Shown here: positions 1-55,183 of the stretch, piece by piece
How the letters are laid out: each line of letters begins with the position of its first letter
Position numbering within the stretch: position 1 is the stretch's first letter
Source of the DNA: Magnetococcales bacterium
Lineage (GTDB): Bacteria > Pseudomonadota > Magnetococcia > Magnetococcales > Magnetaquicoccaceae
Direction of reading: 5' to 3'
Assembly (NCBI GenBank): GCA_015231915.1
Contig: JADGAR010000001.1
Coordinates: 1 to 55,183, forward strand
DNA: 55,183 bases
The notes under the pieces: generated by a model
The model's input: the letters and a program-made list of their open reading frames with translations, nothing else
The model's database searches: none
What the model was told of the DNA's origin: nothing
Made by a program: the position numbers and the translations under genes

Positions 1-249
1 CGGGGCCGGTCGCCGGGCGAGGATCTCCGGGCGGCTCTCCCTGGTGAAGCCCTGGGAAAACCGTGCCTGGTGCTGCTGCCCGGCCACGGCGCCGATTGGC
101 GCTGGCTGACGGAGCGCAGCGACTCGCCATGGTATCCGCATGCCATCCAATTGTTCCGTCAAAAAAGACCGGGAGAGTGGGCCGAGGCCGTGGCAGAAGT
201 GGCCGAGGCACTCAATAGGTTTGCAGCCAGCGTTCCACCAGGGCGTTGA
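1..249 (+). CDS. C-terminal end of a TPR/glycosyltransferase-type protein (partial)
   Basis: The frame is open from base 1 and stops at 247-249, leaving 82 C-terminal residues of a gene that begins outside the window. The segment contains GADWRWL, then DSPWYP, then LFRQ and a final amphipathic stretch. I recognise this ending from bacterial TPR proteins with a C-terminal glycosyltransferase-like (heptosyltransferase fold) domain; that is family memory, not a search. The last 38 bases overlap, tail to tail, the 3' end of the dacB gene on the other strand. No catalytic motif is visible in the fragment, so the substrate cannot be said. Confidence 0.55.
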   Translation, partial: RGRSPGEDLRAALPGEALGKPCLVLLPGHGADWRWLTERSDSPWYPHAIQLFRQKRPGEWAEAVAEVAEALNRFAASVPPGR

Positions 250-1651
250 TGTGCGCGGTGGCCTGGCTGTTCCAGGCGTTGCCCTGGGCGATTTCCTCGC
301 GGGAATGTTGTCGCATCTTGGCATCGAAGGTCTTGCGCTGCTCGAAGTCGCTGACGAACACGGCGAAGACCAGACGGGAGGTCCGCCTGGTGAACAGATA
401 ACCCGCCAACCCCTTGCCGAACACCACCGTGCCGGTCTTGGCCCACACCCGGAAGGTGGAAGGACCGGTGAAGCGTGTGGAGAGGGTCCCCTTCCAGCCG
501 GAAAAGGGCAGCAGGGAGAGATAGGAGCGCTCGCCGGCCAGGGAGGTGTTGGCCCATTGCAGGATCTCCACCATCTGCCGCGGGGTGACCCGGCTGGTGG
601 CCGACAAGCCGCTGCCGTTGGTCAGGTGATAACCGCTCCAGTCGGTTTGGGGCAGCTTGTTGGCGAGCCATTCGGCCAAAACCTTGGCGCTGCCGGAGAC
701 GGATTGGGGCTGTTTCGTCAATCTGGCGGCGGCGGTCATGCCGATCAGTTCGGTCCAGAGGTTGTTGCTGTGTTCCAGGGTGGGGTCCACCAGATCGCTC
801 AAGGGGGCGCTGGTGCGGCTGGCCAGGGTCGTGGCATTGGCCGGCGCCTGGCCCGGGGCGGGAACGGGCAGTGCGATGCCGGTTGCGCTGCCCATCTCCC
901 GGAAGAATAACGCGGCATGCCGGGCTGGCCGCTTGATCGGCACCCACTCCCAACCGGATCGGGCGTTGCGCGGATTGAGACGCCAACGTTCCGTCCGTTC
1001 CCCGCCAAGATAGACCAGCGTGGGACCGGTCTTGGCAGGGGGACCGGGCAGCACCTCGACGTTGCCGAGCGCCGGGGTGAAACGGCTGGTCAACGAACCG
1101 TTCTGGGCCTGGGACCATTGGAACTGCACCCGGTTGAACTCCATGGAGAGGGCCGAAACCCCCTGATTATAACTTTCTTCCTCGTTCTGTTCTTCGGTGA
1201 TGTTCTCGGCAGGCAGCAGGGCGGATTCATCGAACAGAAAACGCCCCTGGATCCCCTTGACCCCCTTGAGCTTGAGTTGCATCAAAAGGTCCATGACCCC
1301 GGCGATATTGAAGGAGGGATCCCCGCTGCCCACCAGAATCAGGTCGCCCTTGACCACGCCCGACTCCAGCGGGCCGGTGGCCTTGACCGAGGTGACGAAG
1401 CGGAAATCGGAACCCAGGATATGCAGCGCGGCCAGGGTGGTGGGGATCTTGGCGACCGATGCGGGGAGGAACGCCTCCCGCTCGCGGGAGGCGTCCAGCA
1501 CCTTGCCCGACTCCGGATCCATCAACAGATAGCCGATGCGGGCGGTATCTTCCGTTTTGACGACCCGCTGCTTTTTGGCCGACGGGGCGGCCTGCACCAG
1601 CAGCGGGTGGAGCAGCAGGAGACAAAGCAGCAGGCGGAAAAGGTGTTGCAT
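212..1651 (-). CDS. dacB: D-alanyl-D-alanine carboxypeptidase/endopeptidase, PBP4 family (S13)
   Basis: A 479-residue periplasmic penicillin-binding protein that trims or cleaves peptidoglycan stem peptides. Residues 1-22 form a hydrophobic signal peptide ending in QAA. The three serine-peptidase motifs are present: SVAK at 65-68 (Ser65 nucleophile, Lys68 base), an SNN motif in EHSNNLW, and KTG in WAKTGTVVFGKG near residue 405. The long insertion between SxxK and SxN is typical of PBP4/DacB. It starts 12 bases after the stop of the amidase gene and is probably cotranscribed with it, pairing two cell-wall hydrolases. Length is normal for the family. Confidence 0.9.
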   Translation of the reverse strand: MQHLFRLLLCLLLLHPLLVQAAPSAKKQRVVKTEDTARIGYLLMDPESGKVLDASREREAFLPASVAKIPTTLAALHILGSDFRFVTSVKATGPLESGVVKGDLILVGSGDPSFNIAGVMDLLMQLKLKGVKGIQGRFLFDESALLPAENITEEQNEEESYNQGVSALSMEFNRVQFQWSQAQNGSLTSRFTPALGNVEVLPGPPAKTGPTLVYLGGERTERWRLNPRNARSGWEWVPIKRPARHAALFFREMGSATGIALPVPAPGQAPANATTLASRTSAPLSDLVDPTLEHSNNLWTELIGMTAAARLTKQPQSVSGSAKVLAEWLANKLPQTDWSGYHLTNGSGLSATSRVTPRQMVEILQWANTSLAGERSYLSLLPFSGWKGTLSTRFTGPSTFRVWAKTGTVVFGKGLAGYLFTRRTSRLVFAVFVSDFEQRKTFDAKMRQHSREEIAQGNAWNSQATAHINALVERWLQTY

Positions 1652-1663
1652 GCAAAGACGGCG

Positions 1664-2734
1664 TCAGGCCAGACCGGCGGCGCGGGCGAACTCCCTGGCG
1701 CCTTGCGAGACGGCCTGGGCCAGGAATGCCTGATGGGAGGCCTTGCGCATCAACACTTCCTCGTTGCGGTTGCTCAGGAAGGCCATCTCCACCAGGACCG
1801 AGGGGATGTTGCGATTGCGCAGCACGGCGAACCTGGCCTGTTTGGTGGCCTTGAAGTGAACCGCAAGGCCGGGGGTCTTGGCGATGGCGGAGAGCATGAT
1901 TTTGCCCAGTTCCATGGAACGGGGATCGACCGAGCCGTTCTCCTCCTCGCAATCGGAATGGCAGTAGACCGAGGCCCCGTGCGCCGAAGCGATGTGGAAG
2001 GCGTCGGCATGCAGGCTGATGAAAAGATCGGCGCCATAACGGTTGGCCATGGCACTGCGGCGACTGAGGGCCACGAAGCGGTCTTCCTGACGGGTGAGAA
2101 CGGCGCGATAGCCCGGCAGGGCATTGATCTCTTTGGCCACCCGTTTGGCGACTTCGAGGGTGACATCCTTTTCCCGCAAACCGCGCTTGCCGATGGCGCC
2201 GGGATCGATCCCGCCATGTCCCGGATCCAGGACGATGGTGATCGGCTTCTTGCGTTGGGACTTGCGGGCCGGTTCGGCATCGTCGTCGGCTTCATCGCGT
2301 GCCTGTGCGGCCTGGCCGGAGACCGGGATGAAATCGACCACCAGACGCGGATCCCCGCCATGGGGATCCTTGAGGATGAAGGCTCGCGTGCGGGCCGGCT
2401 GGGCAAGCTCGAAGGTGGTGCGCATGGAGCCGTTGGGCAAGGGGCCGGTTTGCACCCTGCGGATGATGGAGTCGGCGTAGGAGAGCAGCGTGGAATGGTG
2501 CGTGGCTTCCGTGTTCGCCAGTTCGAGGACCGCGCGGTGCGGATCGCTCTGGCGGGTCAGGGTATGTTTCACTTCCTGATTCAAGGAGAGCACGATGCGG
2601 GTGCGACCGGGTTTGCTGGAAAACCGGACATCGGTCACGCGGGGTTTCATGGCCGCATGCACCAGGGAGGCCGGAATCAGGAGTCCACCCACGGAAAGGC
2701 CCAACGCCTTCAACACAAATCGCCGATTCATCAT
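1664..2734 (-). CDS. amiC: N-acetylmuramoyl-L-alanine amidase with AMIN domain, Tat-exported
   Basis: Cleaves the amide bond between MurNAc and the stem peptide, usually at the septum. The N-terminus has a twin-arginine signal (NRRFVLK followed by a hydrophobic stretch ending VHAA). Next come an AMIN domain (VTDVRFSSKPGRTRIVLSL) and an Amidase_3 domain with the zinc motifs DPGHGGIDPGAIG, the Glu of REKDVTLEVAKRV, SLHADA, and the late Glu of VLVEMAFLSN. Four start codons are clustered (ATGATGGCAATGATG); GGAG directly precedes the first, so I chose the ATG nine bases after it. About 356 residues, normal for AmiC. A second Tat amidase lacking AMIN lies at 35783. Confidence 0.88.
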   Translation of the reverse strand: MMNRRFVLKALGLSVGGLLIPASLVHAAMKPRVTDVRFSSKPGRTRIVLSLNQEVKHTLTRQSDPHRAVLELANTEATHHSTLLSYADSIIRRVQTGPLPNGSMRTTFELAQPARTRAFILKDPHGGDPRLVVDFIPVSGQAAQARDEADDDAEPARKSQRKKPITIVLDPGHGGIDPGAIGKRGLREKDVTLEVAKRVAKEINALPGYRAVLTRQEDRFVALSRRSAMANRYGADLFISLHADAFHIASAHGASVYCHSDCEEENGSVDPRSMELGKIMLSAIAKTPGLAVHFKATKQARFAVLRNRNIPSVLVEMAFLSNRNEEVLMRKASHQAFLAQAVSQGAREFARAAGLA

Positions 2735-2931
2735 TGCCATCATCTCCGCGTTGAAGAAGAATTGAATCCGTCAACAACCAAAATTATTACCATCGGTTCG
2801 CACCATCCTAAGCAACCATCATGCCGTGTTTGAAAATCAATAACGAACCCTTGCCTGACAAGCTCTTTCCCCGTCCGACGGCGATTGCCCATGGCGGAAT
2901 CCTGACGAATGCCACTCCTGACATCCGATGC

Positions 2932-2961
2932 TTGTTGACGGTGCCTCACCTGGTATAGAAT
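2932..2961 (+). promoter_or_regulatory. Candidate sigma70 promoter of the OmpA-like lipoprotein gene
   Basis: TTGTTG at 2932-2937 is followed after 16 bases by TATAGA (2954-2959), or after 18 bases by TAGAAT (2956-2961). The site sits about 45 bases upstream of the lipoprotein ATG, in the roughly 270-base gap that separates it from the divergent amidase-dacB pair. The -35 match is imperfect. Confidence 0.4.
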
Positions 2962-3003
2962 GCCCGCTGACAAAAAGGCATTCCCCTCGCGCAAGAGGCA
3001 CCC

Positions 3004-3633
3004 ATGAAACCTGTCTTGGCCAATGCCATCATACCGGTCGGTACGCTGATCCTGTCGCTCCTGGGTCTGACGGGATGCGCTCCCGGTCGCGAGGACGGAC
3101 CGGAATTCGGTGCAGCCGGCCTGGAGGCCATGCGGCAAGGGGAACCCTGTTACTTTCGTGGGGAGGTGGATTTCTGCAAGCGACCTGCTGCCCCGCCATC
3201 CCCGCCCCTGCCGCAGGACAGCGACGGCGACGGGGTGATGGACGACAAGGATCAATGCCCCGGCACCCCGCAGGGGGCATGGGTGAACGAGGCGGGATGC
3301 TGGGTGCTGGAGGATCTGCCGTTTCGATTCGACCAGTACACTTTGGAGCCGGTCTCGTATCCCTTGCTGGAGCGGGTCGCTCGGGTGCTGCGCGACAATC
3401 CGGGGGTGCGTGTGGAGATCCAGGGACATACGGACGGCATCGGCACGCCGGAATACAACGAAGAACTGTCGAAAAAACGGGCCGCGTCCGTCATGCGCCA
3501 CCTGACCGGGCAGGGGATTGCCCCGGAGCGTCTGAGCGCGGCGGGATTCGGCATGCGCAAACCGGTCGCCTCCAACGAGGATGACGCCGGTCGGGCAAGG
3601 AACCGCCGTGTGGAACTCAAACCCATGCCGTAA
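3004..3633 (+). CDS. OmpA/Pal-family peptidoglycan-associated lipoprotein
   Basis: A 209-residue outer-membrane lipoprotein predicted to anchor the envelope to peptidoglycan. A signal peptide is followed by the lipobox LTGC (Cys about residue 25). The middle has a thrombospondin-3-like calcium loop (DSDGDGVMDDKDQCPGTP) as in many OmpA-like proteins. The C-terminal OmpA domain carries VEIQGHTDGIGTPEYN and KKRAASV, the usual diaminopimelate-binding core, and ends with NRRVEL. AGAGG lies upstream of the ATG. It is first in a co-directional set with ppnP, a HIT protein and a small membrane protein, although these functions are not obviously linked. Confidence 0.88.
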   Translation: MKPVLANAIIPVGTLILSLLGLTGCAPGREDGPEFGAAGLEAMRQGEPCYFRGEVDFCKRPAAPPSPPLPQDSDGDGVMDDKDQCPGTPQGAWVNEAGCWVLEDLPFRFDQYTLEPVSYPLLERVARVLRDNPGVRVEIQGHTDGIGTPEYNEELSKKRAASVMRHLTGQGIAPERLSAAGFGMRKPVASNEDDAGRARNRRVELKPMP

Positions 3634-3651
3634 CCATCAGGAGAGGAAGAG

Positions 3652-3933
3652 ATGTTGAAGGTAAACGAGTATTTCGAAGGCAAGGTCAAATCCATCGGCT
3701 TTGCGACCGCGACCCTGCCTGCGACCGTGGGGGTGATGCTGCCTGGGGAGTATGAATTCGGCACGAGCCAAAAGGAGACCATGAGCGTGGTGAGTGGCGC
3801 CCTGACGGTCAAGCTGCCGGGGAGCGACACCTGGAAAACCTATGTCCCCAACGACCGTTTCGAGGTGGAGGCCAATACCCGCTTTCAGCTCAGGGTGGAG
3901 GTGGCGACCGCCTATCTGTGTCTGTACGGCTGA
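3652..3933 (+). CDS. ppnP: Pyrimidine/purine nucleoside phosphorylase (PpnP, DUF1255)
   Basis: A 93-residue single-domain cupin, the usual length of the family. It phosphorolyses several nucleosides to the free base and ribose-1-phosphate. Family signatures seen are [13 protein letters not shown] at the start, [16 protein letters not shown] in the centre, the segment [12 protein letters not shown], and a C-terminal [13 protein letters not shown] with AYLC. A strong AGGAGAGGAAGAG precedes the ATG, 18 bases after the lipoprotein stop, so it is probably in the same transcript. Confidence 0.92.
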
Positions 3934-3944
3934 GGCAGCCCGTG

Positions 3945-4367
3945 GTGCAACTCCATCCCCGTCTGGCGCAGGATGGCCTGGAGGTGGCCACCCTGACCTT
4001 CTGCCGGCTGTTGTTGATGAACGACAGCCGGCACCCCTGGCTGATCCTGGTGCCGACGCGGGAGGGGTTGCGCGACCTGGACGAACTGACCCCGGAGGAG
4101 ATGGCATCGGTGTGGGCGGACATCCGTCTGGCCAGCCGTTTCCTGCGAGGCCACTTTCACCCGGACAAGCTCAATATCGCCTCCCTGGGCAATCTGGTGC
4201 CGCAACTCCACATCCACGTCATCGCCCGTTTCATCGATGATCCCGCCTGGCCCCACCCGGTGTGGGGCCGCAATCCCCCCCTGCCCTATCCACCCCAGGA
4301 AGCGGAAAAACTGCTAAAATCTCTGCAGGATTACCTGCGTGACGCCATACCTGCCCGGCACGAGTGA
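3945..4367 (+). CDS. HIT-domain protein (nucleotide hydrolase/transferase fold)
   Basis: About 140 residues of the histidine-triad superfamily, which hydrolyses or transfers nucleotidyl groups. The body reads LLMNDSRHPWLILVPTR, a typical HIT strand region, then DKLNIASLGN and the triad QLHIHVIAR. In this sub-family the first His of the canonical HxHxH is a Gln, as in many proteobacterial HIT proteins that start QLHP. The frame is open from a GTG at 3918 inside ppnP, but family members begin at QLHPRL, so a GTG at 3942 or 3945 is more likely; GAGG lies at 3932. It follows ppnP directly, compatible with a shared nucleotide-salvage role (inference). Confidence 0.85.
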   Translation: MQLHPRLAQDGLEVATLTFCRLLLMNDSRHPWLILVPTREGLRDLDELTPEEMASVWADIRLASRFLRGHFHPDKLNIASLGNLVPQLHIHVIARFIDDPAWPHPVWGRNPPLPYPPQEAEKLLKSLQDYLRDAIPARHE

Positions 4368-4445
4368 ATCGCAAAACAATTTCTCGCTCCCGGAGAAATC
4401 TGTGATATGCTGTAGGCATGCACAACCTTGACCGGAGAATCCGTC

Positions 4446-4700
4446 ATGACCGCCATCACATTCGATACCTTGAAATTTGAGGAAACCCTCAAGGCAGCCG
4501 GATTCGACGAGCCGCAGGCCAAGGGCATGGCTGCGGCAATCCAGGAAGTTCAGAAAGCCAATCTGGAGGCGCTCGTCACCGAAGCCAAGCTGGAAAAAGA
4601 ACTCGCCCCCATCCGCACGGATCTGGCCGTTATCAAATGGATGCTGGCGCTGATCATCATCGTGACCGTCCTCCCTGCCCTGAAAACCCTGCTGGGGTGA
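4446..4700 (+). CDS. Small coiled-coil protein with C-terminal membrane anchor (DUF1640/CCDC90-like)
   Basis: 84 residues. The N-terminus TAITFDTLKFEETLKAAGF followed by QAKGMAAAIQEVQ is typical of the DUF1640 (CCDC90-like) group. A charged helix with coiled-coil character (EALVTEAKLEKELAPIRTDL) runs into one transmembrane segment (WMLALIIIVTVLPAL) close to the C-terminus. GGAG lies nine bases before the chosen ATG; an earlier in-frame start at 4428 would add six residues. Function is unknown. Such genes are often found near small accessory modules, and here it precedes a MNT/HEPN pair. Confidence 0.72.
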   Translation: MTAITFDTLKFEETLKAAGFDEPQAKGMAAAIQEVQKANLEALVTEAKLEKELAPIRTDLAVIKWMLALIIIVTVLPALKTLLG

Positions 4701-4779
4701 TCCATCGTGAGAACACCATAGCCATTTGCTCCACCAATCCCGGTGCCATCAGAAGCCAATTTTTCGAGGAGGAATTGCC

Positions 4780-5100
4780 ATGATCGGCGAGGATCTCGTG
4801 CAAAAGATCGGCACCCTGTTGGCCGAAGCCGCTGGTCCCTCCCGCATCATCCTGTTCGGCTCCCAGGCCCGAGGTGAGGCCGGGGAAGCTTCCGACCTGG
4901 ACTTTCTGGTGGTGGAACCGGAGGTAAACAATCGACTGCTGGAGATGACCCGCCTGCGCCAGGTGGTGCGACCGCTGCGCATCCCCGTGGATATCCTGGT
5001 CTGTTCCCGCCTGGAAATGGAAGAGCGCCGCCAGACTTCCAGCAGTGCCATCCATTGGGCCTTGCGCGAAGGGAGGGTTCTCCATGATTCCCTGGGATGA
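4780..5100 (+). CDS. MntA-like minimal nucleotidyltransferase (antitoxin side of a MNT/HEPN pair)
   Basis: 106 residues with the polymerase-beta nucleotidyltransferase signature GSX10DXD: GSQARGEAGEASDLD followed by FLVVEP. A third acidic residue is offered by the VDIL strand. In characterised type VII systems MntA AMPylates its HEPN partner and silences it. AGGAGG at 4767-4772 sets the start; an in-frame ATG at 4726 has no such site. The stop overlaps the HEPN gene start by 17 bases, so the two are translationally linked. Confidence 0.82.
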   Translation: MIGEDLVQKIGTLLAEAAGPSRIILFGSQARGEAGEASDLDFLVVEPEVNNRLLEMTRLRQVVRPLRIPVDILVCSRLEMEERRQTSSSAIHWALREGRVLHDSLG

Positions 5101-5482
5101 AGTCCACCGACTGTTGCGCAAGGCCGACCAGGACCGGGCGGTCTTTCATGCCATCAAAAACCTGCCCGGCATCGACGCCGCGACTGCCTGCTTTCACGCG
5201 CAACAAGCCGTGGAAAAATGTCTGAAGGCGGTGTTGTTGCGGCATGGAACAACCTTCCGGCGCACCCACGATCTGGATGAACTCGTTGATCTGGTCATGG
5301 ATCATGGCATTCCCTTTCCCTTTGCCGTCGATCATTTCAGCCTGCTCAATCCGTTTGCCGTGCTGTTGCGTTACGAGGAACTGGATGTGGCGGGCTTGAC
5401 CTCAAAGGAGGCGGAAAGATTGATGGAGGATGCACGTCGTTGGGCCGGGGATCGATTGGAAAATGAGGTGGATGCCTCATAA
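5084..5482 (+). CDS. HEPN-domain protein (partner of the MNT gene)
   Basis: 132 residues, all-helical. FHAQQAVEKCLKAVLL and RRTHDLDELV match the HEPN family (pfam05168 type), and LLRYEEL occupies the place of the family's RYP segment. It overlaps the upstream nucleotidyltransferase gene by 17 bases, the standard arrangement of these pairs. I do not find the RX4-6H ribonuclease motif in the C-terminal helix, so the HEPN may not be an active RNase; such pairs are also proposed to act as nucleotide-binding two-gene modules. Confidence 0.8.
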   Translation: MIPWDEVHRLLRKADQDRAVFHAIKNLPGIDAATACFHAQQAVEKCLKAVLLRHGTTFRRTHDLDELVDLVMDHGIPFPFAVDHFSLLNPFAVLLRYEELDVAGLTSKEAERLMEDARRWAGDRLENEVDAS

Positions 5483-5531
5483 ACGACCCATACCGGGACC
5501 ACGGAGATGTCCCCACCATGCAAACAGACGT

Positions 5532-5631
5532 AACCCTCCACCTTTCTGCATACATTAACTTTAACCTCTACCGCTTCAACCCCTCAAACTGCTCCTCGTA
5601 GAGCAATACCTGATTCCTGCCCCGCGACTTG
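5532..5631. repeat. Direct repeat copy 1: duplicate of the 3' end of the GGDEF gene
   Basis: 100 bases that match 5931-6030 with eight mismatches by hand alignment (from AACCCTCC to CCGCGACTTG). Copy 2 is part of the intact diguanylate cyclase gene and its downstream flank. Copy 1 has lost the rest of the gene: beyond 5631 the sequences diverge. The two copies are 399 bases apart and bracket the UPF0175 gene. Confidence 0.9.
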
Positions 5632-5646
5632 TTCGCTACAAGGCGG

Positions 5647-5898
5647 TCACCCACCAAACACTTCCTCACGCAGTTCTTCCTCTGTAACCTGGACAGCAGA
5701 AATGCGTCTCCGATACAACTCGTCCAGGAATTCGGCCCGGCTCACCGACGCGAACTCAGCCGCCTTGGACTGGGCAATCCACCCCAATGCGTACCATTGG
5801 GTGGCCGCTGCCAACCGCAATTCTCGCATGAACTCATCTGGCGACCTGCGGAGAAGCGACAACATATCTTCAGAAATTTCCATCGTTACAGTTGTCAT
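5647..5898 (-). CDS. UPF0175-family antitoxin-like protein (solitary)
   Basis: 83 residues. The family core is seen in EFMRELRLAAATQWYALG, QSKAAEFASVSRAEFLDEL and the C-terminal EEELREEV; it resembles a winged or ribbon DNA-binding antitoxin. UPF0175 genes normally sit next to a PIN-like DUF3368 toxin gene, but the next 165 bases downstream hold only repeat copy 1 and no toxin frame. A TACAAT box lies upstream (minus strand, 5927-5922). The gene is bracketed by the 100-bp repeats, suggesting acquisition or duplication as a small cassette. Confidence 0.75.
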   Translation of the reverse strand: MTTVTMEISEDMLSLLRRSPDEFMRELRLAAATQWYALGWIAQSKAAEFASVSRAEFLDELYRRRISAVQVTEEELREEVFGG

Positions 5899-5930
5899 CT
5901 CAATGTCTCGCTCCTGACACTATTGTACAA

Positions 5931-6030
5931 AACCCTCCGCCTTTCTGCATCCATTAACTTTAATCCCTACTCCTTCAACCCCTCGAACTGCTCCTCGTAA
6001 AGCAATACCTGATTCCTGCCCCGCGACTTG
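5931..6030. repeat. Direct repeat copy 2 (3' end of the GGDEF gene and flank)
   Basis: The intact counterpart of the 100-base repeat at 5532-5631. Bases 5967-6030 encode the last codons of the diguanylate cyclase (segment SRGRNQVLLYEEQFEGL). Copy 1 keeps this coding sequence as a fragment with no upstream gene. Confidence 0.9.
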
Positions 6031-7688
6031 ACGGCATACAGGGCGCAATCGGCCTTGTGCAGCAGCAGATCCCCCGCGACGCCATGCTCCGGATAGATGG
6101 CGCAGCCGATACTGACGCCGATCCCCACCTCCTGATCCGCGATGATGAAAGGCTGATTGATCAGATGAATTATCTTTTCTGCAACAAACTTGGCGCCATG
6201 AAACTGGGAATTGGGCAACACCAAGACAAATTCGTCCCCGCCGATGCGACCAAGGGCGTCGGTCTCCCGCAAAATGCCGGCAATCCGCTGCACCACCTGC
6301 ACCAACAACTGATCCCCGGCCTTGTGCCCAAGCTGATCGTTGACCTGCTTGAAACGGTCCAGATCCATATAAAGCAAGGCAAAAGCGTTCCGTTCGCGCT
6401 TGGCCTTGGCGATTTCCAGATCCAAACGCTCCATGAAGGCGCGACGATTGGCCACGTTGGTGAGACTGTCGGTGTTGGCCATCAATTGAATCCGCTCCTC
6501 GGCTGCCTTGCGCTTGATGATGCCGGCCAGGGTGCTGGCCACGGTATGCAGAAACAACTCCTGCTCCGCATCGTTTTCGTGACCGCAGGCGACATAGAGA
6601 TTCAACACCCCCAACAACTCCCCGTCCGCCATGATGGGCAGGCAATAGTGACCGTGATCGCTCATCCCCTCGAAACGCACATCATGGCGTTCGTCCAGGC
6701 AAGAGGAAAAAACGAGCTTCCGCTCCTTGGCCGCCCGACCGCACAGGCAGTATCCCGATTCGATGGTCGCGCACATCTTGAGCAACGGCGTGGAAAGACT
6801 CCGCTGCGTGACCATCCGCAGGCGATCGTTGCCGGAGTCGTACAAAAAGATCGCCCCCTTGGAGACGATCGATACCCAGGGAATGGAGAGGATCAACTCC
6901 AGACAGGCCTCCAGCATCCGTTCCAGGGTGATCGGCTTGAGAGAGGTCTCCAGCAGGTTGGAAATCACGATCCGGGATTGATATTCCAGCTTGTTCTTCT
7001 TTTCGAGCATGTGATTGCGATGGGATTTGCGAATCGACAGCATCCCGTAGGCGATATCCTGCGCCATCCGGGACAACAATTTCACCTCATCGCTGTTGAA
7101 AACGAAACGATCCCGCGAATAGATGTTCAACACCCCCACCTCATCCTCCCCATCCAGGAGAAGCGGCAGGGAAATCGACGCGGCATAACCCCGCTTCAGG
7201 GCCTCTTCGCGGCAGTAGAGATAATCGGGATCGTTGGCGATGTCGTTGGCCGCCTCGGCGCAACGGTTGCGGATCGCCCGGCCAGCAGGACCCCTCCCCC
7301 CGGCGTCGTTTTCGTCCCAGGTCATGCGCAGCCGATCCAGGAAACCATCCGCATGGCCATAATGGGCGACCGGCCTGATGCGCTTGTCCGCGTCGGTCTG
7401 AGCGAAACCGATCCAGACCAGTTGATAATCACCGCTCTTGACCACCATTTCACACACCTGCAACAAGAACTGAGTCTCGGAGGTGGAACGGACCAGTGCC
7501 TCGTTGCAACTGGTCAAGGCATTGGCGATACTCTTGGAACGCTTCAACTCGCTATCCAGGGAGGCAATCAGATCGTTCTGCCGGGCGATGATCAACTCCT
7601 TTTCCTGGCGTTCCTTGTAGGCCACCCCGATCATGGCGTGCAGCAGCGATTCGATCTGATCCAGCCTGGCTTTCATCAGTTTGCCCAT
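5967..7688 (-). CDS. Diguanylate cyclase with two GAF domains
   Basis: 573 residues making c-di-GMP from two GTP. After a short N-terminal coiled coil (KERQEKELIIARQND) there are two GAF sensor domains (roughly residues 55-215 and 235-395), the first with DYQLVWIGFAQ and the second with CLCGRAA. The GGDEF domain begins at NTDSLTNVANRRAF. The active-site GGDEF is at 483-487, and the RETD inhibitory I-site lies five residues before it, so both catalysis and product feedback look intact. CAGGAG nine bases upstream selects the ATG at 7688; the frame is open up to a TTG at 7742. No membrane segment, so a cytoplasmic sensor. A PilZ protein at 50135 is a potential receptor. Confidence 0.9.
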   Translation of the reverse strand: MGKLMKARLDQIESLLHAMIGVAYKERQEKELIIARQNDLIASLDSELKRSKSIANALTSCNEALVRSTSETQFLLQVCEMVVKSGDYQLVWIGFAQTDADKRIRPVAHYGHADGFLDRLRMTWDENDAGGRGPAGRAIRNRCAEAANDIANDPDYLYCREEALKRGYAASISLPLLLDGEDEVGVLNIYSRDRFVFNSDEVKLLSRMAQDIAYGMLSIRKSHRNHMLEKKNKLEYQSRIVISNLLETSLKPITLERMLEACLELILSIPWVSIVSKGAIFLYDSGNDRLRMVTQRSLSTPLLKMCATIESGYCLCGRAAKERKLVFSSCLDERHDVRFEGMSDHGHYCLPIMADGELLGVLNLYVACGHENDAEQELFLHTVASTLAGIIKRKAAEERIQLMANTDSLTNVANRRAFMERLDLEIAKAKRERNAFALLYMDLDRFKQVNDQLGHKAGDQLLVQVVQRIAGILRETDALGRIGGDEFVLVLPNSQFHGAKFVAEKIIHLINQPFIIADQEVGIGVSIGCAIYPEHGVAGDLLLHKADCALYAVKSRGRNQVLLYEEQFEGLKE

Positions 7689-7813
7689 GCGAGGATACTC
7701 CTGGTGCGAGTTGGCAAAAGGCATGACCCATGCGTATTGCAAACGATATTATCTCTTCTCATTGACGGATGCGTCAATCGGAAATCGGCCCATCACAAAA
7801 AGGAAGACATCGC

Positions 7814-8527
7814 GTGAATGCCCTGGAAATAACGAATGTAAGCCTGCGCCTCGACCAACGCCCGGTGCTGGAGCAGGTGTCGTTGACCATCCCGGCGGGC
7901 AGTTTCTTCGGTCTGGCGGGAGGCAACGGGGCCGGCAAAACCACCCTGCTCAAATGCATCCTGGACCTCGGTCGCCCGGATCAGGGCGCCATCACGATCT
8001 TCGGTGTGCCCTCCACCGTGGATGCGGCCCGGCAGGGCGTGGCCTATCTGCCGGAACGGTTTCTCCCCCCGCCCTATCTGACCGGCGAGGAGTTTCTCTC
8101 CAGCCTGCTGAGGCTGCATGGCGCGCCGGTCACCCGCAAGGGAGTGGAACAGACCCTGATCGACCTGGACATGGACCCCGCTGCCCTGCGCAAACCGATC
8201 CGCACGCTCTCCAAGGGCATGACCCAGAAACTGGGCCTGGCAGGCTGCCTGGCCAGCGGCAAACCGATCCTTTTGCTGGACGAACCCACCTCCGGCCTCG
8301 ATCCCGTGGCCCGGTCGCTTCTGAAGAACCAACTGCTGCGCCTCAGGGAACAAGGCGCCACGGTGTTCATCAACACCCACATCCTCAGCGACGTGGAGCG
8401 ACTGTGCGACGCCATGGCCATTCTCCACCAGGGACGCCTCCGCTTTCACGGCAGCCCCGCCGCCTGTCTGGACCGGTTCGGCGGTCCCTCCCTGGAAGAA
8501 GCCTATCTCCAGGCGGTCGCCGGGTGA
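7814..8527 (+). CDS. ABC transporter ATP-binding protein
   Basis: 237 residues. Walker A GGNGAGKTT (about residues 36-44), signature LSKGMTQKLGLA in place of LSGGQ, Walker B PILLLDEPTSGLD and the switch His in INTHILSDVERL. The Q-loop region reads YLPERF, a variant typical of the CcmA/NatA group of ABC-2 type exporters. The start is GTG with AAGGAAG just before it. No permease gene is adjacent: upstream is the divergent GGDEF gene and downstream a hybrid kinase, so the membrane partner must be elsewhere. Confidence 0.87.
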   Translation: MNALEITNVSLRLDQRPVLEQVSLTIPAGSFFGLAGGNGAGKTTLLKCILDLGRPDQGAITIFGVPSTVDAARQGVAYLPERFLPPPYLTGEEFLSSLLRLHGAPVTRKGVEQTLIDLDMDPAALRKPIRTLSKGMTQKLGLAGCLASGKPILLLDEPTSGLDPVARSLLKNQLLRLREQGATVFINTHILSDVERLCDAMAILHQGRLRFHGSPAACLDRFGGPSLEEAYLQAVAG

Positions 8528-8593
8528 GCCATGGGCAACGGTTTTTTGTAAAAATCATTGGCGTTAGGGCACCAAATCGGATATATAAACCGA

Positions 8594-11011
8594 ATGAGCG
8601 CCTACTCTTCCTCCCTGCCCACACCGGAAGCCTTTCTCCAGATGACCCGTCATCTGGAAGAAGGCATGTACATTCTGGACGCGGCAGGCAACCTGCTCTT
8701 TGTCAACGAAGTGGCGGAACGCCTGCTGGGCTGGAACCAGGCGGAACTGCTGGGCAGGAATCCCCACGGGATCTTTCACTACCAGAACGCCAGCGGCGAT
8801 TGCGTGCCGGTGGAAGCCTGCCCGATCCTGGCCAGCGTCCAACGGGGCGAGACCTTCCGCTCCCAGGAGGATGTCTTCACCCACCGGGACGGCCACATGA
8901 TCCCGATCTCCCTGATCGCCTTCCCCATCCTTGAAGAAGGACGCATCACCGGCAGCTTCACCCTGTTCACGGATCTCAACCGGCGCCGGCAGTGGGAACG
9001 GGATGTCCGGCAGGCCCGGGACATCGCCATGGAGACCGCACGCCTGAAATCGGAATTCCTGGCCAACATGAGCCACGAAATCCGCACCCCCATCAACGGC
9101 GTGATCGGCATGGCCGATCTGCTGCTGGACACCAAGATCAACAAGGAACAACGGGAACTGGCCACCACGCTCCGGGAGTCGGCCCAGGCGCTGCTGACCA
9201 TCGTGAACGACATCCTCGACTTCACCAACCTCGAGGCGGGCCGCCTGGAGAGCGCGGCGATGCCCTTCAATCCCCTGAAGGTGGTGGAGGAGGTGGCGGA
9301 ACTGATGGCCTCCCAGGCCCAGCAAAAAAATCTCGATCTGCTCACCGATGTCAGCCCCAAGCTGCCGAGCATCCTGCTCGGCAATCCGGCGCGTCTGCGT
9401 CAGGTGCTGTTGAACCTGGTGGGCAATGCGGTCAAATTCACCCGCAAGGGGGAAGTGGTCATTCAGGCCCGGCTGACGGAAAAACTGCACCCCCCCCTGG
9501 TGGTGCGGTTTTCGGTGACCGACACCGGGATCGGGATTCCCAAGACCGCGATGCATCGGGTGTTTCAGCCCTTCACCCAGGTGGACGGCTCCAGCACGCG
9601 CGCCTTCGGGGGGATGGGACTGGGGCTGTCCATCGCCAACCGCCTGGTGGAACTGATGGGCGGCGAAATGGGCATGAGCAGCCGGCGTGGCAAAGGGTCC
9701 ACCTTCTGGTTCACGGTCCCCTTCCCCGTCGCCTCCCAGAACGAGGCAACGGCCACCGTCCCCCTGACCCCGACCCAGCTGAAAGGCATCAAGGCCCTGG
9801 TGGTGGACCCCAGACAGACCAGCCAGACCATTCTGCTCAATCACCTGCTGAACTGGAACATGAAATGCGCTGCGGTGGAAAACCCGGCGGAAGCACTGGT
9901 CCATCTCAAACACGAGGCACAGGCCGGGGCGCCTTGCGACATCCTGCTGCTGGCGGCCACCCCCATCCCCCTGGAGGAGTGCATGGCGCTGGGCCGCAAC
10001 ATCACCGACGATCCGGAACTCCCCCCCATCGGGCTGGTGCTCATCACCGGGATGCACGAAAAAAATGCGTTCGAGGAGGCCCGCAAGGCCGGTTTCGTTG
10101 CGCATCTGACCAAACCCCTGCACCGGCATCAACTGCTGGATTGCCTGCTGGCGCTCCTCAACCCGGCGCCGCCCCAGGAACAGGATGCCACGCCTGCGGA
10201 GAACGTCCAGCAACCGGCCATCGTCGCCCGCCCCACGCCGCCGCCCCACGCCGAGGAACGACCGGAACGCCTCATTCTGCTGGCCGAGGACAACGCCGTC
10301 AACCAGAAGGTGGCGCAAATGCAGATCAGCCGCCTGGGCTATGCGGTGCATACCGTGGCCAACGGCAAGGAGGCGATCCACGCCCTGCAATCCGGCGCCT
10401 ATGCCCTGGTGCTCATGGACTGCCAGATGCCCATCCTGGACGGTCTCCAGGCCAGCCACGCCATCCGGCAGCAGGAGAGCGCGGAAGGTCGTCCCCGCAC
10501 CCCGATCATCGCCCTCACCGCCAACCCCCAGCCAGACGACGTGCAGCGCTGTCTGGCCCACGGCATGGACGACACCCTCAACAAGCCGATCCGCATCGAG
10601 GACCTGGCGGAAAAACTGGATCAATGGCTCCCCGGACGCCAACCCGCCGCCCCGCTCCCGGATGGCGCCGAGACCCAGGCAAGCCCGCCCATCTCCCTGG
10701 AACAGTTGAAGAACAGCTTCGGCTCGGATCCCAAGGTGCTCATGGAATTCATCGACACCTATCTGTCCAGCGCTTCGCTGATCATTGCAAAATTGAAGAA
10801 AAACCTTAAGATCAAGGATGCGGCGCTCGTGGGGGAGAATGCCCATGAACTCAAAGGCGCCAGCGCCAACCTGGGCGCCAACGGCATGCATCACCTCTGT
10901 GTGCAACTCCAGGAAGCGGCCAGGGGGAGCGACCTGGGACAGTGCCGTGCGCTGATCGATCAGATTCAAAAGGAATACCGCCGATGCGAGAGCTTCATCA
11001 AGAAAGCGTGA
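8594..11011 (+). CDS. Hybrid sensor histidine kinase: PAS-HisKA-HATPase-REC-REC-Hpt
   Basis: 805 residues, cytosolic because no membrane segment is seen. PAS domain about 10-130. HisKA with SHEIRTPINGVIGMADLLL, phospho-His at 161. HATPase with GNAVKFT, DTGIGIP and GMGLGLSI. The first receiver domain (about 395-520) is degenerate: the phosphoacceptor site reads LLLAATPIP, with no Asp. The second receiver is canonical (AEDN, Asp609 in LMDCQMPILDG, and NKPI). The C-terminal Hpt has HELKGASANLGA, His751. This is a BarA-like internal phosphorelay that needs a separate response regulator, none of which is in the window. It is followed by a coupled small gene and an Hsp70-like ATPase. Confidence 0.92.
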   Translation: MSAYSSSLPTPEAFLQMTRHLEEGMYILDAAGNLLFVNEVAERLLGWNQAELLGRNPHGIFHYQNASGDCVPVEACPILASVQRGETFRSQEDVFTHRDGHMIPISLIAFPILEEGRITGSFTLFTDLNRRRQWERDVRQARDIAMETARLKSEFLANMSHEIRTPINGVIGMADLLLDTKINKEQRELATTLRESAQALLTIVNDILDFTNLEAGRLESAAMPFNPLKVVEEVAELMASQAQQKNLDLLTDVSPKLPSILLGNPARLRQVLLNLVGNAVKFTRKGEVVIQARLTEKLHPPLVVRFSVTDTGIGIPKTAMHRVFQPFTQVDGSSTRAFGGMGLGLSIANRLVELMGGEMGMSSRRGKGSTFWFTVPFPVASQNEATATVPLTPTQLKGIKALVVDPRQTSQTILLNHLLNWNMKCAAVENPAEALVHLKHEAQAGAPCDILLLAATPIPLEECMALGRNITDDPELPPIGLVLITGMHEKNAFEEARKAGFVAHLTKPLHRHQLLDCLLALLNPAPPQEQDATPAENVQQPAIVARPTPPPHAEERPERLILLAEDNAVNQKVAQMQISRLGYAVHTVANGKEAIHALQSGAYALVLMDCQMPILDGLQASHAIRQQESAEGRPRTPIIALTANPQPDDVQRCLAHGMDDTLNKPIRIEDLAEKLDQWLPGRQPAAPLPDGAETQASPPISLEQLKNSFGSDPKVLMEFIDTYLSSASLIIAKLKKNLKIKDAALVGENAHELKGASANLGANGMHHLCVQLQEAARGSDLGQCRALIDQIQKEYRRCESFIKKA

Positions 11012-11394
11012 CACCCATCCCCCACGAGGAGCGCCTCCAGCGTTGGCTGGCCATCGCCAAGGAACGGTTTCCGGAACAGTTGGCCGCCCATCTGGATCCC
11101 CACCCGGCGCGCTGGGTTGCGGTCACCGAAAACGGCCCGCAAGAAGACCGGCAACGCTGCACCGCCTATCTGCGCGATCCCCTCGATCTCCCCTATTGGG
11201 CCTTCGTTCTGGCCAAGAGCTACCTGGACGACGTGGGCGAATGGCCCCTGTTCGGCATGTTCGTGGAACAGGCCCTGAACCAATGGGAAGAACATGGCGA
11301 TCCCCAACGCGCGGTTCGGGAGATCCTCGCGCAGGTCAAGCCGGTCTGGTCCGATCTGGATGTCATCCATGTGGGCGAGGAAGCAGCGGAATAA
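11008..11394 (+). CDS. Hypothetical protein coupled to the hybrid kinase
   Basis: About 128 residues, soluble and acidic, rich in Trp and Pro (PYWAFVLAKSYLDD, PLFGMFVEQAL). I do not recognise the family. The GTG at 11008 overlaps the kinase stop as GTGA, a typical coupling; an in-frame ATG at 10984 would overlap by 28 bases. It lies between the kinase and the Hsp70-like gene with no room for a separate promoter, so the three may form one unit, perhaps as signalling partner or adaptor (inference). Confidence 0.65.
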   Translation: MTPIPHEERLQRWLAIAKERFPEQLAAHLDPHPARWVAVTENGPQEDRQRCTAYLRDPLDLPYWAFVLAKSYLDDVGEWPLFGMFVEQALNQWEEHGDPQRAVREILAQVKPVWSDLDVIHVGEEAAE

Positions 11395-11442
11395 CGCCAT
11401 GACCGATCTTTCCATCCAAACGCCACGCCATTGGAGTCCTCC

Positions 11443-14325
11443 ATGAAGGTTCACAGCATACGTCTGCGCGAAAACAAGCTGCTCCCCCGCCAGTCCGCCG
11501 AAGTGGACCCGCTGGCCCGCAAACGGCTCAGGGAGCTGCGCGCGGAAATCATTGCGCTGCTCAGCCGGCAACGGTTCATCTCCTTCATCAAGCAACCGAA
11601 ACTCCATTTTGACAATCAGCTCAACTGCCTGTGGCTGCTGCACGAGTTCCTCACCACCCCGGAGCAGATGTTTCAGCATGTGGCGCGGCTGCAAATCTAC
11701 GCCTTTCGTCACTGGGAAGTCCCCTCCATGGAGGCGCTGCGTTCCATGGCCCGCGAGGATCTCATTCGCAGTCACGAAAAATTCCGCCGGGCCACGCTGC
11801 TCTCCTCGGACCCGGTCCCGAACGGCAAGGGTTACCGGACCATCACCATCGGCGGGGGGAGCGAAAACGACGCCACCACCGCCGAGCATCTGGTGCTTCC
11901 CATGCATCGGGTGGCGCAACGGGACATTTTCGCCTTCATTTTGAGCCACGGCCTGATCCCCCGTGACATCGAAGGGGTGGGCGAGAAGATGCACGAACTC
12001 TATCGCCTGACCAAGGAACTGAATCAACAGCAACGCACGGCCCAACCCGCATCGCCCCTCTCCCAGGATGCCCTGCGCAGTCGTCTGCTGGAAGGGGACT
12101 GGATGCGCGCCCGCCTGCCGATTCTGGAACCCTCCTGCCTGACCGACATGGAAAAAGGGGTCTGGGAGCTGTATCAACCCACCGTGCCCACGGGCAAGGG
12201 TTGGGTCGAACTGGCCCTGGACCCGCCGTGGGAGGCGCGCAACCCGGAAATGGACGTGCGCAAGGGGGTGATCGCCATCGACTTCGGCACCAGTTCCACG
12301 GTGGTGGCCTGCCGGGAGGACGGCAAGACCTCGCTGTTGCGGGTGGGGATGTCCGATTTCTACCGCAAGCCCGTGCCTGCGGACTACCAGAACCCGACGA
12401 TTCTGGAATTCGTCAATCTGCCGCGCTTTTTGAGCGCCTGGACCAGCGAGGCCCATCAGCCCATGACCCGCTGGGAGGATTTCCACTTTTCCCACGAGGC
12501 CCTCAAGAACTTCCGGGAGAACGAAGGGAATCAGCGCATCGTGGCCAGCCTGCTGACCAACATCAAGCAATGGCCCCTCACCCCGCCGGAATACCGCAAC
12601 CGGCGCATCACGGACCAGACGAGCGGCATGGAGGTGGAAATCCGCGCCACGGACGCCCCGATGCCGGTACGCGGTCAACCCATTGCGGTCTCCTGGGAGG
12701 ATCCCTTCGATCCCATCGAGCTGTACGCCTATTATCTTGGCCTGTTCATCAACCATCGGGCCAACGGGTTGTTTCTGGAGTATTACATGACCTTTCCGGT
12801 GACCTATCCCCGTGAGGTCAAGCGTTCGCTTTTGACGGCCTTTTCCCGCGGACTGATGCGCAGCCTGCCGGAAACCCTGATGCTGAGTCCGCTCATGGAG
12901 CGTTTTCACGTGCGGGAGGAGGCGTCCGAACCGGCGGCCTACGCCGCGTGCGCCCTGGAGGAGTTGGCCATTCCGGCCACCACCGATGGGACGGCCTACG
13001 CGGTGTTCGACTTCGGCGGCGGGAGCACGGATTTCGATTTCGGACTGTACCGCAGCCCCACGCACCAGGAGGTGGCACAGGGCTACGAACGGGTGATCGA
13101 GCGGTTCGGGGCCAGCGGCGACATGTATCTGGGCGGCGAAAACCTGGTGGCCAATCTGGCCTATCTGGCCTTCCAGCAGAATCTGGATCTGTGCCGGGAG
13201 CATCAGATTCCGTTCACGCTGCCGCCGGAGGCGGAGCGGTTTCCCGGACACGAGATGTTTCTGGACAACTCGCACGTGGCGCAGACCAACACGGCTTTGT
13301 TGACGGCCAAGGTCCGCCCCTTGTGGGAGAACTTCCGCTGGGATCTGGAGCCGATGCCGGGCGCCGCTCCCGGAGAGAAGAAGCCCGCACGGCGGCAAAC
13401 GGACCGGATTGCCGATGCCTTGAGCGAGTACCTGACCGGGACGGACTTCACGCTGCTGGCCGGGACGCAGACGATTCGCGCGCCGGACAACATCCTGGAG
13501 GTTGCGGTGGAGTTCTTGAACCGCAACCGGGAGAAGGTGCCGGTGACCATGCGGATCGATCGGGACGGGATCAATCATTTTCTGGTGCGGCGCGTGGGTC
13601 AGGGGATTCACCGGTTTTTCGTGGCGATGAAGCAGGCGTTTGCAGATCGCGGGGTCGTGCCCGAGGAGGTGCATGTGCTGCAGGCCGGCAACGCGAGCCG
13701 CGCCCTGCTGGTCCAGGCGTTGTTCGCGGCCTTGCTGCAACAGAAGATGTTCAAGTGGACGCCGCCGCCGGAGGGGGTCTTGAAGAATCTGGCCCTGGAG
13801 GAGATTCAGCACTCGGTGGCGTTCGAGCATTTCATCGTGCATCGTCCGCCGGTGGGGGATCCGGAGAACCCGTACCGACCGACGGCCAAGACCGGGGTGG
13901 CCATCGGGCTGCTGAAGCTGATCCCCGGCGAGAGTCTGCTGGCCATCAGCGCCACGCCTGCCGGGGAGCACGACGAGGCGCCGTTCCGGCTGTTCGTGGG
14001 TCGTTTGCATCAGGGGGTTTTCCAGCCGGTTTTGACCCAGAACGGGGCCTATCGGGAGTGGCGGGAGGTCGGCGTGCCGACGCGTGGAACCTTTGTGTTG
14101 CTCTACTCCTCGTCGCCGTTGGCCGGGCTGGGGACGTTGCCGCGCGGGGCGCAGGAGTTGCGGGAGAAGAGTCTGTTCTTTGGTCCTGGTCTGGTGAAGG
14201 AGAAGCGTCTGTACATTCAGGCCGTGGCCACGACGGAGGTGGAGTTGTGTCTGGCCGACTCTTTGGAGCAGATTCTGTTGCGACCGGAGGATGTGTTGCA
14301 CCGGATGCGTGTGACGTTGCAGTAG
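11443..14325 (+). CDS. Large Hsp70/actin-like ATPase with a novel N-terminal extension
   Basis: 960 residues, far longer than DnaK. The first 275 residues are a helical, charged extension that I do not recognise. The ATPase core follows: phosphate-1 motif IAIDFGTSSTVVA (Asp280), phosphate-2 motif VFDFGGGSTDFDFG (Asp523) and an adenosine-site segment VHVLQAGNASRALL. There is no DnaK-like EEVD tail and no dnaJ or grpE gene nearby; the part after about residue 790 is unlike the DnaK substrate domain. GGAG six bases before the ATG at 11443 sets the start, and a TTG at 11431 is less likely. It probably belongs with the kinase and small gene upstream. Function unknown; a regulatory chaperone or cytoskeletal-type ATPase is possible. 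Confidence 0.82.
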   Translation: MKVHSIRLRENKLLPRQSAEVDPLARKRLRELRAEIIALLSRQRFISFIKQPKLHFDNQLNCLWLLHEFLTTPEQMFQHVARLQIYAFRHWEVPSMEALRSMAREDLIRSHEKFRRATLLSSDPVPNGKGYRTITIGGGSENDATTAEHLVLPMHRVAQRDIFAFILSHGLIPRDIEGVGEKMHELYRLTKELNQQQRTAQPASPLSQDALRSRLLEGDWMRARLPILEPSCLTDMEKGVWELYQPTVPTGKGWVELALDPPWEARNPEMDVRKGVIAIDFGTSSTVVACREDGKTSLLRVGMSDFYRKPVPADYQNPTILEFVNLPRFLSAWTSEAHQPMTRWEDFHFSHEALKNFRENEGNQRIVASLLTNIKQWPLTPPEYRNRRITDQTSGMEVEIRATDAPMPVRGQPIAVSWEDPFDPIELYAYYLGLFINHRANGLFLEYYMTFPVTYPREVKRSLLTAFSRGLMRSLPETLMLSPLMERFHVREEASEPAAYAACALEELAIPATTDGTAYAVFDFGGGSTDFDFGLYRSPTHQEVAQGYERVIERFGASGDMYLGGENLVANLAYLAFQQNLDLCREHQIPFTLPPEAERFPGHEMFLDNSHVAQTNTALLTAKVRPLWENFRWDLEPMPGAAPGEKKPARRQTDRIADALSEYLTGTDFTLLAGTQTIRAPDNILEVAVEFLNRNREKVPVTMRIDRDGINHFLVRRVGQGIHRFFVAMKQAFADRGVVPEEVHVLQAGNASRALLVQALFAALLQQKMFKWTPPPEGVLKNLALEEIQHSVAFEHFIVHRPPVGDPENPYRPTAKTGVAIGLLKLIPGESLLAISATPAGEHDEAPFRLFVGRLHQGVFQPVLTQNGAYREWREVGVPTRGTFVLLYSSSPLAGLGTLPRGAQELREKSLFFGPGLVKEKRLYIQAVATTEVELCLADSLEQILLRPEDVLHRMRVTLQ

Positions 14326-14329
14326 GGAT

Positions 14330-15007
14330 TCATGCCGGCAGGGCCTTGATGTTGCTGAGCTGGTCGAGGGTCCCCAGCAGCAGGAGGCGGTGCTCGGCGA
14401 GCAGCAGGGTATCCGGCGGTGGGTTGAGGAGGATTTTTTCCCCGGTATTGCGTGCGGTCGGGGGGATGCGCAGACCGATGAGGCTGACGCCGAAGCGGGT
14501 ACGCAGTGTCAAGCCGCTCAGGGTATGTCCTGCGAAGGGTGCCGGGCAGGGGATTTCGATCATGGCGACGTTGAAGCCGAGGGGGATGCGTTCCGCCAGG
14601 TCGGGATGGAGGAGTTTGTTGGCGATGCGTGTTGCCATGTCCCGTTGCGGAAAGATGACCTCGGTGGTGCCGAAGGTCCGGATGGCGTCGCCCTGATTGT
14701 CGCTGTCCACCTGGACGAGGATGCGCGCCACGCCACGTTTATGGAGTGCGTGGGTTGCCAAGACGGTGACATCGAAATGTTTGCGGATGGCCACGATGGC
14801 GCAATCCACATCGAAGGCGCCGATGCTTTCCATGGCCTCGTCGTCGAGGGCGTCGCAGCAGACGGCACGGCTCACCTCGTCGCGGACCACGGCGACCCTC
14901 TCCTCGTCGCGATCCACCGCCAGGACCCTTGCCCCGCCTTCACTCAGCGCCCTGGCCGCCTGTCTGCCGAAGGTTCCCAGTCCCACTACCAGAAAATGGT
15001 TTGCCAT
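14330..15007 (-). CDS. ktrA: KtrA/TrkA-type potassium channel regulatory subunit
   Basis: 225 residues. RCK_N domain with the nucleotide-binding VVGLGTFGRQAARAL, then AVDRDEERV and the acidic DALDDEAM; the C-terminal RCK_C half (about 135-225) has FAGHTLSGLTLRTRFGVSLIGL. It binds adenine nucleotide on the cytoplasmic face and gates a KtrB pore. The matching membrane subunit is not adjacent but about 22 kb away (36608-37981). The stop converges with the Hsp70-like gene at a 4-base gap. MANHFLVVG is the natural family start. Confidence 0.85.
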   Translation of the reverse strand: MANHFLVVGLGTFGRQAARALSEGGARVLAVDRDEERVAVVRDEVSRAVCCDALDDEAMESIGAFDVDCAIVAIRKHFDVTVLATHALHKRGVARILVQVDSDNQGDAIRTFGTTEVIFPQRDMATRIANKLLHPDLAERIPLGFNVAMIEIPCPAPFAGHTLSGLTLRTRFGVSLIGLRIPPTARNTGEKILLNPPPDTLLLAEHRLLLLGTLDQLSNIKALPA

Positions 15008-15339
15008 GGTTGTTGTCCCAACGGTCGAGATGAGATCTTGATCGCGCAAGGCGCATGATGGTGACAGTGTAGAACACCCCCGCGCCCAGGAAAAGGGGCA
15101 CTCGCAGAGAAGACAATGCGCGATGCATATTCATCCCTGCAGATAACCGCCGCTACTTCTATATTTTATTGTTTTTGCATTAAAATTTATACATATCAAT
15201 ATTATTTTCGATAAAATTATAACTTAAGACAAAAAAAAGAAAAAAAACGTCTTGCAATATATTTTTTTCGACTTAAAATACGCATTCCAGTTAGCAGGAG
15301 ACCACAAAAGACCAGGGAAGCAGTCGGCATGGATTCGTG
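15008..15339. other. Intergenic, AT-rich boundary of the island
   Basis: 332 bases between the divergent ktrA and DMT exporter genes. The first 120 bases have ordinary GC-rich composition. From about 15160 the sequence becomes runs of A and T (15170-15275), marking the left edge of the AT-rich island. I see no gene, tRNA or inverted repeat of note; promoters for both genes should lie here. Confidence 0.6.
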
Positions 15340-16206
15340 ATGAACGTACCAGAAATTGCTCTCAACAATCATATACTTGCCATTGCGAGCGCCTTCTTTG
15401 GGGCGTTGTCGAATCTGCTTGCCAAGACCATATTGCAGGATGTGACGGCCAAGGACATCCTTGGGGTCAATTTTCTGATCATGACAGGAATCATGTCGCT
15501 TTTGTCTCCGGCGTTTTTTGAGATCAAAGGATCCTTGAAAATTGTTATCCCTCTCGTCTTACTGATCTCCGTTGTTGATTTTTTTGCCAATTATTTTTTC
15601 TTTAAATCCTTTGAAAAAAGCGATGTATCGGTCGTCACGCCGATGTTGGCGCTGGCCCCTGGCTTTACCTTCTTATTTGCCTGGTTGTTGTTGGGGGAAT
15701 CGGTGACATGGATGCAGTTGATCCTGTCGATTGGGGTGGTGGCTGGGATCGTGGCGTTTTCGGCGGATTTTTCCAAATTGCGGGAGTCATTGAACAACAC
15801 GTTATTGCCGGCACTCACGGCATCCCTGTTGTTCGGTTTTTCGGCCATACCCAGCAAGTATCTTTTATCGAACGGTCTCATGAACGCCCCCACCTTGTAT
15901 GAACTGCGAGGAGCGATCATCGGCTTGAGCGCCATTTTGATCTTCGGTGCCGGGATCAATCAACTGACGGCCAATCATTTCCGGAAAATCCTGGTGCGGG
16001 GGATTGTCGTCATTGTGCAGTGGCTGCTGCTTTACCTGGCACTCACCAACGGAAAATCTGGGGTGACCTACACTCTGGGCAACATCACACCAATATTTGT
16101 ATTTTTATTAGGAATACTCTTTCTAAACGAAAAAATCACTACAAAAAAATTAGCCGCCGCACTGTCTGTTATTATTTTATCATTACTGGTAATCAAGCCA
16201 TCATAA
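15340..16206 (+). CDS. EamA/DMT-superfamily transporter
   Basis: 288 residues with about ten hydrophobic helices in two EamA-like halves, the second starting near GFSAIPSKYLLS. Features of the family are ASAFFGALSNLLAK in the first helix, SVVTPMLALAPGFTFLFAWLLLGE, and at the end GNITPIFVFLLGILFLNEKIT. Members export amino acids or other small metabolites, or import nucleotide sugars. The ATG at 15340 directly follows an in-frame GTG; ribosome-site evidence is weak. It heads an AT-rich co-directional gene group whose other products act on aspartate-type substrates, so export of an amino-acid-derived compound is a reasonable guess. Confidence 0.8.
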   Translation: MNVPEIALNNHILAIASAFFGALSNLLAKTILQDVTAKDILGVNFLIMTGIMSLLSPAFFEIKGSLKIVIPLVLLISVVDFFANYFFFKSFEKSDVSVVTPMLALAPGFTFLFAWLLLGESVTWMQLILSIGVVAGIVAFSADFSKLRESLNNTLLPALTASLLFGFSAIPSKYLLSNGLMNAPTLYELRGAIIGLSAILIFGAGINQLTANHFRKILVRGIVVIVQWLLLYLALTNGKSGVTYTLGNITPIFVFLLGILFLNEKITTKKLAAALSVIILSLLVIKPS

Positions 16207-16235
16207 AGATTCTATAATACGGAGACAAGAAAAAA

Positions 16236-17747
16236 ATGTCTGAATTTATTGACAATATATTTAAAAACAAAACAGAAAATCATGTGAAAATGCAAATTCT
16301 GTTTCTCGATATCGTTGCCTACTCGAAAAGAAACACCGCGAGACAATTTGAACTCATTCAATCTTTTCAAAAAATTGTCAGAGATGCGCTCCATGAAATC
16401 CAGGGTCAAAATTTGGAGCCATTCAAAAAACGCAATTTTGACATGCAAACAGATACCATTCTTCTGCCAACCGGGGACGGGTTGGCAATCGGCATTCCGT
16501 ATCATGAAATCACAGAACTGGCACTCGAGCTTGCACTCGCAATCCTGCAAAAAGTCTCCAGACACAACTCTAGGCCAGCGTGCAAATCGTTTAAAAACGA
16601 CCATTGGTGCAACTGCCATAATAAATTTACCCTTAGATGTGGCATTCACTCAGGAAACATCGTCTTGTATCGCGACCTGTTCAGCGATCGATTCAACCTG
16701 GCAGGAAGTGTCATCAATCTGGCCTCCCGCATCATGAATGCAGCCGGCCCCAACCAAATTTTTCTACACCCCCATATCTACGCAGAAATTATCGATGCTA
16801 AAATAAGCTTTCCAAAAGATCATTTTCATGAATACGACAAAATAATCATAAAGCATGGCGAATCGATTGCCGCCTATCAATATATAAAGCCAAGATCACC
16901 AGGCCTCAATACTGACATAAACCAGGAAAAAAATTCATCCATTTTGAACGACGCCAAGCCAGCACAACCCACTCCCCAGGCCAGGCCGCGCACAAAGCCT
17001 GCACCCAACAGGAATCGACAACCACCCAACATTGCCGCATTGGAACAAAGAATGGTGCATGTGCCGAAGGCATCATTTATAATGGGAATTGGGTCGCAAA
17101 AACAATCCCAAGTATACCTGACCCGTCCATTTGCAATCGATCCTTATCTTGTCACCCAAGAATTTTATCAAGAGATCACCGGCACAAATCCGAGTTGCTT
17201 TACAGGAACCAGGCTCCTGCCCGTTGACAGCGTCTCGTGGATGGATGCAGTCCAATTTTGCAACAAACTTTCTGCAATTGCTGGCTACACACCCGTCTAT
17301 CAATTCGACGGCAATAATTTTATTTCCGACATCAAACAAAACGGCTTTCGTCTGCCCACGGAAGCGGAATGGGAATACTGCTGCTGGGGCTGCAGCAAGG
17401 GCGTCATCCCACCCCAGGCGACTGATGCCATCGCATGGTTCATGCGCAATTCCCAACAAACCACACATCCTGTAGGCACGAAAGAACCCAACCCATGCGG
17501 CTTGTATGACATGCTTGGCAATTTATGGGAATGGTGTCACGACTGGTTTGCACCCGACCTTGCGACATCTCCGGCCAACGACCCGTCAGGTCCCCCTGAC
17601 GGTCTGGAGCGGGTGTTGCGGGGCGGATCCTGGATTGATATTGAAAAAGTGCTGACACCAATCTATCGCAACCGCACAACACCAAGAACGGGGAAAAAGA
17701 CATTCGGATTCCGTATTGTCCGAACGTTAGATCACGACAACACCTGA
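16236..17747 (+). CDS. Class III nucleotidyl cyclase fused to an FGE/SUMF1-like domain
   Basis: 503 residues. The N-terminal half (about 15-225) is a class III adenylate/guanylate cyclase domain: FLDIVAYSKR and TGDGLAIGI supply the two metal-binding Asp, and FNLAGSVINLASRI the transition-state Asn and Arg. A Pro-rich linker (about 240-268) joins it to an FGE-sulfatase (SUMF1/EgtB fold) domain with PKASFIMGIG, FRLPTEAEWEY, GLYDMLGNLWEW, VLRGGSW and FGFRIVR. Where SUMF1 has its copper-binding Cys pair after GGSF, this protein reads GGSWIDIEKVL, so formylglycine chemistry is unlikely; it may be a ligand-binding or redesigned enzyme. The gene is AT-rich and starts 29 bases after the exporter. Confidence 0.85.
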   Translation: MSEFIDNIFKNKTENHVKMQILFLDIVAYSKRNTARQFELIQSFQKIVRDALHEIQGQNLEPFKKRNFDMQTDTILLPTGDGLAIGIPYHEITELALELALAILQKVSRHNSRPACKSFKNDHWCNCHNKFTLRCGIHSGNIVLYRDLFSDRFNLAGSVINLASRIMNAAGPNQIFLHPHIYAEIIDAKISFPKDHFHEYDKIIIKHGESIAAYQYIKPRSPGLNTDINQEKNSSILNDAKPAQPTPQARPRTKPAPNRNRQPPNIAALEQRMVHVPKASFIMGIGSQKQSQVYLTRPFAIDPYLVTQEFYQEITGTNPSCFTGTRLLPVDSVSWMDAVQFCNKLSAIAGYTPVYQFDGNNFISDIKQNGFRLPTEAEWEYCCWGCSKGVIPPQATDAIAWFMRNSQQTTHPVGTKEPNPCGLYDMLGNLWEWCHDWFAPDLATSPANDPSGPPDGLERVLRGGSWIDIEKVLTPIYRNRTTPRTGKKTFGFRIVRTLDHDNT

Positions 17748-17766
17748 GAACCTAATGGAGCGCAAA

Positions 17767-18879
17767 ATGCCTAAAAAATATAGAATTCATCTCATCACAA
17801 CCGGAGGCACCATTGCCGGACAGGTCGCATCCGACAAACAAGATGAAAGCATGAAGCGTAGCGCGGGTGACTTCGCCGCCCTGATTTCTCCTACCCTCGA
17901 CTATTTAAACAGGCACCATGATCTTGAAATTGATCTGTCAACTCATGAAATTGCAGACAAAGACAGCTCAAATATAAAGCCAGATGATTGGATAAAACTT
18001 GTAAATCATATTAAAAGCGAATACAATAAACATGAAGCATTCATCATCACGCACGGCACAAATACTTTAGGCTATACATGTGCCGCTCTTTCGTTTGCAA
18101 TCGCCAACCCCGCCAAACCCATTCTGCTGACGGGATCACAGGTTGCTGCGGGCTTACCCGGGTCCGATGCATTGACCAATCTGGAAAACGCCTTGAGGCT
18201 GGCGGCATGGCCGCGCGAAACAAACCCGATCAAAGGGGTCATGGCCATATTCGGCAGCCACATTATTACGGGAACACGGGTAAAAAAAGATACGGAGTTT
18301 GATTACGATGCGTTCAAATCTTTCAGCGTTGGCAGCATTGGACGTATCGGTCGTATTATCAATATCGAAGAAAGAAACCTGCAAAAACATTTAAGCTATC
18401 TTAAGACAGGACTGTATCCTGAAGCCAAGACAGCAGAACAACTAGTATGCGAAAACGAATTCGACATGCGCATCGTTTCCCTGACCGAATTTCCTGGCAT
18501 GTCCTCCGATCTATTCAAAAGTCTTGTCGAAAAAAATGATATTCAAGGCTTTATTCTCCGCGCATTTGGTGCCGGCGATCCATGCATGGACCACGCACGA
18601 GCATTTGAATACCTGCAAGGAAGAGGGATACCTATTGTTGTAACAACCCAAGCGCCAAATGGTAACAGCAATTTCCAGGTCAACGACCCTGGAAAACTGT
18701 TGCGAGACAAAAATCTGGCCATCCCTGCCTATGATATGAGCATTGAATCCATGACCACAAAATTAGCATGGCTGCTTGCAAAAAAGAGCAAAGGTGAGAT
18801 CACCTACAAAAATCTATGCACTGAGATGGTGCATGATATTCGCGGTGAAATTAACGTACTTTGGGAAGTAGGAGCTTGA
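17767..18879 (+). CDS. Asparaginase-family protein with Asp-to-Asn at the catalytic HGTDT motif
   Basis: 370 residues of the bacterial L-asparaginase/amidotransferase fold. The first catalytic Thr is in TTGGTIAG. The second motif, HGTDT in active enzymes, reads HGTNT (codons CAC GGC ACA AAT ACT), so the catalytic Asp of the Thr-Lys-Asp triad is Asn. The Lys is probably kept in GTRVKKDT. No signal peptide. GGAG six bases upstream sets the ATG at 17767, 19 bases after the cyclase-FGE stop. It may be an asparagine-binding or altered amidase enzyme; true asparaginase activity is uncertain. The downstream racemase-fold gene supports an Asp/Asn-related pathway. Confidence 0.85.
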   Translation: MPKKYRIHLITTGGTIAGQVASDKQDESMKRSAGDFAALISPTLDYLNRHHDLEIDLSTHEIADKDSSNIKPDDWIKLVNHIKSEYNKHEAFIITHGTNTLGYTCAALSFAIANPAKPILLTGSQVAAGLPGSDALTNLENALRLAAWPRETNPIKGVMAIFGSHIITGTRVKKDTEFDYDAFKSFSVGSIGRIGRIINIEERNLQKHLSYLKTGLYPEAKTAEQLVCENEFDMRIVSLTEFPGMSSDLFKSLVEKNDIQGFILRAFGAGDPCMDHARAFEYLQGRGIPIVVTTQAPNGNSNFQVNDPGKLLRDKNLAIPAYDMSIESMTTKLAWLLAKKSKGEITYKNLCTEMVHDIRGEINVLWEVGA

Positions 18880-18927
18880 TGATACGCAACAGCTACACAA
18901 AAGTACGACAGCCATGAGCATAAAACC

Positions 18928-20295
18928 ATGAATATCAAACCCATCAACCCAGGCATCACCCCCCCTGCACCGCCAGAAAGGGTGGCCAGGACAGTACAAC
19001 TCCTGCAGAAACTGGGTGTATGGCATATTGTCAGCATCAACTCACCTGCCACCAGTTGCCGGGATGCGGCGCAACGCCGCTACCGGCTTGGCAACACGGG
19101 AATCCCTTTGCATGACGAGGTCAAATCCCTGCATATGGTTGGCCATTATGCCGATGGTCAGACCCGTCACATCCTGCTGCATGCCCGCGCCCATTGTCAA
19201 TTCGATCTGGACGCAGCACGCAAAATCGTGGGGGCAATCAGGCTGGAGCGGTTGTCACCAGAGGAACTGGCGCAGTGCTGCGGGGCACGGTATGGAACGG
19301 TCAACCCCTTCAGCGAAGCGGAACGCTGGATCCAGATCTTTGACAAAGGCATGCTGACGCGCTATCTGACGCCGCACACCATGATAACCAACGCCGGGGA
19401 TTTGAATTGGGCTGTAGAGTTCCATCCACGAGACATGATTGCTGCACTACAAAAAGTTTCGCAGCAAGTAAAAATTGCTGATATTGCTGTGCAAATCAAA
19501 CAAATTCCAAGACAACTACCTGTTTTCGGCATTCTGACAGGCAATGGTCCTGACAGCGGACAACTGCTCTGGAGACTGCTCAATGCAAAAATCAGTCAGG
19601 CATTGGGTGAAAAAAAAAGGTTCCTTGGCGACCTCTCCTATCCGCGCGTCGTGATTGACTCCACACCGGAAATGGGACTTTCCATGGAACTGCAAGAGCG
19701 CTGCCGTGATGTGGAAAAGATCGTATGCGATGGCGTTGATAATCTATTGAAGGCAGGTGCCACCCATATCGCCATCGCATGCAACACGACCCCCTATTTT
19801 CAACACATATTAAAAGAAAAATGTAACAAAAATAATGCAAAATTTATATCTATCGTTGACACAGTGATTGAATATATTAAAAATAACAACATGTCTGAAC
19901 TTACCTTAATGGCAATTCCGAAAGTTGCAGAAATGGGAGAATTCAGTGCTTACGCCCCATTAAAAAATCATGGCGTTTCGCCAATGGACCCAAAAGCAGA
20001 ACAAACACTGCAAGAATTAGGATATATGATAAAAAATATAGGGTCTAACAGCGAGTTAAACAAGGAAAGAAATAAACTAATTCATGCGACAAGAATTGGA
20101 GCAAAAACAAAAACAGTATTAATAGCATTAACAGAAATTTCTGTTTTACTTGAACGCTTTCGCCAGCATGGGCAAAAAAATTTTGCTGAAAAACAAATAG
20201 TTGATACGCTCGAAATCTATGCAAGCCATTTAGCGAATTATTATTTAAACGTTTTAATTCACGATGAAAATCTTGAGCAAGAAATTTGGGAATAA
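18928..20295 (+). CDS. Fusion of a YbaK-type aminoacyl-tRNA editing domain and an Asp/Glu racemase domain
   Basis: 455 residues. Residues about 20-190 match the YbaK/INS editing domain: an EVKSLHMVG strand carrying the family Lys, AHCQFDLDAARKIVGA, SPEELAQCCGARYGTVNPF and the late WAVEFHPRDMI. Such domains hydrolyse mischarged tRNA. Residues about 205-450 match Asp/Glu racemases: FGILTGNGPDSG, VVIDSTPEMG, ACNTTPYF with the first catalytic Cys, and VDTLEIYASHL near the end. The second catalytic Cys, normally in GCTE, is replaced (LIALTEIS). A one-Cys enzyme may be a different lyase or isomerase, or use a single base. It follows the asparaginase-like gene by 48 bases. Confidence 0.8.
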   Translation: MNIKPINPGITPPAPPERVARTVQLLQKLGVWHIVSINSPATSCRDAAQRRYRLGNTGIPLHDEVKSLHMVGHYADGQTRHILLHARAHCQFDLDAARKIVGAIRLERLSPEELAQCCGARYGTVNPFSEAERWIQIFDKGMLTRYLTPHTMITNAGDLNWAVEFHPRDMIAALQKVSQQVKIADIAVQIKQIPRQLPVFGILTGNGPDSGQLLWRLLNAKISQALGEKKRFLGDLSYPRVVIDSTPEMGLSMELQERCRDVEKIVCDGVDNLLKAGATHIAIACNTTPYFQHILKEKCNKNNAKFISIVDTVIEYIKNNNMSELTLMAIPKVAEMGEFSAYAPLKNHGVSPMDPKAEQTLQELGYMIKNIGSNSELNKERNKLIHATRIGAKTKTVLIALTEISVLLERFRQHGQKNFAEKQIVDTLEIYASHLANYYLNVLIHDENLEQEIWE

Positions 20296-20316
20296 CATGA
20301 AACTATCTATAATGAA

Positions 20317-20713
20317 ATGGCTAGCCTATCAAATTTATCAAACAAATCATTTCTCAAAAATTTTAATATAGACATATTTTCTTGCCATAATAAAAATAAT
20401 CATAAAGATATTCTCTAAACCATCTCGCAATATTCAAAACAATTTATTGTTTGACAGATTTCTTTTCAAATTTTCAGAACACCAGGAAATAATCTTTATA
20501 TGCGATAAAAATGATATTCAAAATCCCGGCTTTTGCGCAAAACTCGGCGCGGCCAGTGCGCTTGGAAAGCCAATTTATGCGATCTTGGCGCAGAACCTGA
20601 ACGAGGAGGAATTAAACCACCTCCCCATCCCTTTACAAAATCGTGTCCGCATCGATAAAAAAATCAAACTAGAGACATTAATAACAAAAATATATGAAAA
20701 ATTTAATCAATAA
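20317..20713 (+). pseudogene. Possible frameshifted nucleoside deoxyribosyltransferase/TIR-like small gene
   Basis: Two adjoining very AT-rich frames. Frame A runs from the ATG at 20317 (MASLSNLSNKSF...) to a TAA at 20416-20418. Frame B is open from 20372 to 20713 and only has a TTG start at 20447. Joined near 20410-20420 they would give about 130 residues ending in EIIFICDKNDIQNPGFCAKL and AASALGKPIYAI. The latter resembles the nucleotide-binding C-terminal part of nucleoside 2-deoxyribosyltransferase-like and related domains (D..NPGF..E.G.A.ALGKP). Frame B alone would be an 88-residue protein. I cannot tell a true frameshift from a short real gene. Confidence 0.4.
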
Positions 20714-20723
20714 ATAATCGATC

Positions 20724-21120
20724 ATCACTCCTGCGCCATCAGCGTGCGGATCAGGGCGCTGGTCACGGCGCACCAGCCTTTGCCGATGTTGTGCGGATTA
20801 TATCCGCCGCCGCCAACCGCCAAAAGACGACCATGGCCCAACTCCTTGGCCATGGTGACAAAACACCCCGTCCCCATGATGAGCATCGATATCGATATAG
20901 GCCACACGCCGAATGTCGTACTCCTTACGCAGCGAGCGGATCACCGCCCCGATGCCGTTGAAAACACAAAATCCCCCGGCACGCTCCGGACAAGCGTGAT
21001 ACAAACCGGCAATCGGCACGAAAGCACGCCGGCACCCGCCGGACATAATAGGCACCCAAGCGAAACGTCCCGAAGGGATGTCCGTCGGGAAATCCGTATC
21101 CCGCGATTTCCGGACCAATG
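20724..21120 (-). pseudogene. Decayed duplicate of the histone-deacetylase-family gene
   Basis: Three blocks match the intact gene at 22035-23006 in order and orientation: 20724-20859 to 22034-22169 (4 mismatches in 136), 20860-21049 to 22481-22670 (about 14 in 190) and 21048-21120 to 22902-22974 (3 in 73). Two internal deletions of 311 and about 233 bases, neither a multiple of three, remove the middle of the deacetylase, and the first codons are also missing. The product cannot be functional. The left end coincides with the end of the AT-rich island; the right end is followed by a toxin-antitoxin pair. Confidence 0.9.
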
Positions 21121-21145
21121 CACCCCCGGCGGACTGCACTTCGGG

Positions 21146-21661
21146 TTACGAATCAGCAAACAGTCTTCGCAGAGAACGCACCGGCAGCCACAAAGTCAAG
21201 GGTTGGTCGGGCAGACAGGTAAAATCATAGCGCGCATAAAAGGACCGCACCTGTTCGTGTTTGGCGTCGATCACCACCGCCACCAGGCCCACGTCATTCG
21301 CAACCCGCAGACATCGAAAAAGGGCGTCCATCAACAGATGTTCCCCCAGTCCCTGGCCCTGCACCGTTTGATCAACTGCCAACCGTGCCACACGTACCAC
21401 AGGGAGGGGAAACGATGGAAACCGTTTGGCATGCTCCGGCGAAAGGTGAATTCTTGCGATACTACCCACGGTCAATGCGTGATATCCCAACACCCGTTCT
21501 GGCTGGGCATCGCACACCGCCACAAAAACGCGAGCCACCCCCGACTCCTGGTGCTGCCGGGCATATAAACCCAAATAATGATCCAGATCTGGTTCCCCAC
21601 ACACGAACCGCTTCCTCTGGTGGTGACGCGCCAAAGGCTCGATACGCCAATCAGGCAACAT
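21146..21661 (-). CDS. GNAT acetyltransferase toxin (TacT-like)
   Basis: About 171 residues. GNAT core: RVARLAVDQTVQGQGLGEHLL provides the V/A strand and the acetyl-CoA pyrophosphate loop QGQGLG, followed by DALFRCL and SFYARYDF. Together with the DUF1778 gene upstream this is the standard type II module in which the toxin acetylates charged tRNA and blocks translation. The ATG at 21661 overlaps the antitoxin stop by 11 bases; an upstream in-frame ATG at 21724 would extend far into the antitoxin gene and is less likely. Confidence 0.85.
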   Translation of the reverse strand: MLPDWRIEPLARHHQRKRFVCGEPDLDHYLGLYARQHQESGVARVFVAVCDAQPERVLGYHALTVGSIARIHLSPEHAKRFPSFPLPVVRVARLAVDQTVQGQGLGEHLLMDALFRCLRVANDVGLVAVVIDAKHEQVRSFYARYDFTCLPDQPLTLWLPVRSLRRLFADS

Positions 21662-21953
21662 CGCTTTGCCGTTTGAGATAGGTTTGAGCCGCTTCTTGCA
21701 ACCGTGGGCCGGGTGGGTCGTCACGATCCAAAACGGCGAGGAAAACCTGCCAATCTTGTGGCGTAAGGGTGATCACCTCATGTTCCGCCAGAATTGCCTT
21801 GGCCCTGTCCGATGCGGCGGAAACCAAAAAACCGGAAACGGACATCCCCGCCAAGGAAGCTGCCCGAGCCAGCATGCTTTTCAGCTCCGTCGTGACGCGC
21901 AAATCAATGCGTTCGTTTCGTGGTGTTGTGATCGCATGGTTCATCGTGGTCAT
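21651..21953 (-). CDS. DUF1778 ribbon-helix-helix antitoxin (TacA-like)
   Basis: 100 residues. NERIDLRVTTELKSMLARAASLAGMSVSGFL is a ribbon-helix-helix DNA-binding segment; the C-terminal TPQDWQVFLAVLDRDDPPGPRL is the part that wraps the toxin in DUF1778 antitoxins. AAGGGG eight bases before the ATG at 21953 fixes the start over other in-frame ATGs at 21959 and 21983. It precedes and overlaps the GNAT toxin gene, and such antitoxins repress their own operon. The pair sits between the deacetylase fossil and the intact copy. Confidence 0.87.
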   Translation of the reverse strand: MTTMNHAITTPRNERIDLRVTTELKSMLARAASLAGMSVSGFLVSAASDRAKAILAEHEVITLTPQDWQVFLAVLDRDDPPGPRLQEAAQTYLKRQSDVA

Positions 21954-22034
21954 TGACATACCCCTTATTGAATATGCTGACAATTTCTATTGACATCACG
22001 ACTGGTTGCTCACGCAATCTTGAAAATTGGCCAA

Positions 22035-23006
22035 TCACTCCTGCGCCATCGGCGTGCGGATCAGGGCGCTGGTCACGGCGCACCAGCCTTTGCCGATGTT
22101 GTGCGGATTGTATCCGCCGCCGCCAACCGCCAGAAGACGACCATGGCCCAACTCCTCGGCCATGGTGACGAGACGCGCGGCGACCTGACCGTGCAGCGTC
22201 GCGGAGAGACGCAACTGGGTCAACGGGTCGCCGGCAATGGAATCGGCGCCACACTGGAGAATGAAAAACTCCGGCTCGGCCTCCTGCAAAAACCGGATCC
22301 CCTGGGGCCAGCGCTGCATGAAATGCACATCCCCGGCGCCAGGAGGCATCGGCACGTTCAACTTGGTGCCCAACGCGGCACCTTCCCCGGACTCCGACGC
22401 ATCGCCGGTGCCAGGGTACAACGTGCGACCATCCTGATGATAATCCAAAAATCGCACATCGGGATCGGTCTCGAAGGCATAAAACACCCCGTCCCCATGA
22501 TGGGCATCGATATCGATGTAGGCCACGCGCCGAATGTCGTACTCCTGACGCAGCGAGCGGATCACCACCCCGATGTCGTTGAAAACACAAAATCCCCCGG
22601 CACGCTCCGGACGGGCATGATGCAAACCGGCAATCGGCACGAAGGCACGCCGACATCCGCCGGACATGATGGAACGCATCGCCGCCAACGCCGATCCCAC
22701 CACATGGGCAGCCGCTTCGTATACCCCACGATAGGCGGGGGTGTCCCCGTAATCCAGATAACCGGCCCCGCTCACGGATTGCTCACGCACTTTGCGCACA
22801 TACTCCGGTGTGTGAAACCGCAACAACTCCTCCTCCAGGGCCAAAACAGGCCGGTCCACCCGCACCTGCCGGTCCAGCCCCTGCACCTGGGCCTCGTCCC
22901 AATAGGCACCCATGCGAAATGTCCCGAAGGGATGGCCGTCGGGAAATCCGTATCCCGCGATTTCCGGACCAATGGTGACCGAAACAACCGGAGAGACAGT
23001 GCTCAT
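22035..23006 (-). CDS. Histone deacetylase-family protein (acetoin utilisation/AcuC-like)
   Basis: 323 residues, single zinc-hydrolase domain of the HDAC/arginase superfamily. Motifs: HHARPERAGGFCVFNDIGV with the catalytic His pair, YIDIDAHHGDGV with zinc ligands, QCGADSIAGDPL and VGGGGYNPHNIGKGW. Members deacetylate acetyl-lysine, acetylpolyamines or similar amides; the substrate here is not known. It lies 21 bases downstream of rquA in the same direction. A truncated second copy is at 20724-21120. Confidence 0.88.
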   Translation of the reverse strand: MSTVSPVVSVTIGPEIAGYGFPDGHPFGTFRMGAYWDEAQVQGLDRQVRVDRPVLALEEELLRFHTPEYVRKVREQSVSGAGYLDYGDTPAYRGVYEAAAHVVGSALAAMRSIMSGGCRRAFVPIAGLHHARPERAGGFCVFNDIGVVIRSLRQEYDIRRVAYIDIDAHHGDGVFYAFETDPDVRFLDYHQDGRTLYPGTGDASESGEGAALGTKLNVPMPPGAGDVHFMQRWPQGIRFLQEAEPEFFILQCGADSIAGDPLTQLRLSATLHGQVAARLVTMAEELGHGRLLAVGGGGYNPHNIGKGWCAVTSALIRTPMAQE

Positions 23007-23027
23007 GACATCACCTTGCAGGCAAAA

Positions 23028-23747
23028 TTACCGGATGACGACAATTTTTTGATACAACCCGCCGAAAAAGGTCTCCTTGCGCACCTCGCGCACCCCCATC
23101 TCCTGCGGAATCCAGGCGGCCAACTCCGTTTTCCAGGTGTCCATGGCAAACGGCTCCAGGGCGGTCAGAATCGGAATCATGATGTACCGGAATGGATTGA
23201 TGCGCTTCGGACAATGATAATCGACAAAAATCGCCTTGCCCCCGGGACGCACCACCCGCAACGCCTCGGCCACGGTCTGCTCCCGCACCCCGGCAGGCTG
23301 CTCGTGCAACAGGAAAAAGACCAGCACCTGATCGAAACTCCCATCCGGAAACCGCATCTGCGTGGAGTCCTGATGGTGCAGTTGCACATTCGCCCGCCCC
23401 CCCAGCTTGCGGGCCAGATTGTCGAGTTGCACCGGCGCCACGTCCACCACGTGCAACTTGGCCCCCGGCGCCAGACGATCCGCCAGCTTGGGGGTCAGAT
23501 TGCCGTAGACACAGGCCACCTGCAACGTCTTGCCCTGAATGGGCGTCCCCATCTCCGCCAGCGCCGCGTTGCGCAAACGGGCGAAATTGCCCCACAAAAT
23601 GCAATTGACCAGCCACTGCCGCTCAAAAAAGCGCACCCCGGAAGGATGGATGTAGGCCCACCAGTAGGTCTCCTGCAAATAGGCCGGAAGCGCCAACTCC
23701 GGAGAAACGGAAGCGCTCGGGACTGCCATGACCGGGTATTCTTTCAT
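23028..23747 (-). CDS. rquA: Rhodoquinone biosynthesis protein RquA
   Basis: 239 residues, class I methyltransferase-like fold. Signature segments I associate with RquA rather than UbiE/UbiG: LPAYLQETYWWAYIHP, FFERQWLVNCILWGNF, LQVACVYGNLTPKLADRL, VLVFFLLHEQPAGVREQT and RVVRPGGKAIFVDYH. RquA converts ubiquinone into rhodoquinone, a low-potential quinone that lets fumarate reductase run in anoxic conditions. ATG at 23747 chosen; 23729 is possible. ubiG (34792), needed for the ubiquinone precursor, is in the same window. The C-terminus (FFGGLYQKIVVI) is also as expected. Confidence 0.88.
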   Translation of the reverse strand: MKEYPVMAVPSASVSPELALPAYLQETYWWAYIHPSGVRFFERQWLVNCILWGNFARLRNAALAEMGTPIQGKTLQVACVYGNLTPKLADRLAPGAKLHVVDVAPVQLDNLARKLGGRANVQLHHQDSTQMRFPDGSFDQVLVFFLLHEQPAGVREQTVAEALRVVRPGGKAIFVDYHCPKRINPFRYIMIPILTALEPFAMDTWKTELAAWIPQEMGVREVRKETFFGGLYQKIVVIR

Positions 23748-23830
23748 GATGTTCCACTCGCAAGGTGCCATATAGAAAAAGACACGTCAGAATACCCGAT
23801 TTCCCGGTCCATGACAACCCGATACGAAAC

Positions 23831-25495
23831 TCACGGAGCGCTTTTCATTTGCAAGCGGTAGAGTGCATAGCGGTACTCCTTCTCCCGGTACTCCAGGACC
23901 ACCTCGTGATCATACCGATCCAAGGCATGCCGGCAAAAGAGATTCTGCCCAGGATCCGGAATGTTGCACCAAAAATTGTAATGCAGATACACCCCGCCTC
24001 CATAACGGGGAAACAAAACCCGCTCCACATACTCCGGGGAGGCTTGCGCCAAAGACATCTGGGCGGCATGCACCCCCCACACCTGAAACATGTTGGGATT
24101 GTGCGTCAGGACCAGCGATTCGGGGGGCAAAGCGGCTGCCATCCGCATCGCATAACGATGGTCGGCCCGCGCCGCCCACGCCTCGCTGGTGGTGGCGCGC
24201 ACCAACGGCAGAAACGGCAGATGCAGACAGACCAGCAGCGTCACCACCACCGCCCCACCGATGCGATCCGCCAGCCACGCCGCCCCCACCCCCGCCAGGA
24301 CCGCGAGCGGTACATGCGACAGCAGGGAATAGCGCATGTCGGCCCCATAATGATACCCCCCGGCATAAAAAAATAAAAACACCCCCCAAAACAACAAAAA
24401 CCACAACCCCATCACCCCCCGCTCCCGGCGTCCCGCCCCCGGAACCAGCAGACCCGCCAGTGCCAGCAGGGCATACGCTGCCGGAAACTCTTTATTATTA
24501 ATATAATGTAAACCATTGTCTGCCAGATTCGCAAAAAAATAACGCAACGCGAACGGCTCCCCCGCGCTCCCCCAGGGATGCTGGCGGAACAACTCCAGAT
24601 GCAGCCACACCGGCAGGGTCAGCAGCCAAAACAACAATAAATGCAAAAACAGGATACGGGGGGTCCGCACGACTCCCCCCCAGACGATGAGCAGCGTCAA
24701 CGGCAGCAGCAGCAACGATTCGGGCCGGAATTGAACCGCCCAGGCCGCCAATGCCGTCAACAGGGTCAAGGTGGCGACGCTCCCCTGCCGGCGATACCAC
24801 AACCCGACCAGCACCGTCAGTGCGCCGAACAAGGCGGCAGAGGGTTCGGCAGCCGTGGTGTTGAACCAGTGGGCATTCTGCGGTATCCACAAAAACACCA
24901 GCCCCGCGCACCCCCCGGCCAGCCAACCCCAGCCGATCAGCCGGGTCAGCAGCGCCGTCACCAGAACCGACAACCCCATCAAGCCGTTGTTGAGATAAAA
25001 AACCGCCTCCTCGGAGTCGCCGAACAGGCGATAGACCAACCCCACCAGAAACGGAAACCCATTGGGCTGCTTGTTGTACTCCCACTGGTCACAACGGAGC
25101 ATGCCATGCTCCACCCCCCCGGAATGACAACTCTGCGCGCGACCAAGATGGGCCAGGTTCTGGCCGATGGCAAGATAGATGGTCTCGTCATAATAGATGC
25201 GATGGGTCCGGGGCGCCACCGCTCCGGCCTGCAGCATCCCCGCCACCGCCAGCAAGGCCAGACTCCAACGCAGCGGCCTCCCCATTGCGCGCACCGCGTC
25301 CGCCAACTCCCGTGCATGCGTTGCCACACCCACCGCGACCAGCATGGCAGCCACTCCCATGAAGGCCCCGCTCCAGGCGATCAGCCACTCCCTGGCCTCC
25401 CCCTCCGGCATGCCGAACAGATGCCCCTGCCAGCCCGCCGTCACGGCCAGCCCCAGCCACAACAAGAACCACGACACCCTGCTCAACTGCGCCAC
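23831..25495 (-). CDS. Membrane glycosyltransferase, GT39/ArnT-like
   Basis: 554 residues with about a dozen hydrophobic helices. The first periplasmic loop has the acidic YYDETIYLAIGQNLA, matching the DE motif at which PMT/ArnT-type enzymes bind a polyprenyl-phosphate sugar donor; NKQPNGFPFLVGLVYRLFG follows, another familiar segment. The C-terminal 120 residues are soluble and periplasmic with several Cys (FWCNIP, LFCRHAL). The acceptor is unknown. The gene is monocistronic, ending about 60 bases from rquA and starting about 100 bases from a divergent SPOR gene. Confidence 0.75.
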   Translation of the reverse strand: MAQLSRVSWFLLWLGLAVTAGWQGHLFGMPEGEAREWLIAWSGAFMGVAAMLVAVGVATHARELADAVRAMGRPLRWSLALLAVAGMLQAGAVAPRTHRIYYDETIYLAIGQNLAHLGRAQSCHSGGVEHGMLRCDQWEYNKQPNGFPFLVGLVYRLFGDSEEAVFYLNNGLMGLSVLVTALLTRLIGWGWLAGGCAGLVFLWIPQNAHWFNTTAAEPSAALFGALTVLVGLWYRRQGSVATLTLLTALAAWAVQFRPESLLLLPLTLLIVWGGVVRTPRILFLHLLLFWLLTLPVWLHLELFRQHPWGSAGEPFALRYFFANLADNGLHYINNKEFPAAYALLALAGLLVPGAGRRERGVMGLWFLLFWGVFLFFYAGGYHYGADMRYSLLSHVPLAVLAGVGAAWLADRIGGAVVVTLLVCLHLPFLPLVRATTSEAWAARADHRYAMRMAAALPPESLVLTHNPNMFQVWGVHAAQMSLAQASPEYVERVLFPRYGGGVYLHYNFWCNIPDPGQNLFCRHALDRYDHEVVLEYREKEYRYALYRLQMKSAP

Positions 25496-25599
25496 CGTAT
25501 CGTCCCTATCGAAGAGTCACCCTTGACCAACGCCGTTCCCTCTGTATCATGAATCGTGCAATGATCTACCCGCAAACCGCCCAGCCATGAAGAGGCCGC

Positions 25600-26259
25600 A
25601 TGAAGATCTCGCCGAACCGGGAGCAACAGATTCTCCTTATGCTCATGAGCGGCATGATTCTTTTTATTGCCATCATTCTGGTGTTCGAGCGCTTTCTCTC
25701 GATCCCGAAAAAGAGCGCCGCGCTCACGCCCCCTGCCGTGGTCCAGCCGAAGGAAACCGCCCCTCCTGCCGAACCCACTCCGGCCCCGCAAGAGGTCAAA
25801 TTGTCGCCCAATGCGGTCGCGTTGCCGGCCATGGACGGCAAAAAGCCCGGCGCCGAAGAGCACCCCGGCCAACCCCCGGCCAGGCCGGACGCGGCCAAGG
25901 GCAAACCGCCCATGCCGATGCCCCACCCCGGCGCGGCGACTCCCCCGCCCAAACCGCCCAAACCCGAAGACGAGGCCAAACCGGACAAACCCGCTCCCAC
26001 GCCGGAAGGTGGGTATTCGGTACAGTTGGGGGCCTTTTCCAGCGGCGACAAAGCCGCCGCCCTGGTCGCCAGGATGTCGGCCATCCGCTTCGACGGCAGG
26101 CCCATGCCGGTCGCGCAACAAAGCATCAAATCCGGCAATCAGGTGTTGTACCGGGTGCGACTCGGTCCCTTCCCCTCTCCGGAAAAGGCCAAAATGGCTG
26201 CTGCCATGGCCCAACGCGAGGCGGGTGTCGGCGGCACGGTGCTGCGCCCCGGACAGTGA
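25600..26259 (+). CDS. SPOR-domain membrane protein
   Basis: 219 residues. A short cytoplasmic N-terminus, one transmembrane helix (ILLMLMSGMILFIAIILVF), a Pro/Lys-rich periplasmic linker of about 100 residues, then a C-terminal SPOR domain (YSVQLGAFSSGDKAAAL, VLYRVRLGPFPSPEKA). SPOR domains bind glycan strands stripped of stem peptides by amidases, which fits with the two amidases in the window. This is the topology of FtsN/DedD-type division proteins, but the sequence is not close enough to name it. Confidence 0.85.
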   Translation: MKISPNREQQILLMLMSGMILFIAIILVFERFLSIPKKSAALTPPAVVQPKETAPPAEPTPAPQEVKLSPNAVALPAMDGKKPGAEEHPGQPPARPDAAKGKPPMPMPHPGAATPPPKPPKPEDEAKPDKPAPTPEGGYSVQLGAFSSGDKAAALVARMSAIRFDGRPMPVAQQSIKSGNQVLYRVRLGPFPSPEKAKMAAAMAQREAGVGGTVLRPGQ

Positions 26260-26275
26260 CCCCCGCCCTCTGGCC

Positions 26276-26749
26276 ATGGCGACCTATGTGCTGATCCTGC
26301 ATTGCGCCGCCCCCTGCCGGGTGACCGTGGGCGCCTGGGGCGATGTGACGCTTGCAGCCGGTGTTCATCTCTACGTCGGTTCCGCACGCCGCGCCTGGCG
26401 CGCGCGCGTCAACCGCCACATGCAATCGACCAAAAAACTCCGCTGGCATATCGATTATCTGCTGGCCGTACCGGAAATGCAGATTGCCTCGGTCTGGCTG
26501 ACCCAGGAAAACCGGGAGTGTCCCACCGCGCAAACCCTGGGATCCCTGCCGGGCGTCACATTGCCCGGCAGGCGCATCGGCGCATCGGACTGCCGTTGTC
26601 CGGGCCACTTCCTGCGCCTGGACTCCCCCCTCCCCGTGATCGAGGCCCCCCTGCGCGCTTGGGGTTTCGCGCCCCTGGCAGACGCGAGCGAGACTACTTC
26701 TTTTTCCTGCCGGCGTGCCAGGCGCTCAGGAGTTCATGCGCCATGGTGA
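26276..26749 (+). CDS. DUF123 / GIY-YIG-like protein
   Basis: 157 residues. Starts YVLILHCAAPCRVTVGAWG, then GVHLYVGSARRAWRARVNRH and KLRWHIDYLL, then CPGHFLRL: the DUF123 family, a divergent GIY-YIG nuclease-fold group with YVGSA in place of YIG. It begins 16 bases after the SPOR gene. The last 56 bases overlap the 3' end of the small gene on the other strand, and the final ~20 residues (SFSCRRARRSG) look like read-through beyond the conserved domain. Confidence 0.78.
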   Translation: MATYVLILHCAAPCRVTVGAWGDVTLAAGVHLYVGSARRAWRARVNRHMQSTKKLRWHIDYLLAVPEMQIASVWLTQENRECPTAQTLGSLPGVTLPGRRIGASDCRCPGHFLRLDSPLPVIEAPLRAWGFAPLADASETTSFSCRRARRSGVHAPW

Positions 26750-26873
26750 CGTTGTTGGCCTCCATCAGCAGTTTCAGCACGGCCAGAAACACCTCGTCGG
26801 TCAGGGTGCCGCTTCTGGCCGCATTGAATACTTGCGTGATGACTGCTGTGGTTTGTGCGTCGCTCTGAGCCAT
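26694..26873 (-). CDS. Small conserved-looking helical protein
   Basis: 59 residues (MAQSDAQTTAVITQVFNAAR to HAGRKKK), two amphipathic helices and a Lys-rich tail; family not recognised. AAGGAT lies 9-10 bases before the ATG, which selects this start over in-frame upstream codons. A terminator hairpin just upstream (26907-26924) separates it from the glycosyltransferase gene, so it probably has its own promoter. It overlaps the DUF123 gene by 56 bases on the opposite strand. Confidence 0.5.
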   Translation of the reverse strand: MAQSDAQTTAVITQVFNAARSGTLTDEVFLAVLKLLMEANNVTMAHELLSAWHAGRKKK

Positions 26874-26906
26874 TTTTGTCGTATCCTTATGCCGGTGCAA
26901 AAGAGA

Positions 26907-26924
26907 CCGGCCCATGGGGGCCGG
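26907..26924 (-). terminator. Rho-independent-type terminator after the TPR-SPY glycosyltransferase gene
   Basis: Seven-base-pair GC stem CCGGCCC/GGGCCGG with a four-base loop. On the minus strand it is followed by TCTCTTTT. It lies 54 bases past the stop of the gene at 26978-28912. Confidence 0.55.
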
Positions 26925-26977
26925 CAAATTATCGACAGCATGCTAACAGATCGCTCCCGGCTGGGCAAAGCCCTTTT

Positions 26978-28912
26978 TCAGCCATTGGCCGCCAGCCACT
27001 CCCGCCACATGGCGCGGCAGGCATCCTCCACCTTGCGCGCGAAACCGGCCTCGTCCATCAAGGGGGAAAGGCGCATGGCCTCCCGCAGTCCGGCGCGCAG
27101 TCGAGCGAGCCTCGGCAAATCCGCAGCCAAACCCACGGCCAGTTCCACGTACTCCTCCTCCGTGCCGGCGAGCCATTCGGGGTGTCCCAGCGTGGTCAGC
27201 ATCACCCGCCCCAGTCCCCCGCCCGCGAACCGTTCCATCAGACAGACCATCGGCAGCCCCATGTACAAAGGTTCCGCCAGGGTGATGCCGGCGGTGAGGG
27301 GAAAGCCGTCCAGGCCGATGTCCATGCCCCGCAGCGTCTCCCACGGGGGCGCGGAAAAACCGATATCCAGCCGTTCCCGGCCAATGCCCAGCGCCGCGAA
27401 CCGGTCGTACAGGACGGCGCGCGCAGGCGCATCCCGGTAATTGGCGCTGTGGATCACCAGCCGCGCCCCCGGTACGCGATGCAGGATCGCGGCCCACACC
27501 CGCAGCACCCGGTCATTGTGACGCAGGGAGCGCCCCAGGTTGCCGAAGGTGACGTACCCCCGCTCCAGGGCGGGCAACCGGGAGACCTCGCCCATCCCCT
27601 CGGCTGGCCGGTAGGCGAAGGCAGGGGCGGGAACGCGCCACAGTTTCTCCACATACAGGGCCTCGGCCCCGGGAGGATCGGTCAGGGCATCGGTCAGGAG
27701 GTAATCGATGGCCGAAACCCCGGTGGTGAAACCGTACATCCAGGTCACCGACAGGGGCGCGGGTTTATGGGCGAACAACCGCAACCGGTTGCGCGCGGTA
27801 TGCCCGGACAGATCCACCAGCAGGTCGATGCCATCCTCCCGGATGCGGGCGGCCAATGCCGCGTCGCTCATCCCGGCGGTGGCCACCCAGTGATCCGCGT
27901 ACCCTTGGTAGCGGCGGGTCACCTCGTCCTCCCGCGTCCCGTCGGCATAGGCGTGGATCTCGAAACGGCTCTTGTCGTGACAGGCCAGCAGGGGTTCCAG
28001 AAACCCGCGAATCGAATGGTTGCCGAAATCCCGCGACACATACCCCACCCGCAACACCCGCCGGGGATCCGGGGAGACGGGACGACAGGGCGCTTCCGGC
28101 ACCACGGGCCGGATGAAACGGGTGTCGTATTCCACGTGCAACGCCCGCAACTCCTCCAGGGAGCGGTCGGGATGGTAGAGCATGCCAAAAAGCAGGTTGC
28201 TCATGGCCAGCGCCCCGTCCGGGTGCAGGGCCAGTGCCCGGCGGCAACACGCTTCCGCCTCGTCCAGACGGCACTGCGCGGTCAGGGTATTGGCCAGGTT
28301 GCTCCAGGCCTCGGCGTAATCCGGCTGCAGGCGCAGGGCCTCCCGCAAGCAGGCCTCGGCCTCGATGAGGGCGTTGCGTTCGTGGAGCACAACGCCCAGA
28401 TTGGCATGGGCCTGGGCGTGTTCCGGACGCAGACGGATCGCCGCGCGAAAGGCGCTTGCGGCCTCCTCCGGGCGCTCCAGGCCGTGCAGCACCACCCCGA
28501 GATTGTAGTGGGCCAGCGCGTAATCCGGTCGCAGGGCGATGGCCTCCCGCAGGGCGGTTTCGGCCTCGTTGTCGCGATTGCAGTCATGCAACAGCACCCC
28601 CAGATTGGCGAACAGTCGCGCCGCCTCCGGCAAGCGACGCGCCTCCTCCCTGGCGCCCAGCAGGGTGTCGATGAAGGCGAGACGGTGATGCTCCCCGCCG
28701 GGATCCGCCTCCAGGGCACGCATCAGCCAGCCAATGGCCGCTGCCACCCGTCCCGACTGCGCCGCCACCAGCCCCAGGCCATGACAGGCCTCCGGATGAC
28801 CCGGCACGGCCTGCAGAATGGCATGAAAGAGCGCTTCCGCCTCCTCCCACGCCCCGGCGAGGCGATGGGCAGCGGCCCGCCGCAGGGCCTCGTCCAGGGT
28901 CAGGGTTTCCAA
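26978..28912 (-). CDS. TPR protein with O-GlcNAc transferase-like (SPY, GT41) domain
   Basis: 644 residues. About six or seven TPR units fill residues 10-245 (for example AHYNLGVVLHGLERPEEA and AWSNLANTLTAQCRLDEA). The GT41 domain follows: RVGYVSRDFGNHSIRGF, DLLVDLSGHTARNRL, APLSVTWMYGFTTG, DYLLTDALTDP, FGNLGRSLRHN and DGFPLTAGITLAEPLYMGLP. Such bacterial enzymes often O-glycosylate flagellin or surface proteins. The start is a TTG at 28912 with GAAGAGG upstream, overlapping the 3' end of the HD gene; there is no nearby ATG, and the frame upstream is just the shadow of the HD gene. Confidence 0.85.
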   Translation of the reverse strand: METLTLDEALRRAAAHRLAGAWEEAEALFHAILQAVPGHPEACHGLGLVAAQSGRVAAAIGWLMRALEADPGGEHHRLAFIDTLLGAREEARRLPEAARLFANLGVLLHDCNRDNEAETALREAIALRPDYALAHYNLGVVLHGLERPEEAASAFRAAIRLRPEHAQAHANLGVVLHERNALIEAEACLREALRLQPDYAEAWSNLANTLTAQCRLDEAEACCRRALALHPDGALAMSNLLFGMLYHPDRSLEELRALHVEYDTRFIRPVVPEAPCRPVSPDPRRVLRVGYVSRDFGNHSIRGFLEPLLACHDKSRFEIHAYADGTREDEVTRRYQGYADHWVATAGMSDAALAARIREDGIDLLVDLSGHTARNRLRLFAHKPAPLSVTWMYGFTTGVSAIDYLLTDALTDPPGAEALYVEKLWRVPAPAFAYRPAEGMGEVSRLPALERGYVTFGNLGRSLRHNDRVLRVWAAILHRVPGARLVIHSANYRDAPARAVLYDRFAALGIGRERLDIGFSAPPWETLRGMDIGLDGFPLTAGITLAEPLYMGLPMVCLMERFAGGGLGRVMLTTLGHPEWLAGTEEEYVELAVGLAADLPRLARLRAGLREAMRLSPLMDEAGFARKVEDACRAMWREWLAANG

Positions 28913-29469
28913 TGTGGCGCCTCTTCCCCGCTCGCCGGGCCGGTGATCTCGCGGAAACGCGCAAGAAACGCCCGTTTTGCCGCGACCGGATCCCAGGCGC
29001 GGATCATGGCCGGGTCCAGGGCGGGGGGCAATGGCTCCCAGGGGGCCGGTTCCGGCCCCATCAAGGCGGCCTTTTCCGTGGCCAGAAGGGTGCCATCCGC
29101 CAGCTTGACCGTTGCCGGAATCGCCTCCGGCAGGCCGAAACGCCGCGCGATCACCCGCGTCAGGGCCTCTTCCTGCTCCCGGTACGCGGGCATCAGGCGT
29201 TTGAGGGGACGGGGCAGATCGGCCAGGTAGGCCTCGCTGGCGTCGTGCAGCAGACCCCACAAGGCATCTTCCGGCGGCACGATCCGCGAGACATGCACCG
29301 AGTGTTCCGCCACGGAATAGAACCGCATACAGTGACCATTGAAACGACACAGCATGGCCAAGGCATGGGCGATATCCCGGATCTCCACCTCCTCGGGACG
29401 GGCGTCCGTGGGCCAAAAACGCAGGCCGGTACTGGTTTGGATCCATCCCCCTTGGCGTGATTCCCCCAT
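28900..29469 (-). CDS. HD-domain phosphohydrolase (YfbR-like)
   Basis: 189 residues. HALAMLCRFNGHC, FYSVAEHSVHVS and LLHDASEAYLADLP give the His, His and HD metal ligands of the YfbR/HDDC-type 5'-nucleotidase family; QEEALTRVIARRFGLP follows. The N-terminus (TSTGLRFWPTDARPEEVEI) matches a phage- and proteobacteria-common subgroup. Probably dephosphorylates deoxynucleoside monophosphates. It is upstream of, and overlaps by 13 bases, the glycosyltransferase gene, and diverges from ctaA. Confidence 0.82.
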   Translation of the reverse strand: MGESRQGGWIQTSTGLRFWPTDARPEEVEIRDIAHALAMLCRFNGHCMRFYSVAEHSVHVSRIVPPEDALWGLLHDASEAYLADLPRPLKRLMPAYREQEEALTRVIARRFGLPEAIPATVKLADGTLLATEKAALMGPEPAPWEPLPPALDPAMIRAWDPVAAKRAFLARFREITGPASGEEAPHWKP

Positions 29470-29576
29470 GCTGTCGCCTCCTTTGCCGCAAGCCGGGCGG
29501 CCCATTGACCGTTGTTTGCCGACAGGTTACCCTGCTGGTGGTTTTCATGTCCAGATGCATTGCGGGAGTACGCCTC

Positions 29577-30623
29577 ATGAATCGTCGCGATCAACGTTGG
29601 GTCGGCCTCTGGCTGTTTCTCTGCGCCGCCATGGTCTATGCCATGCTCGCCCTGGGCGGCATCACCCGTCTGACCGGTTCCGGTCTCTCCATGGTGGAGT
29701 GGCAGCCGGGGACCTTCTTCCCGCCATCCACCCAGGCCGCCTGGGAGGAGACCTTTGCCAAGTATCGGCAGTCCCCGGAATTCCGCCACATCAATCCCCA
29801 CATGGATGTGGAGGGATTCAAAGGCATTTTCTGGCTCGAGTTCTACCATCGTCTGACCGGTCGCATGATCGGTTTCGTCTTCCTGTTTCCGTTTGTCTGG
29901 TTTTTATGGCGCCGCATGATCGACCGGGACCTGGCCAGGCGCCTGGCGGGCATCTTTCTGCTGGGCGGCATGCAGGGGGTGATGGGATGGCTGATGGTGG
30001 CAAGCGGGCTGGTCAACGACCCCCACGTCAGCGCCTACCGCCTGACCGCCCATCTGGGTCTGGCCTTCCTGATCTATGGGCTGCTTTTGTGGACGGCCAT
30101 GGATCAATTCATCGGCGAGGAGGGACGCCCCACCGGTCAGGCCCCCGCCGCCATGCCTCTCTTTTCGCTGTGGGTGCTGGGCGTGCTCTCCGTGACGGTA
30201 CTCAGCGGCGGATTCGTGGCCGGGGCCAAGGCAGGTTACGGCTACAACACCTTTCCCCTCATGGCCGGCCAGTGGATCCCGGACGTCTACTGGGAACTGC
30301 AGCCGGCCTGGAAGAACCTGTTCGAAAACAATGCGGCCATTCAATGGAACCACCGCCTGATGGCGACCATCACCCTGATTTCCGTGTGGGGATACTGGTC
30401 TTACGCCCGCCGCCAGGAAGCGCCTCCCCGGATCCGGATCGGGCTGCATCTGCTGTTTCTCGCCGCGATCGTTCAGGTTTCCCTGGGCATTGCCACCCTG
30501 CTGATGCTCGTTCCCATACCGCTGGCCTGGACGCATCAGGTCTGGGCCATGATGGTGTTCACCATTGCCCTGTTCGTTCACTTTCATCTGCGTACCGGCA
30601 CTGCGAGGCAAGGATGGAACTGA
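29577..30623 (+). CDS. ctaA: Heme A synthase (COX15/CtaA)
   Basis: 348 residues with eight predicted membrane helices in two four-helix halves. The heme-ligand histidines are in FYHRLTGRMIGF, TAHLGLAFL, WNHRLMATITL and THQVWAMM. ITRLTGSGLSMVEWQP near the N-terminus is diagnostic of the long, COX15-like proteobacterial/mitochondrial type. It oxidises heme O to heme A for an aa3-type oxidase. The stop overlaps the DUF420 gene. No cox structural genes are in the window. Confidence 0.93.
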   Translation: MNRRDQRWVGLWLFLCAAMVYAMLALGGITRLTGSGLSMVEWQPGTFFPPSTQAAWEETFAKYRQSPEFRHINPHMDVEGFKGIFWLEFYHRLTGRMIGFVFLFPFVWFLWRRMIDRDLARRLAGIFLLGGMQGVMGWLMVASGLVNDPHVSAYRLTAHLGLAFLIYGLLLWTAMDQFIGEEGRPTGQAPAAMPLFSLWVLGVLSVTVLSGGFVAGAKAGYGYNTFPLMAGQWIPDVYWELQPAWKNLFENNAAIQWNHRLMATITLISVWGYWSYARRQEAPPRIRIGLHLLFLAAIVQVSLGIATLLMLVPIPLAWTHQVWAMMVFTIALFVHFHLRTGTARQGWN

Positions 30624-31048
30624 TCCCGGTTCTGCCCCATTTTCAGGCGGCCCTCAACCTGACCTCGGCAATCCTGCTGTATGCGGGTCTGCGCGCCATC
30701 CGCCGCCGTGACCGCGCCGCCCATCAAAAATGGATGGCCGCCGCCCTCCTCGTGTCGGCGGTCTTTCTGGTCTCCTACCTCTTCTATCATGCGGCGGTGG
30801 GCAATGTGAAATTCGCGGGCACGGGTTGGATCCGTCCGGTCTATTTCACCATTCTCATCGCCCATATCGCCTTGGCCGCCATCTCCCTGCCGTTGATTCT
30901 CCTCACCCTGCGCCGTGCCCCCTGGCAGACGCCGGGCACCTCCTGCCCCCCCCACCGCCGCATTGCCGCCAGGACCTTTCCCGTCTGGATCACGGTCAAT
31001 CTTTCCGGTCTGGTGGTCTACCTGCTGGCCTTTCATCTCTTCCCGTAG
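30614..31048 (+). CDS. DUF420 integral membrane protein
   Basis: 144 residues, four hydrophobic helices. PHFQAALNLTSAILLYAGL, HQKWMAAALLVSAVFLVSYL and FTILIAHIALAAISLPL are family hallmarks, with conserved His in each. DUF420 genes (CtaM in Bacillus is a member) commonly lie by cytochrome oxidase assembly genes and are needed for heme-copper oxidase maturation; pairing with ctaA agrees. GAGG precedes the ATG, which overlaps the ctaA stop by ten bases. Confidence 0.85.
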   Translation: MELIPVLPHFQAALNLTSAILLYAGLRAIRRRDRAAHQKWMAAALLVSAVFLVSYLFYHAAVGNVKFAGTGWIRPVYFTILIAHIALAAISLPLILLTLRRAPWQTPGTSCPPHRRIAARTFPVWITVNLSGLVVYLLAFHLFP

Positions 31049-31063
31049 GCACAAAAATGGGTG

Positions 31064-31092
31064 TTGACTCGTTTACTATAATGCCGTATAGT
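31064..31092 (+). promoter_or_regulatory. Sigma70-type promoter
   Basis: TTGACT (31064-31069), a 17-base spacer, TATAGT (31087-31092). It precedes the gene at 31143 by about 50 bases, which is also preceded by GGAGGGG. Confidence 0.7.
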
Positions 31093-31142
31093 GAATGGAT
31101 TCCATAATTACAAACACAACTCGCCACTTTGGAGGGGAAGTG

Positions 31143-32009
31143 ATGGCCAAACTGACATTGATCCGGGAGCAATCCCTGACCGCGCCGTTTTGCGACCAGA
31201 AAAAGCTGGAGGCAAGCGGTGTGGCGGTCAAGGGAGAGACCTGTTGGGTGATTTTCGACAACCTCACCTCGGTTGCGGAGATTACGTTGCAGGAAGACGG
31301 CTTCGGCATCTGCCGACTGCATGAACCCGGCAAACATGCCGGCATCGAAGGATTCGAGGCGATCTCCTGCCACGCCGCCGGGGAGACACTTTACGTCGCG
31401 GTGGAAGGGGTCAAAATCGGCAAGAAATATTATCCAAAGATTGCCGAACTGGAAAAAAATCTCAAGCCGAAGCCCTTCAAGCTTCTGAATGTCCCCTTCA
31501 TGGGAGAGAGCAAGGGATTCGAGGGGATCGCCGTCATCACCCGTCCATCGGATGAGGCCGTGCTCCTGTTCGGCTTGTGCGAGGGGAACTTCTGCGAGCA
31601 AAACAAAGAACGCGGCAAGAAAAAAGGCAACGGTCGCCTGCACGTCTTCATGCGTGACAAGCGCGAATGGCGGAACCTGAAGATCCTTTTACCCATTCCC
31701 CCTGCCGCCGACTTCCGGGATTACTCCGACATCGCCATGCGCATCGCAAACGATGGCCGGAGTGCCAGGGTGGCCATCACCTCTCAGGAGGGGAAGAGCG
31801 TCTGGATCGGTCACATCGATCTCGACAGATTGGGGTTCATCGACGACGGCGAGGTTCTCCCCTTTCCTGGGGACGATTACTGCAATGTCGAGGGGGTGGA
31901 CTGGATCAGCGACAACACCCTGGTCCTGGTCTCGGACAAGGCAAAATCCGATTCGCCCAACGGCTGCAAGAAAAAGGAGATGTCCATCCATCTCATGAGG
32001 ATCGAGTAA
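31143..32009 (+). CDS. Hypothetical protein, possibly beta-propeller (phytase/esterase-like)
   Basis: 288 residues, no signal peptide. Repeating elements of the kind GFEAISCHAAGETLYVAVEG, GFEGIAVITRPSDEAVLLFG and NVEGVDWISDNTLVLVSDK suggest a propeller with (F/V)EG turns as in phytase-like or DUF3616 proteins; that is pattern recognition only. GGAGGGGAAGTG sets the ATG at 31143, although the frame is open back to an ATG at 31095. It has its own clear promoter, and converges on the next gene with a 5-base gap. Confidence 0.7.
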   Translation: MAKLTLIREQSLTAPFCDQKKLEASGVAVKGETCWVIFDNLTSVAEITLQEDGFGICRLHEPGKHAGIEGFEAISCHAAGETLYVAVEGVKIGKKYYPKIAELEKNLKPKPFKLLNVPFMGESKGFEGIAVITRPSDEAVLLFGLCEGNFCEQNKERGKKKGNGRLHVFMRDKREWRNLKILLPIPPAADFRDYSDIAMRIANDGRSARVAITSQEGKSVWIGHIDLDRLGFIDDGEVLPFPGDDYCNVEGVDWISDNTLVLVSDKAKSDSPNGCKKKEMSIHLMRIE

Positions 32010-32014
32010 GCAGA

Positions 32015-32575
32015 TCAGCCCGCGTCGGTCGCCTGGATCATGCGCATCAACCTGACCCCCTTGTGTCCCCCGGTCTCGGATGCCTGCGCCCGGCCTTCCA
32101 CCAACAGGCATCCCAGCCAACCGCGAAAGGAGGAACCGCCGCTGGCATCCGCCGGATAGTCGGTCAATCGGTCGATGTGCAAAAAAAACTCCAGGCTGCG
32201 CGTGGCATTGGCCGGCAGGGTCCAGGCAGGCGTTTCCTCCGCCCCGCCACTGTCCGTCAGCCAGGCCTCCTCCCGGGTCGCAACATGAGGCACGCGGCAG
32301 ATCCTGCGGCCCTGGGCATCGATCTGGCCGAAACCGACGGAGAGATTCACCTGCAAATCGATCGGCTCCTCGTTGCGTGCCTGCAGGCAGACGGGATAAC
32401 GTCCCCCCGCGCGGACATCCGCGATACGCAAGGTCCGCCCGGCCCCCTCCCCGCACCACTCCACATCGAACCGCACCGGCTTGCCGCCAGGCCCATGCGC
32501 CCACGCCGGGCCGATCGCCCACAGCAACATCCCTCCCAGCAACCCGGCAACAATTCCGGCCAACCTGCCGCTCAC
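32015..32575 (-). CDS. Exported protein of unknown function downstream of ccmI
   Basis: 186 residues. The start is a GTG at 32575 overlapping the ccmI stop as GTGA. Residues 1-28 are a signal peptide ending AWA, then HGPGGKPVRFDVEWCGEG and a beta-rich body with three Cys (WCGEG, CLQAR, RICRV plus GCLLV). I do not recognise the family. Tight coupling to ccmI suggests a role linked to cytochrome c or periplasmic thiol chemistry, but that is inference. Confidence 0.65.
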   Translation of the reverse strand: MSGRLAGIVAGLLGGMLLWAIGPAWAHGPGGKPVRFDVEWCGEGAGRTLRIADVRAGGRYPVCLQARNEEPIDLQVNLSVGFGQIDAQGRRICRVPHVATREEAWLTDSGGAEETPAWTLPANATRSLEFFLHIDRLTDYPADASGGSSFRGWLGCLLVEGRAQASETGGHKGVRLMRMIQATDAG

Positions 32576-33435
32576 TTGCTGCGCTCCGCCTCGCGGATGG
32601 CCTGGTCCACGGTACGCCGCGCCGAGGTGCCGGACTGCAGCAGGGGTTGCAGCCGTTTCCAGTGGGCCAGGGCCGTGGCGCGATCCCCGGAGCGCATCGC
32701 CACCCCTCCCAGAACCCACAACGCCTCCGGACGATCCGGCGCGGAGGCGAGCACCCCCTGGAACCGTTTGACCCCTTCTTCCTGTACCCTGGGGTCGTCG
32801 CTTTGCACCTCCAGTTCGGCCAGACCGACGACGGCATCCATCGTGCCCGGATGACGGGAGAGGATCATGGCATAGGCGGCCATCGCCTCCGCCGGTCGGG
32901 AGAGCACCACGTAGGAGCGCGCCAGCCGCAGCCATCCCTGCAGGTCGTCCGGGGTGTCACGCAGTTTGCGGGCCGACTGCTCCACCATGGCGACGAATTC
33001 GGGGGGGAACGCCTCGGCCTGGGCAGCCGGTTCGATCTTTTCCGTGGTGCCCAGCACCAGATAGGAGCCGGCAGTCAACACCCCGATCAGCAGCATGAGC
33101 GACAAGGCAATGGAAATCTGCAGGGGATTGCGCGGCACGATGACCATCTCACGGGTATGCGGGGCCGCTGCCAGTTGATCCAGACGGGTCAGCACCGCCG
33201 CCAACTCCCGTTCCATGGCCGCGCGCGCGGCCATGCTCTCCTCGTCCCCGTCAGCCGTTGTTTCCAGATCCTTGATCTGCACCAGCAGGGCATCGCGCTC
33301 GGCGGCCAACTCCACGCCCGGATCCCCTTCCAGGCCGATGGGCAACGGCCCTCCCCCGCGCCTGCTGAACACCGGATAAAAGACGCCGGCAAGAACGACG
33401 ACCAGTATGACAGGCAGAAACCAAATCCAGTTCAT
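32572..33435 (-). CDS. ccmI: Cytochrome c biogenesis protein CcmI (CycH)-like
   Basis: 287 residues. N-terminal helix (WFLPVILVVVLAGVFYPVF), a cytoplasmic coiled coil (ELAAERDALLVQIKDLETT), a second helix (ISIALSLMLLIGVLTAGSYLV) and a periplasmic TPR region (GWLRLARSYVVLSRPAEAMAAY, ALWVLGGVAMRSGDRATAL). This topology is that of CcmI, the chaperone that hands apocytochrome c to the heme ligation complex. GGGA eight bases before the ATG at 33435 was used. Other ccm genes are not in the window. Confidence 0.78.
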   Translation of the reverse strand: MNWIWFLPVILVVVLAGVFYPVFSRRGGGPLPIGLEGDPGVELAAERDALLVQIKDLETTADGDEESMAARAAMERELAAVLTRLDQLAAAPHTREMVIVPRNPLQISIALSLMLLIGVLTAGSYLVLGTTEKIEPAAQAEAFPPEFVAMVEQSARKLRDTPDDLQGWLRLARSYVVLSRPAEAMAAYAMILSRHPGTMDAVVGLAELEVQSDDPRVQEEGVKRFQGVLASAPDRPEALWVLGGVAMRSGDRATALAHWKRLQPLLQSGTSARRTVDQAIREAERSK

Positions 33436-33500
33436 GGTGCGCATCCCAAATAAAATGCAGATATTTTCATAAGTTATCCTATCCCTGACCCGTCCTGATG

Positions 33501-34481
33501 TCAAGCGATTCCGCGCAGACCCGCCAACAATTGCTGAAAATCCTCCGGGGGCGCGGCGGAAAAACGCATCTCCAATCCCGTGACCGGATGGGTGATGGTC
33601 AACTGCTCGGCATGCAGGGCCTGACGCCGAAAACCGGTCACCAGTTCCCGCAGCGACTCCGGCCAGGCGGTCGGGGGATGAAAGGGACGGGAGTACAGGG
33701 GGTCCCCCAACACGGGATGACCGATATGCGCCATGTGGACCCGAATCTGATGGGTGCGACCGGTCTCCAGCCGGCAGGCGAGCAACGTGCAACCGGGCAG
33801 GGACTCCAGTTTTTGCCAGTGGGTGACGGCGCGCCGGCCATGTCTGGGTTCCACGGCCATTTTCTTGCGGTCGCGGGGGTTGCGGCCAATGGGGGCATCG
33901 ACGTTCCCGGAGGCAAGCGCCGTATGGCCCCTGACCAAAGCCAGATAACGCCGATAGGCGGTATGGGCCTCGAACTGGCCGGCCAGATGACGATGGGCCG
34001 CGTCGTGCTTGGCCACCACCAGCAGCCCGCTGGTGTCCATGTCCAGGCGATGGACGATGCCGGGACGCAACGCCCCCCCGATACCGGACAGCCCGCCCGC
34101 CCGCTCCGGCCCGCCACAATGATGCAGCAGGGCATTGACCAATACCCCGGAGTGGCGTCCGGCCCCGGCATGCACCGCCAGACCCGCCGGCTTGTTGATC
34201 ACCAGGATGGCATCGTCCTCGAAGACCACCTCCAGGGGGATCTCCTCCGGCTGGGCCTCGATCGGCTCGGGAGGCGGAATCGCCAACAAAAAGATCTCGC
34301 CCGCGCTTGCCTTGTCGTCCGGTCGCGGTATACTGCCATCAGGACGGGTGACCCCACCCTCCTTGAGCAGACGCAAAACCGCAGACCGACTCAACGCGCC
34401 ATCCGCCTGGGCGATTGCCTTGTCCAGGCGTTCCCGATGCGGCGTCTCCGGGATGCGGACGGTGCGTATCTGCATGCTCAT
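33501..34481 (-). CDS. rluD: 23S rRNA pseudouridine synthase RluD family
   Basis: 326 residues. N-terminal S4 RNA-binding region (RLDKAIAQADGALSRSAVLRLLKEG), then the catalytic motif HRLDMDTSGLLVVAK with the essential Asp, PAGLAVHAGAG, and ETGRTHQIRVHMAHIGHPVLGDPLY. RluD modifies helix 69 of 23S rRNA; RluC-type specificity cannot be excluded by eye. ATG at 34481 or 34475. It diverges from the small DUF6476-like gene, as in many alphaproteobacteria. Confidence 0.9.
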   Translation of the reverse strand: MSMQIRTVRIPETPHRERLDKAIAQADGALSRSAVLRLLKEGGVTRPDGSIPRPDDKASAGEIFLLAIPPPEPIEAQPEEIPLEVVFEDDAILVINKPAGLAVHAGAGRHSGVLVNALLHHCGGPERAGGLSGIGGALRPGIVHRLDMDTSGLLVVAKHDAAHRHLAGQFEAHTAYRRYLALVRGHTALASGNVDAPIGRNPRDRKKMAVEPRHGRRAVTHWQKLESLPGCTLLACRLETGRTHQIRVHMAHIGHPVLGDPLYSRPFHPPTAWPESLRELVTGFRRQALHAEQLTITHPVTGLEMRFSAAPPEDFQQLLAGLRGIA

Positions 34482-34517
34482 CACACCCTGGCCGAAAGAA
34501 CTGCGAACGGTACCAAC

Positions 34518-34844
34518 ATGCGCGCCATCAAAATCTTTGTGATCGTCAGCGCCCTGCTCCTCCTGGCGGGTCTGGGAGTGCTGGTGGCAACGGCACTGCA
34601 ACGCTCTCCGGCCAAACCGCCCGCATCCCCGGCCATCGTGGAAGAGACCATCTCCCTGCCCTCCGGATCAAAGGTGACCCGCATGACCGGCATGGGCACC
34701 AGCGGGGTCGCGCTCCTGGCGCGCCAGGAGGATGGCGGGGCGCAACTGCTGCTCTTTTCGGCCCATGGCCAATTGCAGCGCCGGATCCGGCTCACCCCTG
34801 CGTCTCCGACCGTTCCATCCGCAGACCATAGCCAAGGTAATTGA
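34518..34844 (+). CDS. Small membrane-anchored protein, DUF6476-like
   Basis: 108 residues. MRAIKIFVIVSALLLLAGLGVLVATAL is a signal anchor; the rest has a beta-rich periplasmic part with LPSGSKVTRMTGMGTSGVALL and LLLFSAHGQLQRRI. The start and the position beside rluD match the DUF6476 family of alphaproteobacteria, recalled rather than searched. The gene overlaps the 3' end of ubiG by 53 bases on the opposite strand. Confidence 0.6.
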   Translation: MRAIKIFVIVSALLLLAGLGVLVATALQRSPAKPPASPAIVEETISLPSGSKVTRMTGMGTSGVALLARQEDGGAQLLLFSAHGQLQRRIRLTPASPTVPSADHSQGN

Positions 34845-35529
34845 CACTGGCATCCCCCACCGCCAGTTCCCAGGCATCCCGCCAGGGGACATAGCGCATC
34901 CCCGTCACATCACGCATGGCGACCCCGGCCCCGCGCAACCAGCGCCCCAGATCCGACGGTCGGATGAACTTGTCGAAATCGTGGGTGCCCCTCGGCAGCC
35001 AGCGCAGGATGTACTCTGCCCCGACGATGGCCAGCAGCCACGCCTGGGGGGTCTTGTTGAGGGTGGCGAAAAAGAAATGGCCCCCCGGCTTGAGCAGGGC
35101 CGCGCACTCCCGCAGAAAGGAGGGCACATCCGGGACATGCTCCAGCACCTCCATGGCCAGCACCGCGTCGAAGGACGCCCCCCGCTCCCGCGCCAGATCC
35201 TCCAGGGTTTGCACCCGGTAATCCACCTTTGAGCCGCTCTCCTTCTGGTGACTCCTGGCCACATTGATGATGGTCTCCGAGCGATCGATGGCCGTCACCC
35301 TGGCCCCCAGTTCGTCCAGGGCCTCGGAAAGGATCCCGCCCCCGCAGCCGATGTCGAGCAGTTCCAACCCATCCAGCCGGGACTGGGCATCCTGACCCAA
35401 ACGGGTGCAGATGTATCCGGTTCGCAAGGGGTTGATCCGGTGCAGGGGTTTGAACTTCCCATCCGGGTCCCACCACTCGTGGGCCATCCTTTCGAATTTG
35501 GCGATCTCCTCCGGATCTTCCATGGACAT
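34792..35529 (-). CDS. ubiG: Ubiquinone biosynthesis O-methyltransferase UbiG
   Basis: 245 residues. KFERMAHEWWDPDGKFKPLHRINPLR is diagnostic of UbiG; the SAM site is LLDIGCGGGILSEAL, followed by VTAIDRSETIINVA, MEVLEHVPD and LLKPGGHFFFATLN. It methylates the two catechol oxygens in ubiquinone synthesis. GGAG upstream supports ATG at 35529. Its product ubiquinone is the substrate of RquA (23028-23747). Confidence 0.93.
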   Translation of the reverse strand: MSMEDPEEIAKFERMAHEWWDPDGKFKPLHRINPLRTGYICTRLGQDAQSRLDGLELLDIGCGGGILSEALDELGARVTAIDRSETIINVARSHQKESGSKVDYRVQTLEDLARERGASFDAVLAMEVLEHVPDVPSFLRECAALLKPGGHFFFATLNKTPQAWLLAIVGAEYILRWLPRGTHDFDKFIRPSDLGRWLRGAGVAMRDVTGMRYVPWRDAWELAVGDASVNYLGYGLRMERSETQG

Positions 35530-35782
35530 GATGCTCTTCTCCCGTTGTGGTTGAACAAGGCCTGCTCCCATTGCCCACATCATACACCAAAAACCAGGCC
35601 ATGCCATCCGCCTGCGTCAAAAAATGGGTTCTCAATTCGGTACGGGGTTTGCTTGGAAAGGCTTGCCGGGGGGGATGGAATCAGCCGGCGACAACCGACT
35701 CAATTTATTGAAATGAATCGGAAATTTATCCATGAAACCCGCACGAACCGTCAAAAAATTGTTGTTTGCACGGAGAAAAGTC

Positions 35783-36598
35783 ATGATAGATCGTCGCACC
35801 CTGCTCAAGGGCATGGCCCTGACCGCTGCCAGCGCACTGCTGCCCACTTCCCTGGCCCATGCCGGCATCGACCCAACCACCCGGTCCTCCAGTCGGGGGG
35901 TATTGATCGCCATCGATCCCGGGCATGGCGGATCGGATCCCGGGGCCATCGGCTTCGGCGGGCTGAAAGAGAAGGATGTCACCCTGGAAGTGGCGAAACG
36001 GGTGGCCGACATGATCAACCGCACGCCCGGCTTCACGGCGATGCTGACCCGGACGGACGATTACCATGTCCCCTTGCAGCAGCGGGTCTCCATGGCCCGC
36101 AAAAAGCAGGCAGACCTGTTCATCAGCCTGCATGCGGACGCCTTTCGCATCTCGTCGGCGCGCGGGGCATCGGTCTATTGTCTGTCGGAAAGCGGCAAGC
36201 CCTCCCCGGACAAGGCGATTCGGCAACTGGAAGAACGGGAAAACAGCGCAGATCTCATTGGCGGCGTGGACCTGAACGATGTGACGGATCAGGAGGTGAA
36301 GGGCATTCTGATGGATCTCTCCCAACGGGATTCCCTGAACCGTTCCCTGCTGTTGGGCAGCACCCTGCTGAGTTCGATCTCCCGGACGCCGGCCCTCTCC
36401 TTGCACTTCCGGACCATCAAACAGGCGGGTTTTGCGGTTCTGAAGGCGCCGGACATCCCGTCGGTGCTGGTGGAGATGGCCTTCATCTCCAACCGGCAGG
36501 AGGAGAAACTCCTGCAACAGGCCTCGCATCAGGATTCGCTGGCCATGGCACTCACCACGGGGGCGCACCTCTTTGCCCGCAACTCCGGGCTGGTGTGA
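35783..36598 (+). CDS. N-acetylmuramoyl-L-alanine amidase, Tat-exported, without AMIN domain
   Basis: 271 residues. Twin-arginine signal DRRTLLKGMALTAAS ending AHA, then directly an Amidase_3 domain: AIDPGHGGSDPGAIG, LKEKDVTLEVAKRV, LFISLHADAF and VLVEMAFISN. The insert between about residues 135 and 190 (SESGKPSPDKAIRQLEER) is the regulatory helix region that blocks the site in AmiB/C-type enzymes. GGAG seven bases before 35783 fixes the start. It is a paralogue of the amidase at 1664-2734 and converges with ktrB at a 9-base gap. Confidence 0.87.
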   Translation: MIDRRTLLKGMALTAASALLPTSLAHAGIDPTTRSSSRGVLIAIDPGHGGSDPGAIGFGGLKEKDVTLEVAKRVADMINRTPGFTAMLTRTDDYHVPLQQRVSMARKKQADLFISLHADAFRISSARGASVYCLSESGKPSPDKAIRQLEERENSADLIGGVDLNDVTDQEVKGILMDLSQRDSLNRSLLLGSTLLSSISRTPALSLHFRTIKQAGFAVLKAPDIPSVLVEMAFISNRQEEKLLQQASHQDSLAMALTTGAHLFARNSGLV

Positions 36599-36607
36599 CG
36601 TTCCGGC

Positions 36608-37981
36608 TCAACCGATATTGACGTTCTCCTCCGGACAGGTGTAGCGCAGGCGACGCACCTGTCCGACGAGGACTGCGGCCAGCAGAAGCGGGCCGACCCG
36701 GCCCATGAACATCAAGGTGATGACCACCAGCTTGCCCGTGGTGGTCAGGTTGGGGGTCAGGCCGGTGGTGAGGCCCACGGTGCCCAGCGCCGAGACGCTC
36801 TCGAACAGGCACGCCAGAAAGATGTTCCCCTGGGTGGCGTTGAACGGCCCCCCTCCCCCTTCGGTGATTTGCAGCAGCAGGGTGCCGACCACCGTGGCCA
36901 GAAGATAGGCGGCGACGATCAGCATGGCGCGGGTGACGGTCTCTTCCGGGAGGCTGCGCTCCAGGCACTCCACCCTGGGCCGATTGCGCGCCCTGGAGCG
37001 CAGCAGATAATAGCAGACCGCCGCCGTGGTGGTCTTGATCCCCCCCGCCGTGGAACCGGGCGAACCGCCGATGAGCATCAGGAACACGACCAGACAGAGG
37101 GTGGTATTGGTCAACTGGTCCATGGCCACGGTATTGAACCCGGCGGTACGGCTGGAAACGGAGAGAAAAAAGCTCTCCATCAGGAGGGTGCCGGGCGACT
37201 GGCTCATGGCCACCCGCCCCCACTCCGCCCAGGCGATGGCCACCCCCCCGGCGAGGATCAACACCAGGCTGGTACGCAGCACCAGCCTGGCGTGCAAGGA
37301 GAGCCGCACCGGCAGCCCCCCCTTTTTGCCCCGGAACCAGGCGTTCAGGTCGGCCACGACGACGAAGCCCAACCCCCCCAGCACGATCAGTCCCATGACC
37401 ACCAGGTTGACCAGCGGATCGGCACGATAGCGCGTCAAGTTGTCGGACAACAGGCCGAAGCCGGCGTTGCAAAACGCCGAGACGGCATGAAACACCGCCA
37501 TCCACCCCGCCTCCCAGCCGGAAAAATCCCCGGCGAAGCGCCAATAAAGCAAAACGGCCCCCACCGCCTCGGCCAGAAAGGTGTAGCGAAAGACGATGGC
37601 GAGCAACTGGCGGGGCGAGACATGCTCCATGACCCCGTGGGAGGTTTCCAGCAGCATGCGCTGCGCGATCTCGATGCGCTGACGGGGACGGGCCATGAAC
37701 CAGGTGGAGAAGGTCAGAATGCCCAACCCCCCGATCTGGATCAGCACCAGGAGGATGACCTGTCCGGTCAGGGAGAAGGAGGTTCCGGTATCCAGCACAG
37801 TGAGACCGGTGACGCAGACCGCCGAGGTGGCGGTGAACAGGGCATCCACCCAGGAGATGGCGGGGGCGCCGGCCATGCGACTGAAGGGCAGGAACAACAA
37901 CAGCCCACCCACCAGGATGGCGCCCGCGAAGGAGAGCAACAGCAACCGGGAGATGGCGTATTCCGTGATTGCGGGCCGCAT
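36608..37981 (-). CDS. ktrB: KtrB/TrkH-family potassium uptake pore
   Basis: 457 residues, with four repeated M1-P-M2 units. The filter segments are TSAVCVTGLTVLD, SAFCNAGFGLLSD, SRTAGFNTVAMD and SALGTVGLTTGLTP, each with the conserved Gly. The GGSPGSTAGGIKTTT segment is the mobile gating loop of KtrB. Sodium-dependent K+ uptake in the inner membrane; the KtrA-type regulator is at 14330-15007, not in this operon. Confidence 0.88.
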   Translation of the reverse strand: MRPAITEYAISRLLLLSFAGAILVGGLLLFLPFSRMAGAPAISWVDALFTATSAVCVTGLTVLDTGTSFSLTGQVILLVLIQIGGLGILTFSTWFMARPRQRIEIAQRMLLETSHGVMEHVSPRQLLAIVFRYTFLAEAVGAVLLYWRFAGDFSGWEAGWMAVFHAVSAFCNAGFGLLSDNLTRYRADPLVNLVVMGLIVLGGLGFVVVADLNAWFRGKKGGLPVRLSLHARLVLRTSLVLILAGGVAIAWAEWGRVAMSQSPGTLLMESFFLSVSSRTAGFNTVAMDQLTNTTLCLVVFLMLIGGSPGSTAGGIKTTTAAVCYYLLRSRARNRPRVECLERSLPEETVTRAMLIVAAYLLATVVGTLLLQITEGGGGPFNATQGNIFLACLFESVSALGTVGLTTGLTPNLTTTGKLVVITLMFMGRVGPLLLAAVLVGQVRRLRYTCPEENVNIG

Positions 37982-37996
37982 GTCGGGGGTGGTCGG

Positions 37997-39232
37997 CTAC
38001 ATGGTGTCGTGAATCAGCCAGTAGATCGCGCCGTCGTGGGAGATGGCCGGAGAGACGGCCACGGATAGCGGCAGACCGCCCTCCCTGTCGTTGGGGGCGC
38101 CGATCAGGGGCTTGACGGAGCGCAGGGCATGGGGGGCGTCCGGGGTGAAGCGCAGGGCCATCTGGACCCCGTTGCGGTCGATCAGGGGGGGGAGTCCGGA
38201 CATGATATCGACGCCGGTGTTCTTGAATTCCAGGACGCGCAGTTCCTGGAAATAGCGGAACGCCCCCAAATGGAGGGGAGCGACCAGCCCCTCGAAGAGG
38301 GCTTTGGGGTTGGGGACCTCGATGTCTGGGTCCATGCGCTTGAAGCGATAGAGTTTTTCCACGATCGATTTGGTGAGGGTATAGATCAGTTCCTCGGGGA
38401 CATCGGCGGTGGACATGAGGGTGGCGCGCACCCCAAGGGAGGGGATGTCCTGCTCGACCCCCGGATACATGCCGCCGGGAATGACGGTCTTGACATAGTG
38501 GCGGTTGGAGAGAATGGAGTCCAGGCAGCCGCCGACCAGTTGCACGAAGGAGATCTTTTCGGTGGTGGCGAGGCTCCAGACGCTTTCGTTGGGGTGACCG
38601 ACCACATAAAGGAAGGCATCGATCTCCTGTTTTCTGAGGGCCTGGATGGCCGCCTCCTGGCTGAGGGTTTTCAGGTTGGCGTCATCGGGCTTGAAGCCGC
38701 AGGCCGCCATAAGCTCACGACCGGTGCGTTCGGTCCCGGAACCGGGGGATCCCAGGTTGATCCGTTTGCCTTTCAGGTCCTCCATGCGTTTGATGCCGGA
38801 GTTGGACCGGGTGACCATGGTCAGGGTTTCGGTGTAGAGGGAGAGGACGCTGCGCAGTTGCTTGAGGGGGGTCTGGAAGGGTCTGTCGCCGCCCCAGGCC
38901 GCGCTGACCACATCGGATTGGGCGATGCCCAACTCCACTTCCTGGTCGGCCAGGGTCTCCAGGTTGTAGACCGACCCCACCGTGGGTTCCACGCCGCAAT
39001 GGAGATGCGCGACCCCCTGTTCGGCGTAACTTTTCTTGACGGCCTGACAGATGGCCCCGGCGGTGGGGAAGTAAACCCCGCCCACGTCGCCGGAGGCGAT
39101 GGTCACGGTCGGGTGCCCCGGCTTTTGTTCCCGCATCGCCCGAGGCTGGGCCGGGGAGGACGAATCGGCCCAGGCCGTCGAGACCAGCAGCGCGACGAGC
39201 GCTCCGAGCATGAATTTCGTCATGATGTTCAT
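37997..39232 (-). CDS. TAXI-family TRAP transporter solute-binding protein
   Basis: 411 residues. Signal peptide (KFMLGALVALLVSTAWA), then the TAXI signature VTIASGDVGGVYFPTAGAICQAV, VEPTVGSVYNLETLADQEVELGIAQSD, LKGKRINLGSPGSGTE, and GGMYPGVEQDIPSLGV. Binds organic acids or glutamate-type substrates in the periplasm. The usual DctQM-like fused permease gene is absent here. A C-terminal extension of about 60 residues (LPPLIDRNGVQMALRF onward) goes beyond the usual family end. It lies between ktrB and the MORN gene, all on one strand. Confidence 0.85.
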   Translation of the reverse strand: MNIMTKFMLGALVALLVSTAWADSSSPAQPRAMREQKPGHPTVTIASGDVGGVYFPTAGAICQAVKKSYAEQGVAHLHCGVEPTVGSVYNLETLADQEVELGIAQSDVVSAAWGGDRPFQTPLKQLRSVLSLYTETLTMVTRSNSGIKRMEDLKGKRINLGSPGSGTERTGRELMAACGFKPDDANLKTLSQEAAIQALRKQEIDAFLYVVGHPNESVWSLATTEKISFVQLVGGCLDSILSNRHYVKTVIPGGMYPGVEQDIPSLGVRATLMSTADVPEELIYTLTKSIVEKLYRFKRMDPDIEVPNPKALFEGLVAPLHLGAFRYFQELRVLEFKNTGVDIMSGLPPLIDRNGVQMALRFTPDAPHALRSVKPLIGAPNDREGGLPLSVAVSPAISHDGAIYWLIHDTM

Positions 39233-39266
39233 CGATCCCGACTCCCTTGCACCGTGACGGGCGGCA

Positions 39267-40886
39267 TCAGCGCGCCATTTCCCCGTTGTCCCACTGACCG
39301 CGCTGCCGGACACCGTTGGCGAAGGTGATGGTGCCCTGGCCGTGCTTTTTGTTGAGCCACCACCCGCCATCGTAGCGTTGACCATTTTTGAAAACATAAG
39401 ACCCCTGGCCGTGTTTTTGATTCAAATACCAGTTGCCGGCATAATAGTCACCGGCCTTGAAGACGTAAATCCCCTGGCCTTGCCGGTTGCCTTCCACCCA
39501 ACCCCCGTGATAATAGTCGCCTGACGAGTAGATGTAGACCCCCTTGCCGTTTTCGCAATCCCCCTGGACACAGCCGGTTTTGCCTTGCTGGATGGCCTGT
39601 TCGATGGTGAGTCGGCTCTGTTGTGCCTGTTTGGCCTGTTCCTCTTCCGCGCGGAGACGTTGTGCTTCGAGGTCGCGGGTCTGCTGCTGGCTGGAGAGGA
39701 AATCGGCGAACAGCAGATACCGGGTGCCGGGGCCGAATTTCTTGTCGTTGCGCCAACTGCCGACAAACTTGTCGCCGTTGGCCTGGATGAGGCTCCCCTG
39801 GCCATGACGCTGATTGTTGCGCCACTCCCCTTCGTAGCGTGAGCCATCCAGGTAATGAAAGGTCCCCTTGCCTTCCATCCGGTCATCGCGCCAATCCCCG
39901 CGATATTTCTCGCCATTGAGATAGGTGTAGGTCCCCGTGCCATGACGCTGGCCATTGCGCCACTCGCCCACGTACTCCTCGCCGTTGTCGAACCGGTAGG
40001 TTCCGGTCCCGTTGCGGCAGTCGCCGGACCTGCAGTTGGATTCCCGGGGAGGCTTGCTCCTGGCCATGGCGAGGCGCTTGTGCTCCTCCTCCTGTATGGC
40101 GTTCGCCTTGCGGATTTCCAGGATGGCCTGATCGGCTTTCTGAATCAATTCCGCGCGCTTGACCACCTCCTCGGCCCAGCGATCCATCTCCCGGTCCATG
40201 CGGCGCTTTTCCTGCTGCTGCAGGGTCTCCTGCTGCACCAGAAGCGGTTCCGCCGGGGCGACGGGTTTGATCTCCCCGGCAGGGGTGAGGAGGCGAGGCC
40301 CGGAGGTGCCGGAGATCGGCTCCGGGGCCGGTTCCGGATCCTCTGCCAGGAAATGCCGGGCAGCCCAGGCCCCGACCAGCAGGGAGACGACGATCACCCC
40401 GGCAAGGGCGATCCTGCCGCCCGACCCGACCCGCTCCGGCGTCGCGCCGGGCGGGGCAGGCACGGACGGCGCCTGTGGGGGAGGCAGCGGGTGACTGGAT
40501 ACCAGCCCTTTGCGCACGAGCACGCCATAAAAGCGCTGCAGGATCTCACGGGACTCCTCCGGGTGCGGCTCGACCGCCAGAAAGCGCTGCAACACCTGGC
40601 CGGTGGCGTCTTTCAGGGTGGTCCCGTTTTCCCGGAGCCACTCCTCCAGCAGGAGCATGGCTTCCAGTTCGTGTTTGCTCAGGGAGGGAGCGCCGGTTTG
40701 CTTGAGATCCAGAATAAATGCGGCGATTTCCGGGGCAAAGCGCCCCTGATAATAGTCGTCGGATTTCCACATGTGGAGGGTCTGCCCGCACAAGGGACAG
40801 GGAGAGGCACGACCATGATCGGGCACATTATCCGTGAGGGCCTTGAATTTCGCCCCACAGTGATGACAGGCAACGACGCTCTTCAT
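39267..40886 (-). CDS. Zinc-ribbon, single-pass membrane protein with eight MORN repeats
   Basis: 539 residues. N-terminal CHHC...CPLC zinc ribbon (residues 7-40), a helical region (ILQRFYGVLVRKGLV), one membrane helix (IALAGVIVVSLLVGAWAARHFL, about 175), a coiled coil, and then MORN repeats in two blocks of four separated by a second Gln-rich coiled coil. Repeat units look like GTGTYTYLNGEKYRGDWRD and GQGSYVFKNGQRYDGGWWL, with each block preceded by a C...GDC pair (NCRSGDC, GCVQGDC). The cytoplasmic zinc ribbon is therefore linked across the inner membrane to an elongated beta-hairpin array. Function unknown; MORN arrays bind lipids or scaffold complexes. Confidence 0.85.
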   Translation of the reverse strand: MKSVVACHHCGAKFKALTDNVPDHGRASPCPLCGQTLHMWKSDDYYQGRFAPEIAAFILDLKQTGAPSLSKHELEAMLLLEEWLRENGTTLKDATGQVLQRFLAVEPHPEESREILQRFYGVLVRKGLVSSHPLPPPQAPSVPAPPGATPERVGSGGRIALAGVIVVSLLVGAWAARHFLAEDPEPAPEPISGTSGPRLLTPAGEIKPVAPAEPLLVQQETLQQQEKRRMDREMDRWAEEVVKRAELIQKADQAILEIRKANAIQEEEHKRLAMARSKPPRESNCRSGDCRNGTGTYRFDNGEEYVGEWRNGQRHGTGTYTYLNGEKYRGDWRDDRMEGKGTFHYLDGSRYEGEWRNNQRHGQGSLIQANGDKFVGSWRNDKKFGPGTRYLLFADFLSSQQQTRDLEAQRLRAEEEQAKQAQQSRLTIEQAIQQGKTGCVQGDCENGKGVYIYSSGDYYHGGWVEGNRQGQGIYVFKAGDYYAGNWYLNQKHGQGSYVFKNGQRYDGGWWLNKKHGQGTITFANGVRQRGQWDNGEMAR

Positions 40887-41250
40887 GCCGAATGGCTTCT
40901 CCAAGAATGCGCACCCCGAGGGGAGGATCCATGATCCCAACCAACATCGCGCAATATACCCGGAATCTTTCTCAGCGTCAAACCGGATCGCTGCGCGGGG
41001 CTTGCAGGGCGCTTGGGGTGATTTATTGATTTGGTTTGTTTTTTGATTTTAATCATAAATTCTCAATAATTCAATGAAAAAAATATAGATAAAATAAAAA
41101 AAATTTTTAACAATAATGATTAATATCGAAAAAATTTTTTCGCAAATGCGAAAAAAAAGATTGACCCGACGCCCCAACCGCTTTATGCTGCATCGCAACA
41201 AAGCATTAAAGCAAGGCAGATGGAACTGCCTCACGACAGGAGGACGACCC
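40887..41250. other. Intergenic with a sharply AT-rich core
   Basis: 364 bases between the divergent MORN gene and the small gene at 41251. From 41020 to 41160 it is almost entirely A and T, with an inverted repeat (next entry). No tRNA or credible gene was seen; an in-frame extension of the downstream gene to 41116 is possible but lacks a ribosome site. Confidence 0.6.
41135..41156. promoter_or_regulatory. Perfect AT-rich inverted repeat, TTTTTTCGCA-AA-TGCGAAAAAA
   Basis: Two 10-base arms around a 2-base centre, 95 bases upstream of the ATG at 41251. As a near-palindrome with a tiny loop it looks more like a dimer operator than a terminator, but the T and A runs also fit a bidirectional terminator. 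Confidence 0.4.
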
Positions 41251-41574
41251 ATGGAAATGCTGCACAGAGAATATTCCGTGATACCGACCGGCACCTGGAC
41301 AGGCATCCGGGGAGAATGGCCGTTGATTACCGTCGATGAAGAACCGACACGCCGCGACCCTGCCCCGCCGATGGGTCTGTCTGGGGATTTTCTGTTGGAC
41401 CTGTTCCGTTTTCACATGGCCTGGCTGCGCGAAGCATCGGGATTGAACGAACCCGAGGCGAAACGCCGGGTCCTGAGCCTGCTGAAGGCAGGACGCATCG
41501 GCTACGAGGACGAAAGCGGCAAGAAACGGACTTTGCCGGTCGCGGCGATCCACTGGGTGCTCAGACATGCCTGA
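41251..41574 (+). CDS. Hypothetical protein
   Basis: 107 residues, not recognised. The N-terminal half is polar (GTWTGIRGEWPLITVDEEPTRR); the C-terminal half is helical (FLLDLFRFHMAWLREASGL) and ends with LKAGRIGYEDESGKKRTLPVAAIHWVLRHA, which could be a small winged-helix. AGGAGG seven bases before the ATG sets the start. It converges with gspE, only three bases apart. The AT-rich upstream region has an operator-like palindrome. Confidence 0.6.
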   Translation: MEMLHREYSVIPTGTWTGIRGEWPLITVDEEPTRRDPAPPMGLSGDFLLDLFRFHMAWLREASGLNEPEAKRRVLSLLKAGRIGYEDESGKKRTLPVAAIHWVLRHA

Positions 41575-41577
41575 GAC

Positions 41578-43428
41578 TCAGGAGATCATATCGAGATAGA
41601 TCGCCGCCTCGGACAGAGAGATGCGGCCCTGGAGCACCTTGGCCACACCGCTGGCCACAAGAGGACGATAACCCTTGACGCGCGCGGCGGCGCGCAACTC
41701 CCCGGCGCTTGCCCGCCGCGCGATCATGCCGCGCAACTCCTCATCGATCACCATCATTTCATACAACACGGTACGGCCCTTGTAGCCGGTGCGATTGCAT
41801 TGCGGGCAACCGCCGGGATGCAGGAGCGTCTCGGGAGGGGGACCGTCGTGCCCCATGGCGGTCAACAACTGCAATTCGACATCGGCAGGGGGAGCGGCAC
41901 GACGGCAGTGGTGGCAAAGCAGACGCGCCAGCCGCTGACCAATGACCAGCGAGACCGCCGAGGAGACCAGATAGGGTTCCGCGCCCATGTCGAGGAGCCG
42001 GGCGACGGCGCCAGGGGCGTCGTTGGTGTGCAGGGTGGAGAGGACGAGATGGCCGGTGAGGGCGGCCTGTACCGCGATGTGGGCGGTTTGGGCATCGCGG
42101 ATCTCGCCCACCATGATGACATCCGGGTCGTGACGCAGGAAATGACGCAGGGCGCGGGCAAAGGAATAATCGATCTTCTCGTGGACCCGGACCTGGGTGA
42201 TCCCCTCCATTTTGACCTCCACAGGGTCCTCGACGGTGAGGATGTGACGGTTTTCGTTGGCCTGGATGAAATCCAGGGCAGCGCGCAGGGTGGTGGATTT
42301 GCCGCTGCCGGTGGGGCCGGTGAGGAGGATGAGGCCATGCGGCAGGGATGCGGCGCGCCGCAGACGCTCCTGATCCGCAGGGAAAAATCCCAGATCCTCC
42401 AGTTTGACGATCCCCACCTGGAGATCCAGCATGCGCAAAACCACCGCCTCGCCACGAATGGCGGGGATGACGGAGACGCGGATGTCCATGCCGCGATCCG
42501 GCAGACGGGTACGGATGGCGCCATCCTGGGGCAGGCGGCGTTCGGCGATGTCCAGGCCGGCAAGGACCTTGATGCGGGAGACGATGTGGCCGGCCAGGTT
42601 GAGGGGCAACTGGGCCTGGGGAAAGATCCTGCCGTCGAGACGGAAATCGACCCGCAGAAAGCGCTCGTCCGGGACGAGATGGACATCGCTGGCGTTCATG
42701 CGGGCGGCGGCCAGGAGGATGCGGTTGATGAGGGTGGTGGCGTCGTTGCCGGAGATGGGGGGGGCGTTTTTGTCCGGGGGGGTGACCGAGCGCAGATCGA
42801 GTTCGCCGATCAGGGAGTCTCCGATGCGCAACCGCGCATCACCGTACCAGGTTTCGATGGCCCCGCGCACGGCCCCCGCCGGGGCGACGGCCAGACGGAC
42901 AGGGTGATCCATGAAGGTGGCGGCCTCGGCGAGATCGATCCGGCGCGGGTCGACGACGGCCAACAGGATGGCCTCCCCCTCGAAGCGGACCGGAAAGGCG
43001 CGCCAGGCGTTGGCGGTGGTGACATCCAGGCGGCGGGTGGCCAGGGCGTCCACCGCCTCGGGACGCAGGGCGAGAAAGGGATGACGCGAGACCACGGCCA
43101 ATGCCATGGCCAGCCCGGTATCTCCCAGGCAGCCGGCGTGGATGATGGCATCGGCCAGGGAGAGGTCGGGCTGTTGACGCTTGTGCTCCTTGGCGGCTTT
43201 CAACTCCTCGGGGGTGACCAGCCAGGTCTGGGTGAGAAACGGCACCAGGCCGATCTCCTCCTCGCCGAGGGGGTAGCCCAACAGTTTGGCCAGCAGGCGG
43301 GGTTCCACCAGGTCGTGGCGGGCGAGGTGCTCGCGCAGGGCCTGGTGGCGCGGGTGTTCGCGCAGCCTCTGGTCGCTGGGCGGTTCCGTGGTCGTTGCGG
43401 GGGTGTCGTCGTCCGGAAAGAGGGACAT
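41578..43428 (-). CDS. GspE/PilB-family secretion or pilus assembly ATPase
   Basis: 616 residues. N-terminal T2SSE_N (MshEN-like) segment with LLGYPLGEEEIGLVPFL and LADAIIHAGCLGD, then the NTPase: VRFEGEAILLAVVDP, ASDVHLVP, Walker A GPTGSGKSTTLRAAL, Asp box ILTVEDPVE, Walker B DPDVIMVGEIRD, and the tetracysteine CHHC...CPQC near 520-560. It powers type II secretion, type IV pili or an MSHA-type pilus; MshE-type N-domains can bind c-di-GMP. No other T2SS/T4P genes are nearby, so the system cannot be named. Confidence 0.87.
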   Translation of the reverse strand: MSLFPDDDTPATTTEPPSDQRLREHPRHQALREHLARHDLVEPRLLAKLLGYPLGEEEIGLVPFLTQTWLVTPEELKAAKEHKRQQPDLSLADAIIHAGCLGDTGLAMALAVVSRHPFLALRPEAVDALATRRLDVTTANAWRAFPVRFEGEAILLAVVDPRRIDLAEAATFMDHPVRLAVAPAGAVRGAIETWYGDARLRIGDSLIGELDLRSVTPPDKNAPPISGNDATTLINRILLAAARMNASDVHLVPDERFLRVDFRLDGRIFPQAQLPLNLAGHIVSRIKVLAGLDIAERRLPQDGAIRTRLPDRGMDIRVSVIPAIRGEAVVLRMLDLQVGIVKLEDLGFFPADQERLRRAASLPHGLILLTGPTGSGKSTTLRAALDFIQANENRHILTVEDPVEVKMEGITQVRVHEKIDYSFARALRHFLRHDPDVIMVGEIRDAQTAHIAVQAALTGHLVLSTLHTNDAPGAVARLLDMGAEPYLVSSAVSLVIGQRLARLLCHHCRRAAPPADVELQLLTAMGHDGPPPETLLHPGGCPQCNRTGYKGRTVLYEMMVIDEELRGMIARRASAGELRAAARVKGYRPLVASGVAKVLQGRISLSEAAIYLDMIS

Positions 43429-43517
43429 GGCGCGTCATTCTCTTGGCAAGCGATGAATTCCGCTCCCAATATCCGCGTATTTTCCCTCCGAAGTCAAGCA
43501 GGACGCATCGATCCGGA

Positions 43518-43552
43518 TCCCCCGCGCGTCCGATGGACGAGCGCGCGGGGGA
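43518..43552. terminator. Strong GC hairpin between the NhaD-like and gspE genes
   Basis: Perfect 11-bp stem (TCCCCCGCGCG / CGCGCGGGGGA) with a 13-base loop, just past the stop of the NhaD-like gene on the minus strand. There is no T-run after it, so it may stop transcription poorly alone or protect a 3' end. Confidence 0.5.
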
Positions 43553-43569
43553 AAACGGGTGCAAAGCAA

Positions 43570-44925
43570 TCAGGAGCCGGCCTTGCTCGGCGCATGGACA
43601 CCCGCCGGGGTCTGGTCGGCAGGGGCAGTGTGGTAGCGATCCGCCGTGGGATGCCAGCCCAACAGGGTCAGCATCACGAAGAAGCCGACCACGTAGGCCA
43701 GCGTAACGTGCCAGCCGTGCCGCAGCCAGTTGCCCACGGAGCGTGCCTCGTGGAAATTGTTGGTGATGGCGACCCCTGCCGAGGAACCGAACCAGATCAT
43801 CGATCCGCCGTAGCCGACGGCATAGGCCAGCACGCCCCAGTCATACCCACCCTGCTTGATGGCCAGGGCGGTCAAGGGGATGTTGTCGAACACCGCCGAA
43901 ACGAAGCCCAGGCCGAAGGCGGTCTGCCAGGAGGCCAGAGGGAGCCGTTCCACCGGCATCAACGAGGCGCACACCACCAGGGAGAGCAGGAAGATGCTCC
44001 CCTTGAAGGTCTCCGGCATCAACTCCCAGGCCGGACGGCGGATCGGCGTGCAGATCAGGATCGCCACCCACACCGCCACCCCGATGAAGGGAAAGGCGTC
44101 GGAGATCTCGTTGTATTTCACGTTGATGATGACATTGCTCACGATGGCCATGATCAGGATGCAGGCCACGATGGCCACCCGGGCATAGTCGATCACGACC
44201 CCTTCCGGCGGGGCGGCGTTGATCGGGGAGTGCTTGTGCTGCTGAATCGCTGCCGGAATGCCGGAGATGACAATCGCCACCAGGGCTGCGGCGTAGGCGT
44301 GCAACACCGCCGCCGGGCTGATGCCGGCGATCCACATCATGGTGGTGGTGGTGTCCCCCACCACGCTCCCGGATCCTCCGGCATTGGAGGCCGCGACGAT
44401 GGCGGCGATGTAGCCGATGTGAACCTTGCCGCGAAACACCACGTTGGCGATGCTGCCGCCGATGAGCGCCGCCGCGATGTTGTCCAGAAAGCTGGAGAGC
44501 ACGGCGATCAGCACCAGCAGAACAAACCCGCCCATCCACCCTTCCGGCAGAAAACGGGGGAGCAGATCCGGGACCTTGCTGTGTTCGAAGTGATTGGACA
44601 GCAAGGCAAATCCCATCAGCAGGCAGAAGAGGTTGGCGAGGATCACCCACTCGTGCTGGAAGTGGGCGATCAGTCCCGCCATGCCCGCCCCATGCTTGAA
44701 GCCGGTTACAAAAAATTTATATAGGGTGATGGTGACCACTCCAGTCAATGCAACCTGAAGTGTGTTATTGTGAAACAGGGCCACGCCAAGAAGCACCAGG
44801 GCAAACAGAATGAAATCTACCGGTATTCCGAACAGGGCAGGCAAAACTACTGTCTGCTCTTGTGCTGCCAGAAGTGTATCAGGAAAAGCTAAAGCCAACA
44901 GCAAAAGGATGAGAAAACGTTTCAT
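43570..44925 (-). CDS. NhaD/ArsB-superfamily ion transporter
   Basis: 451 residues with about eleven or twelve hydrophobic helices and a signal-like N-terminus (KRFLILLLLALAFPDTLLAAQ). Segments such as LLSNHFEHSKVPDLLPRFLP, FLDNIAAALIGG, ASNAGGSGSVVGDTTTTMMW and FDNIPLTALA show the paired FxDN and GGxxSxxGD loops of the IT superfamily, closest by eye to citrate/NhaD-type Na+/H+ antiporters. Substrate not assignable. It is 65 bases downstream of rlmN with AT-rich codons at its 5' end (44700-44930), unlike the rest. Confidence 0.75.
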   Translation of the reverse strand: MKRFLILLLLALAFPDTLLAAQEQTVVLPALFGIPVDFILFALVLLGVALFHNNTLQVALTGVVTITLYKFFVTGFKHGAGMAGLIAHFQHEWVILANLFCLLMGFALLSNHFEHSKVPDLLPRFLPEGWMGGFVLLVLIAVLSSFLDNIAAALIGGSIANVVFRGKVHIGYIAAIVAASNAGGSGSVVGDTTTTMMWIAGISPAAVLHAYAAALVAIVISGIPAAIQQHKHSPINAAPPEGVVIDYARVAIVACILIMAIVSNVIINVKYNEISDAFPFIGVAVWVAILICTPIRRPAWELMPETFKGSIFLLSLVVCASLMPVERLPLASWQTAFGLGFVSAVFDNIPLTALAIKQGGYDWGVLAYAVGYGGSMIWFGSSAGVAITNNFHEARSVGNWLRHGWHVTLAYVVGFFVMLTLLGWHPTADRYHTAPADQTPAGVHAPSKAGS

Positions 44926-44990
44926 GATGGTGTAACCTGTCAGGTTGGGGGTTGAAAAGTGGCGAAAGATAACGGATTGTCACAGGTCCG

Positions 44991-46031
44991 TCAAGCGACT
45001 TCGTCATACCCCGCCCCGGCCAACTGGCCGCAGGCCGCGCCGACATCGGCGCCCCGGCTGTCCCGGACCACGGTCACCAGTCCGGAAGCCATGACGATTT
45101 CCTGAAAACGACGGATCTTCTCCGGTGGAGAAGGGGCGAAGGGAGCGCCGGGCCAGGGGTTGAAGGCCAGCAGGTTGACCTTGGAGGGGATGCCCCGCAG
45201 CCAGGCCACCAGTTCCCTGGCGTCCTGTTCCGAGTCGTTGATCCCGTCGAGCAGGACATATTCCCAGGTGATGCGGCCCCGGGGACGCAGGGGCCAGGCG
45301 AGGGCAGCGCGACGCAAGGCGGTCAGATCGAATTTCCGGTTGATGGGCACCAGCTGGTCCCGCACCTCGTCACGCACGCTGTGCAGCGAGACGGCCAGAT
45401 TGATGGGCAGGTCGCGACCGGCATCGGCCATGCGCGGGACCACCCCAACCGTGGAGAGGGTGATCTTGCGGTTGCCGAAGGCCAGGCCGTTGGGATCCAT
45501 GAAGATGCGCACCGCCTGGGTCACCGCGTCGAGATTGTACAGGGGTTCCCCCATGCCCATCAGCACCAGATTGGTCACCCGCATGCCCCGTTCGGCCAGT
45601 TCGGCACGGGCGAACGTGACCTGCTGGACGATCTCGGAGGCGGTCAGGTTGCGCCGCAAATCCAGCGTGCCGGTGCGGCAGAAGGGGCAAGCCAGGCTGC
45701 ACCCCGCCTGGGACGAGACGCATACCGTCCCCCGCCCGGTCTCCGGGATGAAGACCGTCTCCACACTCACCCCGTCGGCAAAACCGAGCAGCCACTTTTC
45801 GGTGCCGTCTGCGGAACGACGATGATCGAGGGGCCGGGGCCGCAAGGGGGTGCATTCTGCGGCGAGACGGGCGCGAAACGGCTTGGCCAGATCGGTCATG
45901 GACTCCACGTCGCCAGCGAGCTTGACATGGAGCCAGGACCAGATCTGGCAAGCCCGATAAGGCTTCTCCCCCCATTGCGACATGAGGTCGATCAACTCCT
46001 GGCGGGTGAGGCCGGTGAGCGTCACAGGCAT
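44991..46031 (-). CDS. rlmN: 23S rRNA/tRNA adenine C2-methyltransferase RlmN
   Basis: 346 residues, radical SAM. The cluster motif is CSLACPFCRTG; GMGEPLYN, VALVGxxP-like STVGVVPRM, VSLHS and the resolving Cys region GADVGAACGQL are present. Modifies A2503 of 23S rRNA and A37 of some tRNAs. It is 15 bases after the ndk stop in the same direction; ndk-rlmN is a common proteobacterial neighbour pair. Length is typical. Confidence 0.93.
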   Translation of the reverse strand: MPVTLTGLTRQELIDLMSQWGEKPYRACQIWSWLHVKLAGDVESMTDLAKPFRARLAAECTPLRPRPLDHRRSADGTEKWLLGFADGVSVETVFIPETGRGTVCVSSQAGCSLACPFCRTGTLDLRRNLTASEIVQQVTFARAELAERGMRVTNLVLMGMGEPLYNLDAVTQAVRIFMDPNGLAFGNRKITLSTVGVVPRMADAGRDLPINLAVSLHSVRDEVRDQLVPINRKFDLTALRRAALAWPLRPRGRITWEYVLLDGINDSEQDARELVAWLRGIPSKVNLLAFNPWPGAPFAPSPPEKIRRFQEIVMASGLVTVVRDSRGADVGAACGQLAGAGYDEVA

Positions 46032-46046
46032 GGGGGGCGCGCGGGA

Positions 46047-46472
46047 TCAGCGGGGGCAGATTTCCAACTGATTGAAGAAGAAGGCGATCTCCACGGCGGC
46101 GGTCTCCGGGGCATCCGAACCGTGCACGGCGTTGGCCTCGATGCTGGAGGCGAAATCGGCGCGGATGGTCCCCGGCGCGGCATTGGCCGGATTGGTGGCC
46201 CCCATCACCTCGCGGTTTTTGGCAATGGCGTTCTCGCCTTCCAGGACCTGGGCGACGATCGGGCCGGAACTCATGTAGGAGACCAGGTCGTCGTAGAAGG
46301 GTTTGCCCTTGTGCACCCCGTAGAAGGCCCCGGCCTGCGCCGGGGAGAGATGCAGCATCCTGGCCGCGACGATGCGCAATCCCGCTGCCTCGAAACGGGC
46401 CTGAATCTGGCCGATGACGTTCTTGGCCACGGCATCGGGCTTGATCATGGAAAGGGTACGTTGAATGGCCAC
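46047..46472 (-). CDS. ndk: Nucleoside diphosphate kinase
   Basis: 141 residues, standard length. Starts (GTG) [17 protein letters not shown], with [39 protein letters not shown] and the active-site His in [12 protein letters not shown]. Phosphorylates NDPs via phospho-His. AGGAG eight bases before the GTG. Confidence 0.95.
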
Positions 46473-46589
46473 GGGAACAACTCCTTTTGCAGTTGAATTT
46501 GGTTGGGCTTGCACACCGGATCGACGACAGGTTAAGATTACCGAAACCGGATGCACCGTCACCCCCAATTTTCCATGAGAGGCGCCCGA

Positions 46590-47459
46590 ATGTCCATGTT
46601 TCGCTTGTTTCCGATCCCCGTTTTGCTGGCCATGCTGGCCCTGCCGTTTGGTGCGGCGCATGCCGCCAATTGGTACAACTCCCCGTTTTCCGCCGACATT
46701 CTCATGACCAACCCGGAAAACCCCAAGGACCAGGCCAAGGGCAAGCTCTTCGTGGGACCGGATCGTTTCCGCTCGGAAGGGGTGTATCAGGGCACCAAAA
46801 AAGTCCTCATCATCAATCTGGCCGACCGCAAGGCCTTCACGCTCCTGCCGGACAAAAAGGAGTACCATGAAGGGATGAGCGAGGCGCTGATGCCGCCCAA
46901 GCCCGATGTGGAACTCATGCCCAGCGATCCGCAAGGGCCGTGCAAGACCGACACGCAACTGAGCTGCACGCCGTCTGGCAACGAGACCATCAACGGCATC
47001 GCCACCGAAAAATGGACCGTCAAGGCCAGCGCCAAGGAGGTGGCCTATCAGGTCTCCCTGTGGATCGAACCCAAACGGCGCATCGTCATCAGACAGCAGC
47101 CCGAGAACGGGCCGACCATGGAGCGCAAACTCCTCGGCGTGGAAAAGGTCAATGGCCGCGACACGGAAAAATGGGAATTCACCCACAGCTTCAAGGACAA
47201 GCGCAACAGCTACCTCCAGTGGATCGACGTGAACCTGCGCATCCCGGTGCGCATGGGCGAGGGACGCAACTCCCCCATGGAGATCTCCAACATCGTCGAG
47301 GGCAATCAGGACGCAGCCCTTTTCCAGGTCCCCAAGGATTTCAAACAGGTGGCCCCCCCGGCCCCGCCCAGCCCCCTGCCGGACGAACCGAACGCCAAGG
47401 GACAACCCCCCGCTCCCGGGCAGGGCGCGGACCAGAAAGCCCCAGCCAAGTTTCAATAA
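46590..47459 (+). CDS. Exported protein, DUF4412-like
   Basis: 289 residues. Signal peptide ending AHA, then a beta-rich domain with [54 protein letters not shown], a Cys pair ([11 protein letters not shown]) and [12 protein letters not shown]-terminal 35 residues are Pro-rich. This shape resembles the LolA/LolB-like half-barrel of DUF4412 proteins. AGAGG seven bases before the ATG selects 46590 over 46551 or 46575. A hairpin follows the stop. Confidence 0.7.
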
Positions 47460-47484
47460 TCCAACAGAAACCGCCCGTCTTCCT

Positions 47485-47516
47485 CGCCATCGCCCCTGTC
47501 GCCAGGGGCGATGGCG
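47485..47516 (+). terminator. Hairpin terminator after the DUF4412-like gene
   Basis: Perfect 13-bp stem CGCCATCGCCCCT / AGGGGCGATGGCG with a six-base loop, 25 bases past the stop. Only a short TT follows, so it is GC-stem type. Confidence 0.6.
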
Positions 47517-47565
47517 TTCATGGGGCCAAAAATTGCCCGACAAGGACAGGACATCAGACAATCCG

Positions 47566-50028
47566 ATGCGACAAGCCAACCCTCCCCATGGCGCCAACCG
47601 CATTCTCCTGCTTGCGCAACGGCTCGTCGCCTTGTCCCAGGAGTCGCGGCACGAGGAGATGGCCACCCTGGCCAGGGAACTGGTGGCAATCGCGCCCGCA
47701 CACCCCTTTGGCTGGAAGGCGCTGGGGCTGGCCATGCACCGGCAGGGTCAGGCAAACGCGGCGCTCGATGCCATGCGCGAGGCGCTGCGTCTGGCCCCGG
47801 AGGATGCCGATACCCACTACCATGCCGGCTGCCTGCTGCACGCAATCAGACGGCTCGACGAGGCCGAGGCCTGTTATCGCCAGGCGCTGGCCCTGCACCC
47901 CAGCTGCGTCGATGCGGCCTTGAACCTGGGCAACCTGCTGCGGGAGAGCAACCGGGGCATCGAGGCCGAAGCGGCGTACCGGGAAGCCATCCGCATCCAA
48001 CCCGACTGCGCGGCGGCCCATGGCAATCTGGGGGTTGCGCTGCGGGAGCAAAAACGCCTCCCGGAGGCCGAAGCCGCCCTCCGGGAGGCCATCCGCCTGA
48101 CCCCGGACGACCCGGAAGCACACAACAATCTTTGCCTGATCCTGCAGGATCAGGGTGCGTCGGAGGCCGCCACAGCCGCCTTGCGGGAGGTCATCCGCCT
48201 CCAACCCGACAACGCACAGGCCCATTACAAGCTGGGCATTGCCCTGCGCAAACAAAATCGCCTCGAGGAGGCCGCAACCGCCTTGCGCGAGGCGATCCGC
48301 TGCCAACCGGACTTCGCTGCGGCCAGCAACACCCTGACGGAAATGCTCATCGCCAACGACCAGAAGGTGCTGGCACTCGACAATACCATCGAACTCTTGA
48401 AAATCCGTAAAGATCCCACGGCCCAACAATTTTTTGTCCAATTGATCCAATCCGTCAAACCGCTGCATCACTTCCCCGACTGCATGGATTTTTTGCCTGA
48501 CGCCTTGACGGCCCCCTGGACCGACCCGTGCAGACTGATGCCTGCCGGCATGAAAATTTTGCAATGCGATCCTCATTTGCAAAGCGTCATGCTCCATCTG
48601 CTGCACATGTGGCCGCAGCGTCCCACAAGGTCCGACCTGCCTGATCCCGACGCATTCGCAACCGCTGTCGGCCAACCGGTCCTGCATATCCTGCTGACCT
48701 CGGCCCCCATTGCTTCCTGGTTTGCCGAACGCTTTTTCACCCAGACACGCCACATGCTGCTCGCCGACGCCAGCCAGAAGATCCGTTTAAACGATCTCCC
48801 AGAGGATATCTTTAAATTCTACGCGGCATTGGCACAACAGAATTATATAAATGATCATGTCTGGGATTGGCAGGAGATGGAAAAAGCGCAAGCCTGTGCC
48901 TTGCGTGACGCCCTGGACGCCACCCTGGCCGGTCATGCACAGCCCGCGCCCCTGATGGTCCTGGCGGTGGCCGCCTATTTCCCCCTGCACGCCCTGACCC
49001 ATCACGCAAAACTGTTGCAATGGACCTGGTCGCAACCGATGGAGGCCGTCCTGACGATGCAGGTGCGCCATCCCCTGGAGGAACGACGCCTCGCCGCGAC
49101 CATCCCCCGTTTGACCCCCATCGACGATCCACTCTCGCGCATGGTGCAAAAGCAGTACGAGGAAAACCCTTATCCGAAATGGCAACGGCTCCCTCGCAGT
49201 GCGCCCATGGCCTTGAATGACTATGTAAGACAGTCACTCCCGCATGCCACCTTCCAGCCCCTCGACGACACAGAGGGCCACGATTGCCTGATTGCCGGAT
49301 GCGGAACCGGCAAGCATGCCATCCTGCGGGCGACCGAATTGCGCAACGTCCGCATACTGGCCATCGACCTGAGCATGAGCAGCCTGTGCTACGCCAAACG
49401 CAAATCCATGGAACTGGGCCTGAACGGGATCGATTATGCCCATGCCGATATCATGGGACTGGACCGACCGGGTCGCTTTTTCGATCTGATCGAAGCCGTC
49501 GGAGTCCTGCACCACATGCGGGATCCGTTCGCGGGCTGGCGCATCCTGCTGGGATGCCTGCGCCCCGGGGGATTCATGCGTCTGGGATTCTACAGCGCCG
49601 TGGCAAGAGAAAACCTGACGAGACACCAGGTTCACCTGAAAGAACATGCCAACCTCTCGTCCGATGCGATTCGCCAAATCCGGCAAGAAATCATGCACTC
49701 ATCTTCTCCCCTTGCCAAGGCGGCCAGCGCCGCCGCCGATTTCTATGATACCAGTTCGTGCCGAGATTTATTGTTTCACGTCCAGGAGCACCGCATCTCC
49801 CTCATGCAGATCAAGGCCTTCATCGAAGCGCAGGATTTGCGCTTCCTGGGGATGGTGACACCTGGCGCAACCACCCTGACGGAGTACCATAGACTCTTTC
49901 CGGACGATCCTGCCGCAACCGATCTGGATCACTGGCAGGAATTCGAAACCAGAAACCCGGCAACATTTCGCACCATGTACACCTTCTTCATCCAAAAGCC
50001 CACCAACGCCACCCATGCGGCTGCGTGA
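47566..50028 (+). CDS. TPR protein with C-terminal SAM-dependent methyltransferase
   Basis: 820 residues. About seven TPRs (residues 30-265; [27 protein letters not shown]-type units). A middle domain of about 250 residues ([14 protein letters not shown] to [12 protein letters not shown]) I do not recognise, then [22 protein letters not shown], which precedes many bacterial TPR-methyltransferases, and the class I domain: [14 protein letters not shown] (about 573), [25 protein letters not shown] and [14 protein letters not shown]. Likely methylates a surface sugar or protein. ATG at 47566 chosen; ribosome site weak. Confidence 0.82.
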
Positions 50029-50134
50029 ATTCCCCAGCCGCAGGCGATGCATATACATAGGTCCAAAAATTGCATTCCAAGGCGCAGGTTTGCCATCCTT
50101 TCGGAGCGCGTGACACGCGGGAGTGGATTCGATC

Positions 50135-50968
50135 ATGGAAAAAGGGGTCAAAAAGCAAGTCGATGTCCTGGGAACCCTCCAGAAGGCCGTATCCGAAAAC
50201 GCGCTGCTGGAGGTCGTCATCGAGGGCGAAGAGAAACGTTATGGCGCCCGCCTGTTGGAAATCACCGATACCGAGCAGATGAAAAAAATGGCCGCCAACG
50301 CCATTCTGAACCGCTTTGCGGCAGGGGTGAAAACCCAGTCGGAAGCCGAACCGGGCGAAAAACAGGAAGATACGCGCTGGATCCGGATCACCCCCCTGGA
50401 ACCCACGGACGGCAACATGAAGATCCGCAAGGCCAACAAGGTGATCCTGAGCTTTTATCTCGGGCTGGAATACTATCGCACCGTGGTCGCCTTTCAGCGC
50501 GTGTTGCGCATGGAAGCCGGCCAGGCCATCGAGCTTTCCTGGCCCCCTGCCATCATCAGCTCCCCCAAACGCCAACAGATTCGGGTGGACATCCCGGAGG
50601 AGATCTTCCTGGAGGTCCAGGTACAAAAGAAGGGGTCCGAACCCTTCATGGCCAGGGTGGTGGATCTCTCCTCCGGCGGGCTGTCGTTCGCCTGCCAGGA
50701 AAGCAGCACATTGCTGGAGATCGGCGACAAGGTGGGGCTGGCCGTGCGCGGCGAGATCCTCATGGGCACCCCCATCGTCACCTATGGCTCCGTCATGACC
50801 ATGGCCAGGGCGCGCGACCCGAAGGAGATCGACGTGACCTGGCTGCGTTACGGGGTGCAGTTCAAACTCCTCTCCGTGGCCGACGCCATGACCGTGGACC
50901 GCCTGGTCGAGACCGTGCTGACGGGCGGCAAAAGCGGCATGCGGATGGATCGGAAAAAAACAACTTAA
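50135..50968 (+). CDS. PilZ-domain protein
   Basis: 277 residues. N-terminal half YcgR-like beta barrel (LLEVVIEGEEKRYGARLLEI; FYLGLEYYRTVVAFQRVLR), PilZ at the C-terminus with KRQQIRVDIP and VVDLSSGGLSFAC. The c-di-GMP motif is normally RxxxR; here KRQQIR provides R-Q-Q-I-R, and DLSSGG is canonical. A likely c-di-GMP receptor for the GGDEF at 5967-7688 or others. Ends LVETVLTGGK. Confidence 0.83.
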   Translation: MEKGVKKQVDVLGTLQKAVSENALLEVVIEGEEKRYGARLLEITDTEQMKKMAANAILNRFAAGVKTQSEAEPGEKQEDTRWIRITPLEPTDGNMKIRKANKVILSFYLGLEYYRTVVAFQRVLRMEAGQAIELSWPPAIISSPKRQQIRVDIPEEIFLEVQVQKKGSEPFMARVVDLSSGGLSFACQESSTLLEIGDKVGLAVRGEILMGTPIVTYGSVMTMARARDPKEIDVTWLRYGVQFKLLSVADAMTVDRLVETVLTGGKSGMRMDRKKTT

Positions 50969-51289
50969 ACCAAATATCCGCATACCATTTTCTGAACGCC
51001 GTCAGACAAAAACCACATATTGACCTCGGCCAATGCCGTACCGATCCCCACTTGCCTTGCCGACCATGTTTGGACTGTCCATAGCACTGGGCATCGACTA
51101 TTCATAAAGCCACTGCAAAAAAACGGAACCGGTCCACCTCACAGATTGCCCAGCATCATCAAACAACTTTCCTCTTTCTCAAGATCGCTTCCACAAAGGA
51201 TCGTCGGAGTCCAGTACCCGATGAAATCGCTTGACAGGATATTGCCAAGCCCCTTATTATAGTAAATAAATTTTATTTAGGAGGGTATC
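50969..51289. other. Intergenic upstream of the DUF433/DUF5615 pair
   Basis: 321 bases. A short open frame (51020-51262) has no ribosome site and no recognisable product. The only clear element is the promoter at 51231-51260 and the AGGAGG before 51290. Confidence 0.6.
51231..51260 (+). promoter_or_regulatory. Sigma70 promoter of the toxin-antitoxin pair
   Basis: Consensus TTGACA (51231-51236), an 18-base spacer and TATTAT (51255-51260), about 30 bases before the antitoxin ATG. A stretch of A/T follows. It is the best promoter match in the window. Confidence 0.75.
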
Positions 51290-51520
51290 ATGAAATCATT
51301 TGATCGTATCACCCAACACCCGGACGTGATGGGCGGCAAGCCGTGTGTCCGTGGCATGCGGGTCACGGTGGGCATGCTCGTCGGGCAAATCGGCGCGGGT
51401 CACAACATCGAAGACATTCTTGCCGACTATCCCTATCTGGAACGCGAGGACATTTTGCAAGCCCTGCGCTATGCCGCTTGGCGGGTAGAGGAACGTGAGA
51501 TCGTGCTGGCCAGCGCATGA
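51290..51520 (+). CDS. DUF433 antitoxin
   Basis: 76 residues. FDRITQHPDVMGGKPCVRGMRVTVGMLV and ILADYPYLEREDILQALRYAAW are the typical DUF433 (VapB45-like) helix-turn-helix. AGGAGG sits seven bases before the ATG. Stop overlaps the toxin start (ATGA). Confidence 0.9.
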   Translation: MKSFDRITQHPDVMGGKPCVRGMRVTVGMLVGQIGAGHNIEDILADYPYLEREDILQALRYAAWRVEEREIVLASA

Positions 51521-51879
51521 AATTTCTCGTCGATATGAATCTTTCACCACGCTGGGTCGAGGTGTTGACCGATGCCGGTTTCGAAGCCGCCCATTGGTCA
51601 ACGCTTGGTGCAACCAACGCCCCGGACTCGGAAATCATGGCATTCGCCAGGGCCAACCACTATGTGGTTCTTACCCATGATTTGGATTTCAGCACCATTT
51701 TGATGATTACGCATGGTGACAAGCCCAGCGTGGTGCAAATCCGTTCCGAAGATGTCAGCCCGGAAAAGATCGGCAGACCGGTCATCGACGCCTTGCGACA
51801 GATGACCACTCATTTGGATGCAGGTGCATTGCTCACGATTGATCCGCATCGTACACGGTTGAGACTTCTGCCACTATAA
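51517..51879 (+). CDS. DUF5615 PIN-like toxin
   Basis: 120 residues. MKFLVDMNLSPRWVEVL, DSEIMAFARANHYVVLTHDLDFSTIL and KPSVVQIR give the acidic DxNLS...D.EI...DxDF set of the PIN-like DUF5615 (VapC45-like) nucleases. It overlaps the DUF433 antitoxin by 4 bases and the convergent metallophosphatase by 6. Confidence 0.9.
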   Translation: MKFLVDMNLSPRWVEVLTDAGFEAAHWSTLGATNAPDSEIMAFARANHYVVLTHDLDFSTILMITHGDKPSVVQIRSEDVSPEKIGRPVIDALRQMTTHLDAGALLTIDPHRTRLRLLPL

Positions 51880-53367
51880 CAACCGGATGCGCCCCTCCGG
51901 AACCCCGTCGAAGGGACGACCCAACCTGATGAGATGCATCGCCACCACCTCGGTGATCAACTCCCCAGCCGTGGCGGAGACCAGACGCCGCAAGCCCTGC
52001 AGGACCTGATAGCCATCGCCCCCATCGGCCAGAAAATCGGTCGTCGCCAGGGTGTAGACCCGCGCATCTTCCAAAGGGACATCCCCGACACGAATCCCGG
52101 AAACCCGACGGCCCACCGGGGCGGCAAGGTCGAATTGAAAGCTCATGCCCGACACCTGCGGGAAACGCCCCTTGATGTTCTCGGCCTCGCTCACGCCGTG
52201 TTCCAACGCCTCCCGCAGCGAGCGACCGTCAATCTCCAGGCAGACCACGGTGTTGCCGAACGGCAACCACGACTGGATCAGCCGTTTGGTGATGGCCCCG
52301 GCGGGCTGCAACCGGTTGGTGCGGATGCCACCCCCGTTCATCAACCCCAGGTCGCTCTTGCAGTACGCACGCATGGCGTCGGCGATCAGATTGCCGGTAT
52401 TGGTCTCCCGCGACCGCACCGCCGCGTTGGTGGCCTCCAGGGGGACGACCGAAGCGACGACATCCTGGTCCAGCGCCTTGGCAAGCCGGCTTTCATAGGT
52501 TTGCACCCATGCCGCCATCTCCGGATCAACGGGCACCGAGGCGTCCACGTCGAAAATTTCCACCATGTCGAGGCTCTTGGGCACACCGGGCGCCAGGGCG
52601 ATTCGCGCCAGGACCTGGAACTCCAGACCGGCCTCCACCAGCAGCGTGTCGCCGATCAACTCCTTGACCACCACATGGTCGTCCCCGGCCAGGATCAGGT
52701 CGATGCCCGGCACGTTTTTCGCCAGTTCCCGTTCCACCGGCAGGCTCATGTGGGTCAAGGCAACCACCAGCTCCGCCCCGGCAGCGCGCAGGGAGGCCAC
52801 CCGATCCCTGGCCGCCTGGAAGGGGTCGGTGATCACCACACCGGGCGGAAAACGCACCACCCGATTGAAAACCGGATCCAGCAGGCCAAAAATGCCCACA
52901 GACACCCCATTGACCCGCCGCAACCCTTCATGGCGCATGCCGGGATAGAGGGCGCCGTCCTTGAGCAGGTTGCTGACGATCCAGGTGAAACGGCTGGCCG
53001 CGATATTGCGGTCCAGGCTCTCCAGACCGCTGTCGAACTCGTGATTGCCCGGTGCTGCGAAGTCGAGGCCCAGGCGGTCGAGCGCCTCCACCATCTGCGC
53101 GCCACGAAAGAGCGGGGTCATGAGCGAGGGGGAGAGAAAATCCCCCGGCAGGACGAAGAGCGCCTCGGGATCCTTCTTGCGCTCCCGTTGCAGCAGGGTG
53201 GCAAAACGGGCCACGCCACCCTTTTCCGTCAATGGAGAAAGATTATACACATCACAGGCATGCAGAAAGGTCACCACCGGACGCTCTCCGGCCCTGCCAT
53301 CCAGGGCGCAGAGCATCATGGCGATGCACACCACGACCAGCCGGGCGTGGTGAAAAAAACCGGTCAT
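51874..53367 (-). CDS. 5'-nucleotidase/metallophosphatase-like protein (UshA family)
   Basis: 497 residues. Signal peptide ending GRA; calcineurin-like N-terminal domain and 5_nucleotid_C domain (NTGNLIADAMRAY, MNGGGIRTNRLQPAGAIT, FLADGGDGY). Metal-site motifs are unusual: LHACDVYN where the family has DxH (Asp kept, His to Tyr), PGDFLSPS and GNHEFD normal, THMS normal, AGDDHVV where GHxH is expected (first His to Asp). Activity may differ in metal or be lost. ATGA overlap with the ftsK stop upstream. Confidence 0.82.
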   Translation of the reverse strand: MTGFFHHARLVVVCIAMMLCALDGRAGERPVVTFLHACDVYNLSPLTEKGGVARFATLLQRERKKDPEALFVLPGDFLSPSLMTPLFRGAQMVEALDRLGLDFAAPGNHEFDSGLESLDRNIAASRFTWIVSNLLKDGALYPGMRHEGLRRVNGVSVGIFGLLDPVFNRVVRFPPGVVITDPFQAARDRVASLRAAGAELVVALTHMSLPVERELAKNVPGIDLILAGDDHVVVKELIGDTLLVEAGLEFQVLARIALAPGVPKSLDMVEIFDVDASVPVDPEMAAWVQTYESRLAKALDQDVVASVVPLEATNAAVRSRETNTGNLIADAMRAYCKSDLGLMNGGGIRTNRLQPAGAITKRLIQSWLPFGNTVVCLEIDGRSLREALEHGVSEAENIKGRFPQVSGMSFQFDLAAPVGRRVSGIRVGDVPLEDARVYTLATTDFLADGGDGYQVLQGLRRLVSATAGELITEVVAMHLIRLGRPFDGVPEGRIRLL

Positions 53368-55183
53368 GCGCGCCCACCGCCAGGGGTGAGGACCTCCCGC
53401 TTGCCGGCGTGATTGGGTTCGGAGATCAGACCGTCCATGGCCATGCGCTCCACGATGCGCGCGGCGCGATTGTAGCCGATCTTGAAATGACGCTGCACCA
53501 TGCTGGTGCTCACCTTGCGCGCCCGCACCACCACCGCCACGGCCTGATCGTAGAGGGGATCGTACTCGTCGGCCAGACCATCCCCGTACCCCTCCTCGCC
53601 ATCCTCGCCGGCGGTTTGCGACAGGATCGAATGGTCATACTCCGGACGACCGGTGGATTTCAGAAATTGCACCAGCCGGTGCACCTCACTATCCGCAACG
53701 AACGGGGCGTGAATGCGCTGCAAATGGACCGTCCCCGGCGGCTGAAACAGCCCATCCCCCATGCCCAGCAGACGATCCGCGCCCATGGCGTCCAGAATGG
53801 TGCGCGAGTCGATCTTCGAGGAGACCTGAAACGCCAGACGGGTGGGGAAATTGGCCTTGATCAGACCGGTGATCACATCCACCGACGGTCGCTGGGTGGC
53901 GATGATCAGATGCAGCCCGGCGGCGCGGGCCATCTGCGCCAAACGCGCGATGGCCGGTTCCACGTCCTTGCCCACCTGAATCATCAGATCCGCCAACTCG
54001 TCGATGATGATGACGATCAGCGGCTTGCTCTCCAACGGAATCGGCTCCTCCTGCTCCACCGGACGACCGCTTTCCGGATCCACCCCCACCTTCACCCGCC
54101 GGGTCGGCTCCTCCCCGGATTCGAGACATTCCTGAATGCGCTGATTGTACCCGGCCAGATTGCGCACCCCCAGATCGGCCATCAACCGATAGCGCTCCTC
54201 CATCTCCCCCACCGCCCACTTGAGCAGAGAGGCCGCCTTGTTCACGTCCGTGACCACCGGGGCCAGCAGGTGCGGAATCCCCTCGTAGATGGACAACTCC
54301 AGCATTTTGGGGTCCACCATCAGAAAACGCACCTCGTCGGGCCGGGCGGAAAACAGCACCGAGCAGATCATGGCGTTCACCGCCACCGACTTCCCGGAAC
54401 CGGTGGTCCCGGCCACCAGCAGATGGGGCATCTTGGCCAGATTGCCCACCACCGGCTTGCCGTTGATGTCCGAACCCAACGCCATGGCCAAAGGGGCCTT
54501 CAACTGACGAAAGGCCTGGGAATCCAGGATCTCCCGCAAATAGACCGTGCGCCGGTTCGGATTGGGGATCTCGATGCCGATGACGTTCTTGCCGGGGATG
54601 TTCCCCACCACCCGCACGGATACCGCCGACAGGGAACGGGCCAAGTCGTCGGCCAGCACGATCACCTTGGAGGCGCGCAGACCAGGCGCCGGATCCAACT
54701 CGTAGGTGGTGACCACCGGGCCGGGATGGGCGTCGATGATCTGGCCGCGAATTTTGAAATCCTCCAGAATCTGCTCCAACTGACGGGCCGTACTGGTCAG
54801 ATCCTCGCGGGAGGGTCCCTGAGGACCCGTTGCCTCCGGCAGGCCGAGCAGGGTGATGGGAGGAAGCGGTGACGGTTCGTCCCCATGACCCGCACGCGGT
54901 GCAGCGACCACCTGTGGCGACATGGGCGGAAAATCCATCGCCAGGTCCGGTTCCTCCTCTTCCGCATCCTCTGCGTCGTCCTGGTCCACCTCGAACTCGA
55001 CGGGCATGACAACCGGAGAGACCGCCTGGACCGGAACCGGCTCAGGCACCCGGACGGGTTCCGGAGTCGGGAACGGCTTCGCCCACTCCTCCGGCATCTC
55101 ATCCTCCTCGTCCTCATCCGCAGTGGCCCAGTGGGGTATCGGCGCAGGCTCCGGAGTGGGTGCCGGTGTGGGTTCCGGTGTCG
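53364..55183 (-). CDS. ftsK: DNA translocase FtsK (partial, N-terminus outside window)
   Basis: At least 605 residues. The frame is open to the right edge through a Pro/Glu-rich linker (TPEPTPAPTPEPAP then acidic DEDEEDE); the N-terminal membrane domain lies beyond. Motor: Walker A GTTGSGKSVAVNAM, Walker B VIIIDELADLM, ATQRPSVDVITGLIK, and the C-terminal gamma winged helix (VSTSMVQRHFKIGYNRAARIVERM). Hexameric dsDNA pump at the septum that sorts the terminus. The ATG at 55097 inside the linker is not the start. Stop overlaps the next gene. Confidence 0.93.
   Translation of the reverse strand, partial: TPEPTPAPTPEPAPIPHWATADEDEEDEMPEEWAKPFPTPEPVRVPEPVPVQAVSPVVMPVEFEVDQDDAEDAEEEEPDLAMDFPPMSPQVVAAPRAGHGDEPSPLPPITLLGLPEATGPQGPSREDLTSTARQLEQILEDFKIRGQIIDAHPGPVVTTYELDPAPGLRASKVIVLADDLARSLSAVSVRVVGNIPGKNVIGIEIPNPNRRTVYLREILDSQAFRQLKAPLAMALGSDINGKPVVGNLAKMPHLLVAGTTGSGKSVAVNAMICSVLFSARPDEVRFLMVDPKMLELSIYEGIPHLLAPVVTDVNKAASLLKWAVGEMEERYRLMADLGVRNLAGYNQRIQECLESGEEPTRRVKVGVDPESGRPVEQEEPIPLESKPLIVIIIDELADLMIQVGKDVEPAIARLAQMARAAGLHLIIATQRPSVDVITGLIKANFPTRLAFQVSSKIDSRTILDAMGADRLLGMGDGLFQPPGTVHLQRIHAPFVADSEVHRLVQFLKSTGRPEYDHSILSQTAGEDGEEGYGDGLADEYDPLYDQAVAVVVRARKVSTSMVQRHFKIGYNRAARIVERMAMDGLISEPNHAGKREVLTPGGGRA

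Follow-up and report, generated by a model that had tools for sequence, protein, structure and literature searches.

The window, that is, the whole stretch of 55,183 nucleotides of a Magnetococcales genome analysed here, contains an AT-rich island that carries four intact genes in one shared direction and one gene relic. The GC content was 0.441 at 15150-20713 and 0.622 in the remaining window (GC profile and direct computation), so the foreign composition claimed for this island in the original prediction was borne out. The features are as follows (types A and B are defined below).

15150-20713, forward strand: AT-rich island with operon, GC 0.441.
15337..16206, forward strand: EamA/DMT-family transporter, probable exporter (Pfam EamA, 1.9e-27).
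16236..17747, forward strand: class III nucleotide cyclase fused to an FGE/FGS (C-type-lectin-like) domain (PF00211 Guanylate_cyc, 1.4e-6; PF03781 FGE-sulfatase, 1.3e-37).
17755..18879, forward strand: asparaginase of the type-A clade (type I/GatD-like) with HGTN for HGTD (PF00710, 2.1e-43; PF17763, 1.6e-18).
18928..20295, forward strand: YR, a YbaK-type aminoacyl-tRNA-editing domain joined to an Asp/Glu-racemase-like domain that retains a single catalytic Cys of two (Pfam and predicted structure).
20296..20713, forward strand: relic of a TIR-type gene, C-terminal frame at about 20372-20713, coding similarity at about 20402-20713 (79% identity to the C-terminal ORF of G001).

Pfam agreed with the DMT exporter, the class III cyclase-FGE fusion and the asparaginase that had been read from the sequence; for the claimed YbaK-Asp/Glu racemase fusion, tRNA_edit was recovered by Pfam and both halves by predicted fold. 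The stop-to-start gaps of the intact genes are 29, 7 and 48 bases. The earlier range of 19-48 bases is correct if the later ATG at 17767 is taken as the asparaginase start, which gives 29, 19 and 48; otherwise the gap of 7 falls outside it.

On the 5' side, the TrkA gene (window 14330-15049) adjoins an Hsp70-like gene and the island, and in other genus members TrkA lies beside a TrkH-like gene (L068-L070; TrkH by eye). Because the neighbours of TrkA differ between the window and these genomes, the region around it has been rearranged. When an empty site was sought within the genus, the other genomes proved to have a different gene environment around TrkA, and the opposite flank was not found in them. 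Just 3' of the island, at 20724-21983, lies a shortened, mosaic copy of a histone-deacetylase-like gene, with blocks 93-96% identical to 22034-22974. A TacA-type antitoxin gene and a GNAT gene lie between both copies; G001 has neither.

All five genes, with their order kept, were also found in G001 (L011, same genus) and G042 (L012, same order) by tblastn against the relatives' loci. The neighbours, whose recurrence had been offered as a check, are thus adjacent in two other Magnetococcales genomes and not always scattered. The five genes had been taken as the unit, and this part did not stand: the set is not invariant, and its constant core is the asparaginase and YR. In a scan of GTDB contigs for YR, a single-protein query gave zero loci and an alignment query gave 11, namely three in Magnetococcales and one each in Sulfurovum, Saprospiraceae, another Bacteroidetes, Aminicenantes, Blastocatellia, Solibacteraceae, another Acidobacteriota and a "Deltaproteobacteria" genome (G403). 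G403 may be placed by GTDB in Acidobacteriota, because its phylum sample repeats the genomes sampled for the phylum of the Solibacteraceae genome. The YR loci span at least four phyla. The asparaginase gene lies immediately 5' of YR in 13/13 loci with readable upstream sequence; L032, which begins at a contig end, was left out of this count. L032 (Saprospiraceae) also has, at 6414-11262, a ThsB-like TIR gene, a protein with TIR and SLOG (LD_cluster2) domains and an apparent trypsin-like protein near YR.

Within Magnetococcales, YR occurs in 6/48 genomes, from four families, and asparaginase (alignments of AAA_35-asparaginases and type-A asparaginases as queries, cut-off E<=1e-20) occurs in exactly the same six (p = 8e-8, which presumes independent genomes, and those of Magnetococcales are not fully independent). 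The other 42 genomes gave zero asparaginase at E<=1e-20, and the order seems to have no housekeeping asparaginase. One of the six, G036, has one more asparaginase elsewhere (L135). At L135:6367-9055 and 11367-13126 (G036 contig 11), a GatA-like amidase gene overlaps this stand-alone asparaginase gene, with a TIR-like gene close by (amidase and TIR by eye).

Centre genomes aside, full-length YR was found neither in the sampled Pseudomonadota outside Magnetococcales nor in the samples of the phylum of the Solibacteraceae genome (G404), Bacteroidota (G400) and Campylobacterota (G398). YR had no match in viral contigs or phage records; the type-A asparaginase had none in viral contigs and met only distant asparaginases in phage records. 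The plasmid search with YR returned only stand-alone racemases, on two plasmids, and a phage or plasmid origin was rejected on these results. Across the sampled genomes, the putative core system is widespread but rare.

The loci fall into two configurations, in which the core is joined by one of two exchangeable front ends that use nucleotides.

Type A (the window, L011, L012, L031 and L036): one HGTN asparaginase, with a cyclase-FGS protein or, in L036, a KAP NTPase-FGS protein.
Type B (L013, L014, L015, L033, L035 and L037; L034 and L038 partial): an HTH-ATPase-like protein, an AAA_35-asparaginase (B1), a second asparaginase (B2) and YR.

Four of the five type-A loci carry an EamA gene, and none was found in the readable type-B sequence. 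L031 has neither front end next to its asparaginase; downstream are genes for a membrane protein (weak DUF6879), EamA and GNAT. In type B, the B2 asparaginase bears a C-terminal extension, and the first gene matches HTH and ATPase families weakly, with significance in some loci only. The asparaginase tree resolves A, B1 and B2 as one clade each. The six YR proteins of Magnetococcales, which belong to both types, group in a single clade of the YR tree (100/99). A tree constrained to unite the type-A YR proteins was rejected (AU p 0.00015 with five rows and 0.0008 without L031); the YR of L036 is a long branch, and its exact position is unsure. Front ends have therefore moved with their asparaginases between YR backbones, and this speaks for the two configurations being versions of a single system.

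When the window and G001 were compared at the same chromosomal site, dS was 0.16-0.36 in flanking genes and 0.83-3.5 in the four island genes (values above 1 are approximate only), and dN/dS of the four island genes was 0.02-0.21. Such high dS in genes under purifying selection suggests that functional copies were acquired independently or replaced the resident alleles, and speaks against a decaying remnant. The horizontal gain that had been proposed is supported by this contrast between island and flanks in sister species.

Studies have shown that EamA-family carriers include amino-acid exporters (PMC11005379). The EamA protein of the window is 91%, 71% and 50% identical to those of G001, G042 and the Sulfurovum locus L031, respectively, and its gene has a dN/dS of 0.06 (window vs G001). 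The cyclase-FGS protein is proposed as the sensor and switch. In its cyclase domain, the metal-binding D25 and D81 and the N161/R165 pair are invariant in three homologues, with the positions assigned partly by eye, and its FGS domain shares 40% identity with the FGS domain of the KAP NTPase-FGS protein in L036. Among the island proteins it has the lowest amino-acid identity (about 61-63%, window vs G001), as a recognition module might show. The active-site Cys pair of formylglycine-generating enzymes follows, as we assume, the motif RGGS; at this position the window reads RGGSWIDIEKVLTPIYRNR, with zero Cys. Because the pair is absent, we believe that the FGS domain is probably a binding domain. 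A diversity-generating retroelement acting on the FGS domain was considered and rejected, as the genome itself holds no template-like second copy of the 3' end of the gene.

The asparaginase of the window scored below curated cut-offs (NCBIfam asnASE_I 205.0 vs 260.5; GatD 159.3 vs 324), and its dN/dS is 0.02 (vs G001). HGTN replaces the catalytic HGTD in all five type-A asparaginases; the type-B asparaginases with a readable motif keep HGTD, except B1 of L033, which has SGTD. The active-site Thr and Lys are retained in the type-A asparaginases, and the change of Asp to Asn may indicate an altered substrate.

For YR, the Pfam match to tRNA_edit/YbaK (7.5e-7) was above the cut-off and that to Asp_Glu_race (1.4e-5) below it. 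In the predicted structure (pLDDT 79), the N-terminal half has the Cys-tRNAPro deacylase fold (Foldseek 1dbu, E 5.6e-9, TMt 0.84) and the C-terminal half the Asp/Glu racemase fold (Foldseek best match 5ell, E 7.3e-10). All 13 YR homologues have Leu in place of the second racemase Cys; at the position of the first, 11 have Cys and 2 have Asp. Because the second Cys is replaced throughout, two-base racemisation of the ordinary kind by YR is unlikely. The catalytic pair of the Asp/Glu racemase EcL-DER (5ell) is likewise unbalanced, Thr83/Cys197 (PMC12661438). YR resembles EcL-DER in its C-terminal fold and in this imbalance; however, it loses the second Cys and not the first, and YR alone is fused to YbaK. 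The theme of aspartate, asparagine and aminoacyl-tRNA that had been suggested for these enzymes is supported. The nearest stand-alone racemase-like relative is in L114 (Campylobacterota). L114:7432-17120 contains a Na/Ala symporter, a racemase with both Cys, an MmgE/PrpD-family protein, an asparaginase N-domain gene and two aspartase/fumarase-family lyases, and this locus is a possible route for N-substituted aspartates.

The fifth gene is intact in G042 (L012:5140-6255), where it encodes 371 aa and overlaps the end of YR (TIR_2, 4e-6, 27.8 bits vs a curated cut-off of 28). In G001 (L011) it is split into two ORFs, and the window keeps only about 110 C-terminal codons. This series identifies the fifth gene as a decayed and dispensable gene of TIR type. 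The Glu of FCAEL in the G042 protein is Lys in both same-genus copies (window and G001); the predicted model of the TIR-type protein (pLDDT 41) is too poor for fold reading. TIR and deoxyribosyltransferase domains have a common fold, and this explains why the frame had earlier been read as a broken deoxyribosyltransferase; that identity was dropped, since the match on the relic has an E of only 0.19 and the relatives are TIR-like.

Since the TIR gene was lost and the exporter and the core stay under selection, we favour detoxification over an anti-phage role. The genes and their core association are shown, as are the swaps of modules, the YR folds and the missing Cys; from these we infer the substrate, gating, export and biological use of the module as follows. 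With a probability of roughly 0.4, the module responds to a signal, acts both on an Asp/Asn-type amino acid and on tRNA carrying that amino acid, and most likely serves to detoxify a D-form or an antimetabolite or to confer immunity to it. A threat or metabolite would be sensed by the front end, which is cyclase-FGS or KAP NTPase-FGS in type A and HTH-ATPase with AAA_35-asparaginase in type B; the front end would then switch on the core, whose target would be an Asp/Asn-type amino acid, most likely a D-form or an antimetabolite analogue. The asparaginase would hydrolyse the amide of this amino acid, the YbaK half of YR would remove the wrong residue from mischarged tRNA, and the racemase-like half would bind the Asp-like moiety, or process it via its single Cys where present. 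The EamA carrier of type A would export the amino acid or the product, and the net outcome would be detoxification of, or immunity to, the target. This logic would be akin to that of trans-editing deacylase and transporter pairs against toxic amino acids, with NTPase or cyclic-nucleotide control added; FthB/FthC (PMC7162832, PMC11295145), CtdA (PMC10018355) and the amino-acid exporters of the EamA family (PMC11005379) set precedents for it.

In favour of detoxification, we count the 13/13 adjacency, the six-genome co-occurrence, the front-end swaps, the YR folds and the purifying selection on EamA. We also count D-amino-acid-transaminase-family genes beside four type-B loci (L013, L014, L015 and, as a partial ORF, L033) and a D-amino-acid-oxidase-like gene 3' of YR in L036; the transaminase at the three Magnetococcales type-B loci could reflect one ancestral neighbourhood. 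In L035, racemase-like motifs were read by eye in an ORF no more than about 2 kb away (zero Pfam match). Against detoxification stand the type-B loci without EamA in readable sequence, L031 without either front end, and the AAA_35-asparaginase fusion, which resembles effector architecture and fits suicide of the infected cell. In that alternative, infection would be sensed by the NTPase or cyclase front end; the activated asparaginase, in type B fused to the AAA_35 NTPase, would deplete asparagine and YbaK would strip aminoacyl-tRNA, so that translation stops and phage spread is halted, with TIR, PLD-like or membrane proteins as accessory effectors. AAA_35/KAP NTPases, cyclase, FGS and TIR domains belong to the repertoire of conflict systems (PMC7159879, PMC8195603), the system is sporadic and was exchanged between sister species at one site, and several loci have defence-type neighbours (TIR proteins, Schlafen, M.Eco57I-like methylase, TacA-GNAT). 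However, the island proteins have zero PADLOC match, the searches gave no tie to phages, viral contigs or plasmids, and the exporter and the D-amino-acid genes fit poorly. The TIR gene is also split or a relic in two same-genus genomes, with Glu changed to Lys in FCAEL, and the other genes are under purifying selection. The anti-phage role, in which growth would be arrested, is the chief alternative, and we consider it doubtful.

The enzyme content also suggests plain catabolism of D-/L-Asn and Asp under a local regulator, as asparaginase, racemase-like and D-amino-acid enzymes are present and the stand-alone relative in L114 lies among aspartate-catabolism-like genes. The AAA_35-asparaginase fusion, the conserved tRNA-editing fold, the racemase Cys loss and the swapped signalling front ends are not catabolic features, and we regard catabolism as very improbable. 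Production of a modified Asp/Asn-derived amino acid, exported by EamA with YbaK as self-resistance, is improbable. The EamA and YbaK arrangement resembles the fluorothreonine locus (PMC7162832), and L031 has a GNAT gene after EamA, but the operon has no committed enzyme (ligase, carboxylase or synthetase), type B has no exporter, and the front ends are NTPases and sensors.

The single domains all belong to known families; what is new is their combination and the conserved core. PADLOC families gave no match at E<=1 for the five window proteins, and no description of the asparaginase and YR set was found in the open-licence literature, to which the searches were confined. The gene set is thus apparently undescribed, in line with the original prediction. 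If our reading of detoxification is true, a single switched module would edit an Asp/Asn-type amino acid in its free form as well as its charged tRNA. Trans-editing would then be tied to D-amino-acid metabolism and to NTPase/cyclase signalling, and a defined gene pair is on offer for testing. It is tentatively conceivable that this is a new system of immunity or stress response: the asparaginase, gated by an NTPase or a cyclic nucleotide, and YR, which would strip tRNA, would together control one amino acid in its free pool and on charged tRNA.

Several known systems share parts of this arrangement. Pycsar combines a class III cyclase with a TIR or TM effector (PMC11224242), and the G042 operon likewise holds a class III cyclase gene and a TIR gene; here, in contrast, the asparaginase and YR are constant, the TIR gene is dispensable, and no cyclic-nucleotide-binding domain was seen on the TIR partner. 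The NTPase-dependent conflict systems of Kaur et al. (PMC7159879, PMC8195603) have FGS and cNMP-cyclase domains, NTPases and modular swapping in common with these loci, but the words asparagin-, racemase and YbaK are absent from both papers, and an output of the proposed kind is not mentioned in them. As for the VMAP ternary system, Pfam matched none of the operon genes to vWA, MoxR or VMAP. CtdA is a stand-alone tRNA-editing gene beside canavanine degradation operons (PMC10018355). In both cases a tRNA-editing gene adjoins enzymes, which for CtdA break down the toxic amino acid; CtdA, however, is a B3/4-type editing protein for an arginine analogue and has no signalling front end. FthB/FthC is the fluorothreonine self-resistance pair, with an INS-superfamily deacylase (PMC7162832, PMC11295145). 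In both systems a trans-editing protein of the YbaK/ProXp superfamily is encoded with a transporter, a pairing of trans-editing-type and exporter genes seen here in 4/5 type-A loci and not in readable type-B loci. In contrast, FthB/FthC has no asparaginase, racemase-like fusion, NTPase or cyclase and lies within a biosynthetic locus. If the module serves antimetabolite resistance, it joins the FthB/FthC kind and forms no separate category.

Follow-up and report, generated by a model that had tools for sequence, protein, structure and literature searches.

The gene at positions 18928-20295 of a 55,183-nucleotide stretch of Magnetococcales DNA (the window; contig JADGAR010000001.1) encodes a real two-domain protein, in which an INS/YbaK-type domain, of a kind that removes wrongly attached amino acids from tRNA, is joined in one chain to an aspartate-racemase fold, and which has a fixed asparaginase partner. 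Together with the control genes that accompany the pair, this fusion suggests an undescribed module for aspartate-type amino acids. The chain is read from a single open reading frame (ORF) of 455 aa on the forward strand, with an ATG start and without an internal stop. It closes a run of genes (15337-20295; Table 1) with a GC content of 45.7% in a window of 60.3%, as is expected of acquired DNA.

Table 1. Features of the fusion locus in the window
Feature	Positions	Strand	Remarks
EamA-family transporter	15337-16206	+	Opens the run; L007 and L008 have it too; downstream in L010
Class III nucleotide cyclase and FGE-sulfatase-like domain in one chain	16236-17747	+	Assigned by Pfam; likely controller
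Asparaginase-family protein, 374 aa	17755-18879	+	Ends 48 bp before the fusion; HGTN replaces HGTD
Fusion, INS/YbaK-type (PF04073) domain	18928-19497	+	Residues about 15-189; K66, G123-N126-P127 loop, TNAGDL
Fusion, aspartate-racemase fold	19516-20295	+	Residues 197-442; C285 (Cys1) kept, A400 at the Cys2 site
TIR-like partner remnant	20417-20710	+	C-terminal end only; 80.6% identical to residues 146-243 of the L008 TIR-like protein

A preliminary description of this DNA had read the chain as a YbaK editing domain joined to an Asp/Glu racemase domain, and both folds are found in the predicted structure of the single chain, which was built on 13 family members (pLDDT 79.7, pTM 0.60). In that structure, the INS half matches 1wdv_A over 149 residues (Z 19.3, rmsd 1.8) and 2z0k over 154 residues (Z 19.2, rmsd 2.2), which provides the likeness of residues 20-190 to YbaK on which the reading had been staked; the racemase half matches aspartate racemase 2dx7_A over 221 residues (Z 22.6, rmsd 2.5). 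Of the two Pfam profiles proposed as a check, PF04073 (tRNA_edit) covers residues 58-145 of the window chain at 29.7 bits against a cut-off of 25.5, and PF01177 (Asp_Glu_race) covers residues 237-430 at 25.5 bits, short of the 31 bits required. Among other fusions, PF04073 exceeds its cut-off in L012 (36.6 bits) and gives 23.9 bits in L003, 24.1 bits in L005, and no listed match in L006. Scores against other families are low, namely 15.3 bits for TIGR00011 (YbaK; cut-off 153), 33.9 bits for TIGR00035 (cut-off 93.1), and 64.7 bits for the best NCBIfam family of the racemase half, the CuyB cysteate racemase (NF052483; cut-off 190). The racemase half also has a weak match to phrog_34473, a family without a name. 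The GC content changes within the fusion gene, from 56% in the INS half to 38.7% in the racemase half; the step recurs in L008 (49.3 and 36.5%) and, more weakly, in L007, L009, and L049.

All the landmarks quoted for the chain were located: DEVKSL (K66), GARYGTVNPF (G123, N126, P127), ACNTTPYF (C285), and VDTLEIYAS, and the GCTE of the second catalytic Cys is indeed replaced by ALTE, with A400 at its site. C285 and A400 align with both Cys positions of the P. horikoshii aspartate racemase. Residue counts and fusion trees comprise 13 complete members, with L017 left out as its contig ends before the racemase half. Across these members, the Cys2 site is Ala throughout (13/13), and Cys1 is kept in 11, with Asp instead in L014 and L016; the proposal of a single catalytic Cys thus holds for the 11, while the other two have neither. 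None of the 13 carries the two facing catalytic Cys of a two-base Asp/Glu racemase. Further well-kept Cys residues are C44 of the INS half (13/13) and C299 (12/13), the latter on helix H288-301, after C285.

In the INS half, K66, G123, and P127 are invariant (13/13) and align with the INS domain of ProRS in the window genome. The Lys and the GxxxP loop are the catalytic features of INS domains; as the fusions conserve both, in register with ProRS, their substrate may plausibly be linked to tRNA. The INS trans-editing proteins (YbaK/ProX, ProXp-ala, APE2540; PF04073) share with it the fold and equivalents of these residues, whereas the fusion adds a racemase fold. With PhAspR (1jfl/2dx7) and CuyB, the fusions have in common the racemase fold and, in 11/13, Cys1; in contrast to them, the fusion has Ala for Cys2, scores far below the family cut-offs, and is not stand-alone. 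In glutamate racemase, Cys1 attacks or serves the D-enantiomer. One-Cys members of the family are already known: in the literature consulted (PMC12661438, PMC12838360, and PMC8142540), EcL-DER (YgeA) has Thr83/Cys197 and acts on L-Asp, while RacX has Ala79/Cys193 and is active in both directions. Both have thus lost Cys1 and kept Cys2, and the fusion, which keeps the opposite Cys, is their mirror case.

The fusion was found in 14 genomes: scanning 84,980 species genomes gave 11 loci, separate genome searches added two, and the window is the remaining one. The 11 loci are distributed among Magnetococcales, Sulfurovum, Saprospiraceae, another Bacteroidetes, Aminicenantes, Acidobacteriota, and a Deltaproteobacterium. 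Within Magnetococcales, six of 48 genomes hold the fusion, and among wider relatives of the other hosts, matches at E 1e-40 or better occur in 1/295, 2/248, 1/162, and 3/397 genomes; another set of 396 genomes gave two full-length matches, among 35 with weaker single-domain matches. The full-length matches in these wider sets are members already known, and the rest are two stand-alone racemases. The module is rare and apparently horizontally spread, on counts that rest on few genomes, partly related. The full chain was not found in phage, plasmid, or viral collections, and a phage or plasmid origin was rejected: the viral scan gave 49 pattern matches with no relative among them, phages gave none, and plasmids gave stand-alone racemases only.

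In a tree of the 13 racemase halves with 20 stand-alone racemases, a branch (98/96) separates the fusions from all the rest, and another (100/100) sets them apart together with two stand-alone racemases of Campylobacterota. Both of these racemases (L055, 6943-7632; L073, 1263-1949) retain both Cys, and near each lie genes for an AGCS carrier, an aspartate ammonia-lyase (TIGR00839, 710.6 and 532.4 bits, cut-off 681.2), and a very short asparaginase-like protein, surroundings that likely represent an aspartate-use cluster. A histidine kinase and a response regulator were also noted there by eye. Because the sister two-Cys racemases adjoin aspartase- and asparaginase-type genes, the racemase half was probably derived from an aspartate racemase, with Cys2 lost at or before the fusion.

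The most constant companion of the fusion is the asparaginase, which lies directly upstream on the same strand in 13/13 testable loci, the called ORFs being -65 to 259 bp apart; L011, with only 72 bp of upstream sequence, was left out of this count. Locus genes were predicted with a script that greedily takes the longest ORFs and may miss small genes. The window asparaginase reaches 205 bits against asnASE_I (NCBIfam cut-off 260.5) and 159 bits against gatD (cut-off 324); the idea of a GatD-type amidotransferase partner was set aside. Two layouts can be distinguished. Type A (the window, L007, L008, L010, and L015) has one asparaginase, in which the catalytic Thr is kept and HGTN is present in 5/5. 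In the three Magnetococcales loci of this type, an EamA gene is followed by the cyclase-FGE gene and the asparaginase, and a TIR-like gene stands after the fusion; in L015, a protein with a KAP NTPase and FGE takes the place of the cyclase, and in L010 the pair has neither a cyclase nor an NTPase gene beside it. The TIR-like partner scores 27.8 in L003/L007 against a Pfam cut-off of 28, is split in L008, and has a predicted structure with a pLDDT of 41.

Type B (L009, L049, L051, L012, L014, L016, and L017, with L013 assigned by its asparaginase only) consists of an AAA_35 domain fused to an asparaginase, a second asparaginase, and then the fusion. In six of these loci, the first gene is HTH-AAA-like, with weak Pfam matches in L009, L049, and L051. 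The second asparaginase keeps TGGTI and HGTD in 7/7, while the AAA_35-fused one has lost the first catalytic Thr in 4/6; the residue counts exclude the L013 asparaginase, whose N-terminus is missing, and the Thr count also excludes the AAA_35-asparaginase of L017, which is present as two ORFs. The latter (L017, 1-1932) is split between the N and C domains of the asparaginase, by either a frameshift or an assembly error.

The two layouts do not follow the descent of the fusion. In the fusion tree, the six Magnetococcales members form one clade (100/99) with both types inside it, and a single type A clade is rejected (AU p 0.00017; three changes). In the asparaginase tree, the type A copies do group together (100/100), L015 adjoining those of Magnetococcales. 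Because the type A asparaginases form one clade and their fusions do not, the trees indicate an exchange, either of the asparaginase and its controller around the fusion or of the fusion around them. The exact placement of L015 in the fusion tree is less secure because of its long branch.

Enzymes of D-amino-acid metabolism accompany some of the loci. A D-amino-acid transaminase gene stands beside the HTH-AAA gene in three type B Magnetococcales, and among the 48 Magnetococcales genomes, TIGR01121 exceeds 150 bits only in G018, G035, and G036 (270, 247, and 212 bits, all below the curated cut-off of 277). These strong matches adjoin the fusion locus in 3/3 genomes, against 0/45 of the others, the window genome included. 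The remaining matches across the 48 genomes, at 120-148 bits, probably represent the ordinary branched-chain enzyme. In L012, a D-amino-acid transaminase frame (11271-11591) overlapping the end of the fusion stops after 106 aa, the first third, and a diaminopimelate-decarboxylase-like gene (11844-13160) follows on the opposite strand. In L015, the fusion is followed by a DAO-family oxidase gene (43.7 bits, cut-off 27.9), to which NCBIfam assigned no named family. Neither kind of gene was found within the available stretch of L014 or L016, and transaminase or oxidase genes are present at 5/14 loci in total. L014 also encodes another, distinct protein with a racemase fold (PF01177 at 19 bits) on the reverse strand (13395-14357), 2 kb downstream of the fusion.

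Genes of the kind found in defence systems also occur within about 10 kb of several loci: a ThsB-like TIR and a TIR-SLOG gene in L011, MTase_II in L012, a TmtA-like gene in L014, and a TIR gene in L010, in a tally that was uncontrolled. PADLOC assigned 0 families to the window fusion, the asparaginase, and the cyclase-FGE protein, whereas the L015 KAP-FGE protein resembles QatA (119.7 bits) and PifA (104.2 bits). No structured RNA or tRNA was found in the window, and a scan for promoters and terminators rose only moderately above shuffles. Just downstream of the locus, at 21146-21983 on the reverse strand, the gene of a GNAT-family protein overlaps that of a small protein, by eye a ribbon-helix-helix antitoxin, and the two are likely a GNAT toxin-antitoxin pair. 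The ORFs that flank it (20798-21139 and 21904-22656, reverse strand) share similar stretches by eye, including IDIDAHHGDGV, presumably a histone-deacetylase-like motif; perhaps a gene was broken or duplicated here around an insertion.

Conflict operons controlled by an NTPase (KAP/QatA, STAND-AAA) or by a cyclase (cyclase-TIR operons such as Pycsar) resemble this locus in their exchangeable P-loop or cyclase controllers, in having FGE and TIR-like domains, and in their sporadic spread. The core of the present locus differs from these operons: it consists of an asparaginase with an INS-racemase protein, which is not among the known effectors. Judged by title and abstract, no paper was found that describes the fusion or its pairing with an asparaginase, and the searched text of two papers on conflict systems (PMC7159879 and PMC8195603) uses the word "asparaginase" 0 times.

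The explanation that we tentatively prefer is a controlled module that clears Asp/Asn-type (D-)amino acids, or mimics of them, both from the pool and from tRNA. The folds, the residue pattern, the gene pairing, the swapping of controllers, and the link to a D-amino-acid transaminase are observed. In the scheme that we infer from them for the catalytic steps, substrate, and direction of response, the cyclase or NTPase gene would sense the trigger and switch the module on. The INS half would most likely hydrolyse an aminoacyl ester carried by tRNA. Aspartate or a close analogue would be bound by the racemase half, whose one remaining base would lie on the side attacking the D-enantiomer; this half would act on or recognize the D-form without free interconversion. 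The INS half would remove a D-aspartate-type residue, or aspartate itself, from tRNA. The asparaginase would take off the amide, the D-amino-acid transaminase or DAO-family oxidase would dispose of the amino acid, and the EamA protein would export. A ligand of the D-aspartate type is favoured by the Cys1-only pattern, the presence of a D-amino-acid transaminase at some loci, and the probable descent from an aspartate racemase, and the AAA_35-fused asparaginase without its first Thr might behave as a sensor would. Several findings count against this clearing function: the Asp at Cys1 in two members means that a thiol base is not universal, the HGTN of type A may make its asparaginase inactive or changed, the transaminase or oxidase genes are confined to a minority of loci, L010 lacks an adjoining cyclase or NTPase, and the TIR, KAP, and cyclase genes point equally to a conflict system.

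We rank clearing ahead of defence by arrest, which appears rather unlikely; the transaminase, oxidase, and exporter genes speak more for clearing, the controllers more for conflict. Under arrest, a sensed trigger would turn on the asparaginase and the fusion, Asn and Asp would be drained, tRNA would be left uncharged, and translation in the infected cell would stop. Controllers that swap around a fixed pair, the resemblance of the L015 KAP-FGE protein to QatA and PifA, the TIR-like partner just short of its cut-off, the defence-type neighbours of the uncontrolled tally, and a low-GC operon scattered sporadically over several phyla all fit such a system. However, PADLOC was empty for the core proteins, the full chain is absent from the phage, plasmid, and viral collections, the D-amino-acid enzymes are superfluous to arrest, and of the TIR-like gene the window has only a remnant and L008 a split copy.

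An unlikely alternative is a sensor: the racemase and some of the asparaginase domains would be pseudo-enzymes, binding Asp or Asn to report the amino-acid state, and the INS half would only dock a tRNA 3' end. The universal loss of Cys2, the loss of Cys1 in two members, the missing Thr of most AAA_35-fused asparaginases, and the type A HGTN agree with such sensing. Against it stand the intact motifs of the type B second asparaginases, the invariant Lys and loop of the INS half, and EcL-DER and RacX, which show that one-Cys members can be active, though with the other Cys kept. Slightly more doubtful is ordinary Asp/Asn catabolism under an unusual regulator, with the INS half hydrolysing a small ester or amide unrelated to tRNA. 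The nearest two-Cys relatives do have genes for aspartase, an asparaginase-like protein, and an amino-acid carrier in their vicinity, but catabolic operons do not commonly swap KAP, cyclase-FGE, and AAA_35 controllers around one pair, and the racemase half is no longer two-base. Misassembly or a chance joining of two frames, which the GC step within the window gene might suggest, is ruled out, since the same two-domain chain, with these motifs and no stop within, recurs in 14 genomes of separate assemblies.

It is conceivable, though doubtful, that the locus represents a new type of controlled system, for immunity or for the response to antimetabolites, with amino-acid chemistry at tRNA as its effector core. 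In it, an asparaginase would be paired with an INS-racemase protein recognizing D-aspartate-type residues on tRNA, and degenerate asparaginase domains would serve as ligand sensors of AAA_35 NTPases. If so, bacteria would control translation, or resist an amino-acid mimic, through Asp and Asn, both free and on tRNA. The family would then offer a natural racemase fold with the first Cys only, a test of one-base members, and would indicate that asparaginase domains can act as sensors on P-loop NTPases.
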